Shown here one piece after another: positions 1-64,000 of a stretch of DNA of 64,000 nt. The number at the start of each line of letters is the position of its first letter. The first letter of the stretch is position 1. The stretch comes from Achromobacter deleyi. Its GTDB lineage: Bacteria > Pseudomonadota > Gammaproteobacteria > Burkholderiales > Burkholderiaceae_B. The notes under the pieces are model-generated. The model saw nothing but the letters and a program-made list of their open reading frames with translations, did no database searches and was not told where the DNA came from. The DNA lies in NCBI RefSeq assembly GCF_902859705.1, contig NZ_CADIJO010000007.1, forward strand, positions 124,001 through 188,000, written 5' to 3'. The translations under genes and the position numbers were made by a program.

Positions 1-1193
1 ACGCCGAAGCCGGCCAGCGCGGCCTGATCGAACCGCGCGGCCCGCTGGGCACCTTCATCGCGCGGCCCACCGACGAACCCTTGTTGCAGATGCTGGACCT
101 GGGCATGAACATGCCGCCGCTGCCGCTGGGGTGCGATCTGCAGGACCTGCTGCGGCGCGGCCTGGCCAAGGCGATGGAACGCCACGACGTCGGCGTGATG
201 ATGACCTACCATCAGGCGGGCGGCGGGCCGGCCGAGCGCGAGGCGGGGGCCGAGTGGCTGGCGCAGTCGGTGGGCCGGGTGGACCCGGACCGGGTGCTGG
301 TGTGCCCGGGCGCGCAGGCCGCGCTGGCCGCGGTGATGCTGGCCTACAGCCGGCCCGGCGACGGCATCGTGGCCGAGCCGCTGGTGTACCCCGGCCTGCT
401 GACGGCGGCCCAGCAGTTCGGCCGCCGGATACTGGTGGCCGACACCGACGCAGACGGCATGACGCCCGCCGGCCTGGAACGCGCCTGCCGCGACGGCGGC
501 CGCCTGGTCTACCTGAACCCCACGCTGCAGAATCCCACGGCGCACACCATGAGCGTGGCACGTCGCCGCGACCTGCTGCGGGCGGCCGCGGCCTGTGGCG
601 TGCGCATCATCGAGGATGACCCGTATTCGCTGTTCCTGCAAGACGCGCCGCCCGCGCTGGCCAGCCTGGCGCCTGCGTCGGTGTTCTACATCGCCACGCT
701 GGCCAAGACGCTGACGCCCGGGTTGCGCACGGCCTTTGTCTTGACGCCCGACCTGGACGGCCGCCGCAACGTGCTGGCCGCCATGCGGTCGTTCGCGGTG
801 ATGGCCGCGCCGTTGATGGGCGTGCTGACCACGCAATGGATCGCCAGCGGCATGGCGCAGCAGATCCTGGACGGCGTGCGCGCGGAAGCCCACGCACGCC
901 AGCGCCTGGCGCGCCAATTGCTGCCGGGGCCGTTTCCGTCCGCCGCGGCGGGCATCCATCTTTGGCAGACGCTGCCCGACCGCTGGACGGCGTCGGACCT
1001 GGAACGGGTGGCGCGCGACGAAGGCCTGAGCGTGACGTCATCCGAGGTGTTCCACCAGGGGCCGGGCGCGCCCAACGCCATCCGCATTTCGCTGGGCAGC
1101 ATTCCCGACCGCCAGGAACTGGGGCAGGCGCTGGAGCACCTGGCGGGCCTGGTGCGACGCCGGCCGCGCGGGCTGCGCGATGTCATCGTCTAG
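1..1193 (+). CDS. MocR-type PLP-dependent aminotransferase regulator, 5' end missing
   Basis: The reading frame is already open at base 3, so the gene starts left of the window. The first residues (EPRGPLGTFIA) match the end of a GntR winged helix, where a G-x-G-T-F/Y motif leads into the linker. The rest is a fold-type I aminotransferase domain. It shows the NPTLQNPT segment, the DDPYS motif that contacts the cofactor ring, and the lysine expected to bind pyridoxal phosphate in TLAKTLTPGLR (codon near 705). MocR proteins are transcription factors with an aminotransferase-like sensor domain, so it probably regulates a nearby gene rather than acting as a metabolic enzyme. The target lies outside the window or is unknown. 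The dedA-like gene follows after 10 bases. Confidence 0.85.
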   Translation, partial: AEAGQRGLIEPRGPLGTFIARPTDEPLLQMLDLGMNMPPLPLGCDLQDLLRRGLAKAMERHDVGVMMTYHQAGGGPAEREAGAEWLAQSVGRVDPDRVLVCPGAQAALAAVMLAYSRPGDGIVAEPLVYPGLLTAAQQFGRRILVADTDADGMTPAGLERACRDGGRLVYLNPTLQNPTAHTMSVARRRDLLRAAAACGVRIIEDDPYSLFLQDAPPALASLAPASVFYIATLAKTLTPGLRTAFVLTPDLDGRRNVLAAMRSFAVMAAPLMGVLTTQWIASGMAQQILDGVRAEAHARQRLARQLLPGPFPSAAAGIHLWQTLPDRWTASDLERVARDEGLSVTSSEVFHQGPGAPNAIRISLGSIPDRQELGQALEHLAGLVRRRPRGLRDVIV

Positions 1194-1203
1194 GTGACGC
1201 GCG

Positions 1204-1731
1204 ATGCTGTTCGAGACGTTCCATGCCTTGCAGGATTCGATGGTGGACTTCGCCAAGACCCACGCGAACTGGCTGGCGCCGATGGGCTTTGCCTTCGCCT
1301 TCCTGAAATCTCTGCCGCTGGTGGCGTTGGTGATCCCCGGCACGGCGCTGCTGCTGTCGATCGGCGCCATCCTGGGGCTGGGCGATGCCAACTTCGTGGC
1401 GGTATGGCTGGCGATCTCGGTGGGGGCAGCGTTGGGCGACTGGGTGCAGTTTGCGGCGGGCGTCTGGTTCGGCCCCAGCCTGATGCGCAGCAAGCCGCTG
1501 CGCAAGCGCCCCGAGCTGCTGCATCGCAGTACGCTGTTCATTCAGAAATGGGGCGTGCTGAGCATTGTGCTGTGCCGCTTTTTTGGGCCGCTGCGCGCCA
1601 CCGTGCCGATGATCGCCGGCATCTGCGGCATGCGGGCGGCGGCGTTTCAGGCAGCGAACTGGGCCTCGGCTTTCTTGTGGGCGGCGGCGCTGCTGCTGCC
1701 CGGCTGGTGGGGAACGCGTACGTTCCTGTAG
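1204..1731 (+). CDS. DedA-family inner membrane protein
   Basis: The 175-residue protein has the DedA/VTT layout: a hydrophobic re-entrant segment with a proline- and glycine-rich turn (IPGTALLLSIGAILG), then a conserved arginine-rich region (CRFFGPLRATVPMIAG). Glycine-rich C-terminal helices end in GWWGTRTFL. The F/GR-x-x-x-R-x-x-x-P signature after residue 115 is the family hallmark. DedA proteins are flippase-like inner membrane proteins linked to membrane homeostasis and undecaprenyl-phosphate or phospholipid recycling. It starts 10 bases after the MocR gene on the same strand, so co-transcription is likely. The exact substrate cannot be read from sequence. Confidence 0.85.
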   Translation: MLFETFHALQDSMVDFAKTHANWLAPMGFAFAFLKSLPLVALVIPGTALLLSIGAILGLGDANFVAVWLAISVGAALGDWVQFAAGVWFGPSLMRSKPLRKRPELLHRSTLFIQKWGVLSIVLCRFFGPLRATVPMIAGICGMRAAAFQAANWASAFLWAAALLLPGWWGTRTFL

Positions 1732-1753
1732 GCCGGGCGGCAAGCGGCGGCCG

Positions 1754-1780
1754 GCGCGCGGCACGCCGCGTGCCACGCGC
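1754..1780. terminator. GC-rich hairpin between convergent genes
   Basis: A 5-bp outer stem (GCGCG/CGCGC), one mismatch and a 6-bp inner stem (GGCACG/CGTGCC) with a 3-base loop lie between the dedA-like gene and the oppositely oriented porin gene. There is no T run, so it may only be a transcript-end stabilising structure for both strands. Confidence 0.45.
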
Positions 1781-1799
1781 TGCCGCGCTGGATGCTGGC

Positions 1800-2816
1800 C
1801 TAGAACTGATGTCGTATGCCTACCGACGTTTGCAGCGTATGCGATTCGCGGATGTCGACGCGGTTGACGTAGGCATACAGATTGGTGCGCTTGGACAGAT
1901 CGTACTGGTAGCCCAGCGCCCAGCCGGTGATGTCCGACCCCGTGGCGCGCTGCGCCGATGCCAGCACCGATGACGCCTTGCCCGTGGGCACGGTGACGCC
2001 GACGATGAACGAATTGACCTTGTCGTAGCCGGCGGACGGCCCCGTGTTGGCATTGCGCAGGTTGCCGTAGGTGCCGTGCAGCGTGATCCATTCGAAGTCG
2101 TACGAGCCCGCCACTTGCAAGTTGCCGGTGGTTTTCTTGTTGGGCAGGCGCGCGTCGGGGTTCAGGCGGTCGTAGGTGAGTGCGGCGGCCACCGGGCCGC
2201 TGTTGTAGCGCAGGCCGGCGGTCATGACGCGGTCGTGTGCGTCGGTGGCGAAGGCGTCGTTGTCGTGGGCTTCGAAGCTGTAGCCCAGGCCTGCCTGCCA
2301 GCCGTTCATGCGCGGCGTGGCATAGAACACGGCGTTGTTGACGCGGCCGGCGGCGCCGAAGTCGCCGTCGTTGAAGCCCAGGGTGACGTTGTTGGACGAT
2401 TGCCCCCAACCCGTGCCGAAGGGCGAGCCCACGCCGCTCCATTCGAAGCCGTAGATCCATTGGCGCCCCAGGCGCACCTCGCCGAAGCCGCCGGCCAGCC
2501 CCACGTAGGCCCAACGGCCGAACAGGCGCCCCTGCGTCTGTGCGCCGCTATTGGCATTGAAGCCGTTTTCCAGGCGGAACACCGCCTTGTAGCCGTTGCC
2601 CAGGTCTTCTGCGCCGCGCAGGCCCCAGCGCGAGCCGGATTGGTTGCCGCTTTTCTGGCGCAGGCTGGATTCGCCATCGCGCCGCTCGTAGGTCGTGCCC
2701 AGGTCGATCAGGCCGTACAGCGTGACGCTGCTGGTTTCGGCGGCCGGGGCCGGGCTGACGCAGCTGAGCGCCAGGGCGGCGCCCAGCGTGCGGCGGTGGC
2801 GGATGATTCTTTTCAT
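1800..2816 (-). CDS. Gram-negative general porin (OmpC/Bordetella porin type)
   Basis: The 338-residue protein has a Sec signal peptide ending near SPAPAAE. The mature start SSVTLYGLIDLG is the classic first strand of betaproteobacterial trimeric porins. The terminal residues GIRHQF end in phenylalanine, as BAM-recognised barrel proteins do. Internal motifs such as GLRGAEDLGNGYKAVFRLE and the AYVGL/FGEVRLGRQ strands are family-typical. It would sit in the outer membrane as a 16-strand channel for small solutes. It is the last gene of a minus-strand series behind an ABC importer and a CocE hydrolase, so it may supply outer-membrane entry for that system. A hairpin separates it from the hydrolase, and a GAGGGG ribosome-binding site precedes its start. 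Confidence 0.92.
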   Translation of the reverse strand: MKRIIRHRRTLGAALALSCVSPAPAAETSSVTLYGLIDLGTTYERRDGESSLRQKSGNQSGSRWGLRGAEDLGNGYKAVFRLENGFNANSGAQTQGRLFGRWAYVGLAGGFGEVRLGRQWIYGFEWSGVGSPFGTGWGQSSNNVTLGFNDGDFGAAGRVNNAVFYATPRMNGWQAGLGYSFEAHDNDAFATDAHDRVMTAGLRYNSGPVAAALTYDRLNPDARLPNKKTTGNLQVAGSYDFEWITLHGTYGNLRNANTGPSAGYDKVNSFIVGVTVPTGKASSVLASAQRATGSDITGWALGYQYDLSKRTNLYAYVNRVDIRESHTLQTSVGIRHQF

Positions 2817-2862
2817 GGTGCTATCCCCTCTATTGGTATTGCGTTGGACAAAAGCATCCCCG

Positions 2863-2885
2863 GCCGCCCGCGCGGTGCGGGCGGC
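2863..2885 (-). terminator. Strong intercistronic hairpin upstream of the porin gene
   Basis: A perfect 9-bp stem (GCCGCCCGC/GCGGGCGGC) with a 5-base loop lies in the 161-base gap between the CocE hydrolase and the porin. It has no T run. It could terminate or attenuate read-through from the transporter operon, or stabilise the end of its transcript, leaving the porin partly on its own promoter. Confidence 0.5.
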
Positions 2886-2977
2886 TAAGGGTGGAACCGG
2901 GTGTGGCCTGACCAGCAGTTAACCGGTCAAGGCGATGCGGACGCTGAGGCTGATGTGGCCGCAGGCGGTGCGCCGGG

Positions 2978-4951
2978 CTAGCCCGGGGCGGCGGATGCGG
3001 GCAACGGTGTCAGGTCTTGGGGCGACGCCACGCAGAGCGTGACGCGGGACGGATACGCGGCCGATGCATGCACGGTGTTCAGGGCAATTCGCTTTTCGCG
3101 GGCATCGGCGGCGGACTCGCCGCTGTTGGGATTGACGTCGTATTTCGGGAAGTTGCTGCTGGAGATATCCAGCCGGATGCGGTGGCCTCGTTTGAACAGA
3201 TTGCAGGTGGCAAAGGGTTCGATCATGATTTCGTAAACCTTGCCCGGGGTCAACGCATTGGCCTGATTCCAGGACTGATGGAAGCGGCAACGGAAGATGC
3301 CGTCGGTCAGGTTCAAGGCATAGCCCTGCGGGTAGTCGGCACTGGGCGGATAGACGTCCACCAGCTTGGCGGTGAAGTCGGTGTCGGGGCAGTCGGACGA
3401 GATGTGCAGTGTGACCGTGACCGGACCGATGACGGCCAGGTCTTCGTCCAGCGGCGCGGTCTGGAACACCACCACGTCGTCGCGCGATGCCAGCGGCAGG
3501 CCGGGCTGGCGCACGCCGAAAAAGCGCGGGTCTTCGCGCTGGTCGAAGCCGCCGCCTTCGAACACCGGCTGGCCGGACGTGAGCGCGCCGCCCAGCGTGG
3601 GCACCGGATTGCGCGGGTCGTACTGATACGTGATGCGGGCATCCGGGACGGTAGGCGGCTGCGTGTCCAGGCGGCCATCGGCGTGCAGGTGGAATGCGGT
3701 GGGGCGGGCTTCGCGCAGCGGCCAGGCGTCGGCCTGGATCCATACGCCGCCGTGGTCGAAGCGGTCCGCGGCATTGCGTGTACCGCTGCCCCCGCCCATG
3801 AGGAAAAGGCGTGCGACCGGGTCGTGTGCCGGGGGTGAGGACGTCGGGTCTTGCGATGCCTCGCCTTGCTGCGTCATGCCCGCCTGCGCCTGGTCCGCGG
3901 GCGCATCCTGCAGCCAACGCTGGAACCACGCCAGCCGGAATGCCAGCCAGTCGGACGCAAGGTTGCCGTCGAAGGTCGCGCGGGGGCCGAAGTCGGCATC
4001 GCCGCTGTGCACGGTATTGCGGTCGCCGTGCAGCCAGGGCCCCATGATCAGCCGCACGGGCGATTGCCGGCCCTGGGTCAACCCCTCGTAGTTTTCCATG
4101 GTGGTGCGCACATAGGCGTCATACCAGCTGGACATCAGCGCCACGGGGATGTCGGGAATCGCGTCGTAGTAGCCCTGGGCATAGATGCCCAGCTGGCGCC
4201 AGGAATCGTCGAAGGTGTCGGCGCGCCACTGCTCGAACAGATAGTCTTCGTATTCGGGCACGCTGGCCAGCGGCGAATGGCCGGGGCGCCACGGCATGCG
4301 GGTGAACCACTGGCGGATGTCTTCGGCTTCCAGCGCGGCCAGCACCAGCGGGTCTTGTTGGGCCGCCGGGCTGAGCTTGGCCTGCTTGTAGGCCCAGGTG
4401 GCTTGCTTCAGTTCGAAGGCGCCAGACTGGCGGATGCCGCACTGGTAGCCGTTGGAAAAGCCGCCCGAATCCAGCACCATGCAGGCCAGCCCCGGCGGGT
4501 TCAGGCAGGCCAGCGCCATCTGGGTGTGCGCGGCATACGACAGGCCCATGGTGCCGATGCGGCCATTGCACCACGGCTGCTGCATGATCCAGGCCAGCGT
4601 GTCGAAGCCGTCCGGCCCTTCGGACAGGTACTTGGTGAAGTGGCCTTCGGAACCATACCGGCCGCGGCAGTCCTGGAACACCACGGCAAAGCCATGCGCC
4701 ACGAGGTGTCGGGCCACTTCCGGGCGCGGCACGCCCAGCTTGCCGCCGATCTGTTCGGACCGCGACACCTCGGTCTTGCCGTAGGGCGTGCGTTCCAGGA
4801 TGACGGGCAGCGGCGCATCGACGCCGGGGCGGTAACCCGCGGGCAGGTGCACGTCGGTGGCAAGGTGGATGCCGTCGCGCATGCGTACCCGCTGGTCTGC
4901 CAATACGTGGGCAGCGGCGGGGGCGGGGATAGAAGCGTCGGGAGCAGTCAT
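2978..4951 (-). CDS. CocE/NonD family alpha/beta hydrolase
   Basis: The 657-residue protein has the layout of the S15/CocE family. The N-terminal catalytic domain carries the nucleophile motif GLSYAA (Ser about 138). The acid lies in SSWYDAY and the base in GPWLHGDRN. A C-terminal jelly-roll domain contains LHISSDCPDTDFTAKLVDVY and RLDISSSNFPKYDVNPNSG, both typical of cocaine esterase and glutaryl-7-ACA acylases. Members hydrolyse esters or amides of acyl groups and have no signal peptide, as here. The start overlaps the stop of the upstream binding-protein gene by 4 bases (ATGA). It probably processes the compound brought in by the ABC importer; the substrate is not readable. Confidence 0.9.
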   Translation of the reverse strand: MTAPDASIPAPAAAHVLADQRVRMRDGIHLATDVHLPAGYRPGVDAPLPVILERTPYGKTEVSRSEQIGGKLGVPRPEVARHLVAHGFAVVFQDCRGRYGSEGHFTKYLSEGPDGFDTLAWIMQQPWCNGRIGTMGLSYAAHTQMALACLNPPGLACMVLDSGGFSNGYQCGIRQSGAFELKQATWAYKQAKLSPAAQQDPLVLAALEAEDIRQWFTRMPWRPGHSPLASVPEYEDYLFEQWRADTFDDSWRQLGIYAQGYYDAIPDIPVALMSSWYDAYVRTTMENYEGLTQGRQSPVRLIMGPWLHGDRNTVHSGDADFGPRATFDGNLASDWLAFRLAWFQRWLQDAPADQAQAGMTQQGEASQDPTSSPPAHDPVARLFLMGGGSGTRNAADRFDHGGVWIQADAWPLREARPTAFHLHADGRLDTQPPTVPDARITYQYDPRNPVPTLGGALTSGQPVFEGGGFDQREDPRFFGVRQPGLPLASRDDVVVFQTAPLDEDLAVIGPVTVTLHISSDCPDTDFTAKLVDVYPPSADYPQGYALNLTDGIFRCRFHQSWNQANALTPGKVYEIMIEPFATCNLFKRGHRIRLDISSSNFPKYDVNPNSGESAADAREKRIALNTVHASAAYPSRVTLCVASPQDLTPLPASAAPG

Positions 4952-6576
4952 TTGGCTTCCTGGATGTAGAGCATTGAAGTGCGTTCGAGTTTGTTGGCGC
5001 GCAGCACCGTGCCGTCGCGGGCGGCCCAGAAGGCCACGGGGAAATACAGGGGCACGATGCCGACGTCGTTGAATCCCGCTTCGGCGGCCTGGCGCAGCAG
5101 CGCGTTGCGGGCGTCGGGGTCGAATTCCACGGCGGCCTGCGCCAGCAGGCGGTCAAGTTCGGGGTTGGAATAGCGCGCGCGATTGAAGGCGCCCGTGCCG
5201 GCGGCCTTGTCGTAGGTGGCCATCACGTTGGTCAGGCCGCCGGCTGAATCGCCGGTGCTGTTGCCGTACGAAAAGATGAAGGCGCTGTACTGCTGCTTGC
5301 CGCTGGCGCCGGCATAGACGTTGTAGGGCTGCGTCACCACGCCGTTGATGCGCAGGCCGGCGCGCGCCATCATCTGCGCCAGCGCCTGGGCCAGGTCGCT
5401 GTCGCCGGCAAAGCGGTCGTTGGAGGAATGCAGCGTCAGGCCGAAGCCGTGAGGGTAGCCGGCCTGGGCCAGCAGGGCGCGCGCACCGTCCAGGTCGTAG
5501 GCGGGCGCGGGCAGGTTGGGGCTGTAGCCGCCCAGCCCCTCGGGCACCATCTGGCCGGCCGGCACGCCGGCGCCGCTCAAGAGGCGCTCGGTGATGGGGC
5601 CGCGCATGAACATCCTGGATATCGCCTGACGCACGCGTACGTCTTTCAGGGGATTGACGCTCAGGGGCTTGCCCTGCGCGTCGGTGATGAACGGACTGAT
5701 GTCGCGGGCCGAGTCCAGCGCCAGGTAGATCAGGCGGGCCGACGGCGAGCTGTAGAGCGTGTAGCCGGGCTTGCCTTTGATGTTGCGCGCGTCGGTCGGC
5801 GGCACGCTGTCGATCAGGTCCACCGAGCCGGACAGCAGCGCCGAGATGCGCGCGGCGTCGTTGGCGATGTAGCGAATGACGACGCGGTCGAAATCGGGGC
5901 GGCGGCCCCAGTAGTGGTCGTTGCGTTCAAGCTCCAGGCTGTCGCCGGGCTGCCAGCGCTTGAATTTGTAGGGGCCGGTGCCGATGGCGGCCACGCCGGA
6001 ATTGAAGTCTTCCGACCGCTTGCCCTCGGCGGCATGGCGCGACACGATGTAGACCTGACCGATCTGTTCCATGAAGTCGGGCGTGGGTTCCTTGGTGCGG
6101 ATGCGCAGCGTCAGCGGATCAATCACCTGCACGTCGGCGATGGACCGCACCGCCCCGCTGAAGGGCGCCGGGCTGTTGGGCACCTTGGGCGCCCGGGCCA
6201 GCGAGAACACCACGTCGTCGGCCGTGAACGGCGTGCCGTCATGAAAGCGCACGCCAGGGCGCAAGCGGATTTCCCAGGTATCGGGGGCCACGACGCGCCA
6301 GGACAGCGCCAGGCTGGGCTGGCTCTGCATGTTTTCGTCGGTGGACATCAGGCGTTCGAAGATGTTTTCGGCGGCCGCCTGGTTGTTGCCGGTGCGCGAG
6401 AACAGCGGGTCCATCGACGACGGCTCGCTGGAATGGCCGATGGTCAGCAGCGGCCGGGCGGCGGCCGGGGCGGGCAGCAACGCCGCCAGCGCCAGGGACA
6501 AGGTGAGCGTTGCGGCCAGCGCCAACGCGGGCAGGCCTCGCCGCGCGCCGTGCATCGAGAATGAAGAGACAGTCAT
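4948..6576 (-). CDS. ABC transporter periplasmic binding protein, family 5 (peptide/nickel type)
   Basis: The 542-residue protein has a long Sec signal peptide ending around PAAARP. The family 5 signatures follow: LTIGHSSEPSSMDPLF, the segment WEIRLRPGVRFHDGTPFTADDVVFSL, and RQAISRMFMRGPITERLL further on. These proteins capture oligopeptides, dipeptides, nickel chelates or glycosides in the periplasm and deliver them to a DppBC-type permease. It is coupled on both sides by 4-base overlaps, with the ATPase gene upstream and the CocE hydrolase downstream. That fixes it as the receptor of this importer. Confidence 0.93.
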   Translation of the reverse strand: MTVSSFSMHGARRGLPALALAATLTLSLALAALLPAPAAARPLLTIGHSSEPSSMDPLFSRTGNNQAAAENIFERLMSTDENMQSQPSLALSWRVVAPDTWEIRLRPGVRFHDGTPFTADDVVFSLARAPKVPNSPAPFSGAVRSIADVQVIDPLTLRIRTKEPTPDFMEQIGQVYIVSRHAAEGKRSEDFNSGVAAIGTGPYKFKRWQPGDSLELERNDHYWGRRPDFDRVVIRYIANDAARISALLSGSVDLIDSVPPTDARNIKGKPGYTLYSSPSARLIYLALDSARDISPFITDAQGKPLSVNPLKDVRVRQAISRMFMRGPITERLLSGAGVPAGQMVPEGLGGYSPNLPAPAYDLDGARALLAQAGYPHGFGLTLHSSNDRFAGDSDLAQALAQMMARAGLRINGVVTQPYNVYAGASGKQQYSAFIFSYGNSTGDSAGGLTNVMATYDKAAGTGAFNRARYSNPELDRLLAQAAVEFDPDARNALLRQAAEAGFNDVGIVPLYFPVAFWAARDGTVLRANKLERTSMLYIQEAK

Positions 6577-7673
6577 GACGCGCGGGTTCCTCGTTGTGCG
6601 GCGGGGACGTCCGCGGGCGTGTTCGGCGGGGCAGGCAACGGGCTAACCCCGGGCGCGTTCGGCGAGGTGGGCATCGGGGTGTCCAACAAGTGGCAGGCCG
6701 CCTGATGCCCGTCGGCCGTGGCTTGCAGCGCGGGCGCTTCGGTCTTGCAACGCGCCATCGCCTGCGGGCAGCGCGGATGGAAGTGGCAGCCGGACGGCGG
6801 ATGCAGCGGCGACGGGATCTCGCCCTGAATGGCATGGAAGCGCCGCTTGCGGTTCGACAGGCGCGGCACTTCGTCCAGCAGCGCCTGGGTGTACGGATGG
6901 CGCGGCGCGCGGAAGACCTCGGCCGTGGGGCCGGATTCCACCACGCGGCCCAGGTACATGATGACGGTGCGGTCGCTGATGCGCCGCACCACGCCCAGGT
7001 CGTGGCTGATGAACAGATAGGTCAGGCCCAGGTCCTGGCGCAGGTCCATGAAGAGGTTCAGGATCTGCGCCTGGATCGACACGTCCAGCGCCGCGATCGA
7101 TTCGTCGCAGATCAGGAATTGGGGCTTCACGGCCAGGGCGCGGCCGATGCCCACGCGCTGGCGCTGGCCGCCCGAGAACTGGTGCGGGAAGCGGTTGCGG
7201 TAGTCCGGGTCCAGCCCCACGCGGCGCATCACCTGCACCACGTAGTCGTCGTAGTCGCGGCGCGCGATGATGCCGTTGGCCAAGGGCGCTTCGCCGATGA
7301 TGTCGCGCACCCGCTTGCGCGGATTGAGCGAGGACATCGGGTCCTGGAAGATCATCTGCGTGGCCATGCGCTGTGCATGCGCGGCCTGGCCGGTCAGCGT
7401 GGACAGTTCGCCGGCCGGCGTCTGGATGGTGCCGGACGTGGCGGGCAGAATGCCGGCCAGCACACGGCCCAGCGTGGACTTGCCACAGCCGGATTCGCCC
7501 ACCAGCCCCACGACTTCGCCCTGGCGGATGGTCAGGTCGATCCTGTCCACCGCGTGCACGGTCTGCGTGCCGACCTTGGCGCCCAGCAGGCCGGCCAGGC
7601 GTTCGGCGTAGTCGGGCCGCTTGACGAACAGGCGCGACACCTGGTTGGCCTGCATCAGGATCGGCGGGTTCAC
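6573..7673 (-). CDS. ABC importer ATPase, DppF/OppF type
   Basis: This nucleotide-binding subunit shows the Walker A motif GESGCGKST, the signature FSGGQRQRVGIGRAL, and Walker B FLICDESIAALD. The C-terminal oligopeptide-transporter extension (GCHFHPRCPQAM) contains the spaced cysteines that can bind an iron-sulfur cluster in DppD/DppF proteins. The open frame extends far upstream inside the neighbouring gene. The start is placed at GTG 7673 because it forms a GTGA overlap with the stop of the DppD-like gene, giving 366 residues. ATG 7655 is the alternative. It powers uptake together with its heterodimer partner. Confidence 0.9.
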   Translation of the reverse strand: MNPPILMQANQVSRLFVKRPDYAERLAGLLGAKVGTQTVHAVDRIDLTIRQGEVVGLVGESGCGKSTLGRVLAGILPATSGTIQTPAGELSTLTGQAAHAQRMATQMIFQDPMSSLNPRKRVRDIIGEAPLANGIIARRDYDDYVVQVMRRVGLDPDYRNRFPHQFSGGQRQRVGIGRALAVKPQFLICDESIAALDVSIQAQILNLFMDLRQDLGLTYLFISHDLGVVRRISDRTVIMYLGRVVESGPTAEVFRAPRHPYTQALLDEVPRLSNRKRRFHAIQGEIPSPLHPPSGCHFHPRCPQAMARCKTEAPALQATADGHQAACHLLDTPMPTSPNAPGVSPLPAPPNTPADVPAAQRGTRAS

Positions 7674-8650
7674 GAGAAGGCTCCTGTCTGGGGATGAAAG
7701 CAGCGGTGGCTGCGGCTGCCGGCGGCGTCGATGGGCGGCTGTTCGCTGCGGCAGCGCTCGGATGCATGGCCGCAGCGCGGGCTGAAGGCGCAGCCGGCGG
7801 GCAGGGCCAGCGGCGACGGCGCCATGCCGGGAATCTGATACAGGCGGTCGCCCGTGTGTTCGTTGCTGGGCACCGAACCGATCAGGCCGATGGTGTACGG
7901 GTGGCGGGGGCGATCCAGGATGTCGTCGGTGGGGCCGGATTCGACGACCCGCCCGGCATACATCACGCAGACGCGGTCGGCCAGCCCGGCCACCACGGCC
8001 AGGTCGTGGCTGACCCAGACCATGGCGGTGCCCGTTTCGGCGCACAGCTTCTGCATTTCGGCCAGGATCTGCGCCTGGATGGTGACGTCCAGCGCGGTGG
8101 TGGGTTCGTCGGCGATGATCAGGTCGGGCTTGTGCAGCATGGCAATCGCAATGGCCACGCGCTGGCGCATGCCGCCGGACAACTGGTGCGGATAGGCCTT
8201 CAGCCGTTCGTCGGGCGACGGGATGCCCACGGCCGCCAGCGTGTCGCGGGCGCGGGCCCAGGCCGCCTTGCGGCTGCAGCGTTCGTGCGTCTGCACCGTT
8301 TCGACCATCTGGGTCTCGATGCGGAACACCGGGTTCAGCGTCATCATCGGGTCCTGGAATACCATGGCGATGCGGTTGCCGCGCAGCTGCCGCAGTTCTT
8401 CGCGCGACAGCGTCGCCAGGTCGGTGCCCTTGAACAGGATCTGGCCGCCGTCGATGCGCCCCGGCGGGTCGATCAGGCCCAGGATGGAAAAGCCGGTGAT
8501 GGACTTGCCCGAACCGGACTCGCCGACCAGGCCCAGGATTTCGCCGGGATGCACGTCGAAGCTGACGTCGTCCACCGCCCGCACCAGGCCGGCGCGGGTA
8601 TGGAACCAGGTGCGCAGGTTGCGCACGGAAAGAGTGGGGGTGCTTGTCAT
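7670..8650 (-). CDS. ABC importer ATPase, DppD/OppD type
   Basis: The 326-residue subunit has Walker [13 protein letters not shown], signature [15 protein letters not shown], and Walker [13 protein letters not shown]. The C-terminal motif [10 protein letters not shown] belongs to the oligopeptide-transporter C-terminal domain. It pairs with the DppF-like ATPase encoded immediately downstream through a GTGA overlap. The 10-base distance from the permease gene upstream supports one transcript. Confidence 0.93.
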
Positions 8651-8660
8651 GGGACGAGTC

Positions 8661-9569
8661 CTATTTCTGCAGGCGCGGGTTGAGCGCCTCGCGGACCCGG
8701 TCGCCCACGATGTTCATGGTGAAGACCACCGTCAGCAGCAGCACGCCGGGAAATACGCTGATCCAGTACAGGCCGGCCAGCATCTGCTGGTAGCCGTTGG
8801 CGATCAGCAGGCCCAGCGACGGCTCGGTGACCGGCAGGCCGATGCCCAGGAAACTGAGCGTGGCCTCGGCGGCGATGGCGTTGGCGGTCTGGATCATCGC
8901 GATGACGATGACGGGCGGAATGCAGTTGGGCAGCAGCTGGCTGAACAGCGCGCGGCGGTGGCTCAGGCCCAGGCACAGGGCGGCCTCCATGTATTCCTTG
9001 CGCCGCTCGACCACGGCGGTGGCGCGCACGGCGCGGGCGAAGTAGGCCCACTGCACCACCACCAGCGCCAGGATCACCTTGTCCACCCCCTGGCCCAATA
9101 TGGCCAGCATCATCAGCGCCACGAGAATGGTGGGAAAGCCCAGCATCAGGTCCACCAGCCGCATGATCAGCGCGTCGATGCGGCCGCCGAAGTACGCGGC
9201 CACCAGCCCCAGCACCGTGCCCACGGCCATGGCGAACAGGCCGCTCAGCACGCCCACGCTGAGGCTGGTGCGCAGGCCATACATCATGGCCGACAGCATG
9301 TCGCGGCCCTGGGCATCGGTGCCGGCCCAGTAGACATCGCCATAGATGCCGTGGCTGCCCGGCGGCATGCGGCCGTCCAGAATGGTGATGGCGGCCAGGT
9401 CATAGGGGTTCTGCGGCGCGATCCATGGCGCCAGCAGCGCGGCCAGCACCAGCAGCAGGAACACGACCGCGGCGATCGTGGCGGGGCGGCTGTCCAGCAC
9501 GCCGTGCAGCGCCTGGCCCAGCGTGGTGTCGCGGCTGGGCAGCCAGGTCTTGGAAACGGAGGCGGTCAT
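8661..9569 (-). CDS. ABC importer permease, DppC type
   Basis: The frame is open upstream, but the start at ATG 9569 forms an ATGA overlap with the first permease gene and begins a normal DppC N terminus (MTASVSKTWLPSRDTTLGQ), giving 302 residues. It has a leading membrane helix, the periplasmic AGTDAQGRDMLSAMMYG motif of DppC proteins, and the EAA coupling loop (EAALCLGLSHRRALFSQLLP). It forms the transmembrane channel with the DppB-like subunit. Confidence 0.92.
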   Translation of the reverse strand: MTASVSKTWLPSRDTTLGQALHGVLDSRPATIAAVVFLLLVLAALLAPWIAPQNPYDLAAITILDGRMPPGSHGIYGDVYWAGTDAQGRDMLSAMMYGLRTSLSVGVLSGLFAMAVGTVLGLVAAYFGGRIDALIMRLVDLMLGFPTILVALMMLAILGQGVDKVILALVVVQWAYFARAVRATAVVERRKEYMEAALCLGLSHRRALFSQLLPNCIPPVIVIAMIQTANAIAAEATLSFLGIGLPVTEPSLGLLIANGYQQMLAGLYWISVFPGVLLLTVVFTMNIVGDRVREALNPRLQK

Positions 9570-10540
9570 TGCGAGGCTCCCACGCGGACACGGGGATCCA
9601 GGATGGAATAAAGGATGTCGACGAGCAGGTTGAGCACGATGAACATCGTGACGACGATCAGCAGGTAGGCGACCACCACCGGGCGGTCCAGCTTCATGAT
9701 GCTGTCGATGATGAGCTTGCCCACGCCGGGCCACGCGAAGATGGTTTCGGTGACGGTGGCAAAGGCAATCAGCGAACCGAATTCCATGCCTACCACGGTG
9801 ACGATGGGAATCAGGATGTTCTTGAGCACGTGCATGCCGATCACGCGGGATTCGCGCAGGCCCTTGGCACGCGCGAATTTCACGTAGTCCAGCGGCATGG
9901 TTTCGCGCACGCCGCTGCGGGTCAGGCGCACGATCAGCGCGATCTTGAACAGCGCCAGGTTCAGCGCCGGCAGGATCAGGTGGCGGATGCCGTCCCAGGA
10001 GGCCAGGCTGGTGCGCATGCCCAGGAATTCGCCGGTGGGGCCGCGCCCGGTGGAAGGCAGCCAGCCCAGCGTGACCGAGAAGATCAGCACCAGCATGATG
10101 CCCTGCCAGAAGTTGGGCAGGCTGAAGCCCAGGATCGATCCGGTCATGATGCCGCGGTCCAGCGCCGAATCGGGCTTCAGGCCCGCCACCAGCCCCAGGG
10201 GCAGGCCGATGGCCAGCGCCAGCAGCAGCGCCACGCAGGCCAGTTCCAGCGTGGCCGGCAGGCGTTGCAGGATCAGCTGGATGGCGGGCTGGTTGAAGAC
10301 GAACGAGTTGCCCAGGTCGCCATGCAGCGCGTTGGCGACGAACTTCAGGTACTGCTGGTACAGCGGCAGGTCCAGTCCCAGCGACTGCACGGCCTGCGCG
10401 ATTTCGGCGGGCGTGGCGTCGGCGGGCACCAGGATTTCAATGGGGTCGCCGATGGCGTAGACGCCGGCGAACACGATCAGCGACGTGATGGCCAGGATCA
10501 CCACGCTTTGGCACAACCGGCGGATGATGAAGGCGGTCAT
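9566..10540 (-). CDS. ABC importer permease, DppB type
   Basis: The 324-residue subunit starts at ATG 10540 with the typical MTAFIIRRL N terminus; longer in-frame starts would add an atypical basic leader. It carries the DppB/OppB signature of six membrane helices and a coupling loop RAKGLRESRVIGMHVLKN. It is the first gene of the transporter operon, 259 bases from the divergent LysR gene at 10800. No strong Shine-Dalgarno sequence is visible before the start. Confidence 0.92.
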   Translation of the reverse strand: MTAFIIRRLCQSVVILAITSLIVFAGVYAIGDPIEILVPADATPAEIAQAVQSLGLDLPLYQQYLKFVANALHGDLGNSFVFNQPAIQLILQRLPATLELACVALLLALAIGLPLGLVAGLKPDSALDRGIMTGSILGFSLPNFWQGIMLVLIFSVTLGWLPSTGRGPTGEFLGMRTSLASWDGIRHLILPALNLALFKIALIVRLTRSGVRETMPLDYVKFARAKGLRESRVIGMHVLKNILIPIVTVVGMEFGSLIAFATVTETIFAWPGVGKLIIDSIMKLDRPVVVAYLLIVVTMFIVLNLLVDILYSILDPRVRVGASQ

Positions 10541-10799
10541 GATGTGCCGTGGCGACAGGAATCGGGGAAGGGGGCGGCGCGCATCGGGGGCTCCTTGCCG
10601 GAAAAATCGGCGATATCGCGTATTGATTACGGATTCATGAATGGCGAGAATCCTTGATGGGCGGAATGTTCGATCCATCCCGCCGCGCTGGCAACCGTAT
10701 GCCAAGCCGGCATGCGGCTATGTGATTTACGAGAAATTTGGTGTTAACCCTAGGCCGCGCGCACTGCGGGCGGCCGCAATGCGGACCGTGCACGACAGG

Positions 10800-11756
10800 A
10801 TGAACTTCAAGCAGCTAGAGGCATTTCTGGCCTTCATGACCACGGGCTCGACGATCGAGGCGGCCCAGCGGCTGGGCGCGTCCCAGCCCGCCGTCAGCCG
10901 TCTTCTGAGCCAGTTCGAAGCCGACCTGGGGCTGCCGCTGTTCGTGCGGCGCAAGGGGCGCCTGCATCCCACTGCCGAAGCCGATTCGTTGCTGCCCGAT
11001 GTGCAGAACATGATCTCGGATGCCGAGTCGCTGCACCGCCATGTCAACCAGCTGCGGCTGGGCGGGCAGCGGCGCACGCTGATCCGGGTGCAGCTGCCCA
11101 GCACGGTGGCGCAGTCGGTCATGCCATCGGTGGCCGACGCGTTTCTGGCCGATCATCCCGACGTGGCGCTGGAAGTGCTGGTGGGCACCTATGAAGCCAG
11201 CGAGGTCGCGGTGCTGGGCCGCGAGGCCGACCTGGCGCTGGTGCGTTCGCCGCCCGTCAATTCGGGCCTGTCGATGATCTTGCGGCTGGCCACCGAAGCC
11301 GTCTGCGTGATGCCGCCGGGCCACGCGTTGCAGGCGCTGGACGAAGTCACCTCGGCCGACCTGATCGGCGTCGACCTGGTGCTGCTGGGCCGCCAGCGTT
11401 CGCTGCGCCAGCAGATCGACCAGGCCTTTCGCGCCGGGCGCATGATGCCGCAGATCAAGGCCGAGGTGCACTCGGTGGAAATGGCCTGCCGGCTGGCCGC
11501 GCAGGGCGTGGGGGTGTCGATCGTGAACGGCCTGTTTGCCGGCCTGTGCCTGGACATGGGCATCGAGCGCCGGCCGTTTCGCCCGCGCATCGATTACTAC
11601 GTGGGCATGGCCACACTGGCCGGGCAGCCGCCGCATGCGCTGGTGCCGGAATTGGCCGCGCGCATTCTTGCTGCCATGACGCAGCGCGCCGGGCCCGGCG
11701 CGTTCTCGGTGGTGCCGCCCGAACCGGGCGACGGGCCGCTTACGGCATCAGCCTGA
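10800..11756 (+). CDS. LysR-family transcriptional regulator
   Basis: The 318-residue protein has the N-terminal LysR helix-turn-helix (MNFKQLEAFLAFMTTGSTI, then GASQPAVSRLLSQFEADLG) and a C-terminal effector-binding domain. It is transcribed divergently from the dipeptide-type transporter operon, the usual position for its activator. The intergenic stretch contains GCGATATCGC at about 10610-10619 and ATTT-N5-AAAT at 10725-10737; either could be an operator. ATG 10780 is an alternative start, but the homologous N terminus begins at 10800. The last 17 bases overlap the convergent SDR gene. Confidence 0.9.
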   Translation: MNFKQLEAFLAFMTTGSTIEAAQRLGASQPAVSRLLSQFEADLGLPLFVRRKGRLHPTAEADSLLPDVQNMISDAESLHRHVNQLRLGGQRRTLIRVQLPSTVAQSVMPSVADAFLADHPDVALEVLVGTYEASEVAVLGREADLALVRSPPVNSGLSMILRLATEAVCVMPPGHALQALDEVTSADLIGVDLVLLGRQRSLRQQIDQAFRAGRMMPQIKAEVHSVEMACRLAAQGVGVSIVNGLFAGLCLDMGIERRPFRPRIDYYVGMATLAGQPPHALVPELAARILAAMTQRAGPGAFSVVPPEPGDGPLTASA

Positions 11757-12438
11757 GCAGCGCGGCAATCAACGCCCAGCGCCGCGTGACATAGACGCGC
11801 CGCTTGCGCAGCCGGATGGCGTGGGCGATCTGTTTGGCGGCCTTTTCAGGTGACGCCACCCAGAACAGGCCGCTGCCTTGCGCCATGGCGGTAGCCACGA
11901 ACCCGGGGCGCACATCGGTCACCGCGATCGGCAGCTTCAAGTGCCTGACCTTCTGCCGCAGCCCATCCAGGTAGTTCGACACGAACGCCTTGGAGGCGTT
12001 GTAGGCCGGCGCGGCACCGCTGCCGCGCAGCGCCGCCACCGACGAAATGCCCACCAGGTGCCCCTTGCGATGCAGGATGAAATGCCGCAGCGCGACGTTG
12101 GCCATGGCCGCGAAGCCGTGCACGTTGATGCCGATGGTGTCTGATTCTTTGTCCCAGTCCAGGTCCGTGTTCAGAAAGCCCACGCCCGCGCTGATGATGC
12201 ACAGGTCCAGGCCTTCCATGCGGGTGATCAGGTCGCGCAGCGCGGCCATGGCGTCGGCGTCGCGGGCCACGTCCAGCACCTGGGTGTGCACAGTCGTGCC
12301 CGGCAGTTCCGCGCGCAGGCTGTCCAGCAGTTCGCCGCGGCGGCCCGTGAGGCCCAGGGCGTAGCCTTCGTTGGCCAGTTGTTTGGCCAGGGCGCGGCCG
12401 ATGCCGGAGGTGGCGCCGATGATGATCGCTCGTTTCAT
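11740..12438 (-). CDS. Short-chain dehydrogenase/reductase
   Basis: The 232-residue Rossmann enzyme begins MKRAIIIGATSGIGRAL with the TG-x-x-x-G-x-G nucleotide motif (residues 8-14). The catalytic set is visible: Ser about 132-133 (GISSVAAL) and Y146-x-x-x-K150 (YNASK), with an NAG-like SAGVG segment before them. The C-terminal tail after KAAKQIAHAIR is basic (RLRKRRVYVTRRW), as in some membrane-associated SDRs. It catalyses NAD(P)-dependent oxidoreduction of an unknown substrate. The gene converges on and overlaps the LysR 3' end by 17 bases. Confidence 0.88.
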   Translation of the reverse strand: MKRAIIIGATSGIGRALAKQLANEGYALGLTGRRGELLDSLRAELPGTTVHTQVLDVARDADAMAALRDLITRMEGLDLCIISAGVGFLNTDLDWDKESDTIGINVHGFAAMANVALRHFILHRKGHLVGISSVAALRGSGAAPAYNASKAFVSNYLDGLRQKVRHLKLPIAVTDVRPGFVATAMAQGSGLFWVASPEKAAKQIAHAIRLRKRRVYVTRRWALIAALLRLMP

Positions 12439-12600
12439 GCGTGGGGTCGGTGGGACGGCAATAGGGGAAACGCCGATACAGTACGACGCAAACTCCGCGG
12501 GGTGCGGACACATGCAGGATACAGCGGCTTGTTGGAATGCAGGCTCTCAGTTGGCACGACGCCGTGCCTTTCCCCCCGCATGTCCCACAAGGAGCCCCTC

Positions 12601-13026
12601 ATGGCCAAACCGCTGGAAACCGTTCTGTACACCGCCCGCACCCACACCACCGGCGGGCGCGATGGCGCCGGCCGCACCGACGACGGCGCGCTGACGCTGC
12701 CGCTCAGCCCGCCGGGCTCGGGCCGCCCCGGCACCAACCCCGAGCAATTGTTCGGCATCGGCTATTCGGCCTGCTTCATCGGCGCGATGCAATTGGCCGG
12801 CGCCAAGCTGGGCATCCCCGTGCCGCGCGAGGTGGCGGTGGATGCCGAAGTGTCGCTGGGCAAGACCGATGGCGGCGCGACCTACGCGCTGGGCGTCAAC
12901 CTGCACATCTCGCTGCCGGGCCTGCCTGCGGAGCAGCAGCGCCAGCTGGTGGAAACGGCGCATCAGACCTGCCCGTATTCGGGCGCCATCCGCGGCAATA
13001 TCGACGTGGAATTCTCGATCGCCTGA
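12601..13026 (+). CDS. ohr: Organic hydroperoxide resistance protein Ohr
   Basis: The 141-residue length and sequence match Ohr rather than OsmC. The two redox cysteines lie in GYSACFIGAM (C58) and HQTCPYSGAIRGN (C124), and the N terminus (VLYTARTHTTGGRDG) is highly characteristic. Ohr reduces organic and fatty-acid hydroperoxides in the cytoplasm using lipoylated partners. A good ribosome-binding site (AAGGAG) precedes ATG 12601. No ohrR gene is adjacent, and I saw no clear OhrR operator in the 162-base upstream gap, so its regulator is probably elsewhere. Confidence 0.95.
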   Translation: MAKPLETVLYTARTHTTGGRDGAGRTDDGALTLPLSPPGSGRPGTNPEQLFGIGYSACFIGAMQLAGAKLGIPVPREVAVDAEVSLGKTDGGATYALGVNLHISLPGLPAEQQRQLVETAHQTCPYSGAIRGNIDVEFSIA

Positions 13027-13031
13027 TCGAA

Positions 13032-13054
13032 GGCTCAAGCCGACGGTTTGAGCC
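13032..13054 (+). terminator. Hairpin after ohr, inside the 3' end of the kinase gene
   Basis: GGCTCAA and TTGAGCC form a 7-bp stem with a 9-base loop, starting 6 bases after the ohr stop and followed by GTATTT. It overlaps the last codons of the convergent histidine kinase gene. The T run is weak, so it is only a candidate. Confidence 0.4.
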
Positions 13055-14354
13055 GTATTTCCGCTTCCAGCCCGCCGCCCTCGCGGTTCCTCAAGCGCAG
13101 TTCGCCATCCAGGATGGCCACCAGCTGCTGCGCGATGGCCAGGCCCAGGCCGGTGCCGCCGCTGTCGCGATTGCGCGAGCCTTCCAGCCGGTAAAACGGC
13201 TGCAGCACCGCCTGCAATTGATCATCGGGAATGCCGGGGCCGCGGTCCAGCACGCGGATCGACACGCCGCCGCCTTCGGCCGGACCCATGACCACCTCGG
13301 CCGCGCCGCCGAATTTCAGGGCGTTGTCGATCAGGTTGCCCAGCACCCGGCGCAAGGCGCGCGGCCGCGTCTGCCAGGGCGCGGGGCAGTGGCCTTGCAG
13401 CGTGACCGGCTTGCCGATGTCGGCGTAGTCGCACACCAGGCTGTCCAGGAAGGCATCCAGGTCGATGCGCACGGCCGGTTCGGTGGCGGCGCCTGCGCTG
13501 CGGGCATAGGCCAGGCCGTCGCGCACCAGCTGTTCGACTTCCTGCAGATCGTGCGTGAGCTTGTCGCGGTCGATCGAATCGTCCATGAACTCGGACCGCA
13601 GCTTCATGCGGGTGATCGGCGTTTGCAGGTCGTGCGAGATGGCGCCCAGGATCTGCATGCGTTCGGCCAGGTGGGCGGCGATGCGGTCCTGCATGGCGTT
13701 GAACGCGGCGGACGCCTGTGCCACTTCGGCCGGCCCGTCTTCGGCCAGGCGCGGGCTCTGGCGGTCGGGGCTCATGGCGTCGGCCGCGCCGGCCAGGTGG
13801 GTCAGCGGGCGTATCGCCAGGCGCACGGCCAGCCACGCGCACAGGATCAGCAGCGCCAGTTGCGCCGCCAGCACCACCGGCAGCCATACCGCCAGCGGCA
13901 TGATGGCCATGTGGATGTCCAGCGTGACCGGCTGCCCGTCGGCCAGCAGGGCGCGTACCTGGATGTGCTTGGGATCGTCGCCCACGGTGCCGAACGTCAG
14001 CGGGTAGGCGCCGTTCAGCGCCGTTTGGATCGAATCGCGCACGCCTTCGGCGGCCGGCGTCTGCAAGGGTCGGTCGAAATCGCCGGGACCCAGCAGGTAC
14101 TGGCGGTTGCTGCCGGCCAGGCGCGGCAGCCAGTCGGCGCGCTCGGCGGCGGGCAGGCGGTTCAGGATGGCCAGCGCCACCACCACGTCGCGCTCCAGGT
14201 TGTCCAGCATGACGCTCTTGGCGGACTGGTAGCGTTCGTAGAACAGCAGCGAGAACGACAGCGCGTGGGCCAGCACCAGGCCCACCAGGAAAATCAGGAA
14301 CAGCCGGCTGGCCAGGGTGCGAGGCCAGCGGCGCAGCGCCGGGACCCAGGCCAT
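13035..14354 (-). CDS. Sensor histidine kinase (EnvZ-like class)
   Basis: The 439-residue protein has a first membrane helix at about 17-38, a periplasmic segment of about 115 residues and a second helix at 154-176. A HAMP linker follows (IRPLTHLAGAADAMS). The H-box is ISHDLQTPITRMKL with the phospho-histidine near 241. The ATP-binding part has the N-box LGNLIDNALKFGG, DRGPGIPDDQL and GGTGLGLAIAQQL. It signals to the response regulator whose stop codon directly abuts this start. The stimulus is not evident; the periplasmic domain resembles no family I can name. Confidence 0.93.
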   Translation of the reverse strand: MAWVPALRRWPRTLASRLFLIFLVGLVLAHALSFSLLFYERYQSAKSVMLDNLERDVVVALAILNRLPAAERADWLPRLAGSNRQYLLGPGDFDRPLQTPAAEGVRDSIQTALNGAYPLTFGTVGDDPKHIQVRALLADGQPVTLDIHMAIMPLAVWLPVVLAAQLALLILCAWLAVRLAIRPLTHLAGAADAMSPDRQSPRLAEDGPAEVAQASAAFNAMQDRIAAHLAERMQILGAISHDLQTPITRMKLRSEFMDDSIDRDKLTHDLQEVEQLVRDGLAYARSAGAATEPAVRIDLDAFLDSLVCDYADIGKPVTLQGHCPAPWQTRPRALRRVLGNLIDNALKFGGAAEVVMGPAEGGGVSIRVLDRGPGIPDDQLQAVLQPFYRLEGSRNRDSGGTGLGLAIAQQLVAILDGELRLRNREGGGLEAEIRLKPSA

Positions 14355-15092
14355 CTACGGCGCCTCGGACACATCGACCTGCGCGGCGAACACATAGCCT
14401 TCGCTGCGCACGGTCTTGATGTACAGGGGTTCGCGCGCGTCTTCGCGCAGGCGCTGGCGCAGCCGGCTGACCAGCAGGTCGATCGAGCGGCCGAAGAAGT
14501 CGGCGTCGCGCCCTTGCGTCAGGTTCAGCAGCTGGTCGCGGTTGAGCACGCGCTGCGGGTGGTCCAGGAACACGCGCAGCAGCCGGTATTCGGCGCCGCT
14601 GAGCGACACGATGGTGCCTTCGGCGTCGAGCAGGTGGCGCGCGGTGGTGTCCAGCGTCCAGGTGCCGAAGCGGACTTCGCGGCCGGGTTCGGTGACCTGG
14701 AAATTGGGCGGCAGCATGCGGGTGCGGCGCAGGATGGCCTTGATGCGCGCCAGCAGTTCGCGCGCCACGAAGGGCTTGACCAGGTAGTCGTCGGCGCCCA
14801 TTTCCAGGCCAAGCACGCGGTCCATGTCTTCGTCGCGCGAGGTCAGCAGCAGGATGGGGGTGCGGCGGTGTTTGCCGGCGCGCAGCTCGCGGCACAGCAC
14901 CAGGCCGTCGTCGCCGGGCATCATGATGTCCAGCACGATCAGGTCGACGGTCAGGCTTTCGAGCAGCGAGCGCATCTGGCGGCCGTCGGCGGCCAGGGTG
15001 ACGTTCAGGCCGTTCTTCTTGAGGAAATTGCCGGCCAGTTCGCGGATCTCGCGGTCGTCGTCGACGATCAGGATGTGGTCTATGGGGTCCAT
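14355..15092 (-). CDS. OmpR/PhoB-family response regulator
   Basis: The 245-residue protein has a receiver domain with the acidic cluster at 11-13, phospho-acceptor D55 (IVLDIMMPG), T84 and K106 (LVKPF). A winged-helix effector domain follows (LSGAEYRLLRVFLDH, then DLLVSRLRQRLRED and KTVRSEGYVF). It is the cognate regulator of the kinase encoded with no gap downstream. A 61-base gap with a GGCCGT-CTG-ACGGCC palindrome separates it from the small gene upstream. Confidence 0.94.
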   Translation of the reverse strand: MDPIDHILIVDDDREIRELAGNFLKKNGLNVTLAADGRQMRSLLESLTVDLIVLDIMMPGDDGLVLCRELRAGKHRRTPILLLTSRDEDMDRVLGLEMGADDYLVKPFVARELLARIKAILRRTRMLPPNFQVTEPGREVRFGTWTLDTTARHLLDAEGTIVSLSGAEYRLLRVFLDHPQRVLNRDQLLNLTQGRDADFFGRSIDLLVSRLRQRLREDAREPLYIKTVRSEGYVFAAQVDVSEAP

Positions 15093-15153
15093 GGCTTACC
15101 CGTGCGGATGAAACGGAAGGGCCGTCTGACGGCCTTTCGACAGTGGGCTCATT

Positions 15154-15336
15154 CTACTCATCGGGTTGCTCGCGGCGGCGGGCCTGGCTGTTGTGGATCA
15201 GCTGGCAGGGGCCGGGCTGCACGGCTTCGGCGCCCAGGCCGCCGGCCAGCAATGCCAGCACGGCGAACAGGCGGCGCAGGCGCTTGCCGGCGGGCGGCTT
15301 TTTCGTGGAATCCAGGGGGAGGGGGGCGGCGGTCAT
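15154..15336 (-). CDS. Small membrane-anchored protein of unknown function
   Basis: This is a 60-residue frame with a proline-rich start, a positively charged patch (GKRLRRLF) and one hydrophobic helix (AVLALLAGGLGAEA) at about 23-37. A polar cysteine-containing tail follows. A GGAG ribosome-binding site sits 7 bases before ATG 15336. It lies on the same strand as the response regulator and kinase, so it could be a membrane accessory of that system. I recognise no family, and a chance frame is possible at this GC content. Confidence 0.42.
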   Translation of the reverse strand: MTAAPLPLDSTKKPPAGKRLRRLFAVLALLAGGLGAEAVQPGPCQLIHNSQARRREQPDE

Positions 15337-15516
15337 GGGGCGGCTCCAGCAGTGGTGTCCGGCACGTTATAGCGCCGCCCGCGGGGCGAAGTGTGTCGTA
15401 GTGTATGCAGGCCGGGGGGCGATACAAAACCGGTGAAAAAAGCCCGCTTGCCGGCACAGGACGGATACGCGGGGCGCGTCCAATGCGGTCATCGACATCG
15501 AACGGACCGCGGCATC

Positions 15517-16206
15517 ATGACCCTGATCAACACCCCTCTTGCGCTGGGCGCCGGCATGCTGACAGTGGCCTCGCCCTGCGTGCTGCCGCTGTTGCCCATT
15601 CTGCTGGGCAGCGCCGTCGAACGGTCGGGCCGGTGGCGGCCCCTGTGCATCGTGCTGGGTTTCGTGCTGGCGTTTTCGGGGCTGGGCATTGCGCTCAGCC
15701 TGCTGACCCATGCCGTCGAATCGGCCCAGGAAGCGGTGCGTTCGGTGTCGGTGGCGCTGCTGGCGCTGTTCGGCCTGGCGCGCATCTGGCCGCAACCCTA
15801 TGACTGGTTGGCGGCGCGGCTGGCGGGGCCGTTGCAGGGCGTGATCGGCCTGGGCGGCAAGGGCGGTGACGGCAATGCCGGTGGCTTCTTGCTGGGCATG
15901 TCGCTGGGCGCCGTGTGGACGCCCTGCGCCGGTCCGGTGCTGGCGTCGATCCTGGTGCTGGCGGCGCGTGCCGAAGACCTGGGGCAGTCCAGCCTGTTGC
16001 TGCTGGCCTATGGGCTGGGCGCGGGCATTCCCATGCTGGCGATCGCCTACGGCGGCAGCTTTGCCGCCGGGCGCGTGCGCGCCATCGCCCGCCATGCCGT
16101 GCGCTTGCAGCGTGCCTTCGGCGTGCTGCTGGTGGCCTCGGCCGCCGCCATCTATTTCCAGTATGACGTGCTGGCCTATGCCTGGATCAGCCGTCTGTTT
16201 TCCTGA
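15517..16206 (+). CDS. CcdA-family cytochrome c biogenesis/thiol-disulfide transporter
   Basis: The 229-residue membrane protein has about six helices and the two conserved cysteines of the CcdA/DsbD core: TVASPCVLPLLP (C21) and GAVWTPCAGPVLAS (C137). CcdA passes reducing equivalents from cytoplasmic thioredoxin to periplasmic thioredoxin-like partners. The likely acceptor is encoded 76 bases downstream. The start at ATG 15517 gives the normal short N terminus; the longer frame would add a non-homologous leader. Confidence 0.9.
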   Translation: MTLINTPLALGAGMLTVASPCVLPLLPILLGSAVERSGRWRPLCIVLGFVLAFSGLGIALSLLTHAVESAQEAVRSVSVALLALFGLARIWPQPYDWLAARLAGPLQGVIGLGGKGGDGNAGGFLLGMSLGAVWTPCAGPVLASILVLAARAEDLGQSSLLLLAYGLGAGIPMLAIAYGGSFAAGRVRAIARHAVRLQRAFGVLLVASAAAIYFQYDVLAYAWISRLFS

Positions 16207-16282
16207 CCCGACCGGGTCTTCGCTTCCCCCACCGAGTCCTCGCGTTCCCCGGGGTGCTCACGACCCTGCAAGGAGAGTCACC

Positions 16283-16822
16283 ATGATGTCCATACGCCTG
16301 CCCGCCCGCCGGGCCCTCGTTTCCGTCAAGCTGGCGCTGGCCGGCCTGCTGATCGGCTCGGCCGCCCAGGCCGCAGCCCCGGCGTCGGCCCCCGCGCCGG
16401 AATTCACCGGCATCCAGACCTGGCTGAACAGCGAACCGCTGACGCAGGCGGGCCTGCGCGGCAAGGTGGTGCTGGTCGACTTCTGGACGTACACCTGCAT
16501 CAACTGCATCAACACCCTGCCGTACGTGAAGCAGTGGCACCAGAAGTACAAGGACCAGGGCCTGGTGGTGGTGGGCGTGCACACGCCGGAATTTCCGTTC
16601 GAGCGCAGCACCAAGAACGTGGCGGACGCCATCAAGCGCTTCGGCATCGAATACCCGGTGGCGCAGGATAACCAGTACAAGACCTGGGACGCCTACCGCA
16701 ACCAGTACTGGCCGGCGTTCTACCTGGTCGACAAGCAGGGCAACGTCGTCTATCGCCATTTCGGCGAGGGGCGCTATGCCGAGACCGAGGCCGAGATCCA
16801 GCGTTTGCTGGCGCAACCGTAA
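16283..16822 (+). CDS. Periplasmic thioredoxin-like protein (DipZ/TlpA type)
   Basis: The 179-residue protein has a Sec signal peptide (cleavage near AAQAAAP). Its thioredoxin fold carries the redox motif as FWTYTCINCIN (C72 and C75), the form found in the periplasmic half of DipZ proteins rather than in DsbE. A strong AAGGAG ribosome-binding site precedes ATG 16283. The neighbouring CcdA is its likely electron donor, so the pair acts like a split DipZ/DsbD. Its client could be oxidised periplasmic proteins or peroxides; cytochrome c maturation is less likely because no ccm genes are present. Confidence 0.88.
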   Translation: MMSIRLPARRALVSVKLALAGLLIGSAAQAAAPASAPAPEFTGIQTWLNSEPLTQAGLRGKVVLVDFWTYTCINCINTLPYVKQWHQKYKDQGLVVVGVHTPEFPFERSTKNVADAIKRFGIEYPVAQDNQYKTWDAYRNQYWPAFYLVDKQGNVVYRHFGEGRYAETEAEIQRLLAQP

Positions 16823-16857
16823 GCGGCGCCATGGCGGCGGCTGGGCGGCGGGGGGGC

Positions 16858-16880
16858 GCCAAGGCAACCGCTGCCTTGGC
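16858..16880. terminator. Hairpin between convergent genes
   Basis: A perfect 9-bp stem (GCCAAGGCA/TGCCTTGGC) with a 5-base loop lies between the thioredoxin-like gene and the oppositely oriented ArsB-type gene. It has no T run. Its symmetry and place suit a shared transcript end. Confidence 0.5.
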
Positions 16881-16907
16881 TATCCGGGTCAGCCCGGCGC
16901 GATGCCG

Positions 16908-18170
16908 CTAGCCGCCCGCCAGCGCCAGGGCCAGCAAGGCGCCCAGCAGCGCGGGTGGCATCACCAGCGCGCCCAGCTTCAGGAAGGCGAGGCCGCTGAC
17001 GTGCTGGCCTTCGCGCCGCACGGCGATCAGCCACAGCAGCGTGGCCAGCGAGCCGGTGATGGACAGGTTGGGCCCCAGGTCCACGCCGATCAGCAGCGCG
17101 CCGGTGGTCTGCGCGGGCAGGTGGGCGATCTGGCCGACCGAGCCGGCGATCAGGCCCGCGGGCAGGTTGTTGATCAGGTTGCTGGCCAGTGCGGACACGA
17201 TGCCGGCGCCCCACAGCGACTGCCCGGCGGACTGGCTGGCCAGTTGCACCAGCGCGCGCGATAGCGCGTCGATCGCGCCGCTTTCGGCCAAGCCTTCGAC
17301 CAGCACGAACAGGCCCGCCACCATCGGTAGCACGCCCCAGGCCACGTGGCGCAGCACCGGCATCGGGCTGATGCGCTGGCGCAGGTGGATGCCCGCCGCG
17401 GTGGCCAGGCCGGCGATGAAGGTGGGCAGGCCCAGATCGGCATTGAAGGCGGACGCCAGCATCAGCACCACGGCGGTCAAGAGGATGCCCAGGCCCGTCA
17501 GGCGAGCCCCGGCGCCCAGCGGCTGCGCGGCGATGTCGGCCCGCAGCGGCTGGCGCAACGCCTCGCGCTGGGTAAAGCGCAGCACCAGGTAGGTCAGGGC
17601 GATGGCAGCCACCGACGGCAGGGTGAACTGCCGCAGCCAGTCGAGCAGCGGCGGCATCTGGCTGCCGTACACCACCAGGTTGGCGGGGTTGGAAATCGGC
17701 AGCACGAAGCTGGCGGCGTTGGCAATGAAGGCGCAGATGAACAGGTAGGGCAGTGGGCGTGCGCCGGCCGCCTTGGCCGCGGCGTATACGGCGGGGGTCA
17801 GCACCACGGCGGTGGCGTCGTTGGACAGGAACACGGTGACCAGGATGCCCACCAGGAACACCAGGTCGAACAGCCGCCGCGCCGAGCCGCGGGCGTGGCG
17901 CGCGGCCACCATGGCCAGCCAGTCGAACAGCCCCTGCTGGCGGGCCAGTTCGGCCAGCACCATCATGCCGATCAGGAACAGGTAGACGTCCAGCCCCTTG
18001 CCGACCGCGCCCAGCGCCGCCTGCCAGGGAATCAGGCCGGTCGCCGTGACCAGCAGGGCCGCGCCGCCCGCCCAGACGTACTCGGGCAGGTTGCCGGGGC
18101 GCAGCAGGATGCCGACGATCGCCAGGGCGGAAATGGCCCAGAGGGCAAGGGTGGCGTCGGAAAAGGGCAT
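16908..18170 (-). CDS. ArsB/NhaD-type ion transporter (SLC13-like, ArsB family)
   Basis: The 420-residue protein has about 11-12 membrane helices. The family motifs are FLSNDATAVVLTPAV and LPISNPANLVVYG in the first half and ALASNLINNLPAGL in the second, the inverted-repeat arrangement of ArsB and related anion transporters. ArsB expels arsenite from the cytoplasm. Related members carry other anions or exchange Na+ and H+. No arsR or arsC gene is adjacent, so an arsenic role rests on resemblance only. It stands alone between the redox pair and the protease gene. Confidence 0.8.
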   Translation of the reverse strand: MPFSDATLALWAISALAIVGILLRPGNLPEYVWAGGAALLVTATGLIPWQAALGAVGKGLDVYLFLIGMMVLAELARQQGLFDWLAMVAARHARGSARRLFDLVFLVGILVTVFLSNDATAVVLTPAVYAAAKAAGARPLPYLFICAFIANAASFVLPISNPANLVVYGSQMPPLLDWLRQFTLPSVAAIALTYLVLRFTQREALRQPLRADIAAQPLGAGARLTGLGILLTAVVLMLASAFNADLGLPTFIAGLATAAGIHLRQRISPMPVLRHVAWGVLPMVAGLFVLVEGLAESGAIDALSRALVQLASQSAGQSLWGAGIVSALASNLINNLPAGLIAGSVGQIAHLPAQTTGALLIGVDLGPNLSITGSLATLLWLIAVRREGQHVSGLAFLKLGALVMPPALLGALLALALAGG

Positions 18171-18283
18171 CGGAACGGCAACGGCAGGACGGGGAAGCCC
18201 GGATTATCGCCCGCCCGGGCGTTCAAGCGTGAGCCTGCCGACCGGCAGCCAGGCGGCCCGTTGCCGCCGTACGACGGTCGGCG

Positions 18284-19651
18284 CTAGTTGATCTGCAAGG
18301 TATACATGGCCTGGCCGCGCACCAGCGTCAGCAGCAGGGGCTGCCCCGGTGCCGCGCCCGCCAGCAGCCCGCGCAGGTCGGCCAGCCGGCTGACCGGGCG
18401 CTGGTTGACACCGATGATGACGTCGCCGCGCTGCATCCGCGCGGCGACCGGGCCGCGGTCGGGGTAGGTGGCGCTGACGGCCACGCCGTCGTTGCCCTTC
18501 AAGCGCTGCTCGCGGCCGATCTCGGTGAATTCCACGCCGTTCAGCCGTGCATCCAGCGAGCCGCCGTGCAGCCGTTCGTTCTTTTCCGGCTCGATGCGCA
18601 GCACGGCTTCGGTGCGCTGGCCGGCGCGCAGCAGCGTCAGCCGCACCTGCTTGCCCACCGGCAGCAGTCCTTCGGCATTGCGCAACTGGGCGCTGGTGCC
18701 GATGGACTTGCCATCCACCGCCAGGATCTGGTCGCGCGCCTGCACGCCGGCCTGCTGCGCGGGCGAGCCGTCCGCCACGCGCGCCACCGCCACGCCCGTC
18801 GTGCCCGGCGCCAGGCCCAGTTGGCGGGCGTTGCGCGGCGTGACATCCACCGTATCCAGCCCCAGCCCGCCACGCTGCACCTGGCCATGTTGCAGCAACT
18901 GGCGCATGACTTCGCCGGCGAGGTTGGACGGAATGGCGAAGCCGATGCCGACGTTGCCGCCGGACGGCGTGTAGATCATGGTGTTGATGCCGACCAGTTC
19001 ACCGTTCAGGTTGACCAGCGCGCCGCCCGAGTTGCCGGGGTTGATGGATGCGTCGGTCTGGATGAAGTTCTGGTAGCCGGCCGCGCGCAGGCTGGAGCGT
19101 TCCAGCGCCGACACGATGCCCGACGAGGCCGACTGGCCCAGGCCGTAGGGGTCGCCGATGGCGACCACGAAGTCGCCCACCCGCAGGTCGCTGGAATCCG
19201 ACAGGGTCAGCGCCTGCAGCTTGTCGGGCGGAATGCGCAGCACGGCCAGGTCGGTGTCAGGGTCGCTGCCGACCACCGTGGCGGTGAAGCTGCGGCCGTC
19301 CTGCAACGAGACGCGAATGGACGTGGCGCCGCGCACCACGTGGTGATTGGTCAGGATGTTGCCCTGGGTGGCATCCACAATGACGCCCGAGCCGATGCTC
19401 TGGCGGCCGGCCCCGGCAGCCTGGCCGAGGCCGGCCGCCTGGCGGCTGTCGCCCTGGGCGGAAATGTTGACGACGGCGGGGGTGACGCGTTCCAGCATCG
19501 GCGCCAGTGACGGCAGCGGCTGGCCGTCCACGGCCATGGGCAGGGCGGCCCAGGCCGGCAAGGTGGCGGCGAGTGCGGCGGCCAGCGCCAGGTGTCGGCA
19601 AGCGCGGACGGCCTGCCGTGTGATGCCGCAGGCGGACGAAAGCAAAGTCAT
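18284..19651 (-). CDS. Periplasmic Do-type serine protease (DegP/DegQ family)
   Basis: The 455-residue protein has a signal peptide ending near LPAWAA. The trypsin-like domain has H104 (TNHHVV), D134 (DPDTDLAVL) and S208 (INPGNSGGALVN). Two PDZ domains follow, one with TTGVAVARVADGSPAQQAG and one with GDVIIGVNQRPVSRLADL. Such proteases degrade or chaperone misfolded envelope proteins. No regulatory anti-sigma cluster is adjacent. ATG 19651 gives a normal signal peptide; a start further upstream would lengthen it atypically. Confidence 0.93.
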   Translation of the reverse strand: MTLLSSACGITRQAVRACRHLALAAALAATLPAWAALPMAVDGQPLPSLAPMLERVTPAVVNISAQGDSRQAAGLGQAAGAGRQSIGSGVIVDATQGNILTNHHVVRGATSIRVSLQDGRSFTATVVGSDPDTDLAVLRIPPDKLQALTLSDSSDLRVGDFVVAIGDPYGLGQSASSGIVSALERSSLRAAGYQNFIQTDASINPGNSGGALVNLNGELVGINTMIYTPSGGNVGIGFAIPSNLAGEVMRQLLQHGQVQRGGLGLDTVDVTPRNARQLGLAPGTTGVAVARVADGSPAQQAGVQARDQILAVDGKSIGTSAQLRNAEGLLPVGKQVRLTLLRAGQRTEAVLRIEPEKNERLHGGSLDARLNGVEFTEIGREQRLKGNDGVAVSATYPDRGPVAARMQRGDVIIGVNQRPVSRLADLRGLLAGAAPGQPLLLTLVRGQAMYTLQIN

Positions 19652-19763
19652 GGAACCGGCAGGCAGCGCCTGTGTGGGGATCAGCGCGCCAGTATCGCCG
19701 CGCGCCGAGTCGCCCATATGACCGATAAAGCCCGCTTCGTGGCCGGTATCGCTGCCTTCCGTT

Positions 19764-21359
19764 TTAGAACCCGACCGCCTGTCCGTCGCGGCGCGAGTCC
19801 GACGCTGCCAGGTAGCCGCCCTGCGGCAGCCGGCAGATCAGCTGGGCTGAGCCGAATTCCAGGCTGTCGGCCGGCGCCACCGCGACGTTGTGGCCGCGTT
19901 GGCGCAAGGTTTGCACCACGTCGTCTGGCAGGTGCGCCTCGACATTGACTACCGGGCCTTTCTCGACCCGGAAGCGCGGCGCATCGCTCATGGCCTGCGG
20001 GTTCTGGCCGAAGGCCGCCAGGCGCGTCACCATCTGCAGGTGGCCCTGCGCCTGCATCGATCCGCCCATGACGCCGAACGACATCACCGGTTCGCCGCCG
20101 CGCGTGACGAAGGCGGGGATGATGGTGTGCATCGGCTTCTTGCGCGGCGCGACCTGGTTGGCGTGGCCGGGCGTCAGCACGAAGTTCAGGCCACGGTTGT
20201 GCAGGCTGATGCCGGTGCCCGGCACCACCACACCCGACCCGAAGCCGTGGTAGTTGGACTGGATGAACGACACCATGGTGCCGCTGGCATCGGCGGCGGT
20301 CAGGTAGACCGTGCCGCCGGTGGCGGGCGTGCCGGCCACCGGCACGGCGGCGCGGTCCATCGAGATCAGGCGGGCGCGCTCGGCCAGGTAGGCCGGGTCG
20401 AGCAGGGCGCGCGCATCGGTGCGCATGTGGCGCGGGTCGGCGACGTGATGGTGCAGGTCGGCGAACGCCAGCTTCATGGCCTCGATGCTGACGTGGTAGT
20501 AGTCGGCGCTGTCGCGGCCCATCGATTCCAGGTCGAACTGTTCCAGCATGCCCAGCGCCATCAGCGCCGAGATGCCCTGGCCGCTGGGCGGGATTTCGTG
20601 CAGCGTGTAGTCGCGGAACGACTGCGAGATCGGCTCGACCCATTCCGGGCGATGTTCGGCCAGGTCGTCGGCCGTCAGCGCGCCGCCCGAGCGGGCCGCG
20701 AAGTCGGCGATCCTGGCGGCCAGCGCGCCGCGGTAGAAGCTGTCGCCGCCGCTTTCGGCGATCTCGCGCAAGGTGCGGGCCTGGTCAGGAAAGCGCCACC
20801 ATTCGCCAGGCAACGGCGCCCGGCCTTGCGGCAGGAAGGCCTCGGCAAAGCCCGGCTCATTGGCCAGCTTGGGCATCTGGTTGGCCCATTGGCGGGCAAT
20901 GGTGGGGCTGACGGGAAAGCCGTTCTCGGCGTAGGCGATGGCCGGTTCGAACAGCGTGGCGAACGGCAGCTTGCCGAAGCGGTCCGACAGGGCCTTCCAG
21001 CCCGCCACCTGGCCCGGCACGGTGACCGTGCCCCAGCCCGTGGCCGGCATGGCCTCGCGTCCGGCGAAGTACTCGGGCGTCCAGGCGGCCGGCGCGCAGC
21101 CGCTGGAATTCAAGCCATGCAACCGCCCTTCGTGCCAGACCAGCGCGAACATGTCGCCGCCGATGCCGTTCATCACGGGTTCGACGACGGTCAGCGCGAT
21201 GGCGGTGGCGATGGCGCTGTCCACGGCATTGCCGCCCGCCAGCAGCATGCGCAGCCCGGCTTGCGCCGCCAGCGGCTGGCTGGTGGCGACCGCGTTGGCG
21301 GCCAGCACCGGCATTTTTCGGGAAGCGTAGGGGAAAGACCAATCGAAGGGGGAAGACAT
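19764..21359 (-). CDS. Gamma-glutamyltransferase / cephalosporin acylase family Ntn hydrolase
   Basis: The 531-residue precursor of the GGT family would self-cleave before the nucleophile threonine, probably T350 in GGTVYLTAADASG. A large subunit (LLAGGNAVDSAIATAIAL, GIGGDMFALVW) precedes it, and a small subunit follows with the SNYHGFGSG and FGVMGGSMQAQGH segments. No Sec signal is visible, so it is probably cytoplasmic, like YwrD-type members that hydrolyse gamma-glutamyl or acyl amides. It starts 22 bases after the Bug receptor gene on the same strand, so uptake and hydrolysis of one compound may be linked. Confidence 0.92.
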   Translation of the reverse strand: MSSPFDWSFPYASRKMPVLAANAVATSQPLAAQAGLRMLLAGGNAVDSAIATAIALTVVEPVMNGIGGDMFALVWHEGRLHGLNSSGCAPAAWTPEYFAGREAMPATGWGTVTVPGQVAGWKALSDRFGKLPFATLFEPAIAYAENGFPVSPTIARQWANQMPKLANEPGFAEAFLPQGRAPLPGEWWRFPDQARTLREIAESGGDSFYRGALAARIADFAARSGGALTADDLAEHRPEWVEPISQSFRDYTLHEIPPSGQGISALMALGMLEQFDLESMGRDSADYYHVSIEAMKLAFADLHHHVADPRHMRTDARALLDPAYLAERARLISMDRAAVPVAGTPATGGTVYLTAADASGTMVSFIQSNYHGFGSGVVVPGTGISLHNRGLNFVLTPGHANQVAPRKKPMHTIIPAFVTRGGEPVMSFGVMGGSMQAQGHLQMVTRLAAFGQNPQAMSDAPRFRVEKGPVVNVEAHLPDDVVQTLRQRGHNVAVAPADSLEFGSAQLICRLPQGGYLAASDSRRDGQAVGF

Positions 21360-21381
21360 GGGCAAGGTTTTCTAAGAAGGT

Positions 21382-22368
21382 TTACTGCGGCGTGATGCCG
21401 GCCTGGTCGATCAGTTGCTTGGTGCGCGGGATTTCGGCCTTGATGAAGGCGGCGAATTCCTCGCGGCTGCCGCCCCGGGGCTCGGCGCCGGCTTCGGCCA
21501 GCTTACCGCGCAGCACGGGGTCTGCAAGCACCTTGTTGACGGCGCGGTTCAGCTTGTCCAGCACCGGGGCCGGGGTGCCTTCGGGCGCCACCAGGCCGTA
21601 CCAGGGGGCGATGTCGTAGCCGGCGTAGCCTTGCTCGGCGATGGTGGGAATGTCCGGCGCCAGCGCCGAGCGCTGCGAATTCGACATGCCCAGCGCCAGC
21701 AGCGCGCCGCTCTTGACCTGCGGCAGGCCGGTCATGATGGTGTCGAAGTACATCGACACCTGGCCGCTCAGCAGCGCCGGAATGGCTTCGCCTGCGCCCT
21801 TGTACGGTACGTGCAGGATGTCGATGCCGGCCACCGACTTGAGCATTTCGCCGGCCATGTGCGACGTGGTGCCCGTGCCGAACGAGGCATAGGTCAGCTT
21901 GCCGGGGTTGGCGCGGGCGTAGGCCACCATTTCGGGCAGCGTCTTGAACGGCTGCTGCGGATTGGCCAGCAGGATGTTGGGCGTGTAGGCCACCATCGAC
22001 ACCAGCGCGAAGGCGTCCGGGTCGTAGGCCAGGCGTTTCTGCAGGAAGCGGTTGGTGACGATGGCGGCCGGGCCGCCCATCAGCAGCGTGTAGCCGTCGG
22101 GGGCCGAACGCGCCACCGAGGCGCTGCCGATCGCGGCGGCGGCGCCGGGGCGCGCTTCCACCACGAAAGGCTGGCCCAGTTCGGTGGACAGCGCCGCGCC
22201 CAGCTGGCGCGAAATCAGGTCGGTGGCCGACCCGGCCTGGAACGGCACCACGATGCGCACCGGATGCTGCGGCCAGTCGGTGGCGGCGGGGGCGCTTTGG
22301 GCGCCCGCCTGGGCGGTGAAGGCCAGGGCGGCGGCGCAGCCCAAGGCCCGGATGAGACGAAATTGCAT
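21382..22368 (-). CDS. Bug-family (TctC) periplasmic solute-binding protein
   Basis: The 328-residue protein has a signal peptide ending at AGAQS, then WPQHPVRIVVPFQAGSATD, the carboxylate-binding loop typical of Bug receptors. Family segments GKLTYASFGTGTTSHMAGE and HVPYKGAGEAIPALLSGQV follow. Bug receptors bind organic acids, amino acids or amides for tripartite tricarboxylate transporters. No tctA/tctB genes lie nearby, so it is an orphan receptor, as is common in Bordetella and Achromobacter. A clear AAGGGGA ribosome-binding site precedes ATG 22368. It heads a pair with the GGT gene and is divergent from the GntR regulator. Confidence 0.94.
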   Translation of the reverse strand: MQFRLIRALGCAAALAFTAQAGAQSAPAATDWPQHPVRIVVPFQAGSATDLISRQLGAALSTELGQPFVVEARPGAAAAIGSASVARSAPDGYTLLMGGPAAIVTNRFLQKRLAYDPDAFALVSMVAYTPNILLANPQQPFKTLPEMVAYARANPGKLTYASFGTGTTSHMAGEMLKSVAGIDILHVPYKGAGEAIPALLSGQVSMYFDTIMTGLPQVKSGALLALGMSNSQRSALAPDIPTIAEQGYAGYDIAPWYGLVAPEGTPAPVLDKLNRAVNKVLADPVLRGKLAEAGAEPRGGSREEFAAFIKAEIPRTKQLIDQAGITPQ

Positions 22369-22532
22369 GGATTCCCCTTGATCGTCAGGTAGTCAGGCTA
22401 TCTGGCCAGACGGTTGCGCCGGACGGGTCTGTCGCCCGTTGCGGTTGCGGCGGGCGCGCACGGCCGGCGCGCCAGGACTGGATTTGACGCGACCCGGCCG
22501 GATGCGGCCATAGGGATTTGCATCCATGGATC

Positions 22533-22544
22533 ATTGGATCCAAT
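22533..22544. promoter_or_regulatory. Candidate GntR operator (12-bp palindrome)
   Basis: ATTGGATCCAAT is a perfect palindrome lying directly upstream of the candidate -35 box of the GntR gene and within the divergent promoter region of the Bug/GGT pair. FCD-type GntR regulators usually bind short palindromes of this kind. A second partial copy (ATGGATC) lies just before it. Confidence 0.55.
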
Positions 22545-22572
22545 TTGTGTTATTTTTGCGTTTATCTATCAT
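22545..22572 (+). promoter_or_regulatory. Candidate sigma-70 promoter of the GntR gene
   Basis: TTGTGT and TATCAT are separated by 16 bases in a locally AT-rich stretch, 29 bases before the start codon at 22602. The palindrome at 22533-22544 touches the -35 box, which fits autoregulation. Confidence 0.45.
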
Positions 22573-22601
22573 GGCGGCTTTGCGAAACCCCGGGGACGAA
22601 G

Positions 22602-23258
22602 ATGCTGCAATTCCAGAAGACAGCCGTCAGCGCCGAAGAAGAGGCGTACCTGCACCTGCAGCGTGAAATCCGGCTGGGCAATTACCCGCCCGGGCACCGG
22701 CTCGTCCCGGACGTCATCGCCAGCGAAATCGGCACCAGCCGCATGCCGGTGCGCGGCGCGTTGCGCCGGCTGGCATCAGAAGGCCTGGTGGACATCCGCG
22801 CCAATCGCGGCGCCGTGGTGCGCGGCCTGAACCAGCAGGAAATGCGGGAAGTCTTCGAAATGCGTTCGGTGCTCGAAGGCCTGGCCATGCGCAACGCCGT
22901 GCTGAACATGAGCGCCGAACACGTGCGCCGCCTGGCCAGCATGCTGGACCAGCTGGAACAAGGGTCGGGCGACTACCTGGACTGGACCACCGCGCATCGC
23001 GATTTCCACGAATACCTGTGCAGCTTCTGCCAGCAGCCGCGCCTGCTGCGCCAGATATCAGAACTGCATTCGGTGGTCGAACCCTATATGCGCCTGTGGG
23101 CCGCCCAGCCGGGCCGCGTGCTGCGGGTGCGCGAGTCGCACCAGGAACTGATCGACGCGCTGAAAACGCGCGATCCCGACCAGTGCGAAGCGGCGATGCG
23201 CCAGCATGTGTTGAATACCGTGCCGGCGTTGCAGGCGTTCCTGGAACAGGCGGGCTGA
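22602..23258 (+). CDS. GntR-family regulator with FCD effector domain
   Basis: The 218-residue protein has a winged helix at about 15-75 (LVPDVIASEIGTSRMPVRG, then RRLASEGLVDIRANRGAVV). The all-helical FCD domain shows VFEMRSVLEGLAMR and the metal/ligand histidines in HRDFHEYL and ESHQELIDAL. It probably controls the divergent Bug receptor and gamma-glutamyltransferase genes, with a catabolic intermediate as effector. The start at ATG 22602 gives the usual short N terminus. Confidence 0.92.
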   Translation: MLQFQKTAVSAEEEAYLHLQREIRLGNYPPGHRLVPDVIASEIGTSRMPVRGALRRLASEGLVDIRANRGAVVRGLNQQEMREVFEMRSVLEGLAMRNAVLNMSAEHVRRLASMLDQLEQGSGDYLDWTTAHRDFHEYLCSFCQQPRLLRQISELHSVVEPYMRLWAAQPGRVLRVRESHQELIDALKTRDPDQCEAAMRQHVLNTVPALQAFLEQAG

Positions 23259-23277
23259 TCGGACAGGGGCGACGGCC

Positions 23278-23331
23278 CCGGCGCCAAGACTCCGGCACCA
23301 GACGCCGGCACCAGACTCCGGCGCCAAGCTC
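23278..23331. repeat. Four-unit short tandem repeat, 13-14 bp period
   Basis: Four units lie head to tail at 23278-23291, 23292-23304, 23305-23317 and 23318-23331. Each starts CCGGC and continues GCCAAG or ACCAGA; the two outer units resemble each other, as do the two inner ones. The repeat fills most of the 86-base gap between two converging genes and has internal dyad character (CCGGCGCC), so its transcript could fold. Confidence 0.75.
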
Positions 23332-23344
23332 GTCGCCGCCTCCG

Positions 23345-24241
23345 TCACGCTTCGCGCAGCTTGCGTTTCGGCTTGCGCTTGAACTTCACTTCACTGGCCA
23401 GCACCCCGGCCACGATCAGCGCGGCGCCCGCCAGCGCCAGCGCGGGCAGGCGGTCGCCCGCCAGCCGGCCGACGATGCCGCCCCACACCGGCTCGCCCGC
23501 ATAGATCACGGTGGCGCGGGTGGGTGATACCGACTTCTGCGCCCAGTTCATCGTCAGCTGGATCACTGCGCTGGCCAGGCCCAGGCCGATGGCCGCGCCG
23601 GCCCACAGCCACGAGAACGCGGGCACGCCTTCGCCCAGCACCGGCATCAGCGCAAACGACACCAGCCCCGCCGTCAGCAACTGCACGGCGGTGACGCGGC
23701 GGCTGTCCACCGATTGGGCGAAATGGCCGATCAGGATGATCTCGGCGGCAATGGCCGCGGCGCCGGCCAGGGTGGCGATTTCGCCGGGGCTGAAATGCAG
23801 CGACCCGGCCTGGGGCCCGGCCAGCAGCACCAGGCCGGCGAAGGCCAGCGTCACGCCGACCCAGCTCATCAGGCCGGGCGGGCGCTTCTGCACCGCCCAT
23901 TGCAACAGCGGCACGATTGGCACGTACAGTGCCGTGATGAACGCCGACTGGCTGCTGCTGATGGTGCGCAGTCCGACCGTCTGCAGGTAATAGCCCAGGA
24001 ACAGCGCGCAGCCGATCGCGATGCCCGCGCCGGCCTCGTGCCGCGTCAGGCCCGCCATGTGCTTGCGAAACAGCAGCATCGACATCGCGCCGGCAATGGT
24101 GAAGCGCAGCCCCACGAAGAACAGCGGTCCGCTATGCTGCATGGCGATATGGATAATGAGGAAGGTGCTTCCCCACAGCATGGTGACCAGCACCAGGGCG
24201 ATTTCCTGGCGCGACAGGGCGAACATCGATTTGGGCTTCAC
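23345..24241 (-). CDS. DMT-superfamily (EamA) transporter
   Basis: The protein has ten hydrophobic helices in two EamA repeats (MLWGSTFLIIHIAMQHSGP in the first, GLGLASAVIQLTMNWAQKS leading the second). It ends in a strongly basic tail (KFKRKPKRKLREA). EamA carriers usually export amino acids or other metabolites through the inner membrane. The start is GTG 24241 or ATG 24226; the latter begins at MFALSRQE and leaves a slightly larger divergent gap. It faces an XRE-cupin regulator whose start is only about 23 bases away, so the two probably share control elements. Confidence 0.88.
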   Translation of the reverse strand: MKPKSMFALSRQEIALVLVTMLWGSTFLIIHIAMQHSGPLFFVGLRFTIAGAMSMLLFRKHMAGLTRHEAGAGIAIGCALFLGYYLQTVGLRTISSSQSAFITALYVPIVPLLQWAVQKRPPGLMSWVGVTLAFAGLVLLAGPQAGSLHFSPGEIATLAGAAAIAAEIILIGHFAQSVDSRRVTAVQLLTAGLVSFALMPVLGEGVPAFSWLWAGAAIGLGLASAVIQLTMNWAQKSVSPTRATVIYAGEPVWGGIVGRLAGDRLPALALAGAALIVAGVLASEVKFKRKPKRKLREA

Positions 24242-24264
24242 GGCAGACTTCAGGCGTCACTAAT

Positions 24265-24834
24265 TTGAGCAATATACTGCACATTACGAATTCCGACAGC
24301 GATGTCCTCACCCACGTCGGGGCCAACCTGAAGCGGTTGCGCAAGGCGGCGGGCCTGAGCCAGACCGCGCTGGCCGATGCGTCCGGCATCAGCCGCCGCA
24401 TGATCGCGGGGTTGGAAGCCGGTACGGCCAACATCAGCCTGTCCAGCCTGGACAAGCTGGCGCATGCGTTGGGAGTGGGGTTCGTGGACCTGGTCAGCGA
24501 TCCGGCGCGAGAACGCCGCCGCATCGAGGCCCGCGCCTGGCGCGGCAAGCGGGCGGGCAGCCAGGCGGTGCTGCTGGGCGCGGCGCCGGCCAGTTGCGAA
24601 GCGCAGTTGTGGCTATGGGTGCTGGCGCCCGGCGAGACCTATGTGGCCGAGCCCGATCCGCCCGGCTGGCACGAAATGGTCTACGTCATGGAAGGCGCGC
24701 TGCAGCTGGAATTGTCGGGCGTGGCCCAGCAGGTGGCGGCCAACGATTTCGTCATCTACAGCAGCGCCCAGCCGTACGTGTACCGCAACGACGGCGAGTC
24801 GCCGCTGCGGTTTGTGCGCAATGTCTTGAGGTAG
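24265..24834 (+). CDS. XRE-family regulator with C-terminal cupin domain
   Basis: The 189-residue protein has a helix-turn-helix at about 17-72 (LKRLRKAAGLSQTALADAS, then ISRRMIAGLEAG) and a small beta-barrel cupin at about 105-185 (PPGWHEMVYVMEGALQLEL). This fusion typically senses a small ligand and controls a neighbouring transporter, here the divergent EamA gene. The start is unclear. TTG 24265 is the only near-upstream start codon, and no ribosome-binding site fits, so the mRNA may be leaderless. A GCA-N6-TGC dyad (GCAATATACTGC) lies just inside the reading frame. Confidence 0.85.
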   Translation: MSNILHITNSDSDVLTHVGANLKRLRKAAGLSQTALADASGISRRMIAGLEAGTANISLSSLDKLAHALGVGFVDLVSDPARERRRIEARAWRGKRAGSQAVLLGAAPASCEAQLWLWVLAPGETYVAEPDPPGWHEMVYVMEGALQLELSGVAQQVAANDFVIYSSAQPYVYRNDGESPLRFVRNVLR

Positions 24835-24885
24835 CGCGGCGCGGGCCCAGGCCGGGATTCGCGCCTGGAAACCTGCTGGCGATCG

Positions 24886-25674
24886 CTACGCCAGCTCCGG
24901 CCGCGCGAAGCGCCGGTTCTTCAGCACCGGCAGCACCTCGCGCGCATGGCGGATGCGCTCGGGGTCCAGGTCGGCGAACAGCAGCGTGGCCTGCTCGCCC
25001 GCCTGGGCGATCACCACCCCCAGCGGGTCCACCACCATGCTCGCACCGATGTTGCGCGGCCCGCATTCGCCCACCGCGGCCACGTAGCAGGTGTTTTCCA
25101 GCGCCCGCGCAGTGCTCAGCACCGCCCAGTGCGCTTCCTTCAGCGGCCCCTTGACCCAGGCCGACGGCACCACCAGCACGTCGGCGCCGTCCAGCGCCAG
25201 GCGGCGCGCCAGCTCGGGAAAGCGCAGGTCGTAGCAGGTCATCATGCCGACCTGCATGCCGGCCACCGGCACCAGCGGCGGCACATCCGACCCCGGCACC
25301 ACGTTGACGGACTCCTGCATCGAAAACGCGTCGTACAGGTGCAGCTTGCGGTACTGGGCGATGATCTCGCCGCGGCGCAGCGCCACCTGCGTGTTCCAGA
25401 CGCGGCCGCCGTCGGCCGGCGTATGCACGGTCATGATGACGGTCAGGTCCAGCGCACGCGAGGCATCCAGCAGTTGCGACAGGAACGGGCCGTCCAGCGG
25501 CTGGGCGGCGCGGCGCACCAGGTCGGGGTCGGCGATGTCGCGGGCCAGGATGCCTTCTGGCAGCACCAGCAGGTCGGCGCCGGCGGCGGCCGCGCGGCGG
25601 ATCAGGTCCTGGCAAAGGCGGGCATTGTCTTCCCAGGTCGGATGGACGGCGAATTGCCCCAGGGCGATTTTCAT
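24886..25674 (-). CDS. Carbon-nitrogen hydrolase, YbeM-like (deaminated glutathione amidase type)
   Basis: The 262-residue nitrilase-superfamily enzyme has catalytic E40 (VLPEG), K110 (YRKLHLYD) and C147 (MTCYDLRFPE). Segments GQFAVHPTWEDNA, AKLHLYDAF-like and GPLKEAHWAVL resemble E. coli YbeM closely. YbeM-type enzymes cleave the amide of deaminated glutathione as metabolite repair. Here it is the last gene of a unit with a Bug receptor and a binding-protein-like gene, 42 bases downstream, so it may instead hydrolyse an imported amide. A good AAGGA ribosome-binding site precedes the start. Confidence 0.88.
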   Translation of the reverse strand: MKIALGQFAVHPTWEDNARLCQDLIRRAAAAGADLLVLPEGILARDIADPDLVRRAAQPLDGPFLSQLLDASRALDLTVIMTVHTPADGGRVWNTQVALRRGEIIAQYRKLHLYDAFSMQESVNVVPGSDVPPLVPVAGMQVGMMTCYDLRFPELARRLALDGADVLVVPSAWVKGPLKEAHWAVLSTARALENTCYVAAVGECGPRNIGASMVVDPLGVVIAQAGEQATLLFADLDPERIRHAREVLPVLKNRRFARPELA

Positions 25675-25716
25675 GGCGATTCCTTGGCGGTGATGGGTTG
25701 ACGCGTCGGCGGGCGT

Positions 25717-26670
25717 TCAGGACGCGTGCGGGAACAGTTCGGCCGGCGTCATGACGCGGTCGGCCAGCTGCTGCGCATGCAGTTCGGTGGCGAAGTCGGC
25801 GATCATCTTGCGGTTCGGTTCCAGCCCGTTGCGGTTCCAGCCGGCGGGCAGGTCGCGCGAGGTCTGGATCAATTCGTCCAGCATCCAGGGCGTGGTGTCG
25901 GCGTACTTGCGGCGCTTGTCCAGCCACATCGTGGCGGACGCGTCCAGCGCTTCGCTCAGTGCCTGCGCCACCCACGGGTGGGCCTCGGCCAGCGCGGGCT
26001 TGATGCCCAGCAGGTGAATGCCCGGCACGTAACCGACCTGATGGAAGTAATCCACCTCGCTGTCGCGGCAGGCCGGCAGCAGTTGGCGCAGGTCCGACCC
26101 GGCATCGAAGAAGCCGTCGGGCATGAACGGCGTGAACACGGCGTCCAGTTCGCCAGCGCGCAGCAGGTCCACCAGCGGCCGCTCGCCGGGCGCCGCCTCG
26201 ATCACGCCGGGTCGGCCAAAGCCGCCCAGCCGGTCGGTGACGGGATGCGCCTCGGTCAGGCGGCCCACTTGCCAGAGGGCGTCGTCCACGCCGATGCCTA
26301 CGCGCCGCAGCAGCGCGCGGGTCCAGGTGTTGCCCGAATCCTGCCAGCCCGTCATGCCGATGCGCGCGCCGGCCAACTGGTCCAGCCGGGTGATGCCGCT
26401 GGACCGCGCGGTGATGATGCAGCGGTGGCGAAAGCCGCGCATCAGGAAATGCGGCACGCCGACGATGTCGTGGCGGCCGCGGGCGCGGCCCAGGCTGTAG
26501 CGGCTCATCGACATCTCGCCCGCATCGAAGCGCGGGTCGCTGGCCAGGTCGTCGGGCAAAGTGCCGACGCGATGCACGTCCAGGTCGATGCCGGGGACGG
26601 TGACGTCGCCGAGTGCGAGCGGCACGATGTAATCCCAGTCGCGCACGGCGAGCCGGATCTTGATCTTCAT
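25717..26670 (-). CDS. 4,5-dihydroxyphthalate decarboxylase-like / substrate-binding-like protein
   Basis: The 317-residue protein starting at ATG 26670 opens MKIKIRLAVRDWDYIVPLAL and GIDLDVHRVG. It continues with the FDAGEMSMSRYSLGRARG and GARIGMTGWQDSGNTWTRA segments typical of Pht5-like proteins. These have a periplasmic-binding-protein fold but no signal peptide, and none is seen here. Some members decarboxylate 4,5-dihydroxyphthalate; most are uncharacterised. It lies 55 bases after a Bug receptor gene and 42 before an amidase gene, suggesting a role in using the same organic acid or amide. Confidence 0.72.
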   Translation of the reverse strand: MKIKIRLAVRDWDYIVPLALGDVTVPGIDLDVHRVGTLPDDLASDPRFDAGEMSMSRYSLGRARGRHDIVGVPHFLMRGFRHRCIITARSSGITRLDQLAGARIGMTGWQDSGNTWTRALLRRVGIGVDDALWQVGRLTEAHPVTDRLGGFGRPGVIEAAPGERPLVDLLRAGELDAVFTPFMPDGFFDAGSDLRQLLPACRDSEVDYFHQVGYVPGIHLLGIKPALAEAHPWVAQALSEALDASATMWLDKRRKYADTTPWMLDELIQTSRDLPAGWNRNGLEPNRKMIADFATELHAQQLADRVMTPAELFPHAS

Positions 26671-26725
26671 GGGAGCAGTCCTCGCGGCCGGACGGCCGCG
26701 GTTCAGGGTAGGGAAACGGGGCCGT

Positions 26726-27703
26726 TCAATCCAGGCGGATGCCGCGGGCCTTGACGATGTCGCGCCAGAAGGTCTGCATGCCGACCTGCATCTTGAGCAG
26801 GTCATCGCCATACAGGTCCAGGATGTCGTTGCCCGAATTCAGGATGAACTCGCGCAGCGCCGGGGTCTTGAGCGCTTGCCGCAGGGCGCCCTGCAGCTTT
26901 TCCACCACCGCGGGCGGCGTGCCGGCCGGCGCATACAGCGCCGTCCAGCCGTACAGCGTCAGGCTGGGATAGCCCAGTTCGGCCACGGTCGGCACGTCCG
27001 GCGCGTCGGCCACGCGGGCGTCGCTGGTGGCGGCGATGGCCACCGTCTTGCCCGACTTCACGTAGGGCAGGGCGGACGACGGGGTATCGAACAGAATGTC
27101 GATGGTGCCGCCGATCAGGTCGGATTCGGCCGCCGCCGGCCCCTTGTACGGAATGTGCGACAGCTGGATGCCGGCCAGCTGGCTCAGCAGTTCGCCCAGC
27201 AGGTGCGGATTGGTGCCGGGGCCGGCGCTGCCGTAGGTGAGCTTGCCCGGTTCGGCCTTGGCGCGGGCGATCAGGTCCTGCACGCTGCGGATGCCCGACG
27301 CCTTGCTGGCTACCAGCACGAACGGCGAGCGCGAAATGATGCCGATCGGCGCGAAGTCCTTGTTCTCGTCGTACGGCAGCTTGCGGCTCAGCACGATGGG
27401 CAGCATCACCATCGCGCTGGACGCGCCGGCCAGCAGCGTATAGCCGTCGGGCGCCGCCTTGGCCACGGCATCCACGCCGATGGCCCCCCCTGCGCCCGAA
27501 CGGTTTTCCACCACGAAAGACTGCCCCAGCTGCTCGCCCATGGCCTTGCTGACGGCGCGCGCCAGCACGTCGGACGACGCGCCGGGCAAGGTGTGGACGA
27601 TCACCTTGACGGGTTTGGACGGGTAGGCGTCTGCGGCCTGCGCCCCGCCGGCCAGTCCCAGGCTAAGCGCGGCCGCGGCGGCCAGTCGGTGTACTGCGTT
27701 CAT
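26726..27703 (-). CDS. Bug-family (TctC) periplasmic solute-binding protein
   Basis: The 325-residue protein has a signal peptide ending at GGAQAAD. It then shows YPSKPVKVIVHTLPGASSD, GKLTYGSAGPGTNPHLLGE and HIPYKGPAAAESDLIGG, all diagnostic of Bug receptors. It is another orphan receptor, without TctA/TctB here, heading a three-gene unit with the Pht5-like and amidase genes. A strong AAGGGGAA ribosome-binding site precedes ATG 27703. The divergent LysR gene at 27844 is its probable regulator. Confidence 0.94.
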   Translation of the reverse strand: MNAVHRLAAAAALSLGLAGGAQAADAYPSKPVKVIVHTLPGASSDVLARAVSKAMGEQLGQSFVVENRSGAGGAIGVDAVAKAAPDGYTLLAGASSAMVMLPIVLSRKLPYDENKDFAPIGIISRSPFVLVASKASGIRSVQDLIARAKAEPGKLTYGSAGPGTNPHLLGELLSQLAGIQLSHIPYKGPAAAESDLIGGTIDILFDTPSSALPYVKSGKTVAIAATSDARVADAPDVPTVAELGYPSLTLYGWTALYAPAGTPPAVVEKLQGALRQALKTPALREFILNSGNDILDLYGDDLLKMQVGMQTFWRDIVKARGIRLD

Positions 27704-27811
27704 GGAATTCCCCTTGCTGTTTTTACGACGGCGCCATCATCGAGCGCCATCGGCAGGGCCATTGTCAGGACGAGGGGTAATGTGCGTCAATGTCGAAATT
27801 CGGCGTAAAAC

Positions 27812-27826
27812 TTGCATATCTCGCAA
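27812..27826. promoter_or_regulatory. Candidate LysR operator (T-N11-A dyad)
   Basis: TTGC-N7-GCAA forms a symmetric dyad with the T-N11-A core (27813 to 27825) expected for LysR-type regulators. It lies in the 140-base divergent region, just before the regulator's ribosome-binding site. Confidence 0.55.
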
Positions 27827-27843
27827 CTGTCTGGAGGCGCATC

Positions 27844-28830
27844 TTGAACTTCATGGCCCTGGAGGCGCTGCGCGCCTTTGTCGAAGGCGGCAGCATTGCC
27901 GAGGCGTCGCTGCGCATCCATCGCAGCGCGTCGCAGGTCAGCCGGCTGCTGGCGACGCTGGAAGAAGAAGCGGGCTTTCCGCTGCTGGTCAAGGAAGGGC
28001 GGCGGCTGTCCCTGACCGAGCAGGGCCAGGGCTTTTACCAGCGCATCGACGAGATGCTGCGGGCCGGCGACGCCGTCACCGAATACGCCCGCGGCGCACG
28101 GCGCAAGAACCGCACCCACGTCAACGTGCTGGTGGCCCAGCACCTGATCGAAGGCCTGCTGGTCGAGGCCGTGGCCCGCGCGGTGCAGGAAGACAACGCC
28201 TTCGGCGTCACCATCAATGCGCGCATGCCGCCCAATGTGGATGCCTGGATCAGCCAGCAGCATTTCGACCTGGCGTTGGCGCAGTTGCCGGTCGAACACG
28301 CGTTGCTTACCACCGAAGTGCTGGCCGAATCGCGCGCCGTCGCCATTCTGGGGCCCGACGATCCGCGTGCGGCGCAGGCGGTGATCACGCCGCAGATCCT
28401 GGGACAGGGCCGCTTCATCGGGCTGCCGCTGCGCGGCGCGCTGTATCACCGCTACGCACGCGCGTTTGCCAAGGTCGGCTACCAGCCCGAGGCCCAGTTC
28501 GATGTGTCGTTCGGCTTCATCGCCTGCCAGTTGGCGGTGCGCGGCTGCGGCGCGGCGCTGAGCGATCCGCTTACCGCGCTGACCCAGACGCATCTGGGGG
28601 CGCAGATACGGCGCTTCGAACCCGAAACGCCGTTGCAATACGGGCTGATCTACCCCAAGGCGCGCCCGCCGTCGCCCGCCGCGCAATTGCTGATCCGGCA
28701 TCTGCGGGCGGTGGCGGCGGAAAAGCTGCAAAGCGTGGATGCGCTGCTTGCCGCCGCGCCGGGGCAGGCCAGGCCGAAAGCGCCACGCGGCGCGCGGCGC
28801 GGGGCCGCTGCCTCAGGTTCCGTGCGTTAG
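27844..28830 (+). CDS. LysR-family transcriptional regulator
   Basis: The LysR helix-turn-helix (FMALEALRAFVEGGSIAEAS, SASQVSRLLATLEEEAG) is followed by an effector domain. The start is placed at TTG 27844, giving 328 residues, because GGAGG lies 6 bases upstream. ATG 27853 and ATG 27790 are alternatives. It is divergent from the Bug/Pht5-like/amidase unit and probably controls it. The 3' end overlaps the convergent TonB receptor gene by 4 bases. The C-terminal tail is basic and low in complexity. Confidence 0.9.
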   Translation: MNFMALEALRAFVEGGSIAEASLRIHRSASQVSRLLATLEEEAGFPLLVKEGRRLSLTEQGQGFYQRIDEMLRAGDAVTEYARGARRKNRTHVNVLVAQHLIEGLLVEAVARAVQEDNAFGVTINARMPPNVDAWISQQHFDLALAQLPVEHALLTTEVLAESRAVAILGPDDPRAAQAVITPQILGQGRFIGLPLRGALYHRYARAFAKVGYQPEAQFDVSFGFIACQLAVRGCGAALSDPLTALTQTHLGAQIRRFEPETPLQYGLIYPKARPPSPAAQLLIRHLRAVAAEKLQSVDALLAAAPGQARPKAPRGARRGAAASGSVR

Positions 28831-31235
28831 AACTCGTATTTCAGCGTCGCCACGACATTGCGTTCTTCGCCGTAGTAGCAGTAGTTCAGGCTGGCGCACG
28901 AGGCCACGTAGGTCTTGTCCAGCAGGTTGTTGGCCGCGACCCGCACGCTCATGCCCTTGAGCGAGGACGACAGCCGGCCCAGGTCGTAGCGCACCGACAT
29001 GTCCAGCAGCGTGTACGCCGGCACCTTCAGCGTGTTGGCGTTGTCGGCCCAGCTGGTGCCCACATAGCGCACGCCGGCGCCCACGCCCAGGCCGTTGTCG
29101 AACTGGTAGTCGCCCCACACCGACGCCATGTGGCGCGGCGCCTGATAGGGCGTCTTGCCCGCCAGGCCCTCGGCCGACTCGCGGTAGCTCATGTCGGTGA
29201 AGGTATAGGCGGCCAGCATCGTCAGGTTGTCGGTCAGGCGGGTCTTGCCTTCCAGCTCGATCCCGCGTGAACGCACCTTGCCCGCCGCGGTGTAGTAGGT
29301 CTGCGCCAGCACGCGGTTGGCGACGTTGTCCTGCGTCAGGTCGAAGACGGCCAGCGTCACCATGTTCTCGGTGCCCGGCTGCTGGTATTTCACGCCCACT
29401 TCGTACTGCTTGCTCTGGGTCGGGGGCAGCAGGTTGCCCTGGCGGTCGACATAGGCGTTGGGGTTGAACGATTCGCTGTAGCTCACATACGGCGACACGC
29501 CGTTGTCGAACAGGTAGACCAGCCCGCCGCGCTTGGTGAACTTCGAGCCGTTCCAGTTCTTGTCCGACAGGTAGGCGCCGGTGCGGCTCGAATCCGTGGT
29601 GCGCACGTCGTCCTGGCGGCCGCTCAGCGTCAGGCGCCAGCGGTCGTAGGCCAGTTGGTCCTGCAGGTAGAAGCCGGTCTGCTCCAGCTTGCGGTCAAAG
29701 AACGTGCGGCTGGTGATCTGCACGTCGCCATTGGCATAGTCGGGGTGGAACGCATCCAGATTCGACGCCGAACCCGAATCCCAGCGGCCATCGGCGTGGC
29801 GATGCTGGTAGTCCATGCCCAGCAGCAGCGTGTGCTTGACCGCGCCGGTTTCAAAGCTGCCCTGCAACTGGTTGTCGATGGCGAAGGCGCTGAGCGTTTC
29901 GCGGGCGCCCGAGTAATAGCGCGTCAGCTCGGTATCGTTGGCCCAGCCATAACCGTAGACCTGCTTGAGGCGCACGTCGGACGACACGTAGCGCGCGTTC
30001 TGGCGGAACGTCCAGCGGTCATTGAAGCGATGGTCGAACTGGTAGCCGAAGATGCGCTCGTTGCGCTTGAACTGATTGTCGTCCGGGTCCGAATCCACGA
30101 AGTGGCGCGAAATGCGCTGGCCGGCGTGGTCGTTGGTGATGCTGGCGTCGGCCGGCACGCCGCTATGGAAGCCGCCGCTGGGGTCGCGCTGCAGGTAGGC
30201 CTGCAGCAGCAGGCTGGTGTCGGGCGTGAACTTGAACATCACCTGCGGCGCGATCGCGTAACGCTCTTCGCGAGTGTTGTCGAACTGCGTGTCGGTGGAC
30301 CGGCCCAGGCCGGTCACGCGGTAGGCCACCTTGCCGTTGTCGTCCACCGGGCCGGCCAGGTCGAAGCCCGCGCTTTTCTGGCCCTGCGTGCCGTACGACA
30401 CCTCCACCGAGCGATACGGTTCGAACAGCGGGCGCTTGCTGGTCAGCTGCACCAGGCCGCCCGGCGCGCTGCGGCCGAACAGCACCGACGACGGGCCGCG
30501 GAACACGTCGATGCGCTCGACGAAGTACGGGTCGATCTGGATCGAACTGAACGTGCCCGAATCGCTCAGCAGCTTCAGGCCGTCGTAGATGGTGTTGTCG
30601 GTGCTGTTCTCGATGAAGCCGCGCAATGCCACGTAGTCGTAGCGGTCGGCCGCGCCCACCAGGCCGGTGAAGGCGCCCGGCGTGTAGCGCAGCGCTTCGG
30701 ACACGCTGCGCGGCTTCTGTTCGTCCAGCTGTTCGCGGGTGATGACCGACACCGATTGCGGCGTTTCGATCAGGGCCGTGTCGGTCTTGGTGGCGCTGGA
30801 ACTGGTCGAGGCCAGCAGGCCCGCGGTCGGGTCCAGCGCGCCGGGCACTCCCTGGCCGCTGACGCGCACCGCCGGCAGCGTGGTGGCGCCGGGTTGCGGC
30901 TGCGGGGTCAGCAAATAGCCGCCCGCGGTGCGGGTGGCGGCGAAACCGGTGCCGGCCAGCAACGCGCGAAAACCTTCGTCCACCCGATAGCGGCCGCGCA
31001 GGCCCGGCGTGGTCAGGCCCTGGATGCGGCTGGCGTCCACCGAGATCGCCACGCCCGCCTGCTGGGCATAGCGGTTCAGTGCCGGCGCCAGCGGCCCGGC
31101 GGGTATGTCGTACTGCAATGCGGCGTCGGTCTGCTGCTGCGCGTGGGCGGGCAGGGCGGTGGCGCCTCCCAGGGCGGCAAGCGCCAGGCAAAGCGCCAGC
31201 GGTGTCAGTCGGTGGGTCAGGGTCGGCAAGGGCAT
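28827..31235 (-). CDS. TonB-dependent siderophore receptor with STN signalling domain
   Basis: The 802-residue outer membrane receptor has a signal peptide ending at LPAHAQQ. An STN domain spans about 40-110 (LQYDIPAGPLAPALNRYAQQ), then the plug domain (ETPQSVSVITREQLDEQKP, VERIDVFRGPSSVLFGRS), and a 22-strand barrel ends in phenylalanine (ATLKYEF). Receptors with an STN domain signal to a FecR-type anti-sigma factor, whose gene lies 89 bases upstream. The frame is open far beyond ATG 31235 but lacks homology there. It imports a ferric siderophore; which one cannot be read. Confidence 0.95.
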   Translation of the reverse strand: MPLPTLTHRLTPLALCLALAALGGATALPAHAQQQTDAALQYDIPAGPLAPALNRYAQQAGVAISVDASRIQGLTTPGLRGRYRVDEGFRALLAGTGFAATRTAGGYLLTPQPQPGATTLPAVRVSGQGVPGALDPTAGLLASTSSSATKTDTALIETPQSVSVITREQLDEQKPRSVSEALRYTPGAFTGLVGAADRYDYVALRGFIENSTDNTIYDGLKLLSDSGTFSSIQIDPYFVERIDVFRGPSSVLFGRSAPGGLVQLTSKRPLFEPYRSVEVSYGTQGQKSAGFDLAGPVDDNGKVAYRVTGLGRSTDTQFDNTREERYAIAPQVMFKFTPDTSLLLQAYLQRDPSGGFHSGVPADASITNDHAGQRISRHFVDSDPDDNQFKRNERIFGYQFDHRFNDRWTFRQNARYVSSDVRLKQVYGYGWANDTELTRYYSGARETLSAFAIDNQLQGSFETGAVKHTLLLGMDYQHRHADGRWDSGSASNLDAFHPDYANGDVQITSRTFFDRKLEQTGFYLQDQLAYDRWRLTLSGRQDDVRTTDSSRTGAYLSDKNWNGSKFTKRGGLVYLFDNGVSPYVSYSESFNPNAYVDRQGNLLPPTQSKQYEVGVKYQQPGTENMVTLAVFDLTQDNVANRVLAQTYYTAAGKVRSRGIELEGKTRLTDNLTMLAAYTFTDMSYRESAEGLAGKTPYQAPRHMASVWGDYQFDNGLGVGAGVRYVGTSWADNANTLKVPAYTLLDMSVRYDLGRLSSSLKGMSVRVAANNLLDKTYVASCASLNYCYYGEERNVVATLKYEF

Positions 31236-31324
31236 AGCGGGTTCCGTGTGCGTGAGTGTCCTGATTGCTATGACGCGCCACGCGGAAAAAGCGGAACCGT
31301 TGCAGCGAACAAAAGTGAAAAAAG

Positions 31325-32338
31325 TCAGCGGGCGGGCGCCACCCGGTCGATCATGACCAGCCAGGGTGTCAAGGTGCGCACCCGGATCGGGAAGCTGCTG
31401 GCCAGCAATTGCAGCGCGCGCTCGGGGTCGTCCAGCGGCAGCACGGCATTGACCTGCAAGCCGGCCAGCGCCTCGCGGTCGATGCGCACGACGCCCGGCC
31501 GATAGCGCGCCAGGGTATCGAGCACGTCGGCCAGCGGCTGGTCCTGCACCACCAGGCGGCGGTACTTCCAGGCGTCTTCCAGCGCGGCCGCGTCCACGGC
31601 CGTCGGTTCGCCCAGGCCCTGTGCGGTGATGCGCAAGGCCTGCCCGGCCGACACCTCGCGCCCCGCGCCGCCCGCCGCTTGCCGCGGGGTGGCCAGCACC
31701 TTGGATTCCAGCATGGTCAGCACGGTCACGCCGGCCTCGGCGTGCACCACGAAGCGGGTGCCCAGCGCGCGCACCGTGCCCTCGGCCGTGCGCACCGTGA
31801 ACGGTCGGGCGGCATCCTTGGCGACTTCGACCAGAATGTCGCCGCGCACCAGTTCCACCTCGCGGCGCTGCGGATCGAAATGCAGGTTGAGCGCCGTGCC
31901 CGGTTCGAGCGTCACGCGGCTCTGGTCCGACAGGACGTGCGTCTGCCACTGGCCGGCGCCGCTGCGCATGTCGGCCAGCAGATACGAAGAAGGATAGAAA
32001 TGCAGGAACACCGCCAGCGGCGCGGCCAGCACGCCCGCCAGCGCCAGGGCGGCCATGGCGCGGCGCACGCGGCGCCGCCGACCGGCTGCCCAGCCCGCCT
32101 TCAAGCCCGCGTGCAGCGGCTGCGTCTGCCCCGCTGCATCGTCGCGCAGGGCACCCAGCTGCGCCAGCACGGATTCCATGCGTCGCGCGGCAGCTTCGTG
32201 CTGCGGATGCTCGCGCTTCCAGGCGTCAAAGTCCGCCCGCAGCCGCTCGCGTTCGGCCGGACTGGCATCGTCCTCGGTCAGGCGCAGCAGCCACTGGGCC
32301 GCTTCGTGTGCGATGGACGGCGTGCCGGCCGCGCTCAT
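31325..32338 (-). CDS. FecR-family anti-sigma/transmembrane sensor
   Basis: The 337-residue protein has a cytoplasmic N-terminal domain (AAQWLLRLTEDDASPAERE, DFDAWKREHPQHEAA), one membrane helix at about 93-113 and the periplasmic FecR domain (GTALNLHFDPQRREVELVRG, GTRFVVHAEAGVTVLTMLE). It receives the signal from the STN domain of the TonB receptor and releases the FecI-type sigma factor. The start overlaps the sigma-factor gene by 4 bases (ATGA), so the two are translationally coupled. Confidence 0.94.
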   Translation of the reverse strand: MSAAGTPSIAHEAAQWLLRLTEDDASPAERERLRADFDAWKREHPQHEAAARRMESVLAQLGALRDDAAGQTQPLHAGLKAGWAAGRRRRVRRAMAALALAGVLAAPLAVFLHFYPSSYLLADMRSGAGQWQTHVLSDQSRVTLEPGTALNLHFDPQRREVELVRGDILVEVAKDAARPFTVRTAEGTVRALGTRFVVHAEAGVTVLTMLESKVLATPRQAAGGAGREVSAGQALRITAQGLGEPTAVDAAALEDAWKYRRLVVQDQPLADVLDTLARYRPGVVRIDREALAGLQVNAVLPLDDPERALQLLASSFPIRVRTLTPWLVMIDRVAPAR

Positions 32339-32853
32339 GCCTGCACCTGCTCATGGCAATGCACCAGCGCCGCCACCAGGTACTTGCGCACCATGCGGTC
32401 GGACACGCCCAGCGTCGCCGCAATCGCGGCGTGGGTCTCGCCATCCAGGTAGTGCAGCAGGAACGCCTGGCGCGGCCGTTCGGCCAGCCCGTCCAGGATG
32501 GCGCTGATCTGCGCCAGCGCCTGCGAGGTCATCAGGATCTGTTCCGGCGACGGCGCGCCCGGCTGGTCGCGCAGCGCCAGGCTCAGTTCGGCCAGGTAGG
32601 CGGCTTCGACCTCGCGGCGACGGGCCTGGTCGATGATCAGCCGGCTGGCCGTGACCGATAGATAGGCGCGTGGCTCGTTGACCGCGGCCAGCGCATCGCG
32701 CGACGCCAGGATGCGTGCAAAGGTGTCGTGCGCCAGGTCGGCGGCGTTGTGCGGGCAGCCCAGCTTCTTCTTCAGCCAGCCCAGCAGCCAGCCGCCGTGG
32801 TCGACATACCAGGCATGCAGGTCGGGATCGGGGCGGGACGCGGCCGTGGGCAT
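32335..32853 (-). CDS. FecI-family ECF sigma factor
   Basis: The 172-residue protein has sigma region 2 (NAADLAHDTFARILASRD) and region 4 (LAERPRQAFLLHYLDGETHA, then GVSDRMVRKYLVAALVHCHE). ATG 32853 is chosen. A longer frame would begin at 32931, on top of the promoter and Fur-box candidate and near the expected transcription start. FecI-type factors drive the linked TonB receptor gene under iron limitation when the siderophore is present. Confidence 0.93.
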   Translation of the reverse strand: MPTAASRPDPDLHAWYVDHGGWLLGWLKKKLGCPHNAADLAHDTFARILASRDALAAVNEPRAYLSVTASRLIIDQARRREVEAAYLAELSLALRDQPGAPSPEQILMTSQALAQISAILDGLAERPRQAFLLHYLDGETHAAIAATLGVSDRMVRKYLVAALVHCHEQVQA

Positions 32854-32914
32854 CGAAAACGCGCAGAGGCGGGTGGGAAAAGAGCCGCCTGGGCAGCCGT
32901 TCGGGAAGGGGTTT

Positions 32915-32933
32915 GGTAATGAAAATAACACTC
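32915..32933 (-). promoter_or_regulatory. Candidate Fur box of the fecI-like gene
   Basis: GGTAATGAAAATAACACTC matches 13 of 19 positions of the Fur consensus and lies immediately downstream of the -10 box on the transcription-start side. This is where bound iron-loaded Fur would block initiation. Confidence 0.6.
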
Positions 32934-32934
32934 A

Positions 32935-32963
32935 ATTATATTTGGTCCGCCGAAAATTGCGAA
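32935..32963 (-). promoter_or_regulatory. Sigma-70 promoter of the fecI-like gene
   Basis: On the minus strand, TTCGCA (32963-32958) and a perfect TATAAT (32940-32935) are separated by 17 bases. The expected start point falls in the Fur-box candidate, about 75 bases before the sigma-factor start codon. Confidence 0.65.
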
Positions 32964-33151
32964 CCCGGCGCCCGCCGACCGGTCACCGGACAGCTTGTTG
33001 CCGCCGCCGCCCGCAGCCCATATAGCCGGGAGTAATATGGCGCGTCTGGCGGCCGGCTTCCGTTTGCGCGCATCCCCTGCGATGTCTGAAATCTTGAAGC
33101 GCCCCGGGCGACAAGAATTCACCAATAAAAAGACATCAAGGAGCGAGGCAA

Positions 33152-34423
33152 GTGGAGAGGCAAGAATCAGGCGGCTGGTATTTCGGCTGGAACATCGTCG
33201 GCGCCGCCACGGTGCTCACCCTGTTGACGGTGGGCCTGCGCATGGGCATCGGGCCGTTTTTCCTGCCCATGGCCGACGGCCTGGGTTTTTCGCGCAGCCT
33301 GCTGTCGGGCATCGTCGCGGTAGGCATGCTGTGCTATGGCCTGGGCATGCCGCTGGCCGGCTACCTGGTCAGCACGCGCGGCACCCGCTTTGTGCTCTTG
33401 ACCGGCACGGCCATCGTGGTGGCCTCGTCCATCTGGACCGTGTTCGCGCGCGGCCCCATCGAATTCCTGCTGGCCTTCGGCGTGGCGCTGTCGATCGGCC
33501 TGGCCTTCACCAGTCCCGTCGCGCTCACCCCCGTGATCAGCCGCTGGTTCACGCGCCAGCGCGGCATGGCGCTGTTCTTCCTGTCCACCGGGTCCATGGC
33601 GGGCATCGCGCTGATGACGCCCACGCTCACCTTTGCGATCTCGGCCGTGGGCTGGCAGGAAACCCTGCTGGGCTTTGCCGTGCTGTTCGCGCTGCTGAAT
33701 GTGCCCGTGGCCCTATTCGTCATGCGCGACCAGGCGCCCGAACACACCGACCTGCTGCCGCACCAGATCGTCGAAAAAAAGGCCTCGGCCAAGACAGCCG
33801 CCAAGGCACCCGACGCCAAGGTCCGCGACGCCGTGCGCACGCTGCCGTTCTGGCAGGTGGCGCTGGGCCTGTTCGCCTGTGGCTTCAGCATGAACCTGCT
33901 CGGCACGCACGGCATGCCCATGCTGATGGATCATGGCTTTGACGCCACCACCAGTTCGCTGGGGATTGGCCTCATCGGGCTGGTCGCCATCTTCAGCACG
34001 CTGGTGCTGGGCCGCATGTCGGATCAGGTCGAGCGCCGCAACATCCTGGCCACCATCTACCTGGTACGCGGGCTGGGCTTCTTTGCGCTGGTCATGGTGG
34101 GCGCGCATTGGGAACTGTACCTGGCCGCCACCATCGGCGGCGTGGTCTGGGCGGGCAGCATCGCGCTGTCGTCCGCCATCCTGGCCGACGTCTACGGCGT
34201 GCGGTTGGTGGGTGTGCTGTACGGCCTGACCTACCTGGGCCACCAGGTCGGCGGCATGATCAGTTCGTGGCTGGGCGGGTGGGCCTTTGAACGGTTCCAC
34301 ACGCACTGGGTGGCGTTCGGCGCGGCCGGCGCCTTGCTGCTGCTGGCCGCGATCATCTCGATGCAACTGCCACGCCGCGGCGCCTTGCGCGTGGTGCCGG
34401 CGATGGCGGCGGGCCGGCCCTAG
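33152..34423 (+). CDS. Major facilitator superfamily transporter (monocarboxylate/OFA-like)
   Basis: The 423-residue, 12-helix protein starts with GTG 33152, preceded by AAGGAG 9 bases away. The N-terminal half has WYFGWNIVGAATVLTLL and SRWFTRQRGMALFFLSTGSM, typical of OFA/MCT-type carriers. A charged cytoplasmic loop rich in Lys and Ala (KKASAKTAAKAPDAK) joins the halves. It probably moves a small organic acid. It is divergent from the iron-uptake unit, and a strong terminator follows. No adjacent enzyme gene on the same strand indicates its substrate. Confidence 0.88.
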   Translation: MERQESGGWYFGWNIVGAATVLTLLTVGLRMGIGPFFLPMADGLGFSRSLLSGIVAVGMLCYGLGMPLAGYLVSTRGTRFVLLTGTAIVVASSIWTVFARGPIEFLLAFGVALSIGLAFTSPVALTPVISRWFTRQRGMALFFLSTGSMAGIALMTPTLTFAISAVGWQETLLGFAVLFALLNVPVALFVMRDQAPEHTDLLPHQIVEKKASAKTAAKAPDAKVRDAVRTLPFWQVALGLFACGFSMNLLGTHGMPMLMDHGFDATTSSLGIGLIGLVAIFSTLVLGRMSDQVERRNILATIYLVRGLGFFALVMVGAHWELYLAATIGGVVWAGSIALSSAILADVYGVRLVGVLYGLTYLGHQVGGMISSWLGGWAFERFHTHWVAFGAAGALLLLAAIISMQLPRRGALRVVPAMAAGRP

Positions 34424-34473
34424 GCGGGCCTGGCTGGGCTTTGACCCATCGACCGGCGTTCAGCCGGCCTGCA

Positions 34474-34501
34474 GGCCCGGTCGATGACCGGGCCCTTTCT
34501 T
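34474..34501 (+). terminator. Rho-independent terminator of the MFS gene
   Basis: A perfect 9-bp stem (GGCCCGGTC/GACCGGGCC) with a 3-base loop is followed by CTTTCTTTTC. It starts about 50 bases after the MFS stop. The opposite strand also ends there, just after the dehydrogenase gene. Confidence 0.85.
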
Positions 34502-34507
34502 TTCCGC

Positions 34508-35380
34508 TTAGCGGTCTTTCAGCAACGACACCAGTTCCGGCACGTAGCGGTCGCCGCCACCCTGGTCCACCGCCTGGTCATAGGTGTGCAGCACGGCCGC
34601 GCCGATCTCGCGCACCGCGCCGGCTTCCGCGGCCATGGTGTTGTAGTAAGACAGGTCCTTCTGCGCGTTCGACATGAAAAAGCGCAACGACGACGGGTCC
34701 TGTTCCAGCAGGTAGGGCTTCAGGCGCTCCAGCGCCACCCCGCCGCCGCCGCCCTTGGTCAGCACCTCGGCGAACACGGCCGGGTCGATGTCCGCGCGCA
34801 GCGCGCAGGCGGCCGCTTCGGACAGCAGCGCAATTGCGCCCAGCGACACGTAGTTGTGCAGCAGCTTCATGCGGTGGCCGGCGCCGATGGGGCCGGCATG
34901 CGTGATGTTTTCGGCAAAGCACGCCAGGATCGGCCGGCATTCCGCGAACAGCGCAGCATCGCCGCCCACCAACAGGTTCAGCCGGCCTTCGGCGGCCTCT
35001 TTCGGCGTGCGCGTCATGGGCGCGTCCAGGAAGCGGCCGCCGCGCTCCGTCACCGCCTCGGCCACCTTCAGGGTGGACGACGGGATGGCGGTCGAGCAAT
35101 CAATGATGACGGTGCCCGGGCGCAGCCCTTCCAGCACGCCGCCCGGCGACAGCAGCACGGCTTCGACCTGCGGGCTGCCCGTGACGCACAGGATGATCAC
35201 GTCCGCCTGCGCCGCCAGCGTCGCGCCGTCGGCGCAACTGGTGGCGCCCGCGGCCTTCAGGGCATCCAGGGGCTGGTTGCCCGGGTGTTCCAGCACGGTC
35301 AATGCGTGACCGTGCTTGACCAGATTGCTTGCAATGCCATGGCCCATCAGGCCGATGCCAACCATACCGATTTTCGCCAT
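34508..35380 (-). CDS. 3-hydroxyisobutyrate dehydrogenase-family NAD(P)-dependent oxidoreductase
   Basis: The 290-residue enzyme has the Rossmann motif IGMVGIGLMGHGIASNL and DCSTAIPSSTLKVAE. The substrate loop DAPMTRTPKEAAEGRLNLLVGG follows, then the catalytic lysine in GAGHRMKLLHNYVSLG. Members oxidise or reduce beta-hydroxyacids such as 3-hydroxyisobutyrate, tartronate semialdehyde or 2-(hydroxymethyl)glutarate. The start at ATG 35380 has a GGAG site 9 bases before. It lies downstream of an FAH-family gene and an AraC regulator on the same strand, which suggests one sugar- or organic-acid catabolic route. Confidence 0.9.
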   Translation of the reverse strand: MAKIGMVGIGLMGHGIASNLVKHGHALTVLEHPGNQPLDALKAAGATSCADGATLAAQADVIILCVTGSPQVEAVLLSPGGVLEGLRPGTVIIDCSTAIPSSTLKVAEAVTERGGRFLDAPMTRTPKEAAEGRLNLLVGGDAALFAECRPILACFAENITHAGPIGAGHRMKLLHNYVSLGAIALLSEAAACALRADIDPAVFAEVLTKGGGGGVALERLKPYLLEQDPSSLRFFMSNAQKDLSYYNTMAAEAGAVREIGAAVLHTYDQAVDQGGGDRYVPELVSLLKDR

Positions 35381-35503
35381 CTTCCACTGCTCCTGCCTCA
35401 CGGGCGTTTGTTATGGCGTAAATCTTACTCTCAGATTTGCGGCGGCAGCGGCAGGGATGCCGATACGCGAGGCGGCTGGCGGGCCGCCCGCGCGACCGGC
35501 GCG

Positions 35504-36211
35504 TCAGACGATGCGGATGCTCAGTTCCGGCAGGCCGTCCACATGCGCGCGGATCACGTCGCCGCGCACCACCGGCCCCACGTTCTCGGGCGTGCCCGAA
35601 TAGATCAGGTCGCCAGGGAACAGCTCGAACGCTTGCGACAGCCGCGAAATCTGCTCGGCCACCGACCAGATCATGTGGCTCAGCGTGGCCTGCTGCTTGC
35701 GTTCGCCGTTCACCGACAGCCAGATCTCGCCTTCCTGGTAGTGCCCCGTCTGGGCCACCGGGTGGATCGGCCCGATGGGGGCGGCATGGTCGAAGCTCTT
35801 GCCGATTTCCCATGGCTTCTTCTGGTCGCCCATGCCGCGCTGCAGGTCGCGCCGCGTCATGTCCAGGCCCAGCGCGTAGCCGTATACACATTGCAGCGCG
35901 TCTTCCGGCGCGATGTCGCGGCCGCCCTTGGACAGCGCCGCCACCAGTTCCACCTCGTAGTGGTAATTCTGGGTCAGGGGCGGGTAGGGGTGGTCCGTCA
36001 CGCTGTCGGGCAGCACCACCTGGATCGCGTCCGTCGGCTTCTGGAAAAAGAACGGCGGCTCGCGCGTCGGGTCCGAACCCATCTCGATGGCGTGGGCCGC
36101 GTAGTTGCGGCCAATGCAGTAGATGCGCCGTACCGGAAAGCGCTGCGCGCTACCGGCGATGGGCACCGTGGTCTGGGCCACGGCAAAAGGGGTCTGGACG
36201 GGCTGGTTCAT
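35504..36211 (-). CDS. Fumarylacetoacetate hydrolase-family protein
   Basis: The 235-residue protein shows the FAH fold signatures: RIYCIGRNYAAHA, the metal-binding glutamates in NYHYEVELVAAL, and GDLIYSGTPENVGPV near the end. Members hydrolyse or decarboxylate beta-diketo and oxo-acid compounds. Close relatives include fumarylpyruvate hydrolase and oxaloacetate decarboxylase. The start at ATG 36211 is supported by AGGAG 7 bases upstream. It lies between the AraC gene and the dehydrogenase gene. Confidence 0.9.
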   Translation of the reverse strand: MNQPVQTPFAVAQTTVPIAGSAQRFPVRRIYCIGRNYAAHAIEMGSDPTREPPFFFQKPTDAIQVVLPDSVTDHPYPPLTQNYHYEVELVAALSKGGRDIAPEDALQCVYGYALGLDMTRRDLQRGMGDQKKPWEIGKSFDHAAPIGPIHPVAQTGHYQEGEIWLSVNGERKQQATLSHMIWSVAEQISRLSQAFELFPGDLIYSGTPENVGPVVRGDVIRAHVDGLPELSIRIV

Positions 36212-36367
36212 CGCGGGTCTCCTGAAGGTTGCGAGGGTTGCAGCCACTTTACGGTGGCCGCGCCCCGGCGCACTGGAGACGATTACGCAATCCCTGGACG
36301 ATTCCGTGATTTGCCGGGTAGCGCCGTCCGAGTCCGCGTGAATCCACGCTTGGCGCGGCCGTCCGGC

Positions 36368-37270
36368 TCACCCGTCCGCGCTGCCCGCCCGCAGGCGTTC
36401 GCGGTATTCGGTGGGGCTGATGCCTTCCAGCTGGCGAAAACGGCGCGAGAAGTACGCCTCGTCCGCGAAGCCCGCCGCGTGCGCCACCTGGCTGACCTTG
36501 CGCGCCGAATGCGCCAGCAGGTCGCGGGCCAGCGCCATGCGGCGTTCGGCCACCAGTTCGGTGAAGGTCTTGCCGGTTTCCTTCTTCAGCAGATGCGCCA
36601 GGTAATTGGGCGACAGGAAAGCGGCCGCGGCCGCATCGTTCAGCGTCAGGTTTTCGGTGATGTGCGCGCCAATGTGCGCCAGCACGCGCTTGACGCTGCC
36701 GCGGCGGCTGCTGCCCGCATGGTGGCGCGCCATGTGCAGCAGGTCGGCTTCATGGCGCTCGCACACCAGGCCGATCAATTGCAGGATCAGCCCGCGGATC
36801 GTCGTCAGCGACCCAAAGCCGCGGCGCTGGTTTTCTTCGGTCAGGCGCTGGATCAGGTCCTGCACCTGCGCAAAACCGGCGTCGTCCAGCTCGAAATCCA
36901 GGTATTCCTGGAACAGAAAGGGCGCCAGCGCCGGCGCCTGTGATACCGGCACCTCTTCCAGGTCCAGCGGGTCCACCGTCAGTTCCGGCCACAGGAAGCG
37001 CTGCGCGAAATTGATGATCACGTAACGCGCGCCCGGCGGATGCGGCACCAGGTGCACCCGGTACGGCAGCACAAAGCTCAAGGAACCGCGCTTGAACGGG
37101 CGCACCGTGCCGCTGATGGTCTGGCGGGTATCGCCGTCCAGGTTCACCTGGATCTGAAAGTACTCGTGGCGGTGCGGCTGCTCGAGCGGCTCGCGCACCT
37201 GCTGCGCGCGGATATCGAAATCGAAATAGTCCGCGCGCTCGGCCATGCCGTAGGTCTTGATGGAGTTCAT
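36368..37270 (-). CDS. AraC-family regulator with N-terminal cupin domain
   Basis: The 300-residue protein has an N-terminal ligand-binding beta-barrel (QPHRHEYFQIQVNLDGDTRQ). Two C-terminal helix-turn-helix units follow (NDAAAAAFLSPNYLAHLLKK, and VAHAAGFADEAYFSRRFRQL with EGISPTEYRERL). It is upstream of the FAH and dehydrogenase genes on the same strand and probably controls them. The 156-base gap to the FAH gene is large enough for a separate promoter. Confidence 0.9.
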   Translation of the reverse strand: MNSIKTYGMAERADYFDFDIRAQQVREPLEQPHRHEYFQIQVNLDGDTRQTISGTVRPFKRGSLSFVLPYRVHLVPHPPGARYVIINFAQRFLWPELTVDPLDLEEVPVSQAPALAPFLFQEYLDFELDDAGFAQVQDLIQRLTEENQRRGFGSLTTIRGLILQLIGLVCERHEADLLHMARHHAGSSRRGSVKRVLAHIGAHITENLTLNDAAAAAFLSPNYLAHLLKKETGKTFTELVAERRMALARDLLAHSARKVSQVAHAAGFADEAYFSRRFRQLEGISPTEYRERLRAGSADG

Positions 37271-37440
37271 GCGTAAAACTGGGTGCCGGGCGGTTGATGG
37301 CCAGACTGTAGCGCCGGCGCGACGGCCGCGCCAGCCGGCGGCGATATTGTCCGTTCACCGGTCGCCCGACCGCTGCACCCGCGCGACACGGCCGGTTTGC
37401 GCTACCGTTGCAGGTTCCGCAGCGGATTTTCCCCTTTGCC

Positions 37441-37869
37441 ATGACCGATTCCATTCCTACCGGCTTTGCGCCCTGGCGCCCCAGCAGCGCCTTCATGCAG
37501 CACCTGGACGATCTCAGCGGCTTCTACCGGCGCGCGGCCGACGACGTGCTGGCCCTGCGCGTGGGCCAGGTCCACGGCAACATGCACGGCATGGCGCACG
37601 GCGGCTTTCTGGCCACCCTGGCCGACAGCGCCCTGGGGTTCGTCATTGCCCACCAGTGCCAGGCCTCGGTCGTGACCGCCCAGATGTCGGTGGAATACCT
37701 GAACGCCGTCATGCCAGGTGACTGGCTCGAAGCCCACGTCACCATCGACAAGCGCGGCAAGCGGCTGATCTACGCCACCTGCCGGCTGCAGGTCGACGAC
37801 CGCCTGGTGCTCAAGGCCAGCGCGGTCTTTGCGGTGCGCCAGGCCGCCACGCCGACGTCGGACGGTTGA
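37441..37869 (+). CDS. PaaI-family hotdog thioesterase
   Basis: The 142-residue hotdog-fold protein shows the family motif GNMHGMAHGGFLATLADSA with the catalytic HGG-x-x-x-x-x-x-D/E pattern. The central strands TAQMSVEYLNAVMPGDW and KRGKRLIYATCRLQ follow. Such enzymes hydrolyse acyl-CoA thioesters. ATG 37441 starts the conserved region; the ribosome-binding site is weak. It is divergent from the AraC gene and converges on the cardiolipin synthase gene. Confidence 0.88.
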   Translation: MTDSIPTGFAPWRPSSAFMQHLDDLSGFYRRAADDVLALRVGQVHGNMHGMAHGGFLATLADSALGFVIAHQCQASVVTAQMSVEYLNAVMPGDWLEAHVTIDKRGKRLIYATCRLQVDDRLVLKASAVFAVRQAATPTSDG

Positions 37870-37879
37870 TCGGGCACGC

Positions 37880-39337
37880 CTACAGATACGGCGTGGCCAG
37901 CCAGATCACCTTGTTGCGCAGGCGCTTGGCGAATGGCGCCTGCTGCAGGGCTTCCAGCGTCTCGCGGCGCGCGTTGCCCACCAGCGCGTCGATCTTTGCG
38001 CCGATCCAGCGCGCCACGGTGGGGTCGTAGATTTCCGTATCCAGCTCGAAATTGAGCCGCAGGCTGCGCGGGTCCAGGTTCGACGAACCCACATAGGCCC
38101 AGCCGTCGTCCACCGTCATCAGCTTCGAATGGTCGAACATGCCTTGCGAGCGCCACACCCGGCACCCGGTGCGCACCACCTGGTCCAGCTGCGCCGTCAT
38201 GGCGTAGTCCACCAGCCGCAGGTTGTTCTTGCCGGGAATCACGATGTCCACCACCACCCCGCGCCGCGCCGCCGTGGCCAGCGCGCCGATCAGCGGCTGG
38301 TCGGGCAGAAAGTAGGGCGACTGGATGCGCACGTGCCGCTGCGCCACCGCCAGCGCACCCAGCAGGATGCTGTGGGCGCTGCCCATCGCCCGGTCCGGAC
38401 CCGACGGCACGCAGCGCATGGGCACATTGCCGTGCGGCGGCTGCGCGCTGGGGTCGAACCAGGGCGCAGCCGGTAGCGATTCGTGCGTCGTGAAATTCCA
38501 GTCGTGGGCAAACACCGACATCAGCTGCGTCACGATCGGCCCTTCCACCCGGAAATGCGTGTCCACATTGGTCGCCGCGCCCGACAGCGCCGTCACGAAC
38601 GCCGCCCGCACATTCATGCCGCCGGTAAAGCCGATGCGCCCGTCCACCACCAGTACCTTGCGGTGGCTGCGCAGATTGGCGTAGGGCATGCGCAGCACGC
38701 CCAGCGGATTGGTCATGAAGCGCGCCACCGGCACCCCGCCGCGCGCCAGCATCCGCACGATCGGCGGGTGCGAATACTTGGACCCGATCGCGTCGATCAG
38801 CACCCGCACCTGCACGCCGCGCGCCTGCGCCTCGATCAGCGCCTGCCCCATCTCGCGGCCGATCGCGTCGTTGTCGAAAATGTAGCTCTGCATCGCCACC
38901 GCATGGCGGGCGCCGCGGATGGCCTGCAGCATCGCCGGATAGGCCTCGTCGCCACCGGCCAGCGGCTGCACGGTGTTGCCGCCCAGCAGCCGGAAGCGGC
39001 TGACCTGGTCGCCCAGCACCTTCAGCGACGCGAACTGCGGCCCCGAGATCGGCGCCACATCCACGCTGGGCGTCTCCACCAGGGCGGCATCCACCAGCAT
39101 CGCCTCGTCGCGCTGCTGCGTCATCCGGGTCTTGCGGATCCGGTTGATCCCCGCCACGAAATAGGCCAGCGCGCCAAACAGCGGTGAAAACAGCGCCAGC
39201 CCGACCCAGCCGATGGCCGAGCGCACATCCTGCTTGGTCATGGCCGCATGCACCGCCGCGCCGGCCCCGGCAATCAAGCTGACACCGAACACCATGTGCG
39301 GCCAGTAGGCGATCAGTAATTCGTGTATGCGATCCAT
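37880..39337 (-). CDS. Cardiolipin synthase (phospholipase D family)
   Basis: The 485-residue protein has two N-terminal membrane helices (about 10-33 and 42-63). Two HKD active sites follow: H225-x-K227-x4-D232 (SHRKVLVVDGRIGFTGG) and H403-x-K405-x4-D410 (FDHSKLMTVDDGWAYVGSSN). The protein makes cardiolipin from two phosphatidylglycerol molecules at the inner membrane. ATG 39337 gives the standard PLDc_N start; a longer in-frame extension lacks homology. It is a single gene. Confidence 0.94.
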   Translation of the reverse strand: MDRIHELLIAYWPHMVFGVSLIAGAGAAVHAAMTKQDVRSAIGWVGLALFSPLFGALAYFVAGINRIRKTRMTQQRDEAMLVDAALVETPSVDVAPISGPQFASLKVLGDQVSRFRLLGGNTVQPLAGGDEAYPAMLQAIRGARHAVAMQSYIFDNDAIGREMGQALIEAQARGVQVRVLIDAIGSKYSHPPIVRMLARGGVPVARFMTNPLGVLRMPYANLRSHRKVLVVDGRIGFTGGMNVRAAFVTALSGAATNVDTHFRVEGPIVTQLMSVFAHDWNFTTHESLPAAPWFDPSAQPPHGNVPMRCVPSGPDRAMGSAHSILLGALAVAQRHVRIQSPYFLPDQPLIGALATAARRGVVVDIVIPGKNNLRLVDYAMTAQLDQVVRTGCRVWRSQGMFDHSKLMTVDDGWAYVGSSNLDPRSLRLNFELDTEIYDPTVARWIGAKIDALVGNARRETLEALQQAPFAKRLRNKVIWLATPYL

Positions 39338-39473
39338 AGCGCCAGCGCGGGCGGGCCTCCGAAGGGTTGGTCCAAGGGGTGTTCCAAGCGGCAAGGATAG
39401 CAAGGCTGGCGGGCCCGCAACGGGGGGGCTGGCGGTAGTGCAGGGGCGCAGAACAGGTATTCAAACAGCCCGT

Positions 39474-39503
39474 TTTACACACGCGAAAAAAACGTGCTAG
39501 AAT
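39474..39503 (+). promoter_or_regulatory. Promoter of tRNA-His
   Basis: TTTACA (39474-39479) and TAGAAT (39498-39503) have an 18-base spacer, and TGC just before the -10 gives an extended -10. Transcription would start near 39510, leaving a leader of about 98 bases before the mature tRNA. The leader contains a small CACCC/GGGTG hairpin at 39546-39562 and no supported gene. Nothing else is visible in 39338-39473. Confidence 0.7.
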
Positions 39504-39607
39504 TCGGCCTCTTCGCTGTTGAACACATTGAAGCCGCAGGAAAAACACCCGCAAGGTGGGTGCTTTGAAAGCCAAGGCAGCAATGATTCAGCAGTAAAGA
39601 AACCAGT

Positions 39608-39684
39608 GGTGGCTGTAGCTCAGTTGGTAGAGTCCTGGATTGTGATTCCAGTTGTCGTGGGTTCGAGTCCCATCAGCCACCCCA
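39608..39684 (+). tRNA. tRNA-His, anticodon GTG, CCA encoded
   Basis: The full cloverleaf is visible. The extra G(-1) at 39608 opposite C73 marks histidine tRNAs. The acceptor stem is GTGGCTG/CAGCCAC, the D arm AGCTCAGTTGGTAGAGT, and the anticodon loop TTGTGAT with GTG in the CTGGA/TCCAG stem. The T arm is GTGGGTTCGAGTCCCAT, and the 3' CCA is encoded. Confidence 0.97.
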
Positions 39685-39700
39685 CCGAATTCAATGAAGA

Positions 39701-39733
39701 AAGGCGCCCAGGTCAAACCCGGGCGCCTTTTTT
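39701..39733. terminator. Bidirectional rho-independent terminator
   Basis: AAGGCGCCC (39701-39709) pairs with GGGCGCCTT (39721-39729) and is followed by a T run on the plus strand after tRNA-His. The mirror sequence TTTCTT follows on the minus strand, just beyond the response regulator gene. It serves both. Confidence 0.88.
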
Positions 39734-39749
39734 CATTGGTTTTTCTGTG

Positions 39750-40406
39750 TCAGATAGCGATGTTTTTGAGCAGCTTGTGTTCGAAGATGGCGCTGTACAA
39801 ATCCGCATCATTGGCGAAGCCCAGCTTTTTCATTGCGGTGGTTTTCTGCGTGCTGATGGTCTTGATGCTGCGGCGTAGCTGTTCGGCGACTTTTCCTACG
39901 GGCAGCCCCGAGGCGCAGAGTCTCAGCACTTCCAGCTCCCGGGGTGATAAACGCTCGATCGGATGCGGATCAAGCCGGCTGCTTTTGTACGACTGCAGAA
40001 TTTTTCGAATGATGGGTGAACAGTAAGGCTCATTGCCATCGAGTGCGTGCAACGCGTTCTCGATATGTTCGAACGAGTCCATTTTGCTCAGCAGTCCAGA
40101 CACTTCCAACTCAAACATTCTGTGGATCAGCAGGGGGTTGTCGACCATCGTGAAAATTATGACTCGAATCTTCGGGTAACGGCGGCGCACGAAAGCGAGC
40201 AAGGCCAGGCCGTCGGGATATGAGCTGTTCGGCATTGAGTAATCTGCAATCAAGACGTCGCAGGTGTGCCTGGCCAGCACGTCCATCAGTTCCTTGCCAT
40301 TGGAGGCTTGCGCCACCAGCTGACACCCGGGAAGCTGGCGAATGACTAGGCCAACTCCGGCCAAGATAATTGGATGATCATCAGCAATAACGAATTCGTA
40401 TTTCAC
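39750..40406 (-). CDS. RcsB-like LuxR-type response regulator
   Basis: The 218-residue protein has a receiver domain with D9-D10, phospho-acceptor D55 (LIADYSMP), T86 and K108. A LuxR helix-turn-helix follows at about 150-205 (LSPRELEVLRLCASGLPVGK, then RSIKTISTQKTTAMKKLG). The SYPDGLALL and SIKTIS-x-QK-x-x-AM-x-KLG segments resemble RcsB more than NarL or BvgA. No histidine kinase gene is nearby. It lies head-to-head with the fimbrial genes across 368 bases, so it probably regulates them. Codon composition is less GC-rich than in flanking genes. Confidence 0.88.
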   Translation of the reverse strand: MKYEFVIADDHPIILAGVGLVIRQLPGCQLVAQASNGKELMDVLARHTCDVLIADYSMPNSSYPDGLALLAFVRRRYPKIRVIIFTMVDNPLLIHRMFELEVSGLLSKMDSFEHIENALHALDGNEPYCSPIIRKILQSYKSSRLDPHPIERLSPRELEVLRLCASGLPVGKVAEQLRRSIKTISTQKTTAMKKLGFANDADLYSAIFEHKLLKNIAI

Positions 40407-40774
40407 GGGACAACTCCGCCTGCTTATGGTGGGACACCCATCATGCTGCTGGCCGCGAGCGTATGTACGAAAATTATCGTTGTTTTCAGATTATTCCTAT
40501 CGGTTGTTACATTGGCGCAGGCGTGGTGAAGGCGTCGATTTTGGCTTCCCAAGCATGTGGCGCCGCGCAGTTTAGGATTTCTCTTAGCTCAGCCGGTGGG
40601 TGGGCTGAACTATATTTTCGTTGCCGGTAAGCCCTTCAAGACAGCCAGGGCTGGCATCTGAAAATACCGAAAACAATCCCGGCCGCGCCGCAGCGGCGCT
40701 GTACGAAATGTGTCACCGGATTGAATATTCATCGGTATTTCCTTTGTCTGGATTCAACGGGGAAAAAATCGATC
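40407..40774. promoter_or_regulatory. Divergent regulatory region of the fimbrial locus
   Basis: These 368 bases hold no supported gene. A TATATT -10 candidate at 40611-40616 faces the pilin gene, with no good -35. Instead an inverted repeat TCAGCC-N8-GGCTGA (40589-40608) occupies that position, suggesting activator-dependent transcription. The leader is long (about 155 bases). No homopolymer tract of the phase-variation type is present. Confidence 0.5.
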
Positions 40775-41323
40775 ATGAAAAACTTCACGAAACGCTTGGT
40801 GATTGCAGTGGGCGTCAGTGGCGCCTTCGTTGACGGAACGGCGTTGGCCGCGGACGGCAATATCAGTTTCCACGGTCAGGTGAACGCCTCGCCCTGCGCC
40901 ATTTCTCCGGTCAGCCAGAACATGACCATCAATATGGGAAGTTGGAACACCGCGTCGTTCACCGCCAAAGGCTCCAAGACCGTACCGGCCAAATTCACCA
41001 TCGGCTTGTTGCGCTGCAGTGCCGACAAGACCGCGAGCGTGCGCTTCGATGGCATCTCCGACGCCGACGGCAATCTGCGGATCGGCGCGGGCGAAGTGAT
41101 CTCCTCGGTCGCCAAGGGCATTGCGATTCAATTGCAGGACTCCGCTGGCGCTGCCATTCAGGTGGGCTCCAATTCCGGTGAATACAGTGTGCTTCAGGGT
41201 GACAACCACCTGCAGTTCCAGGCCGCCTACATTCAAACCGCCGACAGTCCGGTGGGTGGCGGCTCGGCGGTGACGGCAGGCACGGCCAACGCCACCGCGC
41301 AATTCACGGTCGCATACCAGTAA
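40775..41323 (+). CDS. Fimbrial major subunit (type 1 pilin family)
   Basis: The 182-residue protein has a Sec signal peptide ending near GTALAADG. The pilin fold starts at ISFHGQVNASPCAIS. Two cysteines (SPCAIS and LLRCSAD) form the usual disulfide, and the C-terminal beta-zipper strand ends TAQFTVAYQ. It is the first fimbrial gene, ahead of the chaperone and usher, the usual place of the main shaft subunit. ATG 40775 has a GGGGA site 13 bases upstream, so spacing is long. The hairpins following the gene separate it from the chaperone. Confidence 0.88.
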   Translation: MKNFTKRLVIAVGVSGAFVDGTALAADGNISFHGQVNASPCAISPVSQNMTINMGSWNTASFTAKGSKTVPAKFTIGLLRCSADKTASVRFDGISDADGNLRIGAGEVISSVAKGIAIQLQDSAGAAIQVGSNSGEYSVLQGDNHLQFQAAYIQTADSPVGGGSAVTAGTANATAQFTVAYQ

Positions 41324-41351
41324 ACCCGACGCCTCGGACGGCGTATTCTCC

Positions 41352-41413
41352 TGGCCGGTAGCCGGGCCGGCCAATCCCAATAACTGTCAGTGACTGCGCA
41401 TTGCGATGCGCAG
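41352..41413 (+). other. Two intergenic hairpins between pilin and chaperone genes
   Basis: The first hairpin is TGGCCGG (41352-41358) with CCGGCCA (41367-41373). The second is a perfect 8-bp stem CTGCGCAT (41394-41401) with ATGCGCAG (41406-41413) and a 4-base loop. Neither has a T run. They lie in the 128-base gap after the major pilin gene, the place where other fimbrial operons set the excess of pilin over assembly proteins. Confidence 0.6.
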
Positions 41414-41451
41414 CGGGACGGCTATTGCCTGTTTATTAGGACAGAACCGAC

Positions 41452-42219
41452 ATGAACCAAGCTCGCCTTCTGATTTTCTGCGTTGCCTGGGGTTTTTTCT
41501 TTCCATTGATCAATACGGCAGCGGCCGCCGTGATGGTGGGAGGGACGCGGGTGGTATTTGAAGAAGCGAAACAGCAAGCTTCGGTTTCCATCAAGAATGA
41601 CGACAAGACGCCGTACGTGGTTCAGGCCTGGATCGATGCGGGCGAGGGTAACAATCAGACCCCTCTTTTCGTCACGCCACCGCTGTCGCGCCTGGACCCC
41701 GGCAAGGAAAACATATTGCGCATCCTGCGTGCCGGGGATGGCATTCGCCCTGACCAGGAATCGGTTTACTGGTTGAACGTGAAGGAAATTCCGCCCAAGA
41801 GCTCGGCGGAAAACACGCTTCAGATCGCCATGCGCACTCGCATCAAGCTTTTCTACCGTCCATCAGGTCTGCCTGGGCAAGCAGATCGCGCGCCGTCTCA
41901 GTTGAGGTGGTCATTCGTGCCCGGCACGCAAGGCGGGCGGATGGCGCTCAGGATCGACAACCCTTCGTCGTATCACGTCACTATTGCCACGCTCAATATC
42001 GTCAGTGGGGCCGATCGGGAAGACTACAAGCCCGACATGATCGCGCCGTCGCAATCGTTGAACGTGCCGCTTAAATTCGCAGTGCGCAACGGGACCACCC
42101 GCGTCACTTACACAACGATCAACGACTTTGGGGCGATGACGCCGAAGACGTCGTTGGTGCTTGACGCACAGGGGCGTCTGGTCGCCGACGACTCGTCGAC
42201 GGACGCGCCGGGGCGTTGA
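41452..42219 (+). CDS. Periplasmic fimbrial chaperone (PapD/FimC family)
   Basis: The 255-residue protein has a signal peptide ending near TAAAAV. It has the two immunoglobulin-like domains of PapD proteins, with GGTRVVFEEAKQQASVSIKN leading into domain 1. The family signature QESVYWLNVKEIPPK follows, then MRTRIKLFYRPSGLP, which carries the basic residues that anchor pilin C termini. It donates a strand to pilins in the periplasm and hands them to the usher encoded 6 bases downstream. Confidence 0.93.
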   Translation: MNQARLLIFCVAWGFFFPLINTAAAAVMVGGTRVVFEEAKQQASVSIKNDDKTPYVVQAWIDAGEGNNQTPLFVTPPLSRLDPGKENILRILRAGDGIRPDQESVYWLNVKEIPPKSSAENTLQIAMRTRIKLFYRPSGLPGQADRAPSQLRWSFVPGTQGGRMALRIDNPSSYHVTIATLNIVSGADREDYKPDMIAPSQSLNVPLKFAVRNGTTRVTYTTINDFGAMTPKTSLVLDAQGRLVADDSSTDAPGR

Positions 42220-42225
42220 GCCGCC

Positions 42226-44817
42226 ATGACTATGCGCTCCGTCGGTGCGGCGTTCGCCTGGGCGGGACGTTGGGCTCGTCGCGGCGGCTCGTTGTCAAAG
42301 TGGGTCGGGGTATCGCTATTGACGGTTCTGGTCGCGCCGACAGCATGCGCCGAGCCTGATCCCGCCGCGGGGGCGGCGGATTCGGACGACGTGCAATTCA
42401 ATTCAGGATTTCTGGAGATCAATGGCGCGCAGTCAGCTGACCTGTCGCTGTTCAGCAAGGGTAATCGGGTGCTTCCCGGCAGGTACCGCGTGGATGTGCT
42501 GGTCAATCAGGTATTGGTGGGGCAAGAAGAGGTGCGCTTTGTCACGGCGGGACAGGGCGATGCAAAACCCTGCCTCACCCGTGGCCAACTGCTGGCCTGG
42601 AGACTGAATATCCAGGCTTTCCCTGCCATTGGCGCTGTTGCCGAACAGGACTGCGTTGATCTGGAGAAATCCATACCTGAATCATTGATCGATTACGACG
42701 CGGCGACGCAGATGCTGTCCATCAGTATTCCGCAGGCGGCAATGATCAATCTTGCGCGCGGCAGTGTTGCCAGGGAGCGCTGGGATAACGGCATCAATGC
42801 TGCGATTCTGAATTATCAATTGAACTATGCGAACAGCAGTCGAAGCGATTATTCGGGCACCTCGGCCGAGAGCACCTATTTCGGCTCGGTGCGTGGCGGC
42901 GTGAATCTGGGCGCCTGGCGGGTACGGCATTTTTCGACCTACAACCGGGACATGATGGGGGTCTCGACCTGGCGTGCGGTGCAAACGTATGCGCAGCGAG
43001 ACATCGGCGCCATCCGTGGGAGTCTGCTGTTGGGCGACGGCACGTCGCCCAGCGATCTTTTCGACGGCATCCAGTTCCGCGGAGTTCAACTTTCTTCGGA
43101 CGATCAGATGTTGCCGGACAGCCTGCAAGGCTATGCACCTGTCATTCGCGGTATCGCGCAATCCAATGCCAAGGTGGTGGTGCGCCAGAACGGCTACATC
43201 ATCTACACCAAATACGTGGCTCCCGGTCCGTTTGCGATCGACGATCTATACCCCACGGCATCCAGCGGCGACCTGGAAGTGGTGGTAACCGAGGCAAACG
43301 GCCGCGAGACCCGTTTCATGCAGCCATTCTCGGCGGTGCCCACGTTGCTGCGTGAGGGCGTTTGGCGCTACAGCGCCACCTCCGGGAAATACCGGTCGGG
43401 CTTTACCCGCGCCAGCCAGCCGAGCTTCACGCAGGCCACGGTCGCGCGGGGGCTGCTCTATGGCTTTTCCTTGTATGGCGGCGTGATCGGCTCAAGTGTG
43501 TACCAGTCCGGGCTGGTGGGCGTGGGCAAGAACCTGGGCGACTTGGGCGCTGTGTCTTTCGATACCACCTGGGCGCGCGGCAAAGCGCAGGACAGCAGGT
43601 GGTCTGGCGGGCAATCGTTGCGTTTGCTGTATGCGAAGTCCTTCGCCGCAGTCGGCACGGATTTTCGCCTGCTCGGCTATCGCTATTCCACGTCGGGCTT
43701 TCGTACGTTTTCCGAGACCGCGGAGCCGGGTGCGCGCAGTGCGGATGGCATGCGTCATGACATGAACCGCCATGCCCGGCGCGGCCGCATCGAAGGCCAA
43801 GTCAGCCAGCAGCTGGGTGGGTGGGGCTATGCCTATGTGACTGCCAGGAACGAAACGTATTGGCAGGGCGGTGCCGCTGAGAGGACGCTGCAGCTTGGCT
43901 ACAACACGGCCTACAAGCAGGTCGCGATCGGGGTGTATGTCAACTACACGCAAATGGGCGCCGAACCGTCGGACCGGCAATTCATGCTGACCTTGCAGAT
44001 TCCCATCGGGTCGACCAAGGCGACGGCGCAATACAGCCTGACGACCGACTCGGACGGACGGTTGAATAACCAGGCCACCGTCTTCGGTTCCGCATGGGAT
44101 GACAACCGGTTCTCGTATTCCGTGACGGGCGGGCAGTCCAACGACGGGGGCGGCCCGAATGGCAGCGCCTCGGCCAGTTATCAGGGGCGGGCGGCTCGGG
44201 TGGATGTCGGGCGCTCTCAAGGCCGCGGCTACGGACAGACCACGCTGGGCTTCCAGGGAGGGCTGGTGGCGCACGGCCGGGGCGTGACCTTGTCGCAGTA
44301 TCTGGGCGAAACGGTGGCGTTGGTGGACGCGCCTGGCGCAGCGGGCGTAGGGGTGAATGGCTATACCGCGGTGCGCACCGATGCGGAGGGGCAGACAGTG
44401 GTGCCGTATGTGCAGCCTTACCGCAGCAATCGTGTTGCCCTGCAGACGGAAGACCTGGGCAACAGCGTGGATGTCACGAATGCCGCGGTTGAGGTGATAC
44501 CGACGCGCGGCGCGGTGGTTAGGGCCAGCTACAACACCACGGTCGGCTATCGCGTCATGCTTGATATCCACGACGCGCACGGCAATGCGCCGCCATTCGG
44601 ATCGTTGATCGACGATGCCAGCGGCAAGGAGGTCGGGGTGGTGGGGCAGGATGGCCAGGCCTTCATTTCAGGCGCTGCGGAACAAGGCGCGATTCACATA
44701 CGTTGGGGTCAGGCCCAGGGAATGCAGTGCGACGCGCAATACGCGTTGAAGAAACCAATCGATGAAGGCGCGCGATTCCAGCGTGCTGATGCGATGTGCA
44801 GGTCCGCGATTGACTAA
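42226..44817 (+). CDS. Outer membrane fimbrial usher (FimD/PapC family)
   Basis: The 863-residue protein has a signal peptide ending near APTACAEP. The N-terminal chaperone-binding domain begins VQFNSGFLEINGAQSADLSL. The 24-strand barrel contains the plug (QRDIGAIRGSLLLGDGTSPS, FRGVQLSSDDQMLPDSLQGY, then AQSNAKVVVRQNGYIIY). C-terminal domains carry ATDAEG-like, YVQPYRSNRVALQTEDLG and GNAPPFGSLIDDASGKEVG. It forms the pore for pilus assembly and secretion. ATG 42226 and ATG 42232 are both possible starts. Confidence 0.95.
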   Translation: MTMRSVGAAFAWAGRWARRGGSLSKWVGVSLLTVLVAPTACAEPDPAAGAADSDDVQFNSGFLEINGAQSADLSLFSKGNRVLPGRYRVDVLVNQVLVGQEEVRFVTAGQGDAKPCLTRGQLLAWRLNIQAFPAIGAVAEQDCVDLEKSIPESLIDYDAATQMLSISIPQAAMINLARGSVARERWDNGINAAILNYQLNYANSSRSDYSGTSAESTYFGSVRGGVNLGAWRVRHFSTYNRDMMGVSTWRAVQTYAQRDIGAIRGSLLLGDGTSPSDLFDGIQFRGVQLSSDDQMLPDSLQGYAPVIRGIAQSNAKVVVRQNGYIIYTKYVAPGPFAIDDLYPTASSGDLEVVVTEANGRETRFMQPFSAVPTLLREGVWRYSATSGKYRSGFTRASQPSFTQATVARGLLYGFSLYGGVIGSSVYQSGLVGVGKNLGDLGAVSFDTTWARGKAQDSRWSGGQSLRLLYAKSFAAVGTDFRLLGYRYSTSGFRTFSETAEPGARSADGMRHDMNRHARRGRIEGQVSQQLGGWGYAYVTARNETYWQGGAAERTLQLGYNTAYKQVAIGVYVNYTQMGAEPSDRQFMLTLQIPIGSTKATAQYSLTTDSDGRLNNQATVFGSAWDDNRFSYSVTGGQSNDGGGPNGSASASYQGRAARVDVGRSQGRGYGQTTLGFQGGLVAHGRGVTLSQYLGETVALVDAPGAAGVGVNGYTAVRTDAEGQTVVPYVQPYRSNRVALQTEDLGNSVDVTNAAVEVIPTRGAVVRASYNTTVGYRVMLDIHDAHGNAPPFGSLIDDASGKEVGVVGQDGQAFISGAAEQGAIHIRWGQAQGMQCDAQYALKKPIDEGARFQRADAMCRSAID

Positions 44818-44840
44818 TCATCTTCTTAAGGAAAAGCACC

Positions 44841-45371
44841 ATGACCACAAACACCATCATTGGATCGCGCCCTTTCCAGGCGGCCGCCGCCGCGTGCGTA
44901 TTGCTGGGTCTTTCAGTACCCGTTCACGCTGACGTGGTGACTGCGCGCTTCACTGGCAAGATCCAGGCCGCGTCATGCGCCATCCTGAATCCGATCATCA
45001 ATGTGCCCATGGGTACGCATAACATCAGCGAATTCGCGTCGCCGATTGGTTCTACCGTTTCCGAGGTCAATTTCTCGCTGGGCATCCGTTGTCCCTCTAC
45101 CGATGTCCAGGTGCTGGTAACGCCTTCGTCGACACACATCCTGGATGCAATCAACGGTGTGATCGGCGTCACGGGTGGCGCGACCGGCGTGGGTATCCAA
45201 CTTCTCAATGACAAGAAGATGCCGGTGAAGCTGGGGGTCGTCGATGATCAGGGCAAAGCCCATGGCTTGACCTGGGATGTGCAGTATTACGCCCGCTATT
45301 ACCGAACCGAAGTGAATATCGGCACGGGTGAGGCCAATGGTTCGGCCACATTCACCGTCACGTACCGATAG
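44841..45371 (+). CDS. Fimbrial subunit (minor pilin)
   Basis: The 176-residue protein has a signal peptide ending at VPVHADV. The pilin fold begins VTARFTGKIQAASCAILNP with the disulfide partner in LGIRCPSTD. The terminal strand is GSATFTVTYR. Its central segment (ILDAINGVIGVTGGATGVGI) closely matches the C-terminal half of the next gene product, so the two are paralogous. It may be an adaptor between shaft and tip. An AAGGAA site precedes ATG 44841. Confidence 0.87.
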   Translation: MTTNTIIGSRPFQAAAAACVLLGLSVPVHADVVTARFTGKIQAASCAILNPIINVPMGTHNISEFASPIGSTVSEVNFSLGIRCPSTDVQVLVTPSSTHILDAINGVIGVTGGATGVGIQLLNDKKMPVKLGVVDDQGKAHGLTWDVQYYARYYRTEVNIGTGEANGSATFTVTYR

Positions 45372-45376
45372 GCCTG

Positions 45377-46222
45377 GTGACTTTGCGCCGTCCGTCCGCG
45401 ATGACAAGCCCAAAGTCTGCCGCCTGGTTGGCCTTGTGCGTGAGCGCTGTGACCATGTGCGGCGCGGGTTTTCCATTGCCGGGGTGGGCGGCCCCCTTCA
45501 GCTGCGGGGCGCAAACCGTCGGCGTGTCGGTGGCCCAGCAGACGCGAACCGCGGTGACTTTCTTGCTCTCGCAGGCAAGTTCGACGGACGGTGCGCAGCC
45601 GTGGGTCACGCTTTACACGGCTGACAACCGTATGCTGCGTTCGGTCAACGGCGCGGCGGTGCAGTGCCAGGTTCGTGGGGGCGGTTCCTGCACTGCGGTC
45701 TACCGCCCTGACGGTGCGATGCGTGGTCAGGTCTGGGCAGGCGCTTCGGTGCCGGTCAATACCGATCATCCTGCATCGCATTCGTGGTGCAGCGGGCCGG
45801 TAAATATCGACATCAACCCCACGCCGGCCGGGTGCCAGGCGACGGCAGGGGGGGACAGGACAATTTCGATCGGGCAGTTCACGGTTGGCCACTTTCGCAG
45901 CGTGGGCGCCACAACGCCTTCCAAGGTTTTCAACCTGGGACTGTCCTGCGTCGCCGGCACCAGCGTCGGCGTGACGGTGAGTAGTGACCGGGTGCTGGAC
46001 GCCAGCCGCGGGCTGTTGGGGGTATCGGGAGGGGCCGCAGGGGTGGCGATCCAGCTGCTTGATGGGGCCAACAACGTGGTGCCGTTGGGCACGATGATCG
46101 ACCATGGCAGCCAGGGGCCCGGTTGGGACCTGGTGTACAGCGCCAGGTACTACCAAGTGTCGTCCCATGTCACGCCGGGCGATGCCAACGGCATGGTCAC
46201 GATCACGCTCCAGTACCGTTGA
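45377..46222 (+). CDS. Two-domain fimbrial tip adhesin
   Basis: The protein has 281 residues from GTG 45377, or 273 from ATG 45401, which starts a cleaner signal peptide. The N-terminal region (about 38-140 of the longer form) has three cysteines (FSCGAQ, VQCQVR, GSCTAVY) and no family I can name. The C-terminal half is a pilin domain (VNIDINPTPAGCQ, VLDASRGLLGVSGGAAGVAI, ending VTITLQYR). This layout and its last position suggest a tip adhesin with an unusual, short receptor-binding domain. It begins 5 bases after the preceding pilin gene. Confidence 0.78.
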   Translation: MTLRRPSAMTSPKSAAWLALCVSAVTMCGAGFPLPGWAAPFSCGAQTVGVSVAQQTRTAVTFLLSQASSTDGAQPWVTLYTADNRMLRSVNGAAVQCQVRGGGSCTAVYRPDGAMRGQVWAGASVPVNTDHPASHSWCSGPVNIDINPTPAGCQATAGGDRTISIGQFTVGHFRSVGATTPSKVFNLGLSCVAGTSVGVTVSSDRVLDASRGLLGVSGGAAGVAIQLLDGANNVVPLGTMIDHGSQGPGWDLVYSARYYQVSSHVTPGDANGMVTITLQYR

Positions 46223-46240
46223 TGAATTTTTAATTTCATT

Positions 46241-46259
46241 AATAAAAATAATTTTCATC
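46241..46259. promoter_or_regulatory. KdgR-like operator, imperfect copy
   Basis: AATAAAA-ATAAT-TTTCATC fits the AATRAAA-N5-TTTCATT pattern of KdgR boxes with one mismatch. It lies about 170 bases before kdgT in the AT-rich gap after the adhesin gene. Confidence 0.45.
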
Positions 46260-46361
46260 AATAAAATAAATAACCGCCCGGTTTTTGATGAATGACTAGG
46301 TAATTACCCGTTGTCATAGGCCTGAATACGCCGGTTTCGGGCTTTCCCTATGGTATTTTTC

Positions 46362-46380
46362 AATGAAAATTGATTTCATT
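46362..46380. promoter_or_regulatory. KdgR-like operator, perfect inverted repeat
   Basis: AATGAAA-ATTGA-TTTCATT is a perfect 7-bp inverted repeat with a 5-base spacer, matching the pectin/ketodeoxygluconate KdgR consensus. It sits 46 bases before the kdgT start, where bound repressor would block transcription. Confidence 0.65.
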
Positions 46381-46426
46381 AGAAAAATAAAGGCGCGCGT
46401 CAGTCACGCGCCACAACGGAGACAAC

Positions 46427-47428
46427 ATGAAAATCAAGCGTTCGATCGAACGGATTCCCGGCGGCATGATGCTCGTACCGCTGCTGCTCGGGTCCGCGCT
46501 GCACACCTTCTGGCCCGATACCGGCAAGTATTTCGGCTCGTTCACCAACGGCCTGATCACCGGCGTCGTGCCCATCCTTGCCGTCTGGCTGTTCTGCCTG
46601 GGCGCGTCGATCAACCTGCGCGCCACCGGCACCGTGCTGCGCAAGTCAGGCGCGCTGATCGGCGCCAAGCTTGGCCTGGCGTGGGTGGTGGCCTTGCTGG
46701 CGTCGCACTGGCTGCCGGAAGGCGGCATCGCCACCGGCTTTTTCGCCGGCCTGTCGGTGCTGGCGCTGGTGGCCGCGCTGGACATGACCAACGCGGGCCT
46801 GTTCGCGTCTTTGATGGAGGAATACGGCACGCGCGAAGAGGCCGGCGCATCCGTCTTGATCGGCATGGAATCCGGTCCGCTGATGACCATGATCATCCTG
46901 GGCACCACGGGCTTGGCCGCGTTCGAGCCGCATCACCTGGTCGGCGTCGTGATTCCGTTCCTGATCGGCTTTGCGCTCGGCAACCTGGACGAAGACCTGC
47001 GCGATTTCTTCAGCCGCGGGCCACGCATGCTGATCCCGTTCTTCGCCTTTGCGCTGGGCAACACCATCAATCTGTCCGTCATCCTGGATACCGGCTTGCT
47101 GGGCATCGTGGTGGCGGTGGGCGTGATGCTGGCGTCGGGCGTGGCGCTGGTGATTTCCGACATCCTGATCGGCGGCGGCCGCGGCACGGCGGGTGTGGCC
47201 GCGTCCAGCACGGCAGGCGCCGCCGCGGCCACCCCCAGCCTGGTCGCCGCCGCCGCGCCGCAGTTCCAGCCGTGGGCGCCGGCAGCGACCGCCCTGGTCG
47301 CGGCATGCGTGGTCATCACCGCCTTGCTCGTGCCCATGCTGACCGCCTTCTGGGCGAAGCGCATCGCCCCGCGCGTGCGCCGGGGCAAGGCGCAAGCCGT
47401 GCCGGTGATGAGGGCCAGCGAGGTGTAG
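46427..47428 (+). CDS. kdgT: 2-keto-3-deoxygluconate permease KdgT
   Basis: The 333-residue membrane protein matches E. coli KdgT from its start ([40 protein letters not shown]). Further matches are [38 protein letters not shown] and [15 protein letters not shown]. KdgT imports 2-keto-3-deoxygluconate, an intermediate of pectin and hexuronate breakdown, by proton symport. A GGAG ribosome-binding site precedes ATG 46427. No other KDG-pathway gene is in the window, but KdgR-like operators lie upstream. Confidence 0.95.
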
Positions 47429-47472
47429 CGGGAGGGATCAGAGGGGCCGCGATTGAGTTCTAATGCCGGTGC

Positions 47473-47877
47473 ATGAAACACGCTTCACTGGCCCTCGCCA
47501 TCCGCCTCCTCTTCGCCGCCTGCCTGCTCATCGGCACGGCTAACCATCTCTATTCAGGCCTGCATTTCGGTTGGCTATGGGACTATGGCTACGGCGATGC
47601 CCCGTTGGGCAGTCGGCTGTTCTGGGCGGCGCTGACGGTGCTGGACCCTGTGGTGGCCGTGCTGGTGCTGCGCAAGCCCAGGGTCGGGATCGCCTGCGCG
47701 GCGATCCTGATCCTGATCGACGTCTTGCACAACAGCGTCTACGTCGCTGCGCATCATCAGTGGTTGGAAACCTTCTACCTGGGGCAGGTGGGATTCCTGC
47801 TGCTGATCGCCGTGCTTGGGCCATTCGCCTGGGCACATAGCCCAGGCATCAGGCCTTCAAGTGCTCGTACAGAATAG
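47473..47877 (+). CDS. Small four-helix membrane protein of unknown function
   Basis: The 134-residue protein has four predicted membrane helices (about 7-25, 46-65, 72-92 and 100-121). A conserved-looking start ([18 protein letters not shown]) and [20 protein letters not shown] complete it. It resembles uncharacterised DoxX-like or integral-membrane proteins found next to mntP or transporters, but I cannot name a family. It converges on mntP, and the 3' ends overlap by 29 bases. Confidence 0.75.
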
Positions 47878-48412
47878 TGGCCCCGATCCCGATCAGCGCC
47901 AGTCCCCCCAGCACTTCCGCGCGCTTGCCGGCGACGTTGCCCACCAGGCGGCCGATCATGACGCCCAGGGTCACCATCAGCATGGTGGCCAGGCCGATGG
48001 CCAGCGCGGTGACGACGATGTTGTTGTCGATGAAGGCCAGGCTCACGCCCACCGCCATGGCGTCGATGCTGGTGGCAAAACCGGTGGCGGCCAGCAGCCA
48101 GAACGAATGGCGGCCGACGGGGGCGGCTTCTTCCTTGTCGGCGCCCAGGCCATTGCGGATCATCATCGCGCCCAGGATACAGAGCATGCCGAACGCAATC
48201 CAATGGTCCCAGTCCTGCACGAACTTCGCGGCCATGGAACCCAGGGCCCAGCCAATCACGGGTGTGATCGCTTCGATCACACCGAAGATCAGGCCGGTGC
48301 GCAGGGCTTCGGACAAGCGGGGTTTATGCAGCGCAGCGCCTTTGCCGACCGCGGCGGCGAAGGCGTCGGTGGACATGGCGAAGGCCAGGACGATCGTGGA
48401 AAGGGCATTCAT
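47849..48412 (-). CDS. mntP: Manganese efflux pump MntP
   Basis: The 187-residue, six-helix protein has the two MntP signature motifs with membrane aspartates: [17 protein letters not shown] and [17 protein letters not shown]. It exports Mn2+ from the cytoplasm. A yybP-ykoY manganese riboswitch precedes it on the same strand, which confirms the substrate. The 3' end overlaps the convergent small membrane-protein gene by 29 bases. Confidence 0.96.
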
Positions 48413-48600
48413 GCGAGAGAAGCTCCGACCGGGCGAAACGCATAGACTTTTTCCCTATCGCCCGGTCAGAAGCTACGGAAAAGTCCATGGTCTCGCCAAA
48501 CCGTATCGGTTGTCTGCGCCATGGCCAGGGGGGCCAAGAATGTTGACGCAAACGCTTCCGGACGGGGCCGGAAGAGGCTACTCCCCAAAGAGGAACGCCA
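48413..48600 (-). promoter_or_regulatory. yybP-ykoY manganese riboswitch of mntP
   Basis: Read on the minus strand from about 48600, the conserved elements appear in order: TTTGGGGAGTAGCC, then GCGTCAACATTC, a variable stem, GGCGCAGAC, and GGCGAGACCATGGAC closing P1. Downstream, arms at 48474-48458 and 48436-48421 form a hairpin of 16 pairs with one bulge. It includes the mntP Shine-Dalgarno GGAG (48426-48423), 10 bases before the start codon. Regulation is thus probably at translation. The P1 3' strand (48486-48477) can also pair with the hairpin loop (48455-48445). Confidence 0.92.
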
Positions 48601-48635
48601 GTTTACCAAAAGGCGCGTGGCACGGGTGTGACACG

Positions 48636-48649
48636 GCCGGGCGCCCGGC
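48636..48649 (-). terminator. Palindromic hairpin directly after csaA
   Basis: GCCGGGC and GCCCGGC form a perfect 14-base palindrome adjoining the csaA stop codon. There is no T run and no loop, so it is a weak terminator candidate upstream of the riboswitch transcript. Confidence 0.35.
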
Positions 48650-49021
48650 TCAGGTCAGCCGCGCTCCATTGGGCACGTTCAGTTCGGGCGTCACCAGCAC
48701 GGTGTGATCGGCGTCGTCGGCCAGCCCCAGCACCAGCACTTCGGAACGCACCGGGCCCACCTGGCGCGGCGGGAAGTTCACGATGCCCAGCACACGCTTG
48801 CCCGGCAGGTCTTCCAAGGCGTAGCGGCCGGTGATCTGCGCCGAGCTTTTCTTCACGCCGACGCCGGCGCCGAAATCGATCGTCAGCTTGTAGGCCGGCT
48901 TGCGCGCTTCGGGAAACGGATCGGCAGCGATGATGGTGCCCACGCGGATGTCGACCTTCATGAAGTCATCGAAGCTGACGGTCGGGGCGGGCGGCGTATT
49001 GGGGTCTTGGGTGTAGTGCAT
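48650..49021 (-). CDS. csaA: tRNA-binding protein CsaA
   Basis: The 123-residue EMAP-II/OB-fold protein shows FDDFMKVDIRVGTIIAADPF and ARKPAYKLTIDFG near the N terminus. KKSSAQITGRYALEDLPGKR and RVLGIVNFPPRQVGPVRSE follow; the last is a hallmark of CsaA. CsaA is a homodimer that binds the acceptor end of tRNA and has been reported to have export-chaperone activity in Bacillus. It starts 10 bases after the beta-propeller gene, so the two are probably co-transcribed. Confidence 0.93.
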   Translation of the reverse strand: MHYTQDPNTPPAPTVSFDDFMKVDIRVGTIIAADPFPEARKPAYKLTIDFGAGVGVKKSSAQITGRYALEDLPGKRVLGIVNFPPRQVGPVRSEVLVLGLADDADHTVLVTPELNVPNGARLT

Positions 49022-49031
49022 GGCAGGAATT

Positions 49032-50693
49032 CTAAGCCAGGTCGATGCCGCCGCGCGTCACCGGCGCGGCCAGCAGGTCCTGCACGCCGACCACGGCGAT
49101 GCGCCCGTCTATCGTGCCGATCGCCAGGCGGTCGTCGCGGGCGTCCAGGGCGTAGATGACGGTGGCGGCGCCTGCCATGCGGACCTTGGCATCGAGCCGC
49201 ACGCCGCCTGTCAATGCGTCGATCAGCATCAGCCGGCCATCCAGGAATGCCGCGATCACCAGGCCGGCCGCGGCCAGGACAATGGTGGGCGACGCATGGG
49301 TGGCATGGCGCCATGCCAGCACGCCGCGCGCCAGGCTCTTGCGGTAGATGAAACCGCTGTATGTGTTGTCCACCGTGGGGCAATAGTGCTTGCCGGCGAT
49401 GATGACGCCCGGGCCTTGCTCGTCGTCGACATACGCGCCGCGGCATTCCATTGCGTGGCTGGCGTGCGTGCCGTCGGGTGGCAGCAGCGGCCACAGGCGT
49501 TCGATGCGGCCGTCCGGGTGGACGATGCACAGGTGCTTGCCTTCGTGCGAGCTGGGCGGCGTGCCCTGCACGGCGAACAGGTGGGGGGCGCCGTTGATGC
49601 CGAGGTAGTGGTTGAAGCAGTCGTAATGGCCGATGTTCAGGCGTTGTTCCGTCGTCAGCGTGGCATCGAGCTGCACGTCATGGGCGAGCGGACGCGTCGG
49701 GCCCATGCGGTCCTGGCGTCCCAGCACGCGGCCGTCGCTGGCAATGGAAAACGTGTATTGGCCGGCGTAGTCGCGCAGCGCGACCAGGGCATCGCCCTGC
49801 AGCGCATACAGACGGGAATCGCGGCGGAACCGGTCGCCGGGATCGGGCGGGGCGATGGCATGCACGGTGATCGAGGCGGCGCGCAGGATTTCCGCGCCAT
49901 GGCCACCGCCTTCGTGGCGGGCGATGAGGCGGCCGTCAGCAGCGTACAGATCCAGCAGGCAATCGTCGTGCGTGGCGACCAGCGTGTCGGCATCCCGCCA
50001 CGCCAGGTCCCAGATCGCGCCGCGCAAACCCAGGTCGGGCACGGTCAGCCAATCTGCCAGGCGACGGGCGGCATCGACGTCGGGCGTGACGGCGCCGCCG
50101 CTCGTGGCGCTGGCAGGGTCCAGCGTCAGCGTCGCGGGCGACCGCAAGTGCCACGCGGCCTCCGAATCGTCCACCTGGATGGGGAACAACGTGTCCAGCA
50201 CCTGGTTCCAGTCGCCGTCGGCGTCGTATTCCCGGTCGCCCCATTCTTCGTCCCACGGCCGGACCCACGCCACGACATGGCTGCCATCATCGCTGTAGCG
50301 GCAGCGCACCACTTCGGGCACGGCCACGTACGGGCGCCGGATTTTGCCGCTTTGCCAGTTCCAGAAGGCCAGGTCGCCTTCGAACAGATAGCCGCCGTCG
50401 TAGCTGCCCGCGCCGATCACGACGACGGGCTCGGTGGGGTGAAACGCCACGTCGTTGACCGGCAGGCGCAGCGCGTCGTACACCGCGAAGGGCGTCGTCT
50501 CGCCAAGCCGGTACAGGCCGACGCGATAGCGCAACGCGGCGCCGCCATAGGCAGCCCGCGCGCGCGGATTGGCCAGCAACGGAAATACCGAGGCCACCGC
50601 GGCAATGTCATTGGCAGGGCTGAAAAAGACGCCGGTGATCTTGCCTGCGCCGCGCAGGGCCGGGTTCATGAACGGGATCGGCATCGCGTCCAT
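49032..50693 (-). CDS. WD40-like beta-propeller protein of unknown function
   Basis: The 553-residue protein shows repeated blade-like segments ending in W, F or Y with GD/DG turns (PVVVIGAGSYDGGYLFEGDL, IWDLAWRDADTLVATHDDC, GRIAVVGVQDLLAAP). There is no signal peptide, so it is probably cytoplasmic. ATG 50693 is the likely start, 8 bases after the YiiX-like gene; the frame continues upstream without homology. It looks like a scaffold or sensor protein. No function can be assigned. It is followed by csaA. Confidence 0.75.
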   Translation of the reverse strand: MDAMPIPFMNPALRGAGKITGVFFSPANDIAAVASVFPLLANPRARAAYGGAALRYRVGLYRLGETTPFAVYDALRLPVNDVAFHPTEPVVVIGAGSYDGGYLFEGDLAFWNWQSGKIRRPYVAVPEVVRCRYSDDGSHVVAWVRPWDEEWGDREYDADGDWNQVLDTLFPIQVDDSEAAWHLRSPATLTLDPASATSGGAVTPDVDAARRLADWLTVPDLGLRGAIWDLAWRDADTLVATHDDCLLDLYAADGRLIARHEGGGHGAEILRAASITVHAIAPPDPGDRFRRDSRLYALQGDALVALRDYAGQYTFSIASDGRVLGRQDRMGPTRPLAHDVQLDATLTTEQRLNIGHYDCFNHYLGINGAPHLFAVQGTPPSSHEGKHLCIVHPDGRIERLWPLLPPDGTHASHAMECRGAYVDDEQGPGVIIAGKHYCPTVDNTYSGFIYRKSLARGVLAWRHATHASPTIVLAAAGLVIAAFLDGRLMLIDALTGGVRLDAKVRMAGAATVIYALDARDDRLAIGTIDGRIAVVGVQDLLAAPVTRGGIDLA

Positions 50694-50701
50694 GGCCGGA
50701 T

Positions 50702-51322
50702 TCAGGGCGAGCGCAGCAGCGGCGAATCGAACATCGCGGCGGGCGAGATGATCGGTTCTTCCCAGGGGATGGCGTCGCCGTAGCGTTCCCGCATCTTCGC
50801 GCGCACGGCGGGCGCGCTCAGGTCGAAGGTCTTGAGCGGCTGCAGTGCGCCGATTTCGACGCCGAGCGCGCGCTGGTAGATCTTCCAGACCAGTTCCGAG
50901 CAATAGATCCTGTCGTCCGACCAACCGAACGCCGCGTCATAAGGCTTGCCCGTATACGTGGCGCCGATGGCGGCCAGGCGGTCGCGCCGTTGCGGCGTCA
51001 GTTGCGTGTCATCGCGCAGGCGCTTGACCACATAGGCGCCGCGTTCGCCCTGTGCGGCCCAGGCCGCCAGCGGCGTGTAGCGCACCGTGGCCGCGGCTTC
51101 CAGCACATAGGGGCGGCCTTGCCGAAGCACGATCATGCCCATGTGGCTGTAGGGCGAATGCGTGGCCTGCTGCACCGCCAGGCTTTGCGCGGAACGAGAT
51201 TGCTGGAACACCAGGTCGCCCGTCTGGACGTCGGGGGCGGCAACGGCAGTCAGGGATGCAGCGCAGAGCGCGGCCGCGGCGGTACGGGCAAGCCAGCTGA
51301 TGGCGAAGGAGCGCATGGGCAT
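50702..51322 (-). CDS. YiiX-like permuted papain-fold cysteine hydrolase
   Basis: The 206-residue protein has a signal peptide ending at TAVAAPD. The YiiX/YebB NlpC-P60-like domain has GDLVFQQSRSAQSLAVQQAT, H60 in SPYSHMGMIV and the nucleophile C141 in RIYCSELVWKIY. Members of this permuted-papain group are thought to hydrolyse amide or thioester bonds in the envelope. The start is ATG 51322 or ATG 51316. It lies 22 bases after a small gene and 8 before the propeller gene, so the three form a probable operon with csaA. Confidence 0.88.
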   Translation of the reverse strand: MPMRSFAISWLARTAAAALCAASLTAVAAPDVQTGDLVFQQSRSAQSLAVQQATHSPYSHMGMIVLRQGRPYVLEAAATVRYTPLAAWAAQGERGAYVVKRLRDDTQLTPQRRDRLAAIGATYTGKPYDAAFGWSDDRIYCSELVWKIYQRALGVEIGALQPLKTFDLSAPAVRAKMRERYGDAIPWEEPIISPAAMFDSPLLRSP

Positions 51323-51344
51323 GTGGGCGGCGTTCAGCCGCGCA

Positions 51345-51506
51345 TCATGGCTTGGCCGCGGCGGTGGCGGTTTTCTTGCTGCGCGGTTTGGCCACGGGCG
51401 CTTTTTCAGCGACGGGCGCGTCGAACTCCTGTTTGTTGCGTTCGCCCCGCGGGGTGTTTTCCGGATGGGGCTTGGGAAAGGCCCAGGGCTTGGTCTTCTG
51501 ATCCAT
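51345..51506 (-). CDS. Small disordered basic protein (53 residues)
   Basis: The frame from ATG 51506 has an excellent AAGGAG site 8 bases upstream. The product is rich in Pro, Lys, Arg and Ala (MDQKTKPWAFPKPHPENTPR at the start, KPRSKKTATAAAKP at the end) with no helix-forming hydrophobic segment. It may be a nucleic-acid-associated or stress-type small protein. It precedes the YiiX-like gene. A longer frame exists, but its upstream part lacks a ribosome-binding site. Confidence 0.62.
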   Translation of the reverse strand: MDQKTKPWAFPKPHPENTPRGERNKQEFDAPVAEKAPVAKPRSKKTATAAAKP

Positions 51507-52011
51507 TGCTAGTACTCCTTGCACAGGCGGAACAGTAGCATTTGCCGCGGCCGTGGGTAAGTGAGGGTTGACGTCAATATTCATCACATCGTGATATGAG
51601 GAAACGGGGGTTCGCGGCGGCTGGCGGCGGGCCTTGAAAGGCGGCAGCAAGGTTGGCGCGGGCGCCGGCGGCAACGCCATCCGGCCAAACCGCCCCATGG
51701 CCGGCCATGCGGACCGGCTTTCTATGACCGCGGCGGTGGCGGCGGGTTCAATCGGCGGCGGCGCGCTGGGTGATTTCTTGCGCGAGACCGCAGCAGGCCG
51801 CGAGGCCGCGGCGCGCAATTCTACCTTGGCTGCGAAAGGCGATGCGTCCGATACTGGCGATGACACGTCTTGTCCTGCCGCGGCGCCTGATGCGTTTCCA
51901 CCCGGTAGCCATCCGAAAACCCGAGCATCTCATCCTTCCGCGTCACCGCTTGCATCAGCCGCACCCGCCTGGGCAGGACTACGATGGGGCCGTGCACATA
52001 GGGAGGAAACT
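51507..52011. other. Gene-poor stretch
   Basis: These 505 bases lie between two small genes and show only overlapping frames of skewed composition. I see no ribosome-binding site, recognised family, tRNA or terminator within them. The short AT-richer part near 51575-51610 (ATTCATCACATCGTGATATGAGG) includes a CATCACATCGTGATATG dyad and may carry the promoter of the minus-strand small gene. Confidence 0.5.
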
Positions 52012-52206
52012 ATGGACACGACCAAAGAGTGGTACGCCGCCGTCAAGGAATGGCAGCGCGCGCGGGACGAGCTCACCGCCGCCGTCGCCGCGATCAAGTG
52101 GCCCAATCCCACGCCGGGATGCCTGGACACCTACGACCGCGCCTACGAACAGGAAACGTCTGCGCGCGAGCGCATGAACCACGCCTACGAGCGCGTCCGA
52201 CGATAA
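52012..52206 (+). CDS. Small helical protein (64 residues), unknown function
   Basis: GGGAGGAAACT precedes ATG 52012, a near-perfect ribosome-binding site. The product begins MDTTKEWYAAVKEWQRARDE and ends ARERMNHAYERVRR, two charged amphipathic helices around a Pro-rich turn (KWPNPTPGC). I know no family for it. The same frame is open further upstream, but codon content there is not convincing. The GNAT gene follows after 30 bases. Confidence 0.6.
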   Translation: MDTTKEWYAAVKEWQRARDELTAAVAAIKWPNPTPGCLDTYDRAYEQETSARERMNHAYERVRR

Positions 52207-52236
52207 GCCCCGCGAGCAGTTGCTACACTGCCGCGC

Positions 52237-52737
52237 ATGACGCAACCCTCATCCCCCCTGACGATCCGGCCGGCGCGCGCAGCCGATGCCGCCGCCCTCG
52301 AGGACGTGCTGACGCGCACCTATGAAGGCACCTGGCAGCCGCAGATGACGCCGGAAAAATACCGGCATTTCCTCGACTCGGGCAAGATTCCGCAATACGT
52401 CGCCGAGCGCGGTGCGCGGTTCTACGTGTGCGAGGTCGACGGCCGCGTGGCGGGCATGGTCGACTGGGAAAAGAACTTCATCTGGGCGCTGCACGTGCAT
52501 CCGGACCTGCAACGGCGCGGCGTGGGCGCGGCGCTGCTGGCGCTGGCCGAAGACGGCATGCGCGCGGCCGGCTTCGCCGACGCCCGCCTGGAAACCGACA
52601 CGTTCAACACCCAGAGCCGCGCGTTCTACCGCAAGCACGGCTACGCTGAAATCGACACCTATCCCGACGAGGAATGGGACAGCGGTTTCACCACGGTGCT
52701 GCTGGTGAAGGCATTGGCCGGTATTGTGGCCCCATGA
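52237..52737 (+). CDS. GNAT-family N-acetyltransferase
   Basis: The 166-residue GNAT fold starts with LTIRPARAADAAALEDVL. The acetyl-CoA pyrophosphate loop appears as LQRRGVGAALLALAEDGM, and the final strand as NTQSRAFYRKHGYAEIDTYP. It transfers acetyl from acetyl-CoA to an amine; the acceptor is unknown. It lies upstream of a PaiB-like gene, and PaiA in Bacillus is also a GNAT encoded beside PaiB, so a PaiAB-like pair is possible. Confidence 0.9.
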   Translation: MTQPSSPLTIRPARAADAAALEDVLTRTYEGTWQPQMTPEKYRHFLDSGKIPQYVAERGARFYVCEVDGRVAGMVDWEKNFIWALHVHPDLQRRGVGAALLALAEDGMRAAGFADARLETDTFNTQSRAFYRKHGYAEIDTYPDEEWDSGFTTVLLVKALAGIVAP

Positions 52738-52818
52738 ATCGGGGGTTATATGGCTCTGGCTATGGAGCCAGGCTGGCGCTATCGTGTGTTTTTCCCCGAC
52801 ACGACGCCTATTGCCGCC

Positions 52819-53451
52819 ATGTACCTGCCGTCCGCTTTCCGTGAAGATTCGCTCGAGGTCCAGCACGATTTCATCCGCGCCCATCCGCTGGGCGTGCTGA
52901 CGACCAGCGGGGAGGGGGGGCTGATGGCCAACCACATTCCCTGTCTGCTCTACCCCGAAGGGCCGCACGGCGTGCTGCGCCTGCACATGGCGCGCGCCAA
53001 TGCGCAATGGAAGGAACTGGCCGCGGGGGCACAATGCCTGGTGGTGTTCCATGGCGCACAGGCCTACATCACGCCGTCCTGGTACGCCACCAAGGCCGAG
53101 ACGCACAAAGTCGTGCCCACCTGGAATTTCGTTGCCGTGCACGTCTGGGGCACGCCGGTGATCCACGACGATCCCACCTGGGTGCGCGCGCAGATCGGCG
53201 CGTTGACGGACGCCCAGGAAAAAGCCCGGGTGCAGCCCTGGCGGGTCGAAGATGCGCCCGAAGATTTCATCGCCGCGCAGATGCGCGCCATCGTCGGCGT
53301 CGAAATCGCCATCACGCGCATCGAAGGTAAATGGAAAGTCAGCCAGAACCGTACGCCCGCCGACCGCCAGGGTGTGGCCACGGGCCTGGCCGCCGAACAG
53401 GGCGATGCCGTCATGGCAGGCCTGGTGGCGCGCCGCGGCGGCCTGGACTGA
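52819..53451 (+). CDS. PaiB-family FMN-binding regulator
   Basis: The 210-residue protein begins MYLPSAFREDSLEVQHDFIR, the standard PaiB start. It continues GLMANHIPCLLYPE and HGAQAYITPSWYATKAETHK (FMN-binding split barrel), then VPTWNFVAVHVWGTP and the C-terminal WKVSQNRTPADRQGV motif. The start at ATG 52819 is preferred over 52750, which would add 23 atypical residues. PaiB represses sporulation and protease genes in Bacillus; in proteobacteria its role is unclear. It follows the GNAT gene. Confidence 0.92.
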   Translation: MYLPSAFREDSLEVQHDFIRAHPLGVLTTSGEGGLMANHIPCLLYPEGPHGVLRLHMARANAQWKELAAGAQCLVVFHGAQAYITPSWYATKAETHKVVPTWNFVAVHVWGTPVIHDDPTWVRAQIGALTDAQEKARVQPWRVEDAPEDFIAAQMRAIVGVEIAITRIEGKWKVSQNRTPADRQGVATGLAAEQGDAVMAGLVARRGGLD

Positions 53452-53521
53452 ATCGCCCGCAGCCGGGCTGGGGCTCGCTGAATCTGGCTCCGCCCGCGCC
53501 GGCTGCGTGATGCCATGGCGG

Positions 53522-54778
53522 TCAGGCCATGGCGGGCACGGGCCGCCGCGCCGACGCCCCGCAGCCCCACGCCAGGCAGGCGATCGCCGCGGCCTGCACG
53601 CAGGCCGCCAAGGCCAGGAACCAGAACATCGACGTGCCTGCGTCCTGTGAAGCCGACCGCAGCACGCCGAACGCGGCCGGCGCGAAGGCGTAGGCGCCTT
53701 GCGACAATGCCACGATCAGCGGCACCACCCGCAACGCATCTTCGCGCGCGAATTCCGTCTGGGCGATCAGCGGCGGCAGCGACGTCGCGTTGCCGATTCC
53801 CGCGCCGAACAGCATCACGCCCACCCATACCGCCCACATATGGTCGGCGGCCAGCATCAGCACCAGCGATCCCGCAATCTGCACGCCAAACGACACGCAA
53901 GCCACCTTGCGGCGATCTGCGGTGGGCGGCATCAACCAGCCGACCAGGCTGCGCCCGGCAATGGCGCTGGCGGTGGCCAGCCCCATCGCGATGCCTGCGG
54001 TCTGCGCGCCCAGCAGCGGCGCCAACAGCGACAGCAGGTGCGCGATCAGGCCGATCTGCGCGAACAGCCCCAGCGCCATGCCGGCGCCCAGCGTCAGGAA
54101 GGCGCGGTCGCGCCACAGCCGGGGCACGCGGGCCAGCGTGTTGACCGCCGCTTGCACGGGTGCGTCCGCCGCGGCGCCGTCAGGCAATTGTCCGAGCTGC
54201 TGCGGCGTGACGGAAAACACCTTGCGGGCCAGCACCGCGATCACCAGCACCATCGCCACGCCGACCCATAGCGCCGCCTGCGCAAAGCCGTAACCCGCGA
54301 TCAGGAATACCCACAGCGGTGAAAACACAATGCCGCCCACGCTGGCGCCGTTGTAGGCCATGCCCAGCGCGGCAGGGCGGCGCCGCACGAACCACGGCGC
54401 GATGAGGGCATTGACTGCCGCCGCGCCCAAGGTCACCCAGCCCATGCCCGACAGCAGGGCGGCTGCGTACAGCTGCCACGGCGCGTCCGCCCGCGCCCAG
54501 CCGGACACGCCCAGCGCCAGCGACACGGCGCCCGTCAGCGTCACCGTCGGCAGGCCCCAGCGCCGGTACAGCCGCGGCAGGTTGGCCACCACCACGGTGC
54601 CGCACAGAAAATGCAGCGTCACCGCGGCCGACACCAGCGCCACGCTCCAGCCGGTGCGCTGCACCACGGCATGCAGGAAGACAGGCGGCCCGTAAAAGCC
54701 CACGCCCCAGCCGAAGATGGCCAGCGTGAAGGTGGCATACAGGACGTTCCAACCGAAAAAACGCGGGGCGTTGCGCAT
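53522..54778 (-). CDS. Major facilitator superfamily transporter
   Basis: The 418-residue protein has 12 helices. N-terminal segments FFGWNVLYATFTLAIFGWGV and APWFVRRRPAALGMAYNGAS match MFS carriers of the YbfB/OFA type, and GRSLVGWLMPPTADRR is a conserved cytoplasmic loop. The start at ATG 54778 gives the normal short N terminus; the frame extends another 230 codons upstream without homology. It is divergent from an ArsR-like regulator 87 bases away that probably controls it. Confidence 0.88.
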   Translation of the reverse strand: MRNAPRFFGWNVLYATFTLAIFGWGVGFYGPPVFLHAVVQRTGWSVALVSAAVTLHFLCGTVVVANLPRLYRRWGLPTVTLTGAVSLALGVSGWARADAPWQLYAAALLSGMGWVTLGAAAVNALIAPWFVRRRPAALGMAYNGASVGGIVFSPLWVFLIAGYGFAQAALWVGVAMVLVIAVLARKVFSVTPQQLGQLPDGAAADAPVQAAVNTLARVPRLWRDRAFLTLGAGMALGLFAQIGLIAHLLSLLAPLLGAQTAGIAMGLATASAIAGRSLVGWLMPPTADRRKVACVSFGVQIAGSLVLMLAADHMWAVWVGVMLFGAGIGNATSLPPLIAQTEFAREDALRVVPLIVALSQGAYAFAPAAFGVLRSASQDAGTSMFWFLALAACVQAAAIACLAWGCGASARRPVPAMA

Positions 54779-54828
54779 GATGGGGGCCGGCGGCGCCGGC
54801 TGTCTTGTTGAGATGACTCGCAGTATGC

Positions 54829-54844
54829 TTGTCCCTGTACACAA
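54829..54844. promoter_or_regulatory. Possible operator between the MFS and ArsR-like genes
   Basis: TTGT-N8-ACAA is a short dyad in the 87-base divergent region, 21 bases before the regulator start codon. The arms are short, so this is only a candidate. Confidence 0.3.
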
Positions 54845-54865
54845 CACTTTGGTCTGGGCCGAATT

Positions 54866-55609
54866 ATGGAATCCAAGTTCGCCGACATCAATCTCTCGGC
54901 CGTTGCCGGCGCCATCGCCGATCCTGCCCGCGCGCGCATGCTGTGCGTGCTGCTGGACGGCCGCGCGCGCACCGCCACCGAACTGGCCGCCGCCGCCGAC
55001 ATCGGCGCGTCCACCGCCAGCAGCCATTTCCAGCGGCTGCGCGAACAGGGGTTGGTCGACCTGGCGGTGCAGGGCAAGCATCGCTATTACCGCCTGGCCA
55101 ATGCAGAAGTGGGCGAGGCGCTTGAAGCGTTGCTGGTCGTGGCGGGCGCCGAACGCACGCCCTTCAAGCCCAACACGCCGTCGGCGCTGCGCGATGCGCG
55201 CACTTGCTACGACCACATGGCGGGCACGTTGGCCGTGCGCATCCACGATGCGATGCTGGCGCGCCAATGGCTGGCCGCCGACGGCCGCGACTACACGCTG
55301 ACGCCGCTGGGCGAGGCCTCGCTGGCGCAAGTGGGCGTGGACGTGGTCACGGCCCGGCAGCGCCGCCGCCGTTTCGCCTGCCCCTGCCTGGACTGGAGCG
55401 AGCGTCGCTCGCACCTGGGCGGCGCGCTGGGCGCCGCCCTGCTGCAGGCGCTGCTGCAACGCGGCTGGGTCGACAAGGACCTGGACTCGCGCGCTCTGTC
55501 GGTCACGCGCAAGGGCGCGCGCCAGTTCCCCGCGTTCTTCGGCATGCCGGAACCTGCGTCCGGGGACATGGCCGATTGGGCGCGTCCGGGCAATCCGGCG
55601 GCAGCCTAG
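54866..55609 (+). CDS. ArsR-type winged-helix regulator with extra C-terminal domain
   Basis: The 247-residue protein has an ArsR-like N terminus (ALADPARARMLCVLLDGRAR-like start, TELAAAADIGASTASSHFQR, LREQGLVDLAVQGKHRYYRL). A C-terminal part of about 150 residues has a second helical region and the cysteines in RRFACPCLDWSERRSHLGG, matching COG0640/helix-turn-helix proteins of this larger type. It is divergent from the MFS gene and probably represses it until an inducer binds. Confidence 0.88.
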   Translation: MESKFADINLSAVAGAIADPARARMLCVLLDGRARTATELAAAADIGASTASSHFQRLREQGLVDLAVQGKHRYYRLANAEVGEALEALLVVAGAERTPFKPNTPSALRDARTCYDHMAGTLAVRIHDAMLARQWLAADGRDYTLTPLGEASLAQVGVDVVTARQRRRRFACPCLDWSERRSHLGGALGAALLQALLQRGWVDKDLDSRALSVTRKGARQFPAFFGMPEPASGDMADWARPGNPAAA

Positions 55610-55625
55610 GACACATCAACACCTT

Positions 55626-55647
55626 GCCGCCCGCGTCTGCGGGCGGC
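55626..55647 (+). terminator. Hairpin after the ArsR-like gene
   Basis: A perfect 9-bp stem (GCCGCCCGC/GCGGGCGGC) with a 4-base loop lies 17 bases after the stop codon, and TTTTT follows 13 bases further. It is a likely transcript end before the next gene. Confidence 0.6.
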
Positions 55648-55695
55648 ACAAACACGGGTTTTTCATCGGGCATTTGCCCTGTACAGGAGGTGGCC

Positions 55696-56322
55696 TTGCT
55701 TACGCTGGCCCTGCACGCTTTTCCTCGCGCCTTGCCTGTCGCGACGGAACTGCGCATCGACGTCAACCATGCCCCGCAAGAGGTGGACAAGGAACTCGAT
55801 GCCATCTACGACCGCATGAATCGTCCTTCGGATCGCTTGCACGGATTGCAGGAGGTCCGTACCGACATCCCTGGCCTTGTGCTTCGCCATCGCGAAGCCG
55901 ATGGCGAGTACTACGTGTACGTGGTGGACGTGCGGCGCGGCCGGCTGGCGGGCTATACGGTGTTCAACCGCTTGATCGAAGTGGGGCGGCGCGCCGACCC
56001 CTATGTGCGCGCCCCGCACTCGAAGTACGCGGCGCCCTACCAGGGCATGGGGTTGGCCACCGCCGTCTATCGCTGGGGGCTGGATGCGGGCCTGTGCATC
56101 ATGAGCGGCGCGCGCCAGTCGCCCGCCGCGCACCGTCTGTGGCTGGGCCTGGCCCGTGACTATGAGCTGGGCTACGCCGACCTGCGGCGCAAGCGCCTGG
56201 GCTATCTGGGCCGAACGGTGGCGCCCACGGTGCTGGCCGATCTGCATACCCGCATGTTCCTGTTGGGGCGGGGCTGGACGTTGCCCGACTATCTGGCTGC
56301 GACGGGCATGAACGCCGTTTGA
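55696..56322 (+). CDS. GNAT-like protein of unknown function
   Basis: Starting at TTG 55696, with AGGAGG 5 bases upstream, the product has 208 residues. Segments YYVYVVDVRRGRLAGYTVFN, SKYAAPYQGMGLATAVYRWG (acetyl-CoA loop-like) and ARQSPAAHRLWLGLARDYEL (last helix and strand) resemble a GNAT fold. I cannot name a subfamily. Its position after the ArsR gene suggests an independent transcript, as a hairpin lies between. The GTG at 55690 is too close to the ribosome-binding site. Confidence 0.6.
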   Translation: MLTLALHAFPRALPVATELRIDVNHAPQEVDKELDAIYDRMNRPSDRLHGLQEVRTDIPGLVLRHREADGEYYVYVVDVRRGRLAGYTVFNRLIEVGRRADPYVRAPHSKYAAPYQGMGLATAVYRWGLDAGLCIMSGARQSPAAHRLWLGLARDYELGYADLRRKRLGYLGRTVAPTVLADLHTRMFLLGRGWTLPDYLAATGMNAV

Positions 56323-56637
56323 TTGCCTCGCTAGAGTCCTCGAAATCGGTCCGAAATCGCCCGGAAACGCGGTGAATAGTGCACTTTCGCAACAGCTTTA
56401 GGGAAATCCCCGGGACGGATCAGCCCGGCGGCCATCGGCCGCCGGCTTCATCTGGCTGTCAGCCGCGCCCCGCTTGCAGATCGGCGCCGCGGGTCGGTCT
56501 CGGGGCCTGCGCCACAGAAACGGGGACGCAACTTCTGCAATGCAACAATGTTTCCAGTAGATGCCCGGGTTACAAAACATATCCGAACTGTCATGAACAG
56601 CCGGGGTATGCTGGCTCGCAGAAAGAGGGCATCCGAA
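56323..56637. other. Gene-free gap with a strong hairpin
   Basis: These 315 bases hold no supported gene. A perfect 9-bp hairpin CCGGCGGCC-ATC-GGCCGCCGG (56425-56445) lies 103 bases after the GNAT-like stop and may end its transcript. The AT-richer part around 56545-56600 (TTACAAAACATATCC) is a likely promoter zone for the small gene that follows. Confidence 0.5.
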
Positions 56638-56910
56638 GTGCATCAGAACAACTTGATCTACAAGGGATACCGGCTGACGGCCAAAGTGTCCCGGGGCGCT
56701 GGCGCTGAGGTTCAAGCGTTGCCCAGCGGCCCTGTCTTCATCGCATCGGTCATGGTGGTCCAGGCGGGCGCGGTCCGCGAAGGCGGCGACGAATACCCCG
56801 TGCCACGGTTCGCCGAAGGCGGTTTTGTCTTCAGTCCGCGCGAAGCGGTGCATGCCGCCATCCTGCACGGCCGCGAGATCGTCGACGGCCTGACCAACAT
56901 GCCAGCCTGA
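56638..56910 (+). CDS. Small DUF6566-like protein
   Basis: GTG 56638, with AGAGGG 8 bases upstream, gives 90 residues (VHQNNLIYKGYRLTAKVSRG, then FSPREAVHAAILHGREIVDG). The layout, a short beta-rich part followed by a helix with an EGR/HGREIVDG end, resembles small DUF6566-type proteins of betaproteobacteria. A longer start at 56548 lacks support. Function is unknown. Confidence 0.6.
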   Translation: MHQNNLIYKGYRLTAKVSRGAGAEVQALPSGPVFIASVMVVQAGAVREGGDEYPVPRFAEGGFVFSPREAVHAAILHGREIVDGLTNMPA

Positions 56911-56927
56911 GCATTGCCAGCCTGAGC
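56901..56927 (+). repeat. 12-bp direct repeat across a stop codon
   Basis: GCCAGCCTGAGC occurs at 56901-56912 and again at 56916-56927. The first copy contains the TGA stop of the small gene. The second is part of a 7-bp hairpin AGCCTGA-GCG-TCAGGCT (56919-56935) that may act as a transcript end. Confidence 0.6.
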
Positions 56928-56997
56928 GTCAGGCTGAAATCCGGGTCTGCATCGCCGCCGGGCTGCTTGGCGCCGGCAGCGGTCTTGCGTCGTCCGC

Positions 56998-57762
56998 CTA
57001 GTCGGCGAACACGGCCTGCCAGTCGCGCGTCTTGGCCAGAGTCTGCACGGTGGCCGACTGTTCCAGGATGGTCACGGCCTTCTTGAATTCCTCGGCCGAC
57101 GCGCCGTCTTCCAGAATCACCATGCGCGAGTTGCGCGCATCCGCCATTTTCACGTCCGACATCTTGCCGTGGGTCTGGTAGACCTGCGTCCAGTCCATTT
57201 TCTTGCCGGCCTTCAGCGCGATCGGCTCGATGTACGTCAACGCCGTGCTGCCTGCCGCGCGCACCGCAAAGGCGAAGTCGGCGGTATGCCCGCTGCTGCC
57301 CTTGGCGCGCGCACCCTTGACCATGCGGTTCACGCCCACGCCCGCCGCCAAGGCGCGGCCGACCTGCGCGCGAAAACGCAGCTGGCTGAAGCGGGGCATC
57401 CACTTGGCGCACTGGAACGACAGGGCCATCGCCAGCTTCACCGCATCCCACAACGCTTCCTGCAGCTGTTCGTTGGGGCCCGAGGCCACGATGGCGCCCG
57501 ACTTGTCGAAATGCGCCAGGCTCACGCCCGGCGTCTCGTTCAGGATGTCGATGCGCTTGGCGGCCAGCTCGATGCCGTAGCTGGATGCGTGCATCGCGGT
57601 CTCACAGGCATCGGTGAGATAGAACGTGGCATCGTCCGGATGCGCGATGAAGAACGCGGCGTGCTGGCCGTCCAGGCCGAGCGTCATCGGCGAGATGGCA
57701 CGGATGGCATGCTCGCCCGCCGGCAGGACGGTCCAGCCGGAGGCTTCCAGGAAATTGCTCAT
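56998..57762 (-). CDS. DUF1828/DUF1829-type protein
   Basis: The 254-residue protein begins NFLEASGWTVLPAGEHAIR. It has the FYLTDACETAMHASSYGIEL and SLAHFDKSGAIVASGPNEQL segments that fit DUF1828. The C-terminal half (GHTADFAFAV, TYIEPIALKAGKKMDWTQVY) fits DUF1829. Proteins of this type are found in phages and accessory regions, and no function is established. It starts inside the stop of the upstream gene (ATGA), so the pair is translationally coupled. The family call is by eye. Confidence 0.65.
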   Translation of the reverse strand: MSNFLEASGWTVLPAGEHAIRAISPMTLGLDGQHAAFFIAHPDDATFYLTDACETAMHASSYGIELAAKRIDILNETPGVSLAHFDKSGAIVASGPNEQLQEALWDAVKLAMALSFQCAKWMPRFSQLRFRAQVGRALAAGVGVNRMVKGARAKGSSGHTADFAFAVRAAGSTALTYIEPIALKAGKKMDWTQVYQTHGKMSDVKMADARNSRMVILEDGASAEEFKKAVTILEQSATVQTLAKTRDWQAVFAD

Positions 57763-58295
57763 AGGATCAGTTCGATTTGTCGGCCTTTGAGGGGATGCGC
57801 GAATCCGCCGGTCAGGGTCAGGTTGGCCCGGGGCAGGAAATACTGCATCAACTCGCCGATCGTGTGCAGGGCGGGAACGATGGGCTCGGCATAGCCTTCG
57901 CCTTCGTTCACCCAGATATGTTCATGGCTGCGGTCCGCCAGCGGCTTGCGGTAGTGCGGCCGGCCTTCGCCCACCAGGCTGGTGTGGAACGAGTCGTCCG
58001 TGTCCACGCCGAACACGCGGTGCGGGCCCACGAAGAGGCTGGCACAGAATGCTTCGGTCAGGAAGATGGTGGCCTGGCCGTGCACCACCGTGCGGGCGCC
58101 GCGATAGGTGGCGCGAAAGATCACGTCGTCGCGCACTTCGCCCTTGATGCGGCAGGGGCTGGCAAATTCCATCCATTGGATGCTGCCGCCGCCCGGCTTG
58201 GGCACCCAGGTGATCTGCTTGATGGTTTCCTTGGGCTCGGCAAGGATCTCTTGCACCTCATCAACGGTGATTAGCGGTTCGAACTTGTTGGCCAT
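57759..58295 (-). CDS. DUF6978-like protein, partner of the DUF1828 gene
   Basis: The 178-residue protein opens FEPLITVDEVQEILAEPKET. It has a beta-rich core (ASPCRIKGEVRDDVIFRATY, YRGARTVVHGQATIFLTEAF) and a His-rich segment HEHIWVNEGEGYAEPIVPAL before IGELMQYFLPRANL. The order of features resembles DUF6978-type proteins that occur next to DUF1828 genes; this is a tentative match. The downstream gene overlaps it by 4 bases. No promoter is certain in the 275-base gap before it. Confidence 0.55.
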   Translation of the reverse strand: MANKFEPLITVDEVQEILAEPKETIKQITWVPKPGGGSIQWMEFASPCRIKGEVRDDVIFRATYRGARTVVHGQATIFLTEAFCASLFVGPHRVFGVDTDDSFHTSLVGEGRPHYRKPLADRSHEHIWVNEGEGYAEPIVPALHTIGELMQYFLPRANLTLTGGFAHPLKGRQIELIL

Positions 58296-58433
58296 GGAAA
58301 CGGATCTAGTGTCTGGAAATGCGTCGCGCGGTTCGCGTCGCCGCGTGGTAGTGGCGGACGCGCGGCAGCGCGAGGGGGGGCGGTTTTTTCCCGGTCAGGC
58401 TGTCTGCAGTCGATAAAGCGTCCGGCCCAATGG

Positions 58434-58455
58434 GAAAAGCCCCCTTTCGGGAGCT
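58434..58455 (-). terminator. Rho-independent terminator of the YpfJ-like gene
   Basis: On the minus strand, AGCTCCC-GAAA-GGGGGCT forms a 7-bp stem (one G-T pair) with a GAAA loop, followed by TTTTCCC. A second hairpin, CCGCGCAG/CTGCGCGG, lies just before it at 58459-58480. Both are downstream of the metallopeptidase gene and upstream of the DUF pair. Confidence 0.6.
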
Positions 58456-58570
58456 GGTCCGCGCAGCGGGAACTGCGCGGGGCGTAATCTTACAAGATGA
58501 AGACGGTGCCGGTCTTGCGGCTGTATGGATATACAGGCAAAAAACGGCGCCTTGGCAGGGCAACGTCCGG

Positions 58571-59422
58571 CTACAGCGAACTGGCGGCGAAGGTATCGCA
58601 CTGCTTCAGGCTGCCGCTGTCCAGGCCGCGCTTGAACCAACGCACCCGCTGGGCCGACGAGCCGTGTGTGAAGGCGTCCGGCACCACATAGCCCTGGCTC
58701 TGCTTTTGCAGCCGGTCGTCGCCGATGGCGGTGGCCGCGGCCAGCGCTTCTTCGACGTCGCCGCCTTCCAGGATGTTGCGCGCCGCGTTGGCGCGCTGCG
58801 CCCACAGCCCCGCAAAGCAATCGGCCTGCAGCTCCAGCCGGACCGACAGGGCGTTGGCCTGCGACGGATTGCGGCGGCGCAGGTTGTCGACCTGGTCCGA
58901 GATGCCCAGCAGATGCTGCACGTGATGGCCGACCTCGTGGGCAATCACGTAGGCCTGCGCGAAGTCGCCGGGCGCCTTGAAGCGATTCTGCAATTCGTCG
59001 AAGAACGCCAGGTCGATATAGACCTTGCTGTCGGCCGGGCAGTAGAACGGGCCCATCGCCGCCTGCCCCGTGCCGCAGGCGGTCGGCGTGGCGCCGCGAA
59101 ACAGCACCAGCTTGGGGGCCACGTACTGGCGGTTCAGATCTTTCTGAAAGATGGCGCTCCAGGTGTCTTCGGTTTCGCCCAGCACCTTGGACACGAACCG
59201 GGCTTGCGGGTCGTTGGCGGGCGGCTTGGTGGCGGGCGCCTGCTGCTGCGTCGGCGGGCCTTCGGCCATCTGCAGCACCACGTTGGGGTCGACGCCGAAA
59301 TACATGGCCACCAGGGCCAGCACGATGGTGCCGATGCCGATGGTGCCGCGTCCGCCGATGCGCGGGCCGCTGGCGCGGCGGTCTTCCACATTGTCGCTTT
59401 CGCGGGAATCATCAAGGCGCAT
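58571..59422 (-). CDS. YpfJ-family neutral zinc metallopeptidase
   Basis: The 283-residue protein has an N-terminal membrane helix (about 27-44) after a charged start. The catalytic domain has QAYVIAHEVGHHVQHLLG with the HEVGHH zinc motif at 162-167 and the third ligand region LQADCFAGLWAQ. SKVYIDLAFFDELQNRF is typical of the family. The enzyme is anchored in the inner membrane with its domain outside. Its substrate is unknown. A GGAG site precedes ATG 59422. Confidence 0.93.
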   Translation of the reverse strand: MRLDDSRESDNVEDRRASGPRIGGRGTIGIGTIVLALVAMYFGVDPNVVLQMAEGPPTQQQAPATKPPANDPQARFVSKVLGETEDTWSAIFQKDLNRQYVAPKLVLFRGATPTACGTGQAAMGPFYCPADSKVYIDLAFFDELQNRFKAPGDFAQAYVIAHEVGHHVQHLLGISDQVDNLRRRNPSQANALSVRLELQADCFAGLWAQRANAARNILEGGDVEEALAAATAIGDDRLQKQSQGYVVPDAFTHGSSAQRVRWFKRGLDSGSLKQCDTFAASSL

Positions 59423-59510
59423 ACTGTGTCTCCGGGCGGGCCGGCTGGGCCGCCATGTGTTGCATCGCCGCCGTTGGCAGGGCGGCCTTCAAGAGTGTTA
59501 GGATAATCCC

Positions 59511-60137
59511 ATGGCCCTTCATTTAGATATCCACCCCGCGAATCCCCAACCGCGCCTGCTCAAGCAGGCCGCCCAATGGCTGAACGACGGGGGCCTGGTG
59601 GCGGTGCCCACCGACTCCAGCTATGCGGTGGTCGCGCGCCTGGACGACAAGAACGCCGCCGACGGCCTGCGCCGCCTGCGTGGCCTGGACGAACGCCATC
59701 ACCTCACGCTGCTGTGCCGCGACCTGGCTGAAATCGGCCATTTCGCCCGCGTCGACAACCGCCAGTACCGCCTGCTCAAGGTCGCCACGCCCGGCCCCTG
59801 GACCTTCATCCTCGAAGCCACCAAGGAAGTGCCGCGCCGCGTGTCGCATCCGTCGCGCAAGACCATCGGCATCCGCGTGCCCGATCACGCCGTCATGCTG
59901 GGGCTGCTCGAACAGGTGGGGGCGCCGCTCCTGTCCACCACGCTCATCCCCAAGGACGAGACCGAAGCGCTGAACGACGCCGAAGCCATCCGCGAACGCT
60001 ACGACCACCAACTGGCCGCCATCATCGATGCCGGCGCCTGCCCGCATTCGCCCACCACCGTCATCGACCTCACCAGCGAAGAGCCGGTCGTGGTGCGCGT
60101 GGGCCGCGGCGATCCGGCCACGCTGGGCCTGGCCTGA
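59511..60137 (+). CDS. YciO/YrdC/Sua5-family protein
   Basis: The 208-residue protein has the YrdC fold: GGLVAVPTDSSYAVVARLDD, RLRGLDERHHLTLLCRDL, RLLKVATPGPWTFILEATKE and RRVSHPSRKTIGIRVPDHAV. It resembles the YciO branch more than TsaC. TsaC/Sua5 makes threonylcarbamoyl-AMP for tRNA t6A; YciO has a related but weaker activity. An AGGA site precedes ATG 59511. The site-2-protease-like gene follows after 109 bases. Confidence 0.9.
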   Translation: MALHLDIHPANPQPRLLKQAAQWLNDGGLVAVPTDSSYAVVARLDDKNAADGLRRLRGLDERHHLTLLCRDLAEIGHFARVDNRQYRLLKVATPGPWTFILEATKEVPRRVSHPSRKTIGIRVPDHAVMLGLLEQVGAPLLSTTLIPKDETEALNDAEAIRERYDHQLAAIIDAGACPHSPTTVIDLTSEEPVVVRVGRGDPATLGLA

Positions 60138-60246
60138 ATCCGCCTGTCATGCTTCATCGCCGGGCGCACAGGCGTCCGGCGCGCACGCTGCGATGTGCCC
60201 GATGCGGTGCATATCGTCATGCGGCTCCTCTACAATCCGGTTCGCC

Positions 60247-60894
60247 ATGAACGACTTCATCCAAACCATCGCGGTCTACGCGATACCGGTCATCTTTGCC
60301 ATCACGCTGCACGAGGCTGCCCACGGCTATGTCGCGCGCATGCTGGGCGACCCCACCGCCTATCAGGCCGGCCGCGTCAGCCTGAACCCGGCACGCCACA
60401 TCGATCCCATCGGCACGTTGCTGGTGCCGGCCGTGATCCTGCTGATGTCCAAGCTCATGGGCGGTTCGGCCATGCTGTTCGGCTGGGCCAAGCCCGTGCC
60501 GGTGGATTTCGGCCGCCTGCGCCGGCCCAAGAAAGACATGCTGTGGGTGGCGCTGGCCGGCCCGGCCGCCAACCTGCTCATGGCCATCCTGTGGGTGTTT
60601 TCGCTGCGCCTGTTCCTGGAATCGGGCATGCAGGAAACCTTCTGGTACGAAATGGCCATGGCCGGCGTCCAGGTCAACCTGGTGCTGATGGCCCTGAACC
60701 TGCTGCCCATCCCGCCGCTCGATGGGGGACGCATCGTTTTCAGCCTGCTGCCCAACCGGCTGGCCTGGCAGTACTCGAAAATCGAGCCGTATGGCCTGGT
60801 CATCGTGATCGTCCTGCTGGTCACCGATGTGCTCTGGATATTGATGCGTCCGATCCTGGCGTTAGGAACGACAATCGTTCAGTGGTTTCTGTAG
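60247..60894 (+). CDS. Site-2 protease-like M50 metallopeptidase
   Basis: The 215-residue membrane protein has the zinc motif in ITLHEAAHGYVAR (H22-E23-x-x-H26). The second ligand region is IPPLDGGRIVFSLLP, and it has about five helices. This short form without PDZ domain is common in bacteria and sits upstream of other conserved genes, here yciO-like and dapA. It cuts membrane proteins within the bilayer; no substrate is known. The frame is open upstream, but ATG 60247 starts the conserved part. Confidence 0.92.
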   Translation: MNDFIQTIAVYAIPVIFAITLHEAAHGYVARMLGDPTAYQAGRVSLNPARHIDPIGTLLVPAVILLMSKLMGGSAMLFGWAKPVPVDFGRLRRPKKDMLWVALAGPAANLLMAILWVFSLRLFLESGMQETFWYEMAMAGVQVNLVLMALNLLPIPPLDGGRIVFSLLPNRLAWQYSKIEPYGLVIVIVLLVTDVLWILMRPILALGTTIVQWFL

Positions 60895-60981
60895 GAATTC
60901 GGCCAATATCCGTTAAACTCAGCGGTTTCATTGATTCTGGCCCTGAGGCATCCCGCCATGGGGCGTTGGAGCCCTTCATTT

Positions 60982-61887
60982 ATGGCATCCCCTGCAACCG
61001 CCGCAGGCGTTAATTTCCAGGGCAGCATGGTGGCCCTCGTCACCCCGATGCAGCCCGATGGCAGCCTTGACTACGCTGCCTACCGGTCGTTGATCGACTG
61101 GCACATCCAGGAAGGCACCGACGCGCTCGTGGTGGTGGGCACCACCGGGGAGTCGCCGACGGTTTCCATGGAAGAACACGCGGAACTCATCCGCGTGGCG
61201 GTTGAACATGCCGCCGGCCGCATCCCGGTCATTGCCGGCGTGGGCGCCAACTCCACCGACGAAGCCATCCACCTGACCCGTCACGCCAAGGCGGTGGGCG
61301 CGCAGGCCGGCCTGTCCGTGGTTCCGTACTACAACAAGCCCTCGCAAGAAGGCCTGTACCGCCACTTCCGCACCATCGCGGAAGCGGTGGACCTGCCCAC
61401 CATCCTGTACAACGTGCCGGGCCGCACCGTTGCCGACATGAGCAACGAAACGGTTCTGCGCCTGGCTCAGGTGCCGGGCATCATCGGCATCAAGGACGCC
61501 ACCGGGGACATCGCCCGCGGCGGCCTGCTGCTGCGCGAAGCGCCTGCCAGCTTCCAGGTCTTCAGCGGCGATGATCCCACCGCCGCCGCCCTGATCCTGC
61601 TGGGCGCTCGCGGCAATATCTCCGTTACCGCCAACGTCGCGCCCAAGCTCATGCGCGATCTGTGCGCGGCCGCGCTCGCGGGCAATGTGCCCAAGGTGCG
61701 TGAACTAAATGCGCATTTGGCTCGTCTGAACAAGGCTTTGTTCGTTGAAGCCAATCCTATCCCCGTCAAGTGGGCGTTGGCCGAAATGGGCCGCACCGCA
61801 CTGGGCTACCGGCTTCCGCTGGTTGAACTGGGGGCGCAGCACCATGAATCGGTGCGTCGTGTGCTCCAGGAAACGGGTCTGCTCTAA
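60982..61887 (+). CDS. dapA: 4-hydroxy-tetrahydrodipicolinate synthase DapA
   Basis: The 301-residue enzyme has GTTGESPT (53-60), Y143 in LYNVPGRT, the Schiff-base lysine K171 in [11 protein letters not shown] and [16 protein letters not shown]. It condenses pyruvate and aspartate semialdehyde, the first step to diaminopimelate and lysine in the cytoplasm. ATG 60982 gives a short N terminus; the longer frame at 60931 is unneeded. It is followed by bamC after 17 bases, the arrangement also seen in E. coli. Confidence 0.97.
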
Positions 61888-61904
61888 ATATCGTGAGGAT
61901 ACGT

Positions 61905-63029
61905 ATGAACAAGCGTCATGCCGGTCTGTCGGCATTGATGTCTCTGGTGTTGTTGGCCGGCTGCAGCGAGGTCAACCAATTCCTGGGCAATGAAGAATCC
62001 GTCAACTACAAGAGCGCCGTCACTCAGCGTGGAGAGCCTTTGAGCATTCCGCCTGACCTGACCCAGGCCGCCAGCGATCCGCGCTACCGCGCGCCCGCTT
62101 CCGGCTCGACGACGTACTCGCAGTTCCAGCAACAGGGCCAGGCGCAAGCCAGCAGCCCCAAGGCCAGCAACGTGCTGCCCGGCCGCCAGGACATGCGCGT
62201 CGAGCGCGACGGCGATCTGCGTTGGCTGGTCGTCGACCGTGCCCCCGAAGACGTCTTCCCGCGCCTGGTCGATTTCTGGACCGAAAACGGCTTTACCGTC
62301 GCCAGCAACAACCCGGCTGCCGGCCTGATCGAAACCGACTGGGCGGAAAACCGCGCCAAGATCCCGGAAAGCTGGCTGCGCCAGGCCCTGGGCGCGGTGC
62401 TGGAATCGGCCTGGGATAGCGGCGAGCGCGAGAAATTCCGCACCCGCGTCGAACGCGTCAACGGCCACACCGAAGTCTACGTCAGCCACCGCCAGATGCT
62501 CGAAAAGCGCGTCGGCGGCGACGGTTCGCAAGTGCAGTGGCAGAACGGCAAGGAAGACCCGGGCCTGAACGCCGCCATGCTGGCGCGCATGATGGTCTAC
62601 CTGGGCTCCGACGTCGACAACGCCCGCAAGCTGGTGCAGCAGGCCGAAGCCGCGCCGCAAAAGCCGGCGGTGCAACAAGACGTCCGCGCCCAGGGCGCGC
62701 TGCTGATCGTCAACGAATCGTTCGACCGCGCATGGCGTCGTGTCGGCGTGGCGCTGGACGGCGGCGGCTTCGCTGTGGACGATCGCGACCGTTCGGCCGG
62801 CGACTACTTCGTGCGCTACTTCGACACCGACACTGGCGAGAAGATCGACCAGCCGGGCTTCTTCAGCCGCATGTTCTCGGGCGACAAGAAGGCCGAAGCG
62901 CCGCAGTACCGCATCCACCTGACCGCCAGCGGCGACCAGACCAACGTGACGGTGCTCGATGCCAAGGGCGAACGCGACAGCAGCGCCACTGCCCAGCGTC
63001 TCTTGAGCGTGCTGAAAGACAAGATGTGA
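61905..63029 (+). CDS. bamC: Outer membrane lipoprotein BamC
   Basis: The 374-residue protein has a lipoprotein signal peptide with lipobox LLAGCS (C20). The unstructured segment that binds BamD follows (ESVNYKSAVTQRGEPLSIPP, with DLTQAASDPRY). Two helix-grip domains are linked by a loop near AAPQKPAVQQD. It is a subunit of the BAM outer-membrane-protein assembly machine. GTGAGGATACGT just before ATG 61905 supplies the ribosome-binding site. It is co-transcribed with dapA, and a strong terminator follows. Confidence 0.95.
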   Translation: MNKRHAGLSALMSLVLLAGCSEVNQFLGNEESVNYKSAVTQRGEPLSIPPDLTQAASDPRYRAPASGSTTYSQFQQQGQAQASSPKASNVLPGRQDMRVERDGDLRWLVVDRAPEDVFPRLVDFWTENGFTVASNNPAAGLIETDWAENRAKIPESWLRQALGAVLESAWDSGEREKFRTRVERVNGHTEVYVSHRQMLEKRVGGDGSQVQWQNGKEDPGLNAAMLARMMVYLGSDVDNARKLVQQAEAAPQKPAVQQDVRAQGALLIVNESFDRAWRRVGVALDGGGFAVDDRDRSAGDYFVRYFDTDTGEKIDQPGFFSRMFSGDKKAEAPQYRIHLTASGDQTNVTVLDAKGERDSSATAQRLLSVLKDKM

Positions 63030-63112
63030 TGCCGACCGCGGGCGCTGATGCAGCGCCTGCGCGGTTCAAAGGCCCCTGTGGGGGCCTTGAACCTCAGACT
63101 CAGTCTTGCAAG

Positions 63113-63140
63113 ATCCACCCCGACGGGGTGGATTTTTTTT
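63113..63140 (+). terminator. Rho-independent terminator of dapA-bamC
   Basis: A 9-bp stem ATCCACCCC/GGGGTGGAT with a GAC loop is followed by eight T. A second, T-less hairpin (AAGGCCCC/GGGGCCTT) lies nearer the bamC stop at about 63069-63088. Confidence 0.9.
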
Positions 63141-63155
63141 GGCTTGTGCGGCCGC

Positions 63156-64000
63156 TCAGTGCCTTGCCGATGGCTCGGTATCGGCCGAGGGCGTGTGATA
63201 GATGGCGCGGCCCGTCTCACGCAGCGCTTCCAACACCCGTTCCGTGGCAGGCGTGGCCAGCCGGTCGGTCGGGGTGATGATGCCGAAGTCGTCCATGTGG
63301 CAGGGCAGGTCCAGCGGCAGGGTCTCGAGCATGCCGTAGCGGGCGTAGTGCTGGGCAACGTCCAGCGTCAGCACGGCCACCATGTCGGACTGCACCAGCA
63401 TGCGCGTCAGGAACAGGGGCGCGGCGGTTTCCACCACCTTGTCCGGCGGCGGCAGGCTGGCGCGGCGGAACATCAATTCGAATCGATGGCGCAGCACGCT
63501 GCCCGCAGGCGGGATCAGCCACGTCCACGCGGTGGCCTGCTCCAGTGTCAGGCCCATTGCGCCGGCCAGGGGATGGCCCACCCGCACCGCCGCACAGACG
63601 GGTTCTTCGGCCAGCGGCTCATAGCGCAGCTGCGTCTTGTCGTGCTCGGGCGAGAGTCGGCCGACCACGATGTCCAGCTTCTCGTGCGCAAGGCACTCCA
63701 GCAGGACATTGCTGCTGTCGATTTCCACCGATATCCGCAGGCCCGGACTGCGTTGCATGGCCAGCGCGACAGCGGGCGGCAGCAGGCGCACACCGGGCGA
63801 GGTGATGGCGCCGACGGCGACGCTGCCCATTTGTCCGGTTTTCAGCGCCTGCACTTCGGTATGGGCCTGTTCCAGGCTGCCGATCGCTGCCCGGGCGTGG
63901 CGGATCATGGCCTGGCCATAGAGCGTGGGTTCGATGCCGCGCGCCAGTCGCAGAAAGAGCGGCGCATCGAGCAGGTCTTCCAGTTCGCGCAGCAGCTTGG
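63156..64000 (-). CDS. LysR-family regulator, cut by the window edge
   Basis: The frame runs to base 64000, so the N terminus is missing. The part seen begins KLLRELEDLLDAPLFLRLAR, the end of the LysR helix-turn-helix (LE-x-x-L-x-x-x-LF-x-R), then the linker and effector domain (GSVAVGAITSPGVRLLPPAV, LDIVVGRLSPEHDKTQLRYE, DMVAVLTLDVAQHYARYGML). The last residues are ADTEPSARH. It lies convergent to bamC. Its target is outside the window. Confidence 0.9.
   Translation of the reverse strand, partial: KLLRELEDLLDAPLFLRLARGIEPTLYGQAMIRHARAAIGSLEQAHTEVQALKTGQMGSVAVGAITSPGVRLLPPAVALAMQRSPGLRISVEIDSSNVLLECLAHEKLDIVVGRLSPEHDKTQLRYEPLAEEPVCAAVRVGHPLAGAMGLTLEQATAWTWLIPPAGSVLRHRFELMFRRASLPPPDKVVETAAPLFLTRMLVQSDMVAVLTLDVAQHYARYGMLETLPLDLPCHMDDFGIITPTDRLATPATERVLEALRETGRAIYHTPSADTEPSARH

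Follow-up and report, generated by a model that had tools for sequence, protein, structure and literature searches.

What do two overlapping genes encoding a DUF6978-like protein and a DUF1828 protein do on the chromosome of an Achromobacter, and how did they come to be there? The genes lie on the minus strand of the window (the whole 64,000-nucleotide stretch of DNA analysed here, part of a 6.8-Mb genome), and a sequence-only reading had described them as a translationally coupled, possibly phage-borne module of two proteins bounded by terminators. That observation is largely right. Both genes are minus-strand open reading frames, and the overlap it had claimed is present, the stop codon of the upstream gene (A) and the start codon of the downstream gene (B) having an ATGA in common (Table 1).

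Table 1. Features of the A-B locus, in coordinates of the window.
Feature	Coordinates	Strand	Remarks
Gene A	57759..58295	-	178 aa; remote DUF6978 relative by sequence profile; candidate effector
Gene B	56998..57762	-	254 aa; DUF1828 protein
Codons 93-126 of A	57918..58019	-	R93, D98, H104, H124-x-H126 signature; putative active site
N-terminal half of B (residues 1-124)	57391..57762	-	DUF1828; modelled fold resembles type III secretion chaperones
C-terminal half of B (residues 125-254)	57001..57390	-	modelled PD-(D/E)XK nuclease fold, catalytic residues not conserved; place of DUF1829 in relatives
ATGA overlap (stop of A, start of B)	57759..57762	-	
Terminator-like hairpin followed by UUUU	58438..58455	-	between the ypfJ-like gene and A
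8-bp hairpin without a U run	56918..56936	-	3' of B, between convergent genes
ypfJ-like metallopeptidase gene	58571..59422	-	one border of the insertion site; adjoins A in 41/41 loci
120-aa gene	56548..56910	+	convergent with B; opposite border of the insertion site

A gene pair at a fixed chromosomal site

A and B behave as real genes, since their dN/dS values are low and their spacing of -4 (an overlap of four bases) is kept in 42 of the 47 loci that have both genes, a few of these loci being one genome counted twice. Purifying selection acts on both in Achromobacter, where 26 copies (325 pairs) give median dN/dS values of 0.130 (A) and 0.066 (B). The terminators that had been claimed on both sides of the pair stand for the upstream side and not for the downstream one. 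The hairpin 5' of A has a GAAA loop followed by four U residues, and the folded 61-nt stretch that holds it together with a second hairpin has a z of -2.8. The hairpin 3' of B has a perfect stem, and its stability is not above that of shuffled sequences (z of -0.5 on the minus and -1.2 on the plus strand). A consensus terminator scan listed neither of the flanking hairpins and returned three matches, with 2.6 expected from shuffles.

The nearest named relatives of the host carry a B that is 97-98% identical, and all are Achromobacter. In a sample of 150 genomes, counting the host's own, B occurs in 46 and A in the identical 46, and the two genes are neighbours by coordinates in every one (46/46). 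Within the genus Achromobacter, both genes are present in 42 of 43 genomes, the host again included, and the sole genome without the pair is an assembly that is 57% complete. One gene order surrounds all 41 Achromobacter and Bordetella loci (some representing one genome twice), which we take to be dapA, an M50 peptidase gene, a Sua5/yciO-like gene, the ypfJ-like gene, A, B and the small convergent gene; the ypfJ-like name of the metallopeptidase gene is likewise our assumption. This small 120-aa gene is kept at the site in both genera, with or without the pair.

Bordetella is more varied. Among 15 genomes, B is whole in eight and in two pieces in one, three have ypfJ without B, and three have neither. 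In the three that keep ypfJ (G392, G393 and G402), the ypfJ-like gene directly adjoins the small gene and both A and B are missing, so the pair is a discrete cassette at one site, which is empty in these genomes. In another (G395, locus L200), A is full-length and B is split in its C-terminal half, at about residue 188. The accessory or phage-borne status suggested for the pair must be given up for the copy in the window, which is a domesticated core pair of the genus and not an accessory element.

Relatives in prophages, viral contigs and restriction loci

The closest relatives found outside the Achromobacter/Bordetella clade are in prophages. In three such regions, whose phage-type genes were judged by eye, A is preceded on its own strand by a repressor-like gene, at a distance of about 1.96 kb (G144), 20 bp (G055) and 0.68 kb (Massilia aurea). 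Coliphage ev207 has the order LexA-family repressor, gp49 (A), gp48 (B), N-like gene; a prophage of E. coli FDAARGOS_772 has the order repressor, A, B; and one gene separates repressor and A in Acinetobacter phage Acba_11 and Pseudomonas phage phPA-G. The A relative of phPA-G (L002:3456-3974), which overlaps B by an ATGA, is missing from the deposited annotation. Among the 5426 complete E. coli genomes, 237 carry the coliphage pair with at least 80% of the query covered, at 270 places that are all chromosomal.

Six scans of viral contigs, one of them without result, yielded 82 loci, one of which (L167) has no full B. In the remaining 81, distributed over 79 contigs, A is always directly upstream of B. 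To score repressors, we used phmmer matches at E 1e-3 to seven repressors (four annotated, three judged by eye), which can pick up other HTH genes too, as at L095 and L097; by this measure, 77 of the 79 viral contigs, an uneven sample with 48 contigs in a single 50% cluster, carry a CI-like repressor upstream of A and on its strand, at a distance of no more than 1500 bp, against 44 of 301 other open reading frames of at least 150 aa from the same loci, which were picked greedily by length and some of which may not be genes. At E 1e-5, the count is 71 of 79. The two contigs without a match have no sequence upstream of A (L185) or 1172 bases that match nothing (L189). Clustering of the viral set gives 17 groups of B (90% identity) and 29 of repressors (60%), so that the pair accompanies many different repressors.

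In lambda, rexAB lies 3' of cI. The viral relatives are likewise placed 3' of a repressor on the same strand. The window copy is not: a repressor search over positions 45001-64000, the 19 kb round the pair, gave no match.

These scans reach only fairly close relatives, as the first distant alignments were insufficiently conserved and a closer set (A3) was used instead. With the window proteins as tblastn queries, searches at E 0.1 detected A in neither phages nor plasmids, and B was not detected in plasmids at E 0.001; the A relatives of phages were identified by reading the open reading frame that precedes B. Pairs of the DUF6978/DUF1828 type are carried by an Acetobacter plasmid (L107:3989-5208) and by the IncP plasmid pRSB223 (L108:3986-5187).

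The wider family is sparse. DUF1828 occurs in 10 of 249 Pseudomonadota genomes, the host's own counted in, and DUF6978 is rare there (3/249 genomes; two score over the cut-off, and an in-frame stop interrupts one of the two). Closeness to defence genes, which had been raised as a possibility for the pair, is seen in this wider family: five of nine DUF1828 loci are within or at most 3 kb from BREX, type I or type IIG restriction genes, as judged from ten neighbouring proteins that were picked by eye before being sent to PADLOC. One further locus belongs to a prophage and follows a repressor at about 1.1 kb, and three (L098-L100) were counted as having no defence gene on inspection by eye alone. 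A BREX operon (L093:8932-9964) contains a whole B between BrxC and PglX and a broken A. A type I restriction operon (L094:8863-10067) contains a full DUF6978 plus DUF1828/DUF1829 pair with an ATGA overlap, flanked by HsdS (assigned by eye) and a type I restriction gene; the L094 protein had no relative in a viral scan. Type IIG enzymes are near B relatives at L096 (ATGA overlap), L097 (0.16 kb) and L095 (2.8 kb). The repressor search of the nine regions matched the prophage region and, weakly, L095 and L097, whose short HTH genes look HigA-like by eye. At L095, a retron/DRT-like reverse-transcriptase gene (8215-8973) lies about 400 bp after the B relative. The conserved two-gene module that had been proposed is thus borne out in chromosomes, in viral loci and, as a full overlapping pair, at L094.

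The origin of the chromosomal copies was assessed by building a FastTree phylogeny from 33 B proteins, with the three that are linked to DUF6978 as the root. All eight representatives from chromosomes fall into a single clade (support 0.996), whose neighbours are copies carried by viral contigs (L039-L041) and by the G144 and Massilia prophages. The single clade and the empty sites fit one capture from a prophage with later loss or absence in some Bordetella; the pair appears to have been captured once and then kept as chromosomal genes by Achromobacter and some Bordetella.

Candidate roles of the two proteins

In Pfam, A has no match at E up to 10, DUF6978 and TumE included. Neither A nor B matches NCBIfam, any PADLOC family at E up to 10, or the sequence of a solved structure at E up to 1. 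The DUF6978-like character that the sequence-only reading had given to A is therefore not detected by the Pfam HMM (PF22398, cut-off 29.6 bits), and it is upheld by relatives that score below this cut-off (L034, 24.8 bits; coliphage gp49, 22.0 bits) and by profile comparison. Against a set of true DUF6978 proteins, the A profile scores 34.6, a value reached by none of 150 shuffles (maximum 21.7), with an hhalign probability of 65.5%; an earlier comparison with a mixed DUF6978-like set gave only 40.5%. Judged by these profiles, A is a remote DUF6978 relative that belongs to a diverged branch.

Conservation in A was scored in 36 proteins, non-redundant at 90%. K22, H104, H126 and F153 are present in all 36, R93, H124 and N158 in 35, and D98 in 33. 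The AlphaFold2 model of A (pLDDT 88.4, pTM 0.83) is built from one helix, about 11 strands and a further helix at the C-terminus. A Foldseek search with it gave no match at E 0.001: the best E was 0.38 in the PDB and 0.068 for viral models. A second look with VIA-align gave Z of at most 4.3; the absence of structural matches is evidence neither for a new fold nor for a function.

The motif noticed in A led us to pick TumE (DUF6516, PF20126) for comparison. The A profile scores 23.9 against TumE, which 1 of 300 shuffles reaches, with an hhalign probability of 10.1%; the match spans residues 82-159 of A, which hold an R..D..H-x-H..helix stretch. A and DUF6978 combined score 24.3 (0/300 shuffles). 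With the DUF6978 set alone, 79 of 150 shuffles were equally good, and with the type IIG-neighbourhood set alone, 29 of 150. In Pfam, where the TumE cut-off is 23.4 bits, A has no TumE match. The likeness of A to TumE is suggestive only, a lead and not proof.

B had been read as DUF1828 followed by DUF1829. The first assignment barely survives: DUF1828 (PF08861) is the sole Pfam match of B, at 22.4 bits for a cut-off of 22. In PHROGs, residues 6-248 match phrog_1960, whose function is not assigned (E 7.6e-25), and hhalign aligns the B set with the wider DUF1828 set at 97.3% probability, over residues 15-174 only. The second assignment finds no HMM match in B itself, where DUF1829 (PF08862, cut-off 22.2 bits) is not seen at E up to 10. 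Among relatives, L094 matches DUF1829 at 110.1 bits. The likeness of the C-terminal half of B to DUF1829 is drawn from its position and from another relative, L050, which reaches 20.5 bits, just below the cut-off. Searches of B against Pfam, NCBIfam, PHROGs and PADLOC recognised no DNA-binding antitoxin domain.

The model of B (pLDDT 89.4, pTM 0.57) has two distinct halves. VIA-align matched residues 1-124 to 8q8o_B (Z 9.7, 113 aligned residues, rmsd 3.2), 3cxj_A (Z 9.4) and type III secretion chaperones (Z about 7.5-8.5, with 3epu_A, 1xkp_C and 2bsj_B at 8.3-8.5). Residues 119-254 were matched to BstEII (Z 10.8, 130 aligned residues, rmsd 3.4) and to many other PD-(D/E)XK nucleases at Z 7-9.5, a range whose lower part (Z 7-8) is common for unmatched models. 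Foldseek found none at E 0.001, the best being Can2/Card1 at about 0.012. The matches are modest and consistent, and the C-terminal half is predicted to adopt a PD-(D/E)XK nuclease fold.

The corresponding active site, a D plus (D/E)-x-K, is not conserved among 33 B proteins: at the expected positions, which were taken from the secondary structure of the model and not from superposition, D162 is present in 8, E179 in 10 and K181 in none. Other residues are kept throughout (D203, D51 and P25 invariant) or nearly so (K200 in 29, K205 in 27). In eight wider DUF1828 proteins, two Asp residues of the nuclease-like half are invariant (D138 and D167 of L094), so part of the nuclease site may survive in the wider family. 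Taken together, A looks like the enzyme of the pair and B like its binding partner, the latter being less certain.

Function of the pair

We infer, with middling confidence, that A and B are a module from a prophage immunity region, captured once and domesticated, whose two proteins work together in phage exclusion or in the manner of a toxin-antitoxin, most likely limiting infection by other phages, with A the likely effector and B its partner; its exclusion activity, the toxicity of A and the restraint of A by B are all part of that inference. The unit would stem from the immunity region of a temperate phage, where it would be placed like lysogeny cargo downstream of the repressor gene, and one copy would have been caught at the ypfJ site in an ancestor of Achromobacter and part of Bordetella and kept since. 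In lysogens, the pair would be expressed together with the repressor. B, as a non-catalytic partner, would keep A quiet through its chaperone-like DUF1828 half, and its nuclease-fold half might sense infection or a nucleic-acid signal and free A. The freed A, perhaps an RNase or a translation inhibitor to judge from its conserved Arg, Asp and three His residues, would then block RNA or translation and stop the infecting phage.

Several known systems have comparable features. RexAB, of lambda and of Pseudomonas putida prophage P1, likewise consists of two prophage genes for exclusion; for prophage P1, RexA is described as DNA-binding and RexB as the growth-suppressing effector (PMC12894663). 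RexB differs in being a membrane protein, and no Rex family matched A or B in Pfam, NCBIfam, PHROGs or PADLOC. DS-6/HipAD is a tested anti-phage system made of a HipA-like kinase and a DUF3037-DUF1829 protein, and is proposed to act as a toxin-antitoxin (PMC13092281). Like our pair, it is a two-gene unit; its partner protein contains DUF1829, and this occurrence of DUF1829 argues for a partner role of such domains; it differs in having a kinase as effector in place of a DUF6978-like protein, and B itself has no DUF1829 match. The pairs of DUF6978 with DUF1828/DUF1829 are similar in gene order and, at L094, in the ATGA overlap, and differ in that A and the C-terminal half of B in the window fall below Pfam detection. 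The portions of the literature on DUF1828, DUF1829 and DUF6978 covered here give no function for such a pair, and a literature search combining Achromobacter, phage defence systems and core genome returned a single match, which concerns Klebsiella phages.

A bolder version of the exclusion model, which we find possible and yet lean against, is that the module moves between the repressor-adjacent cargo slot of phages and BREX or restriction operons, which it may guard. A would then represent a new TumE-like, His-rich effector family restrained by a chaperone-like and dead-nuclease protein, domesticated once as a core immunity pair in Achromobacter and Bordetella.

The position of the viral pairs also suggests another role, namely that the pair tunes the lysogeny switch, through the CI repressor or SOS induction, and that the chromosomal copy regulates something on the host side. 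This would suit the viral contigs, nearly all of which have a repressor-like gene immediately before the pair on its strand, as well as the bias of the lysis/lysogeny switch reported for lambda RexA (PMC11077077). Such tuning is unlikely in our view, because relatives are also found in or near BREX, type I and type IIG operons, where the repressor search gave only the two weak, HigA-like matches, because the 19 kb round the window pair have no repressor match, and because the pair accompanies 29 different repressor clusters.

Slightly less probable still is a classical type II toxin-antitoxin pair that serves plasmid- or prophage-style stability without an anti-phage role. The two genes overlap and, as expected of such a pair, are found together in all 46 genomes and all 81 viral loci. 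TumE-TumA pairs, too, are two overlapping genes with the effector candidate first, toxin-first with a 4-base overlap in seven of eight plasmid records (the eighth has no annotated TumE gene), and the R..DN..H-x-H stretch and helix region of TumE line up with residues 82-159 of A in the weak profile match described above. TumE, a tested toxin, halts the growth of E. coli and lowers translation, methionine incorporation being reduced (PMC10584680). The ten TumE proteins used are, by contrast, 93-126 aa long against the 178 aa of A, which has no TumE match in Pfam, and the comparison of B with TumA-type partners gives no clear match (profile score 15.2). Against a stability pair speak the lack of a recognised DNA-binding antitoxin domain in B, the placement beside repressors and restriction genes, which points to exclusion, and the Bordetella copy with a whole A and a broken B. 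The last is unexpected under any strict toxin-antitoxin model; it fits a DUF1828 half that alone suffices for restraint, an A that is non-toxic alone, or a sequencing error.

We consider it improbable that B is an active nuclease on foreign DNA with an unusual active site and A its regulator or specificity factor: the modelled fold with its similarity to BstEII, the conserved D203, K200 and K205, and the two invariant Asp residues of the wider DUF1828 proteins would agree with this, and the loss of the usual catalytic positions in B, set beside the sharply conserved Arg/Asp/His set of A, argues against it. Recruitment of the chromosomal pair to a housekeeping function unrelated to phages, which its core status at a fixed site and its low dN/dS would also suit, is the least probable account, given that the pair is cleanly absent from three Bordetella genomes, and so dispensable there, and that its main conserved residues are identical in prophage copies.

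Given its frequency in E. coli genomes, the coliphage pair can be put to the test in laboratory strains of that species. If the exclusion model, in which A is the effector and B its partner, is true, DUF6978, DUF1828 and DUF1829, which have no described job in this setting, would acquire a common one, and further exclusion cargo, besides RexAB, would be known from the slot that follows the repressor in many temperate phages. The Achromobacter pair would then be a plain example from nature of a prophage module that became fixed among the core genes of its host, for which the empty sites and the one partly broken copy in Bordetella offer natural test material.
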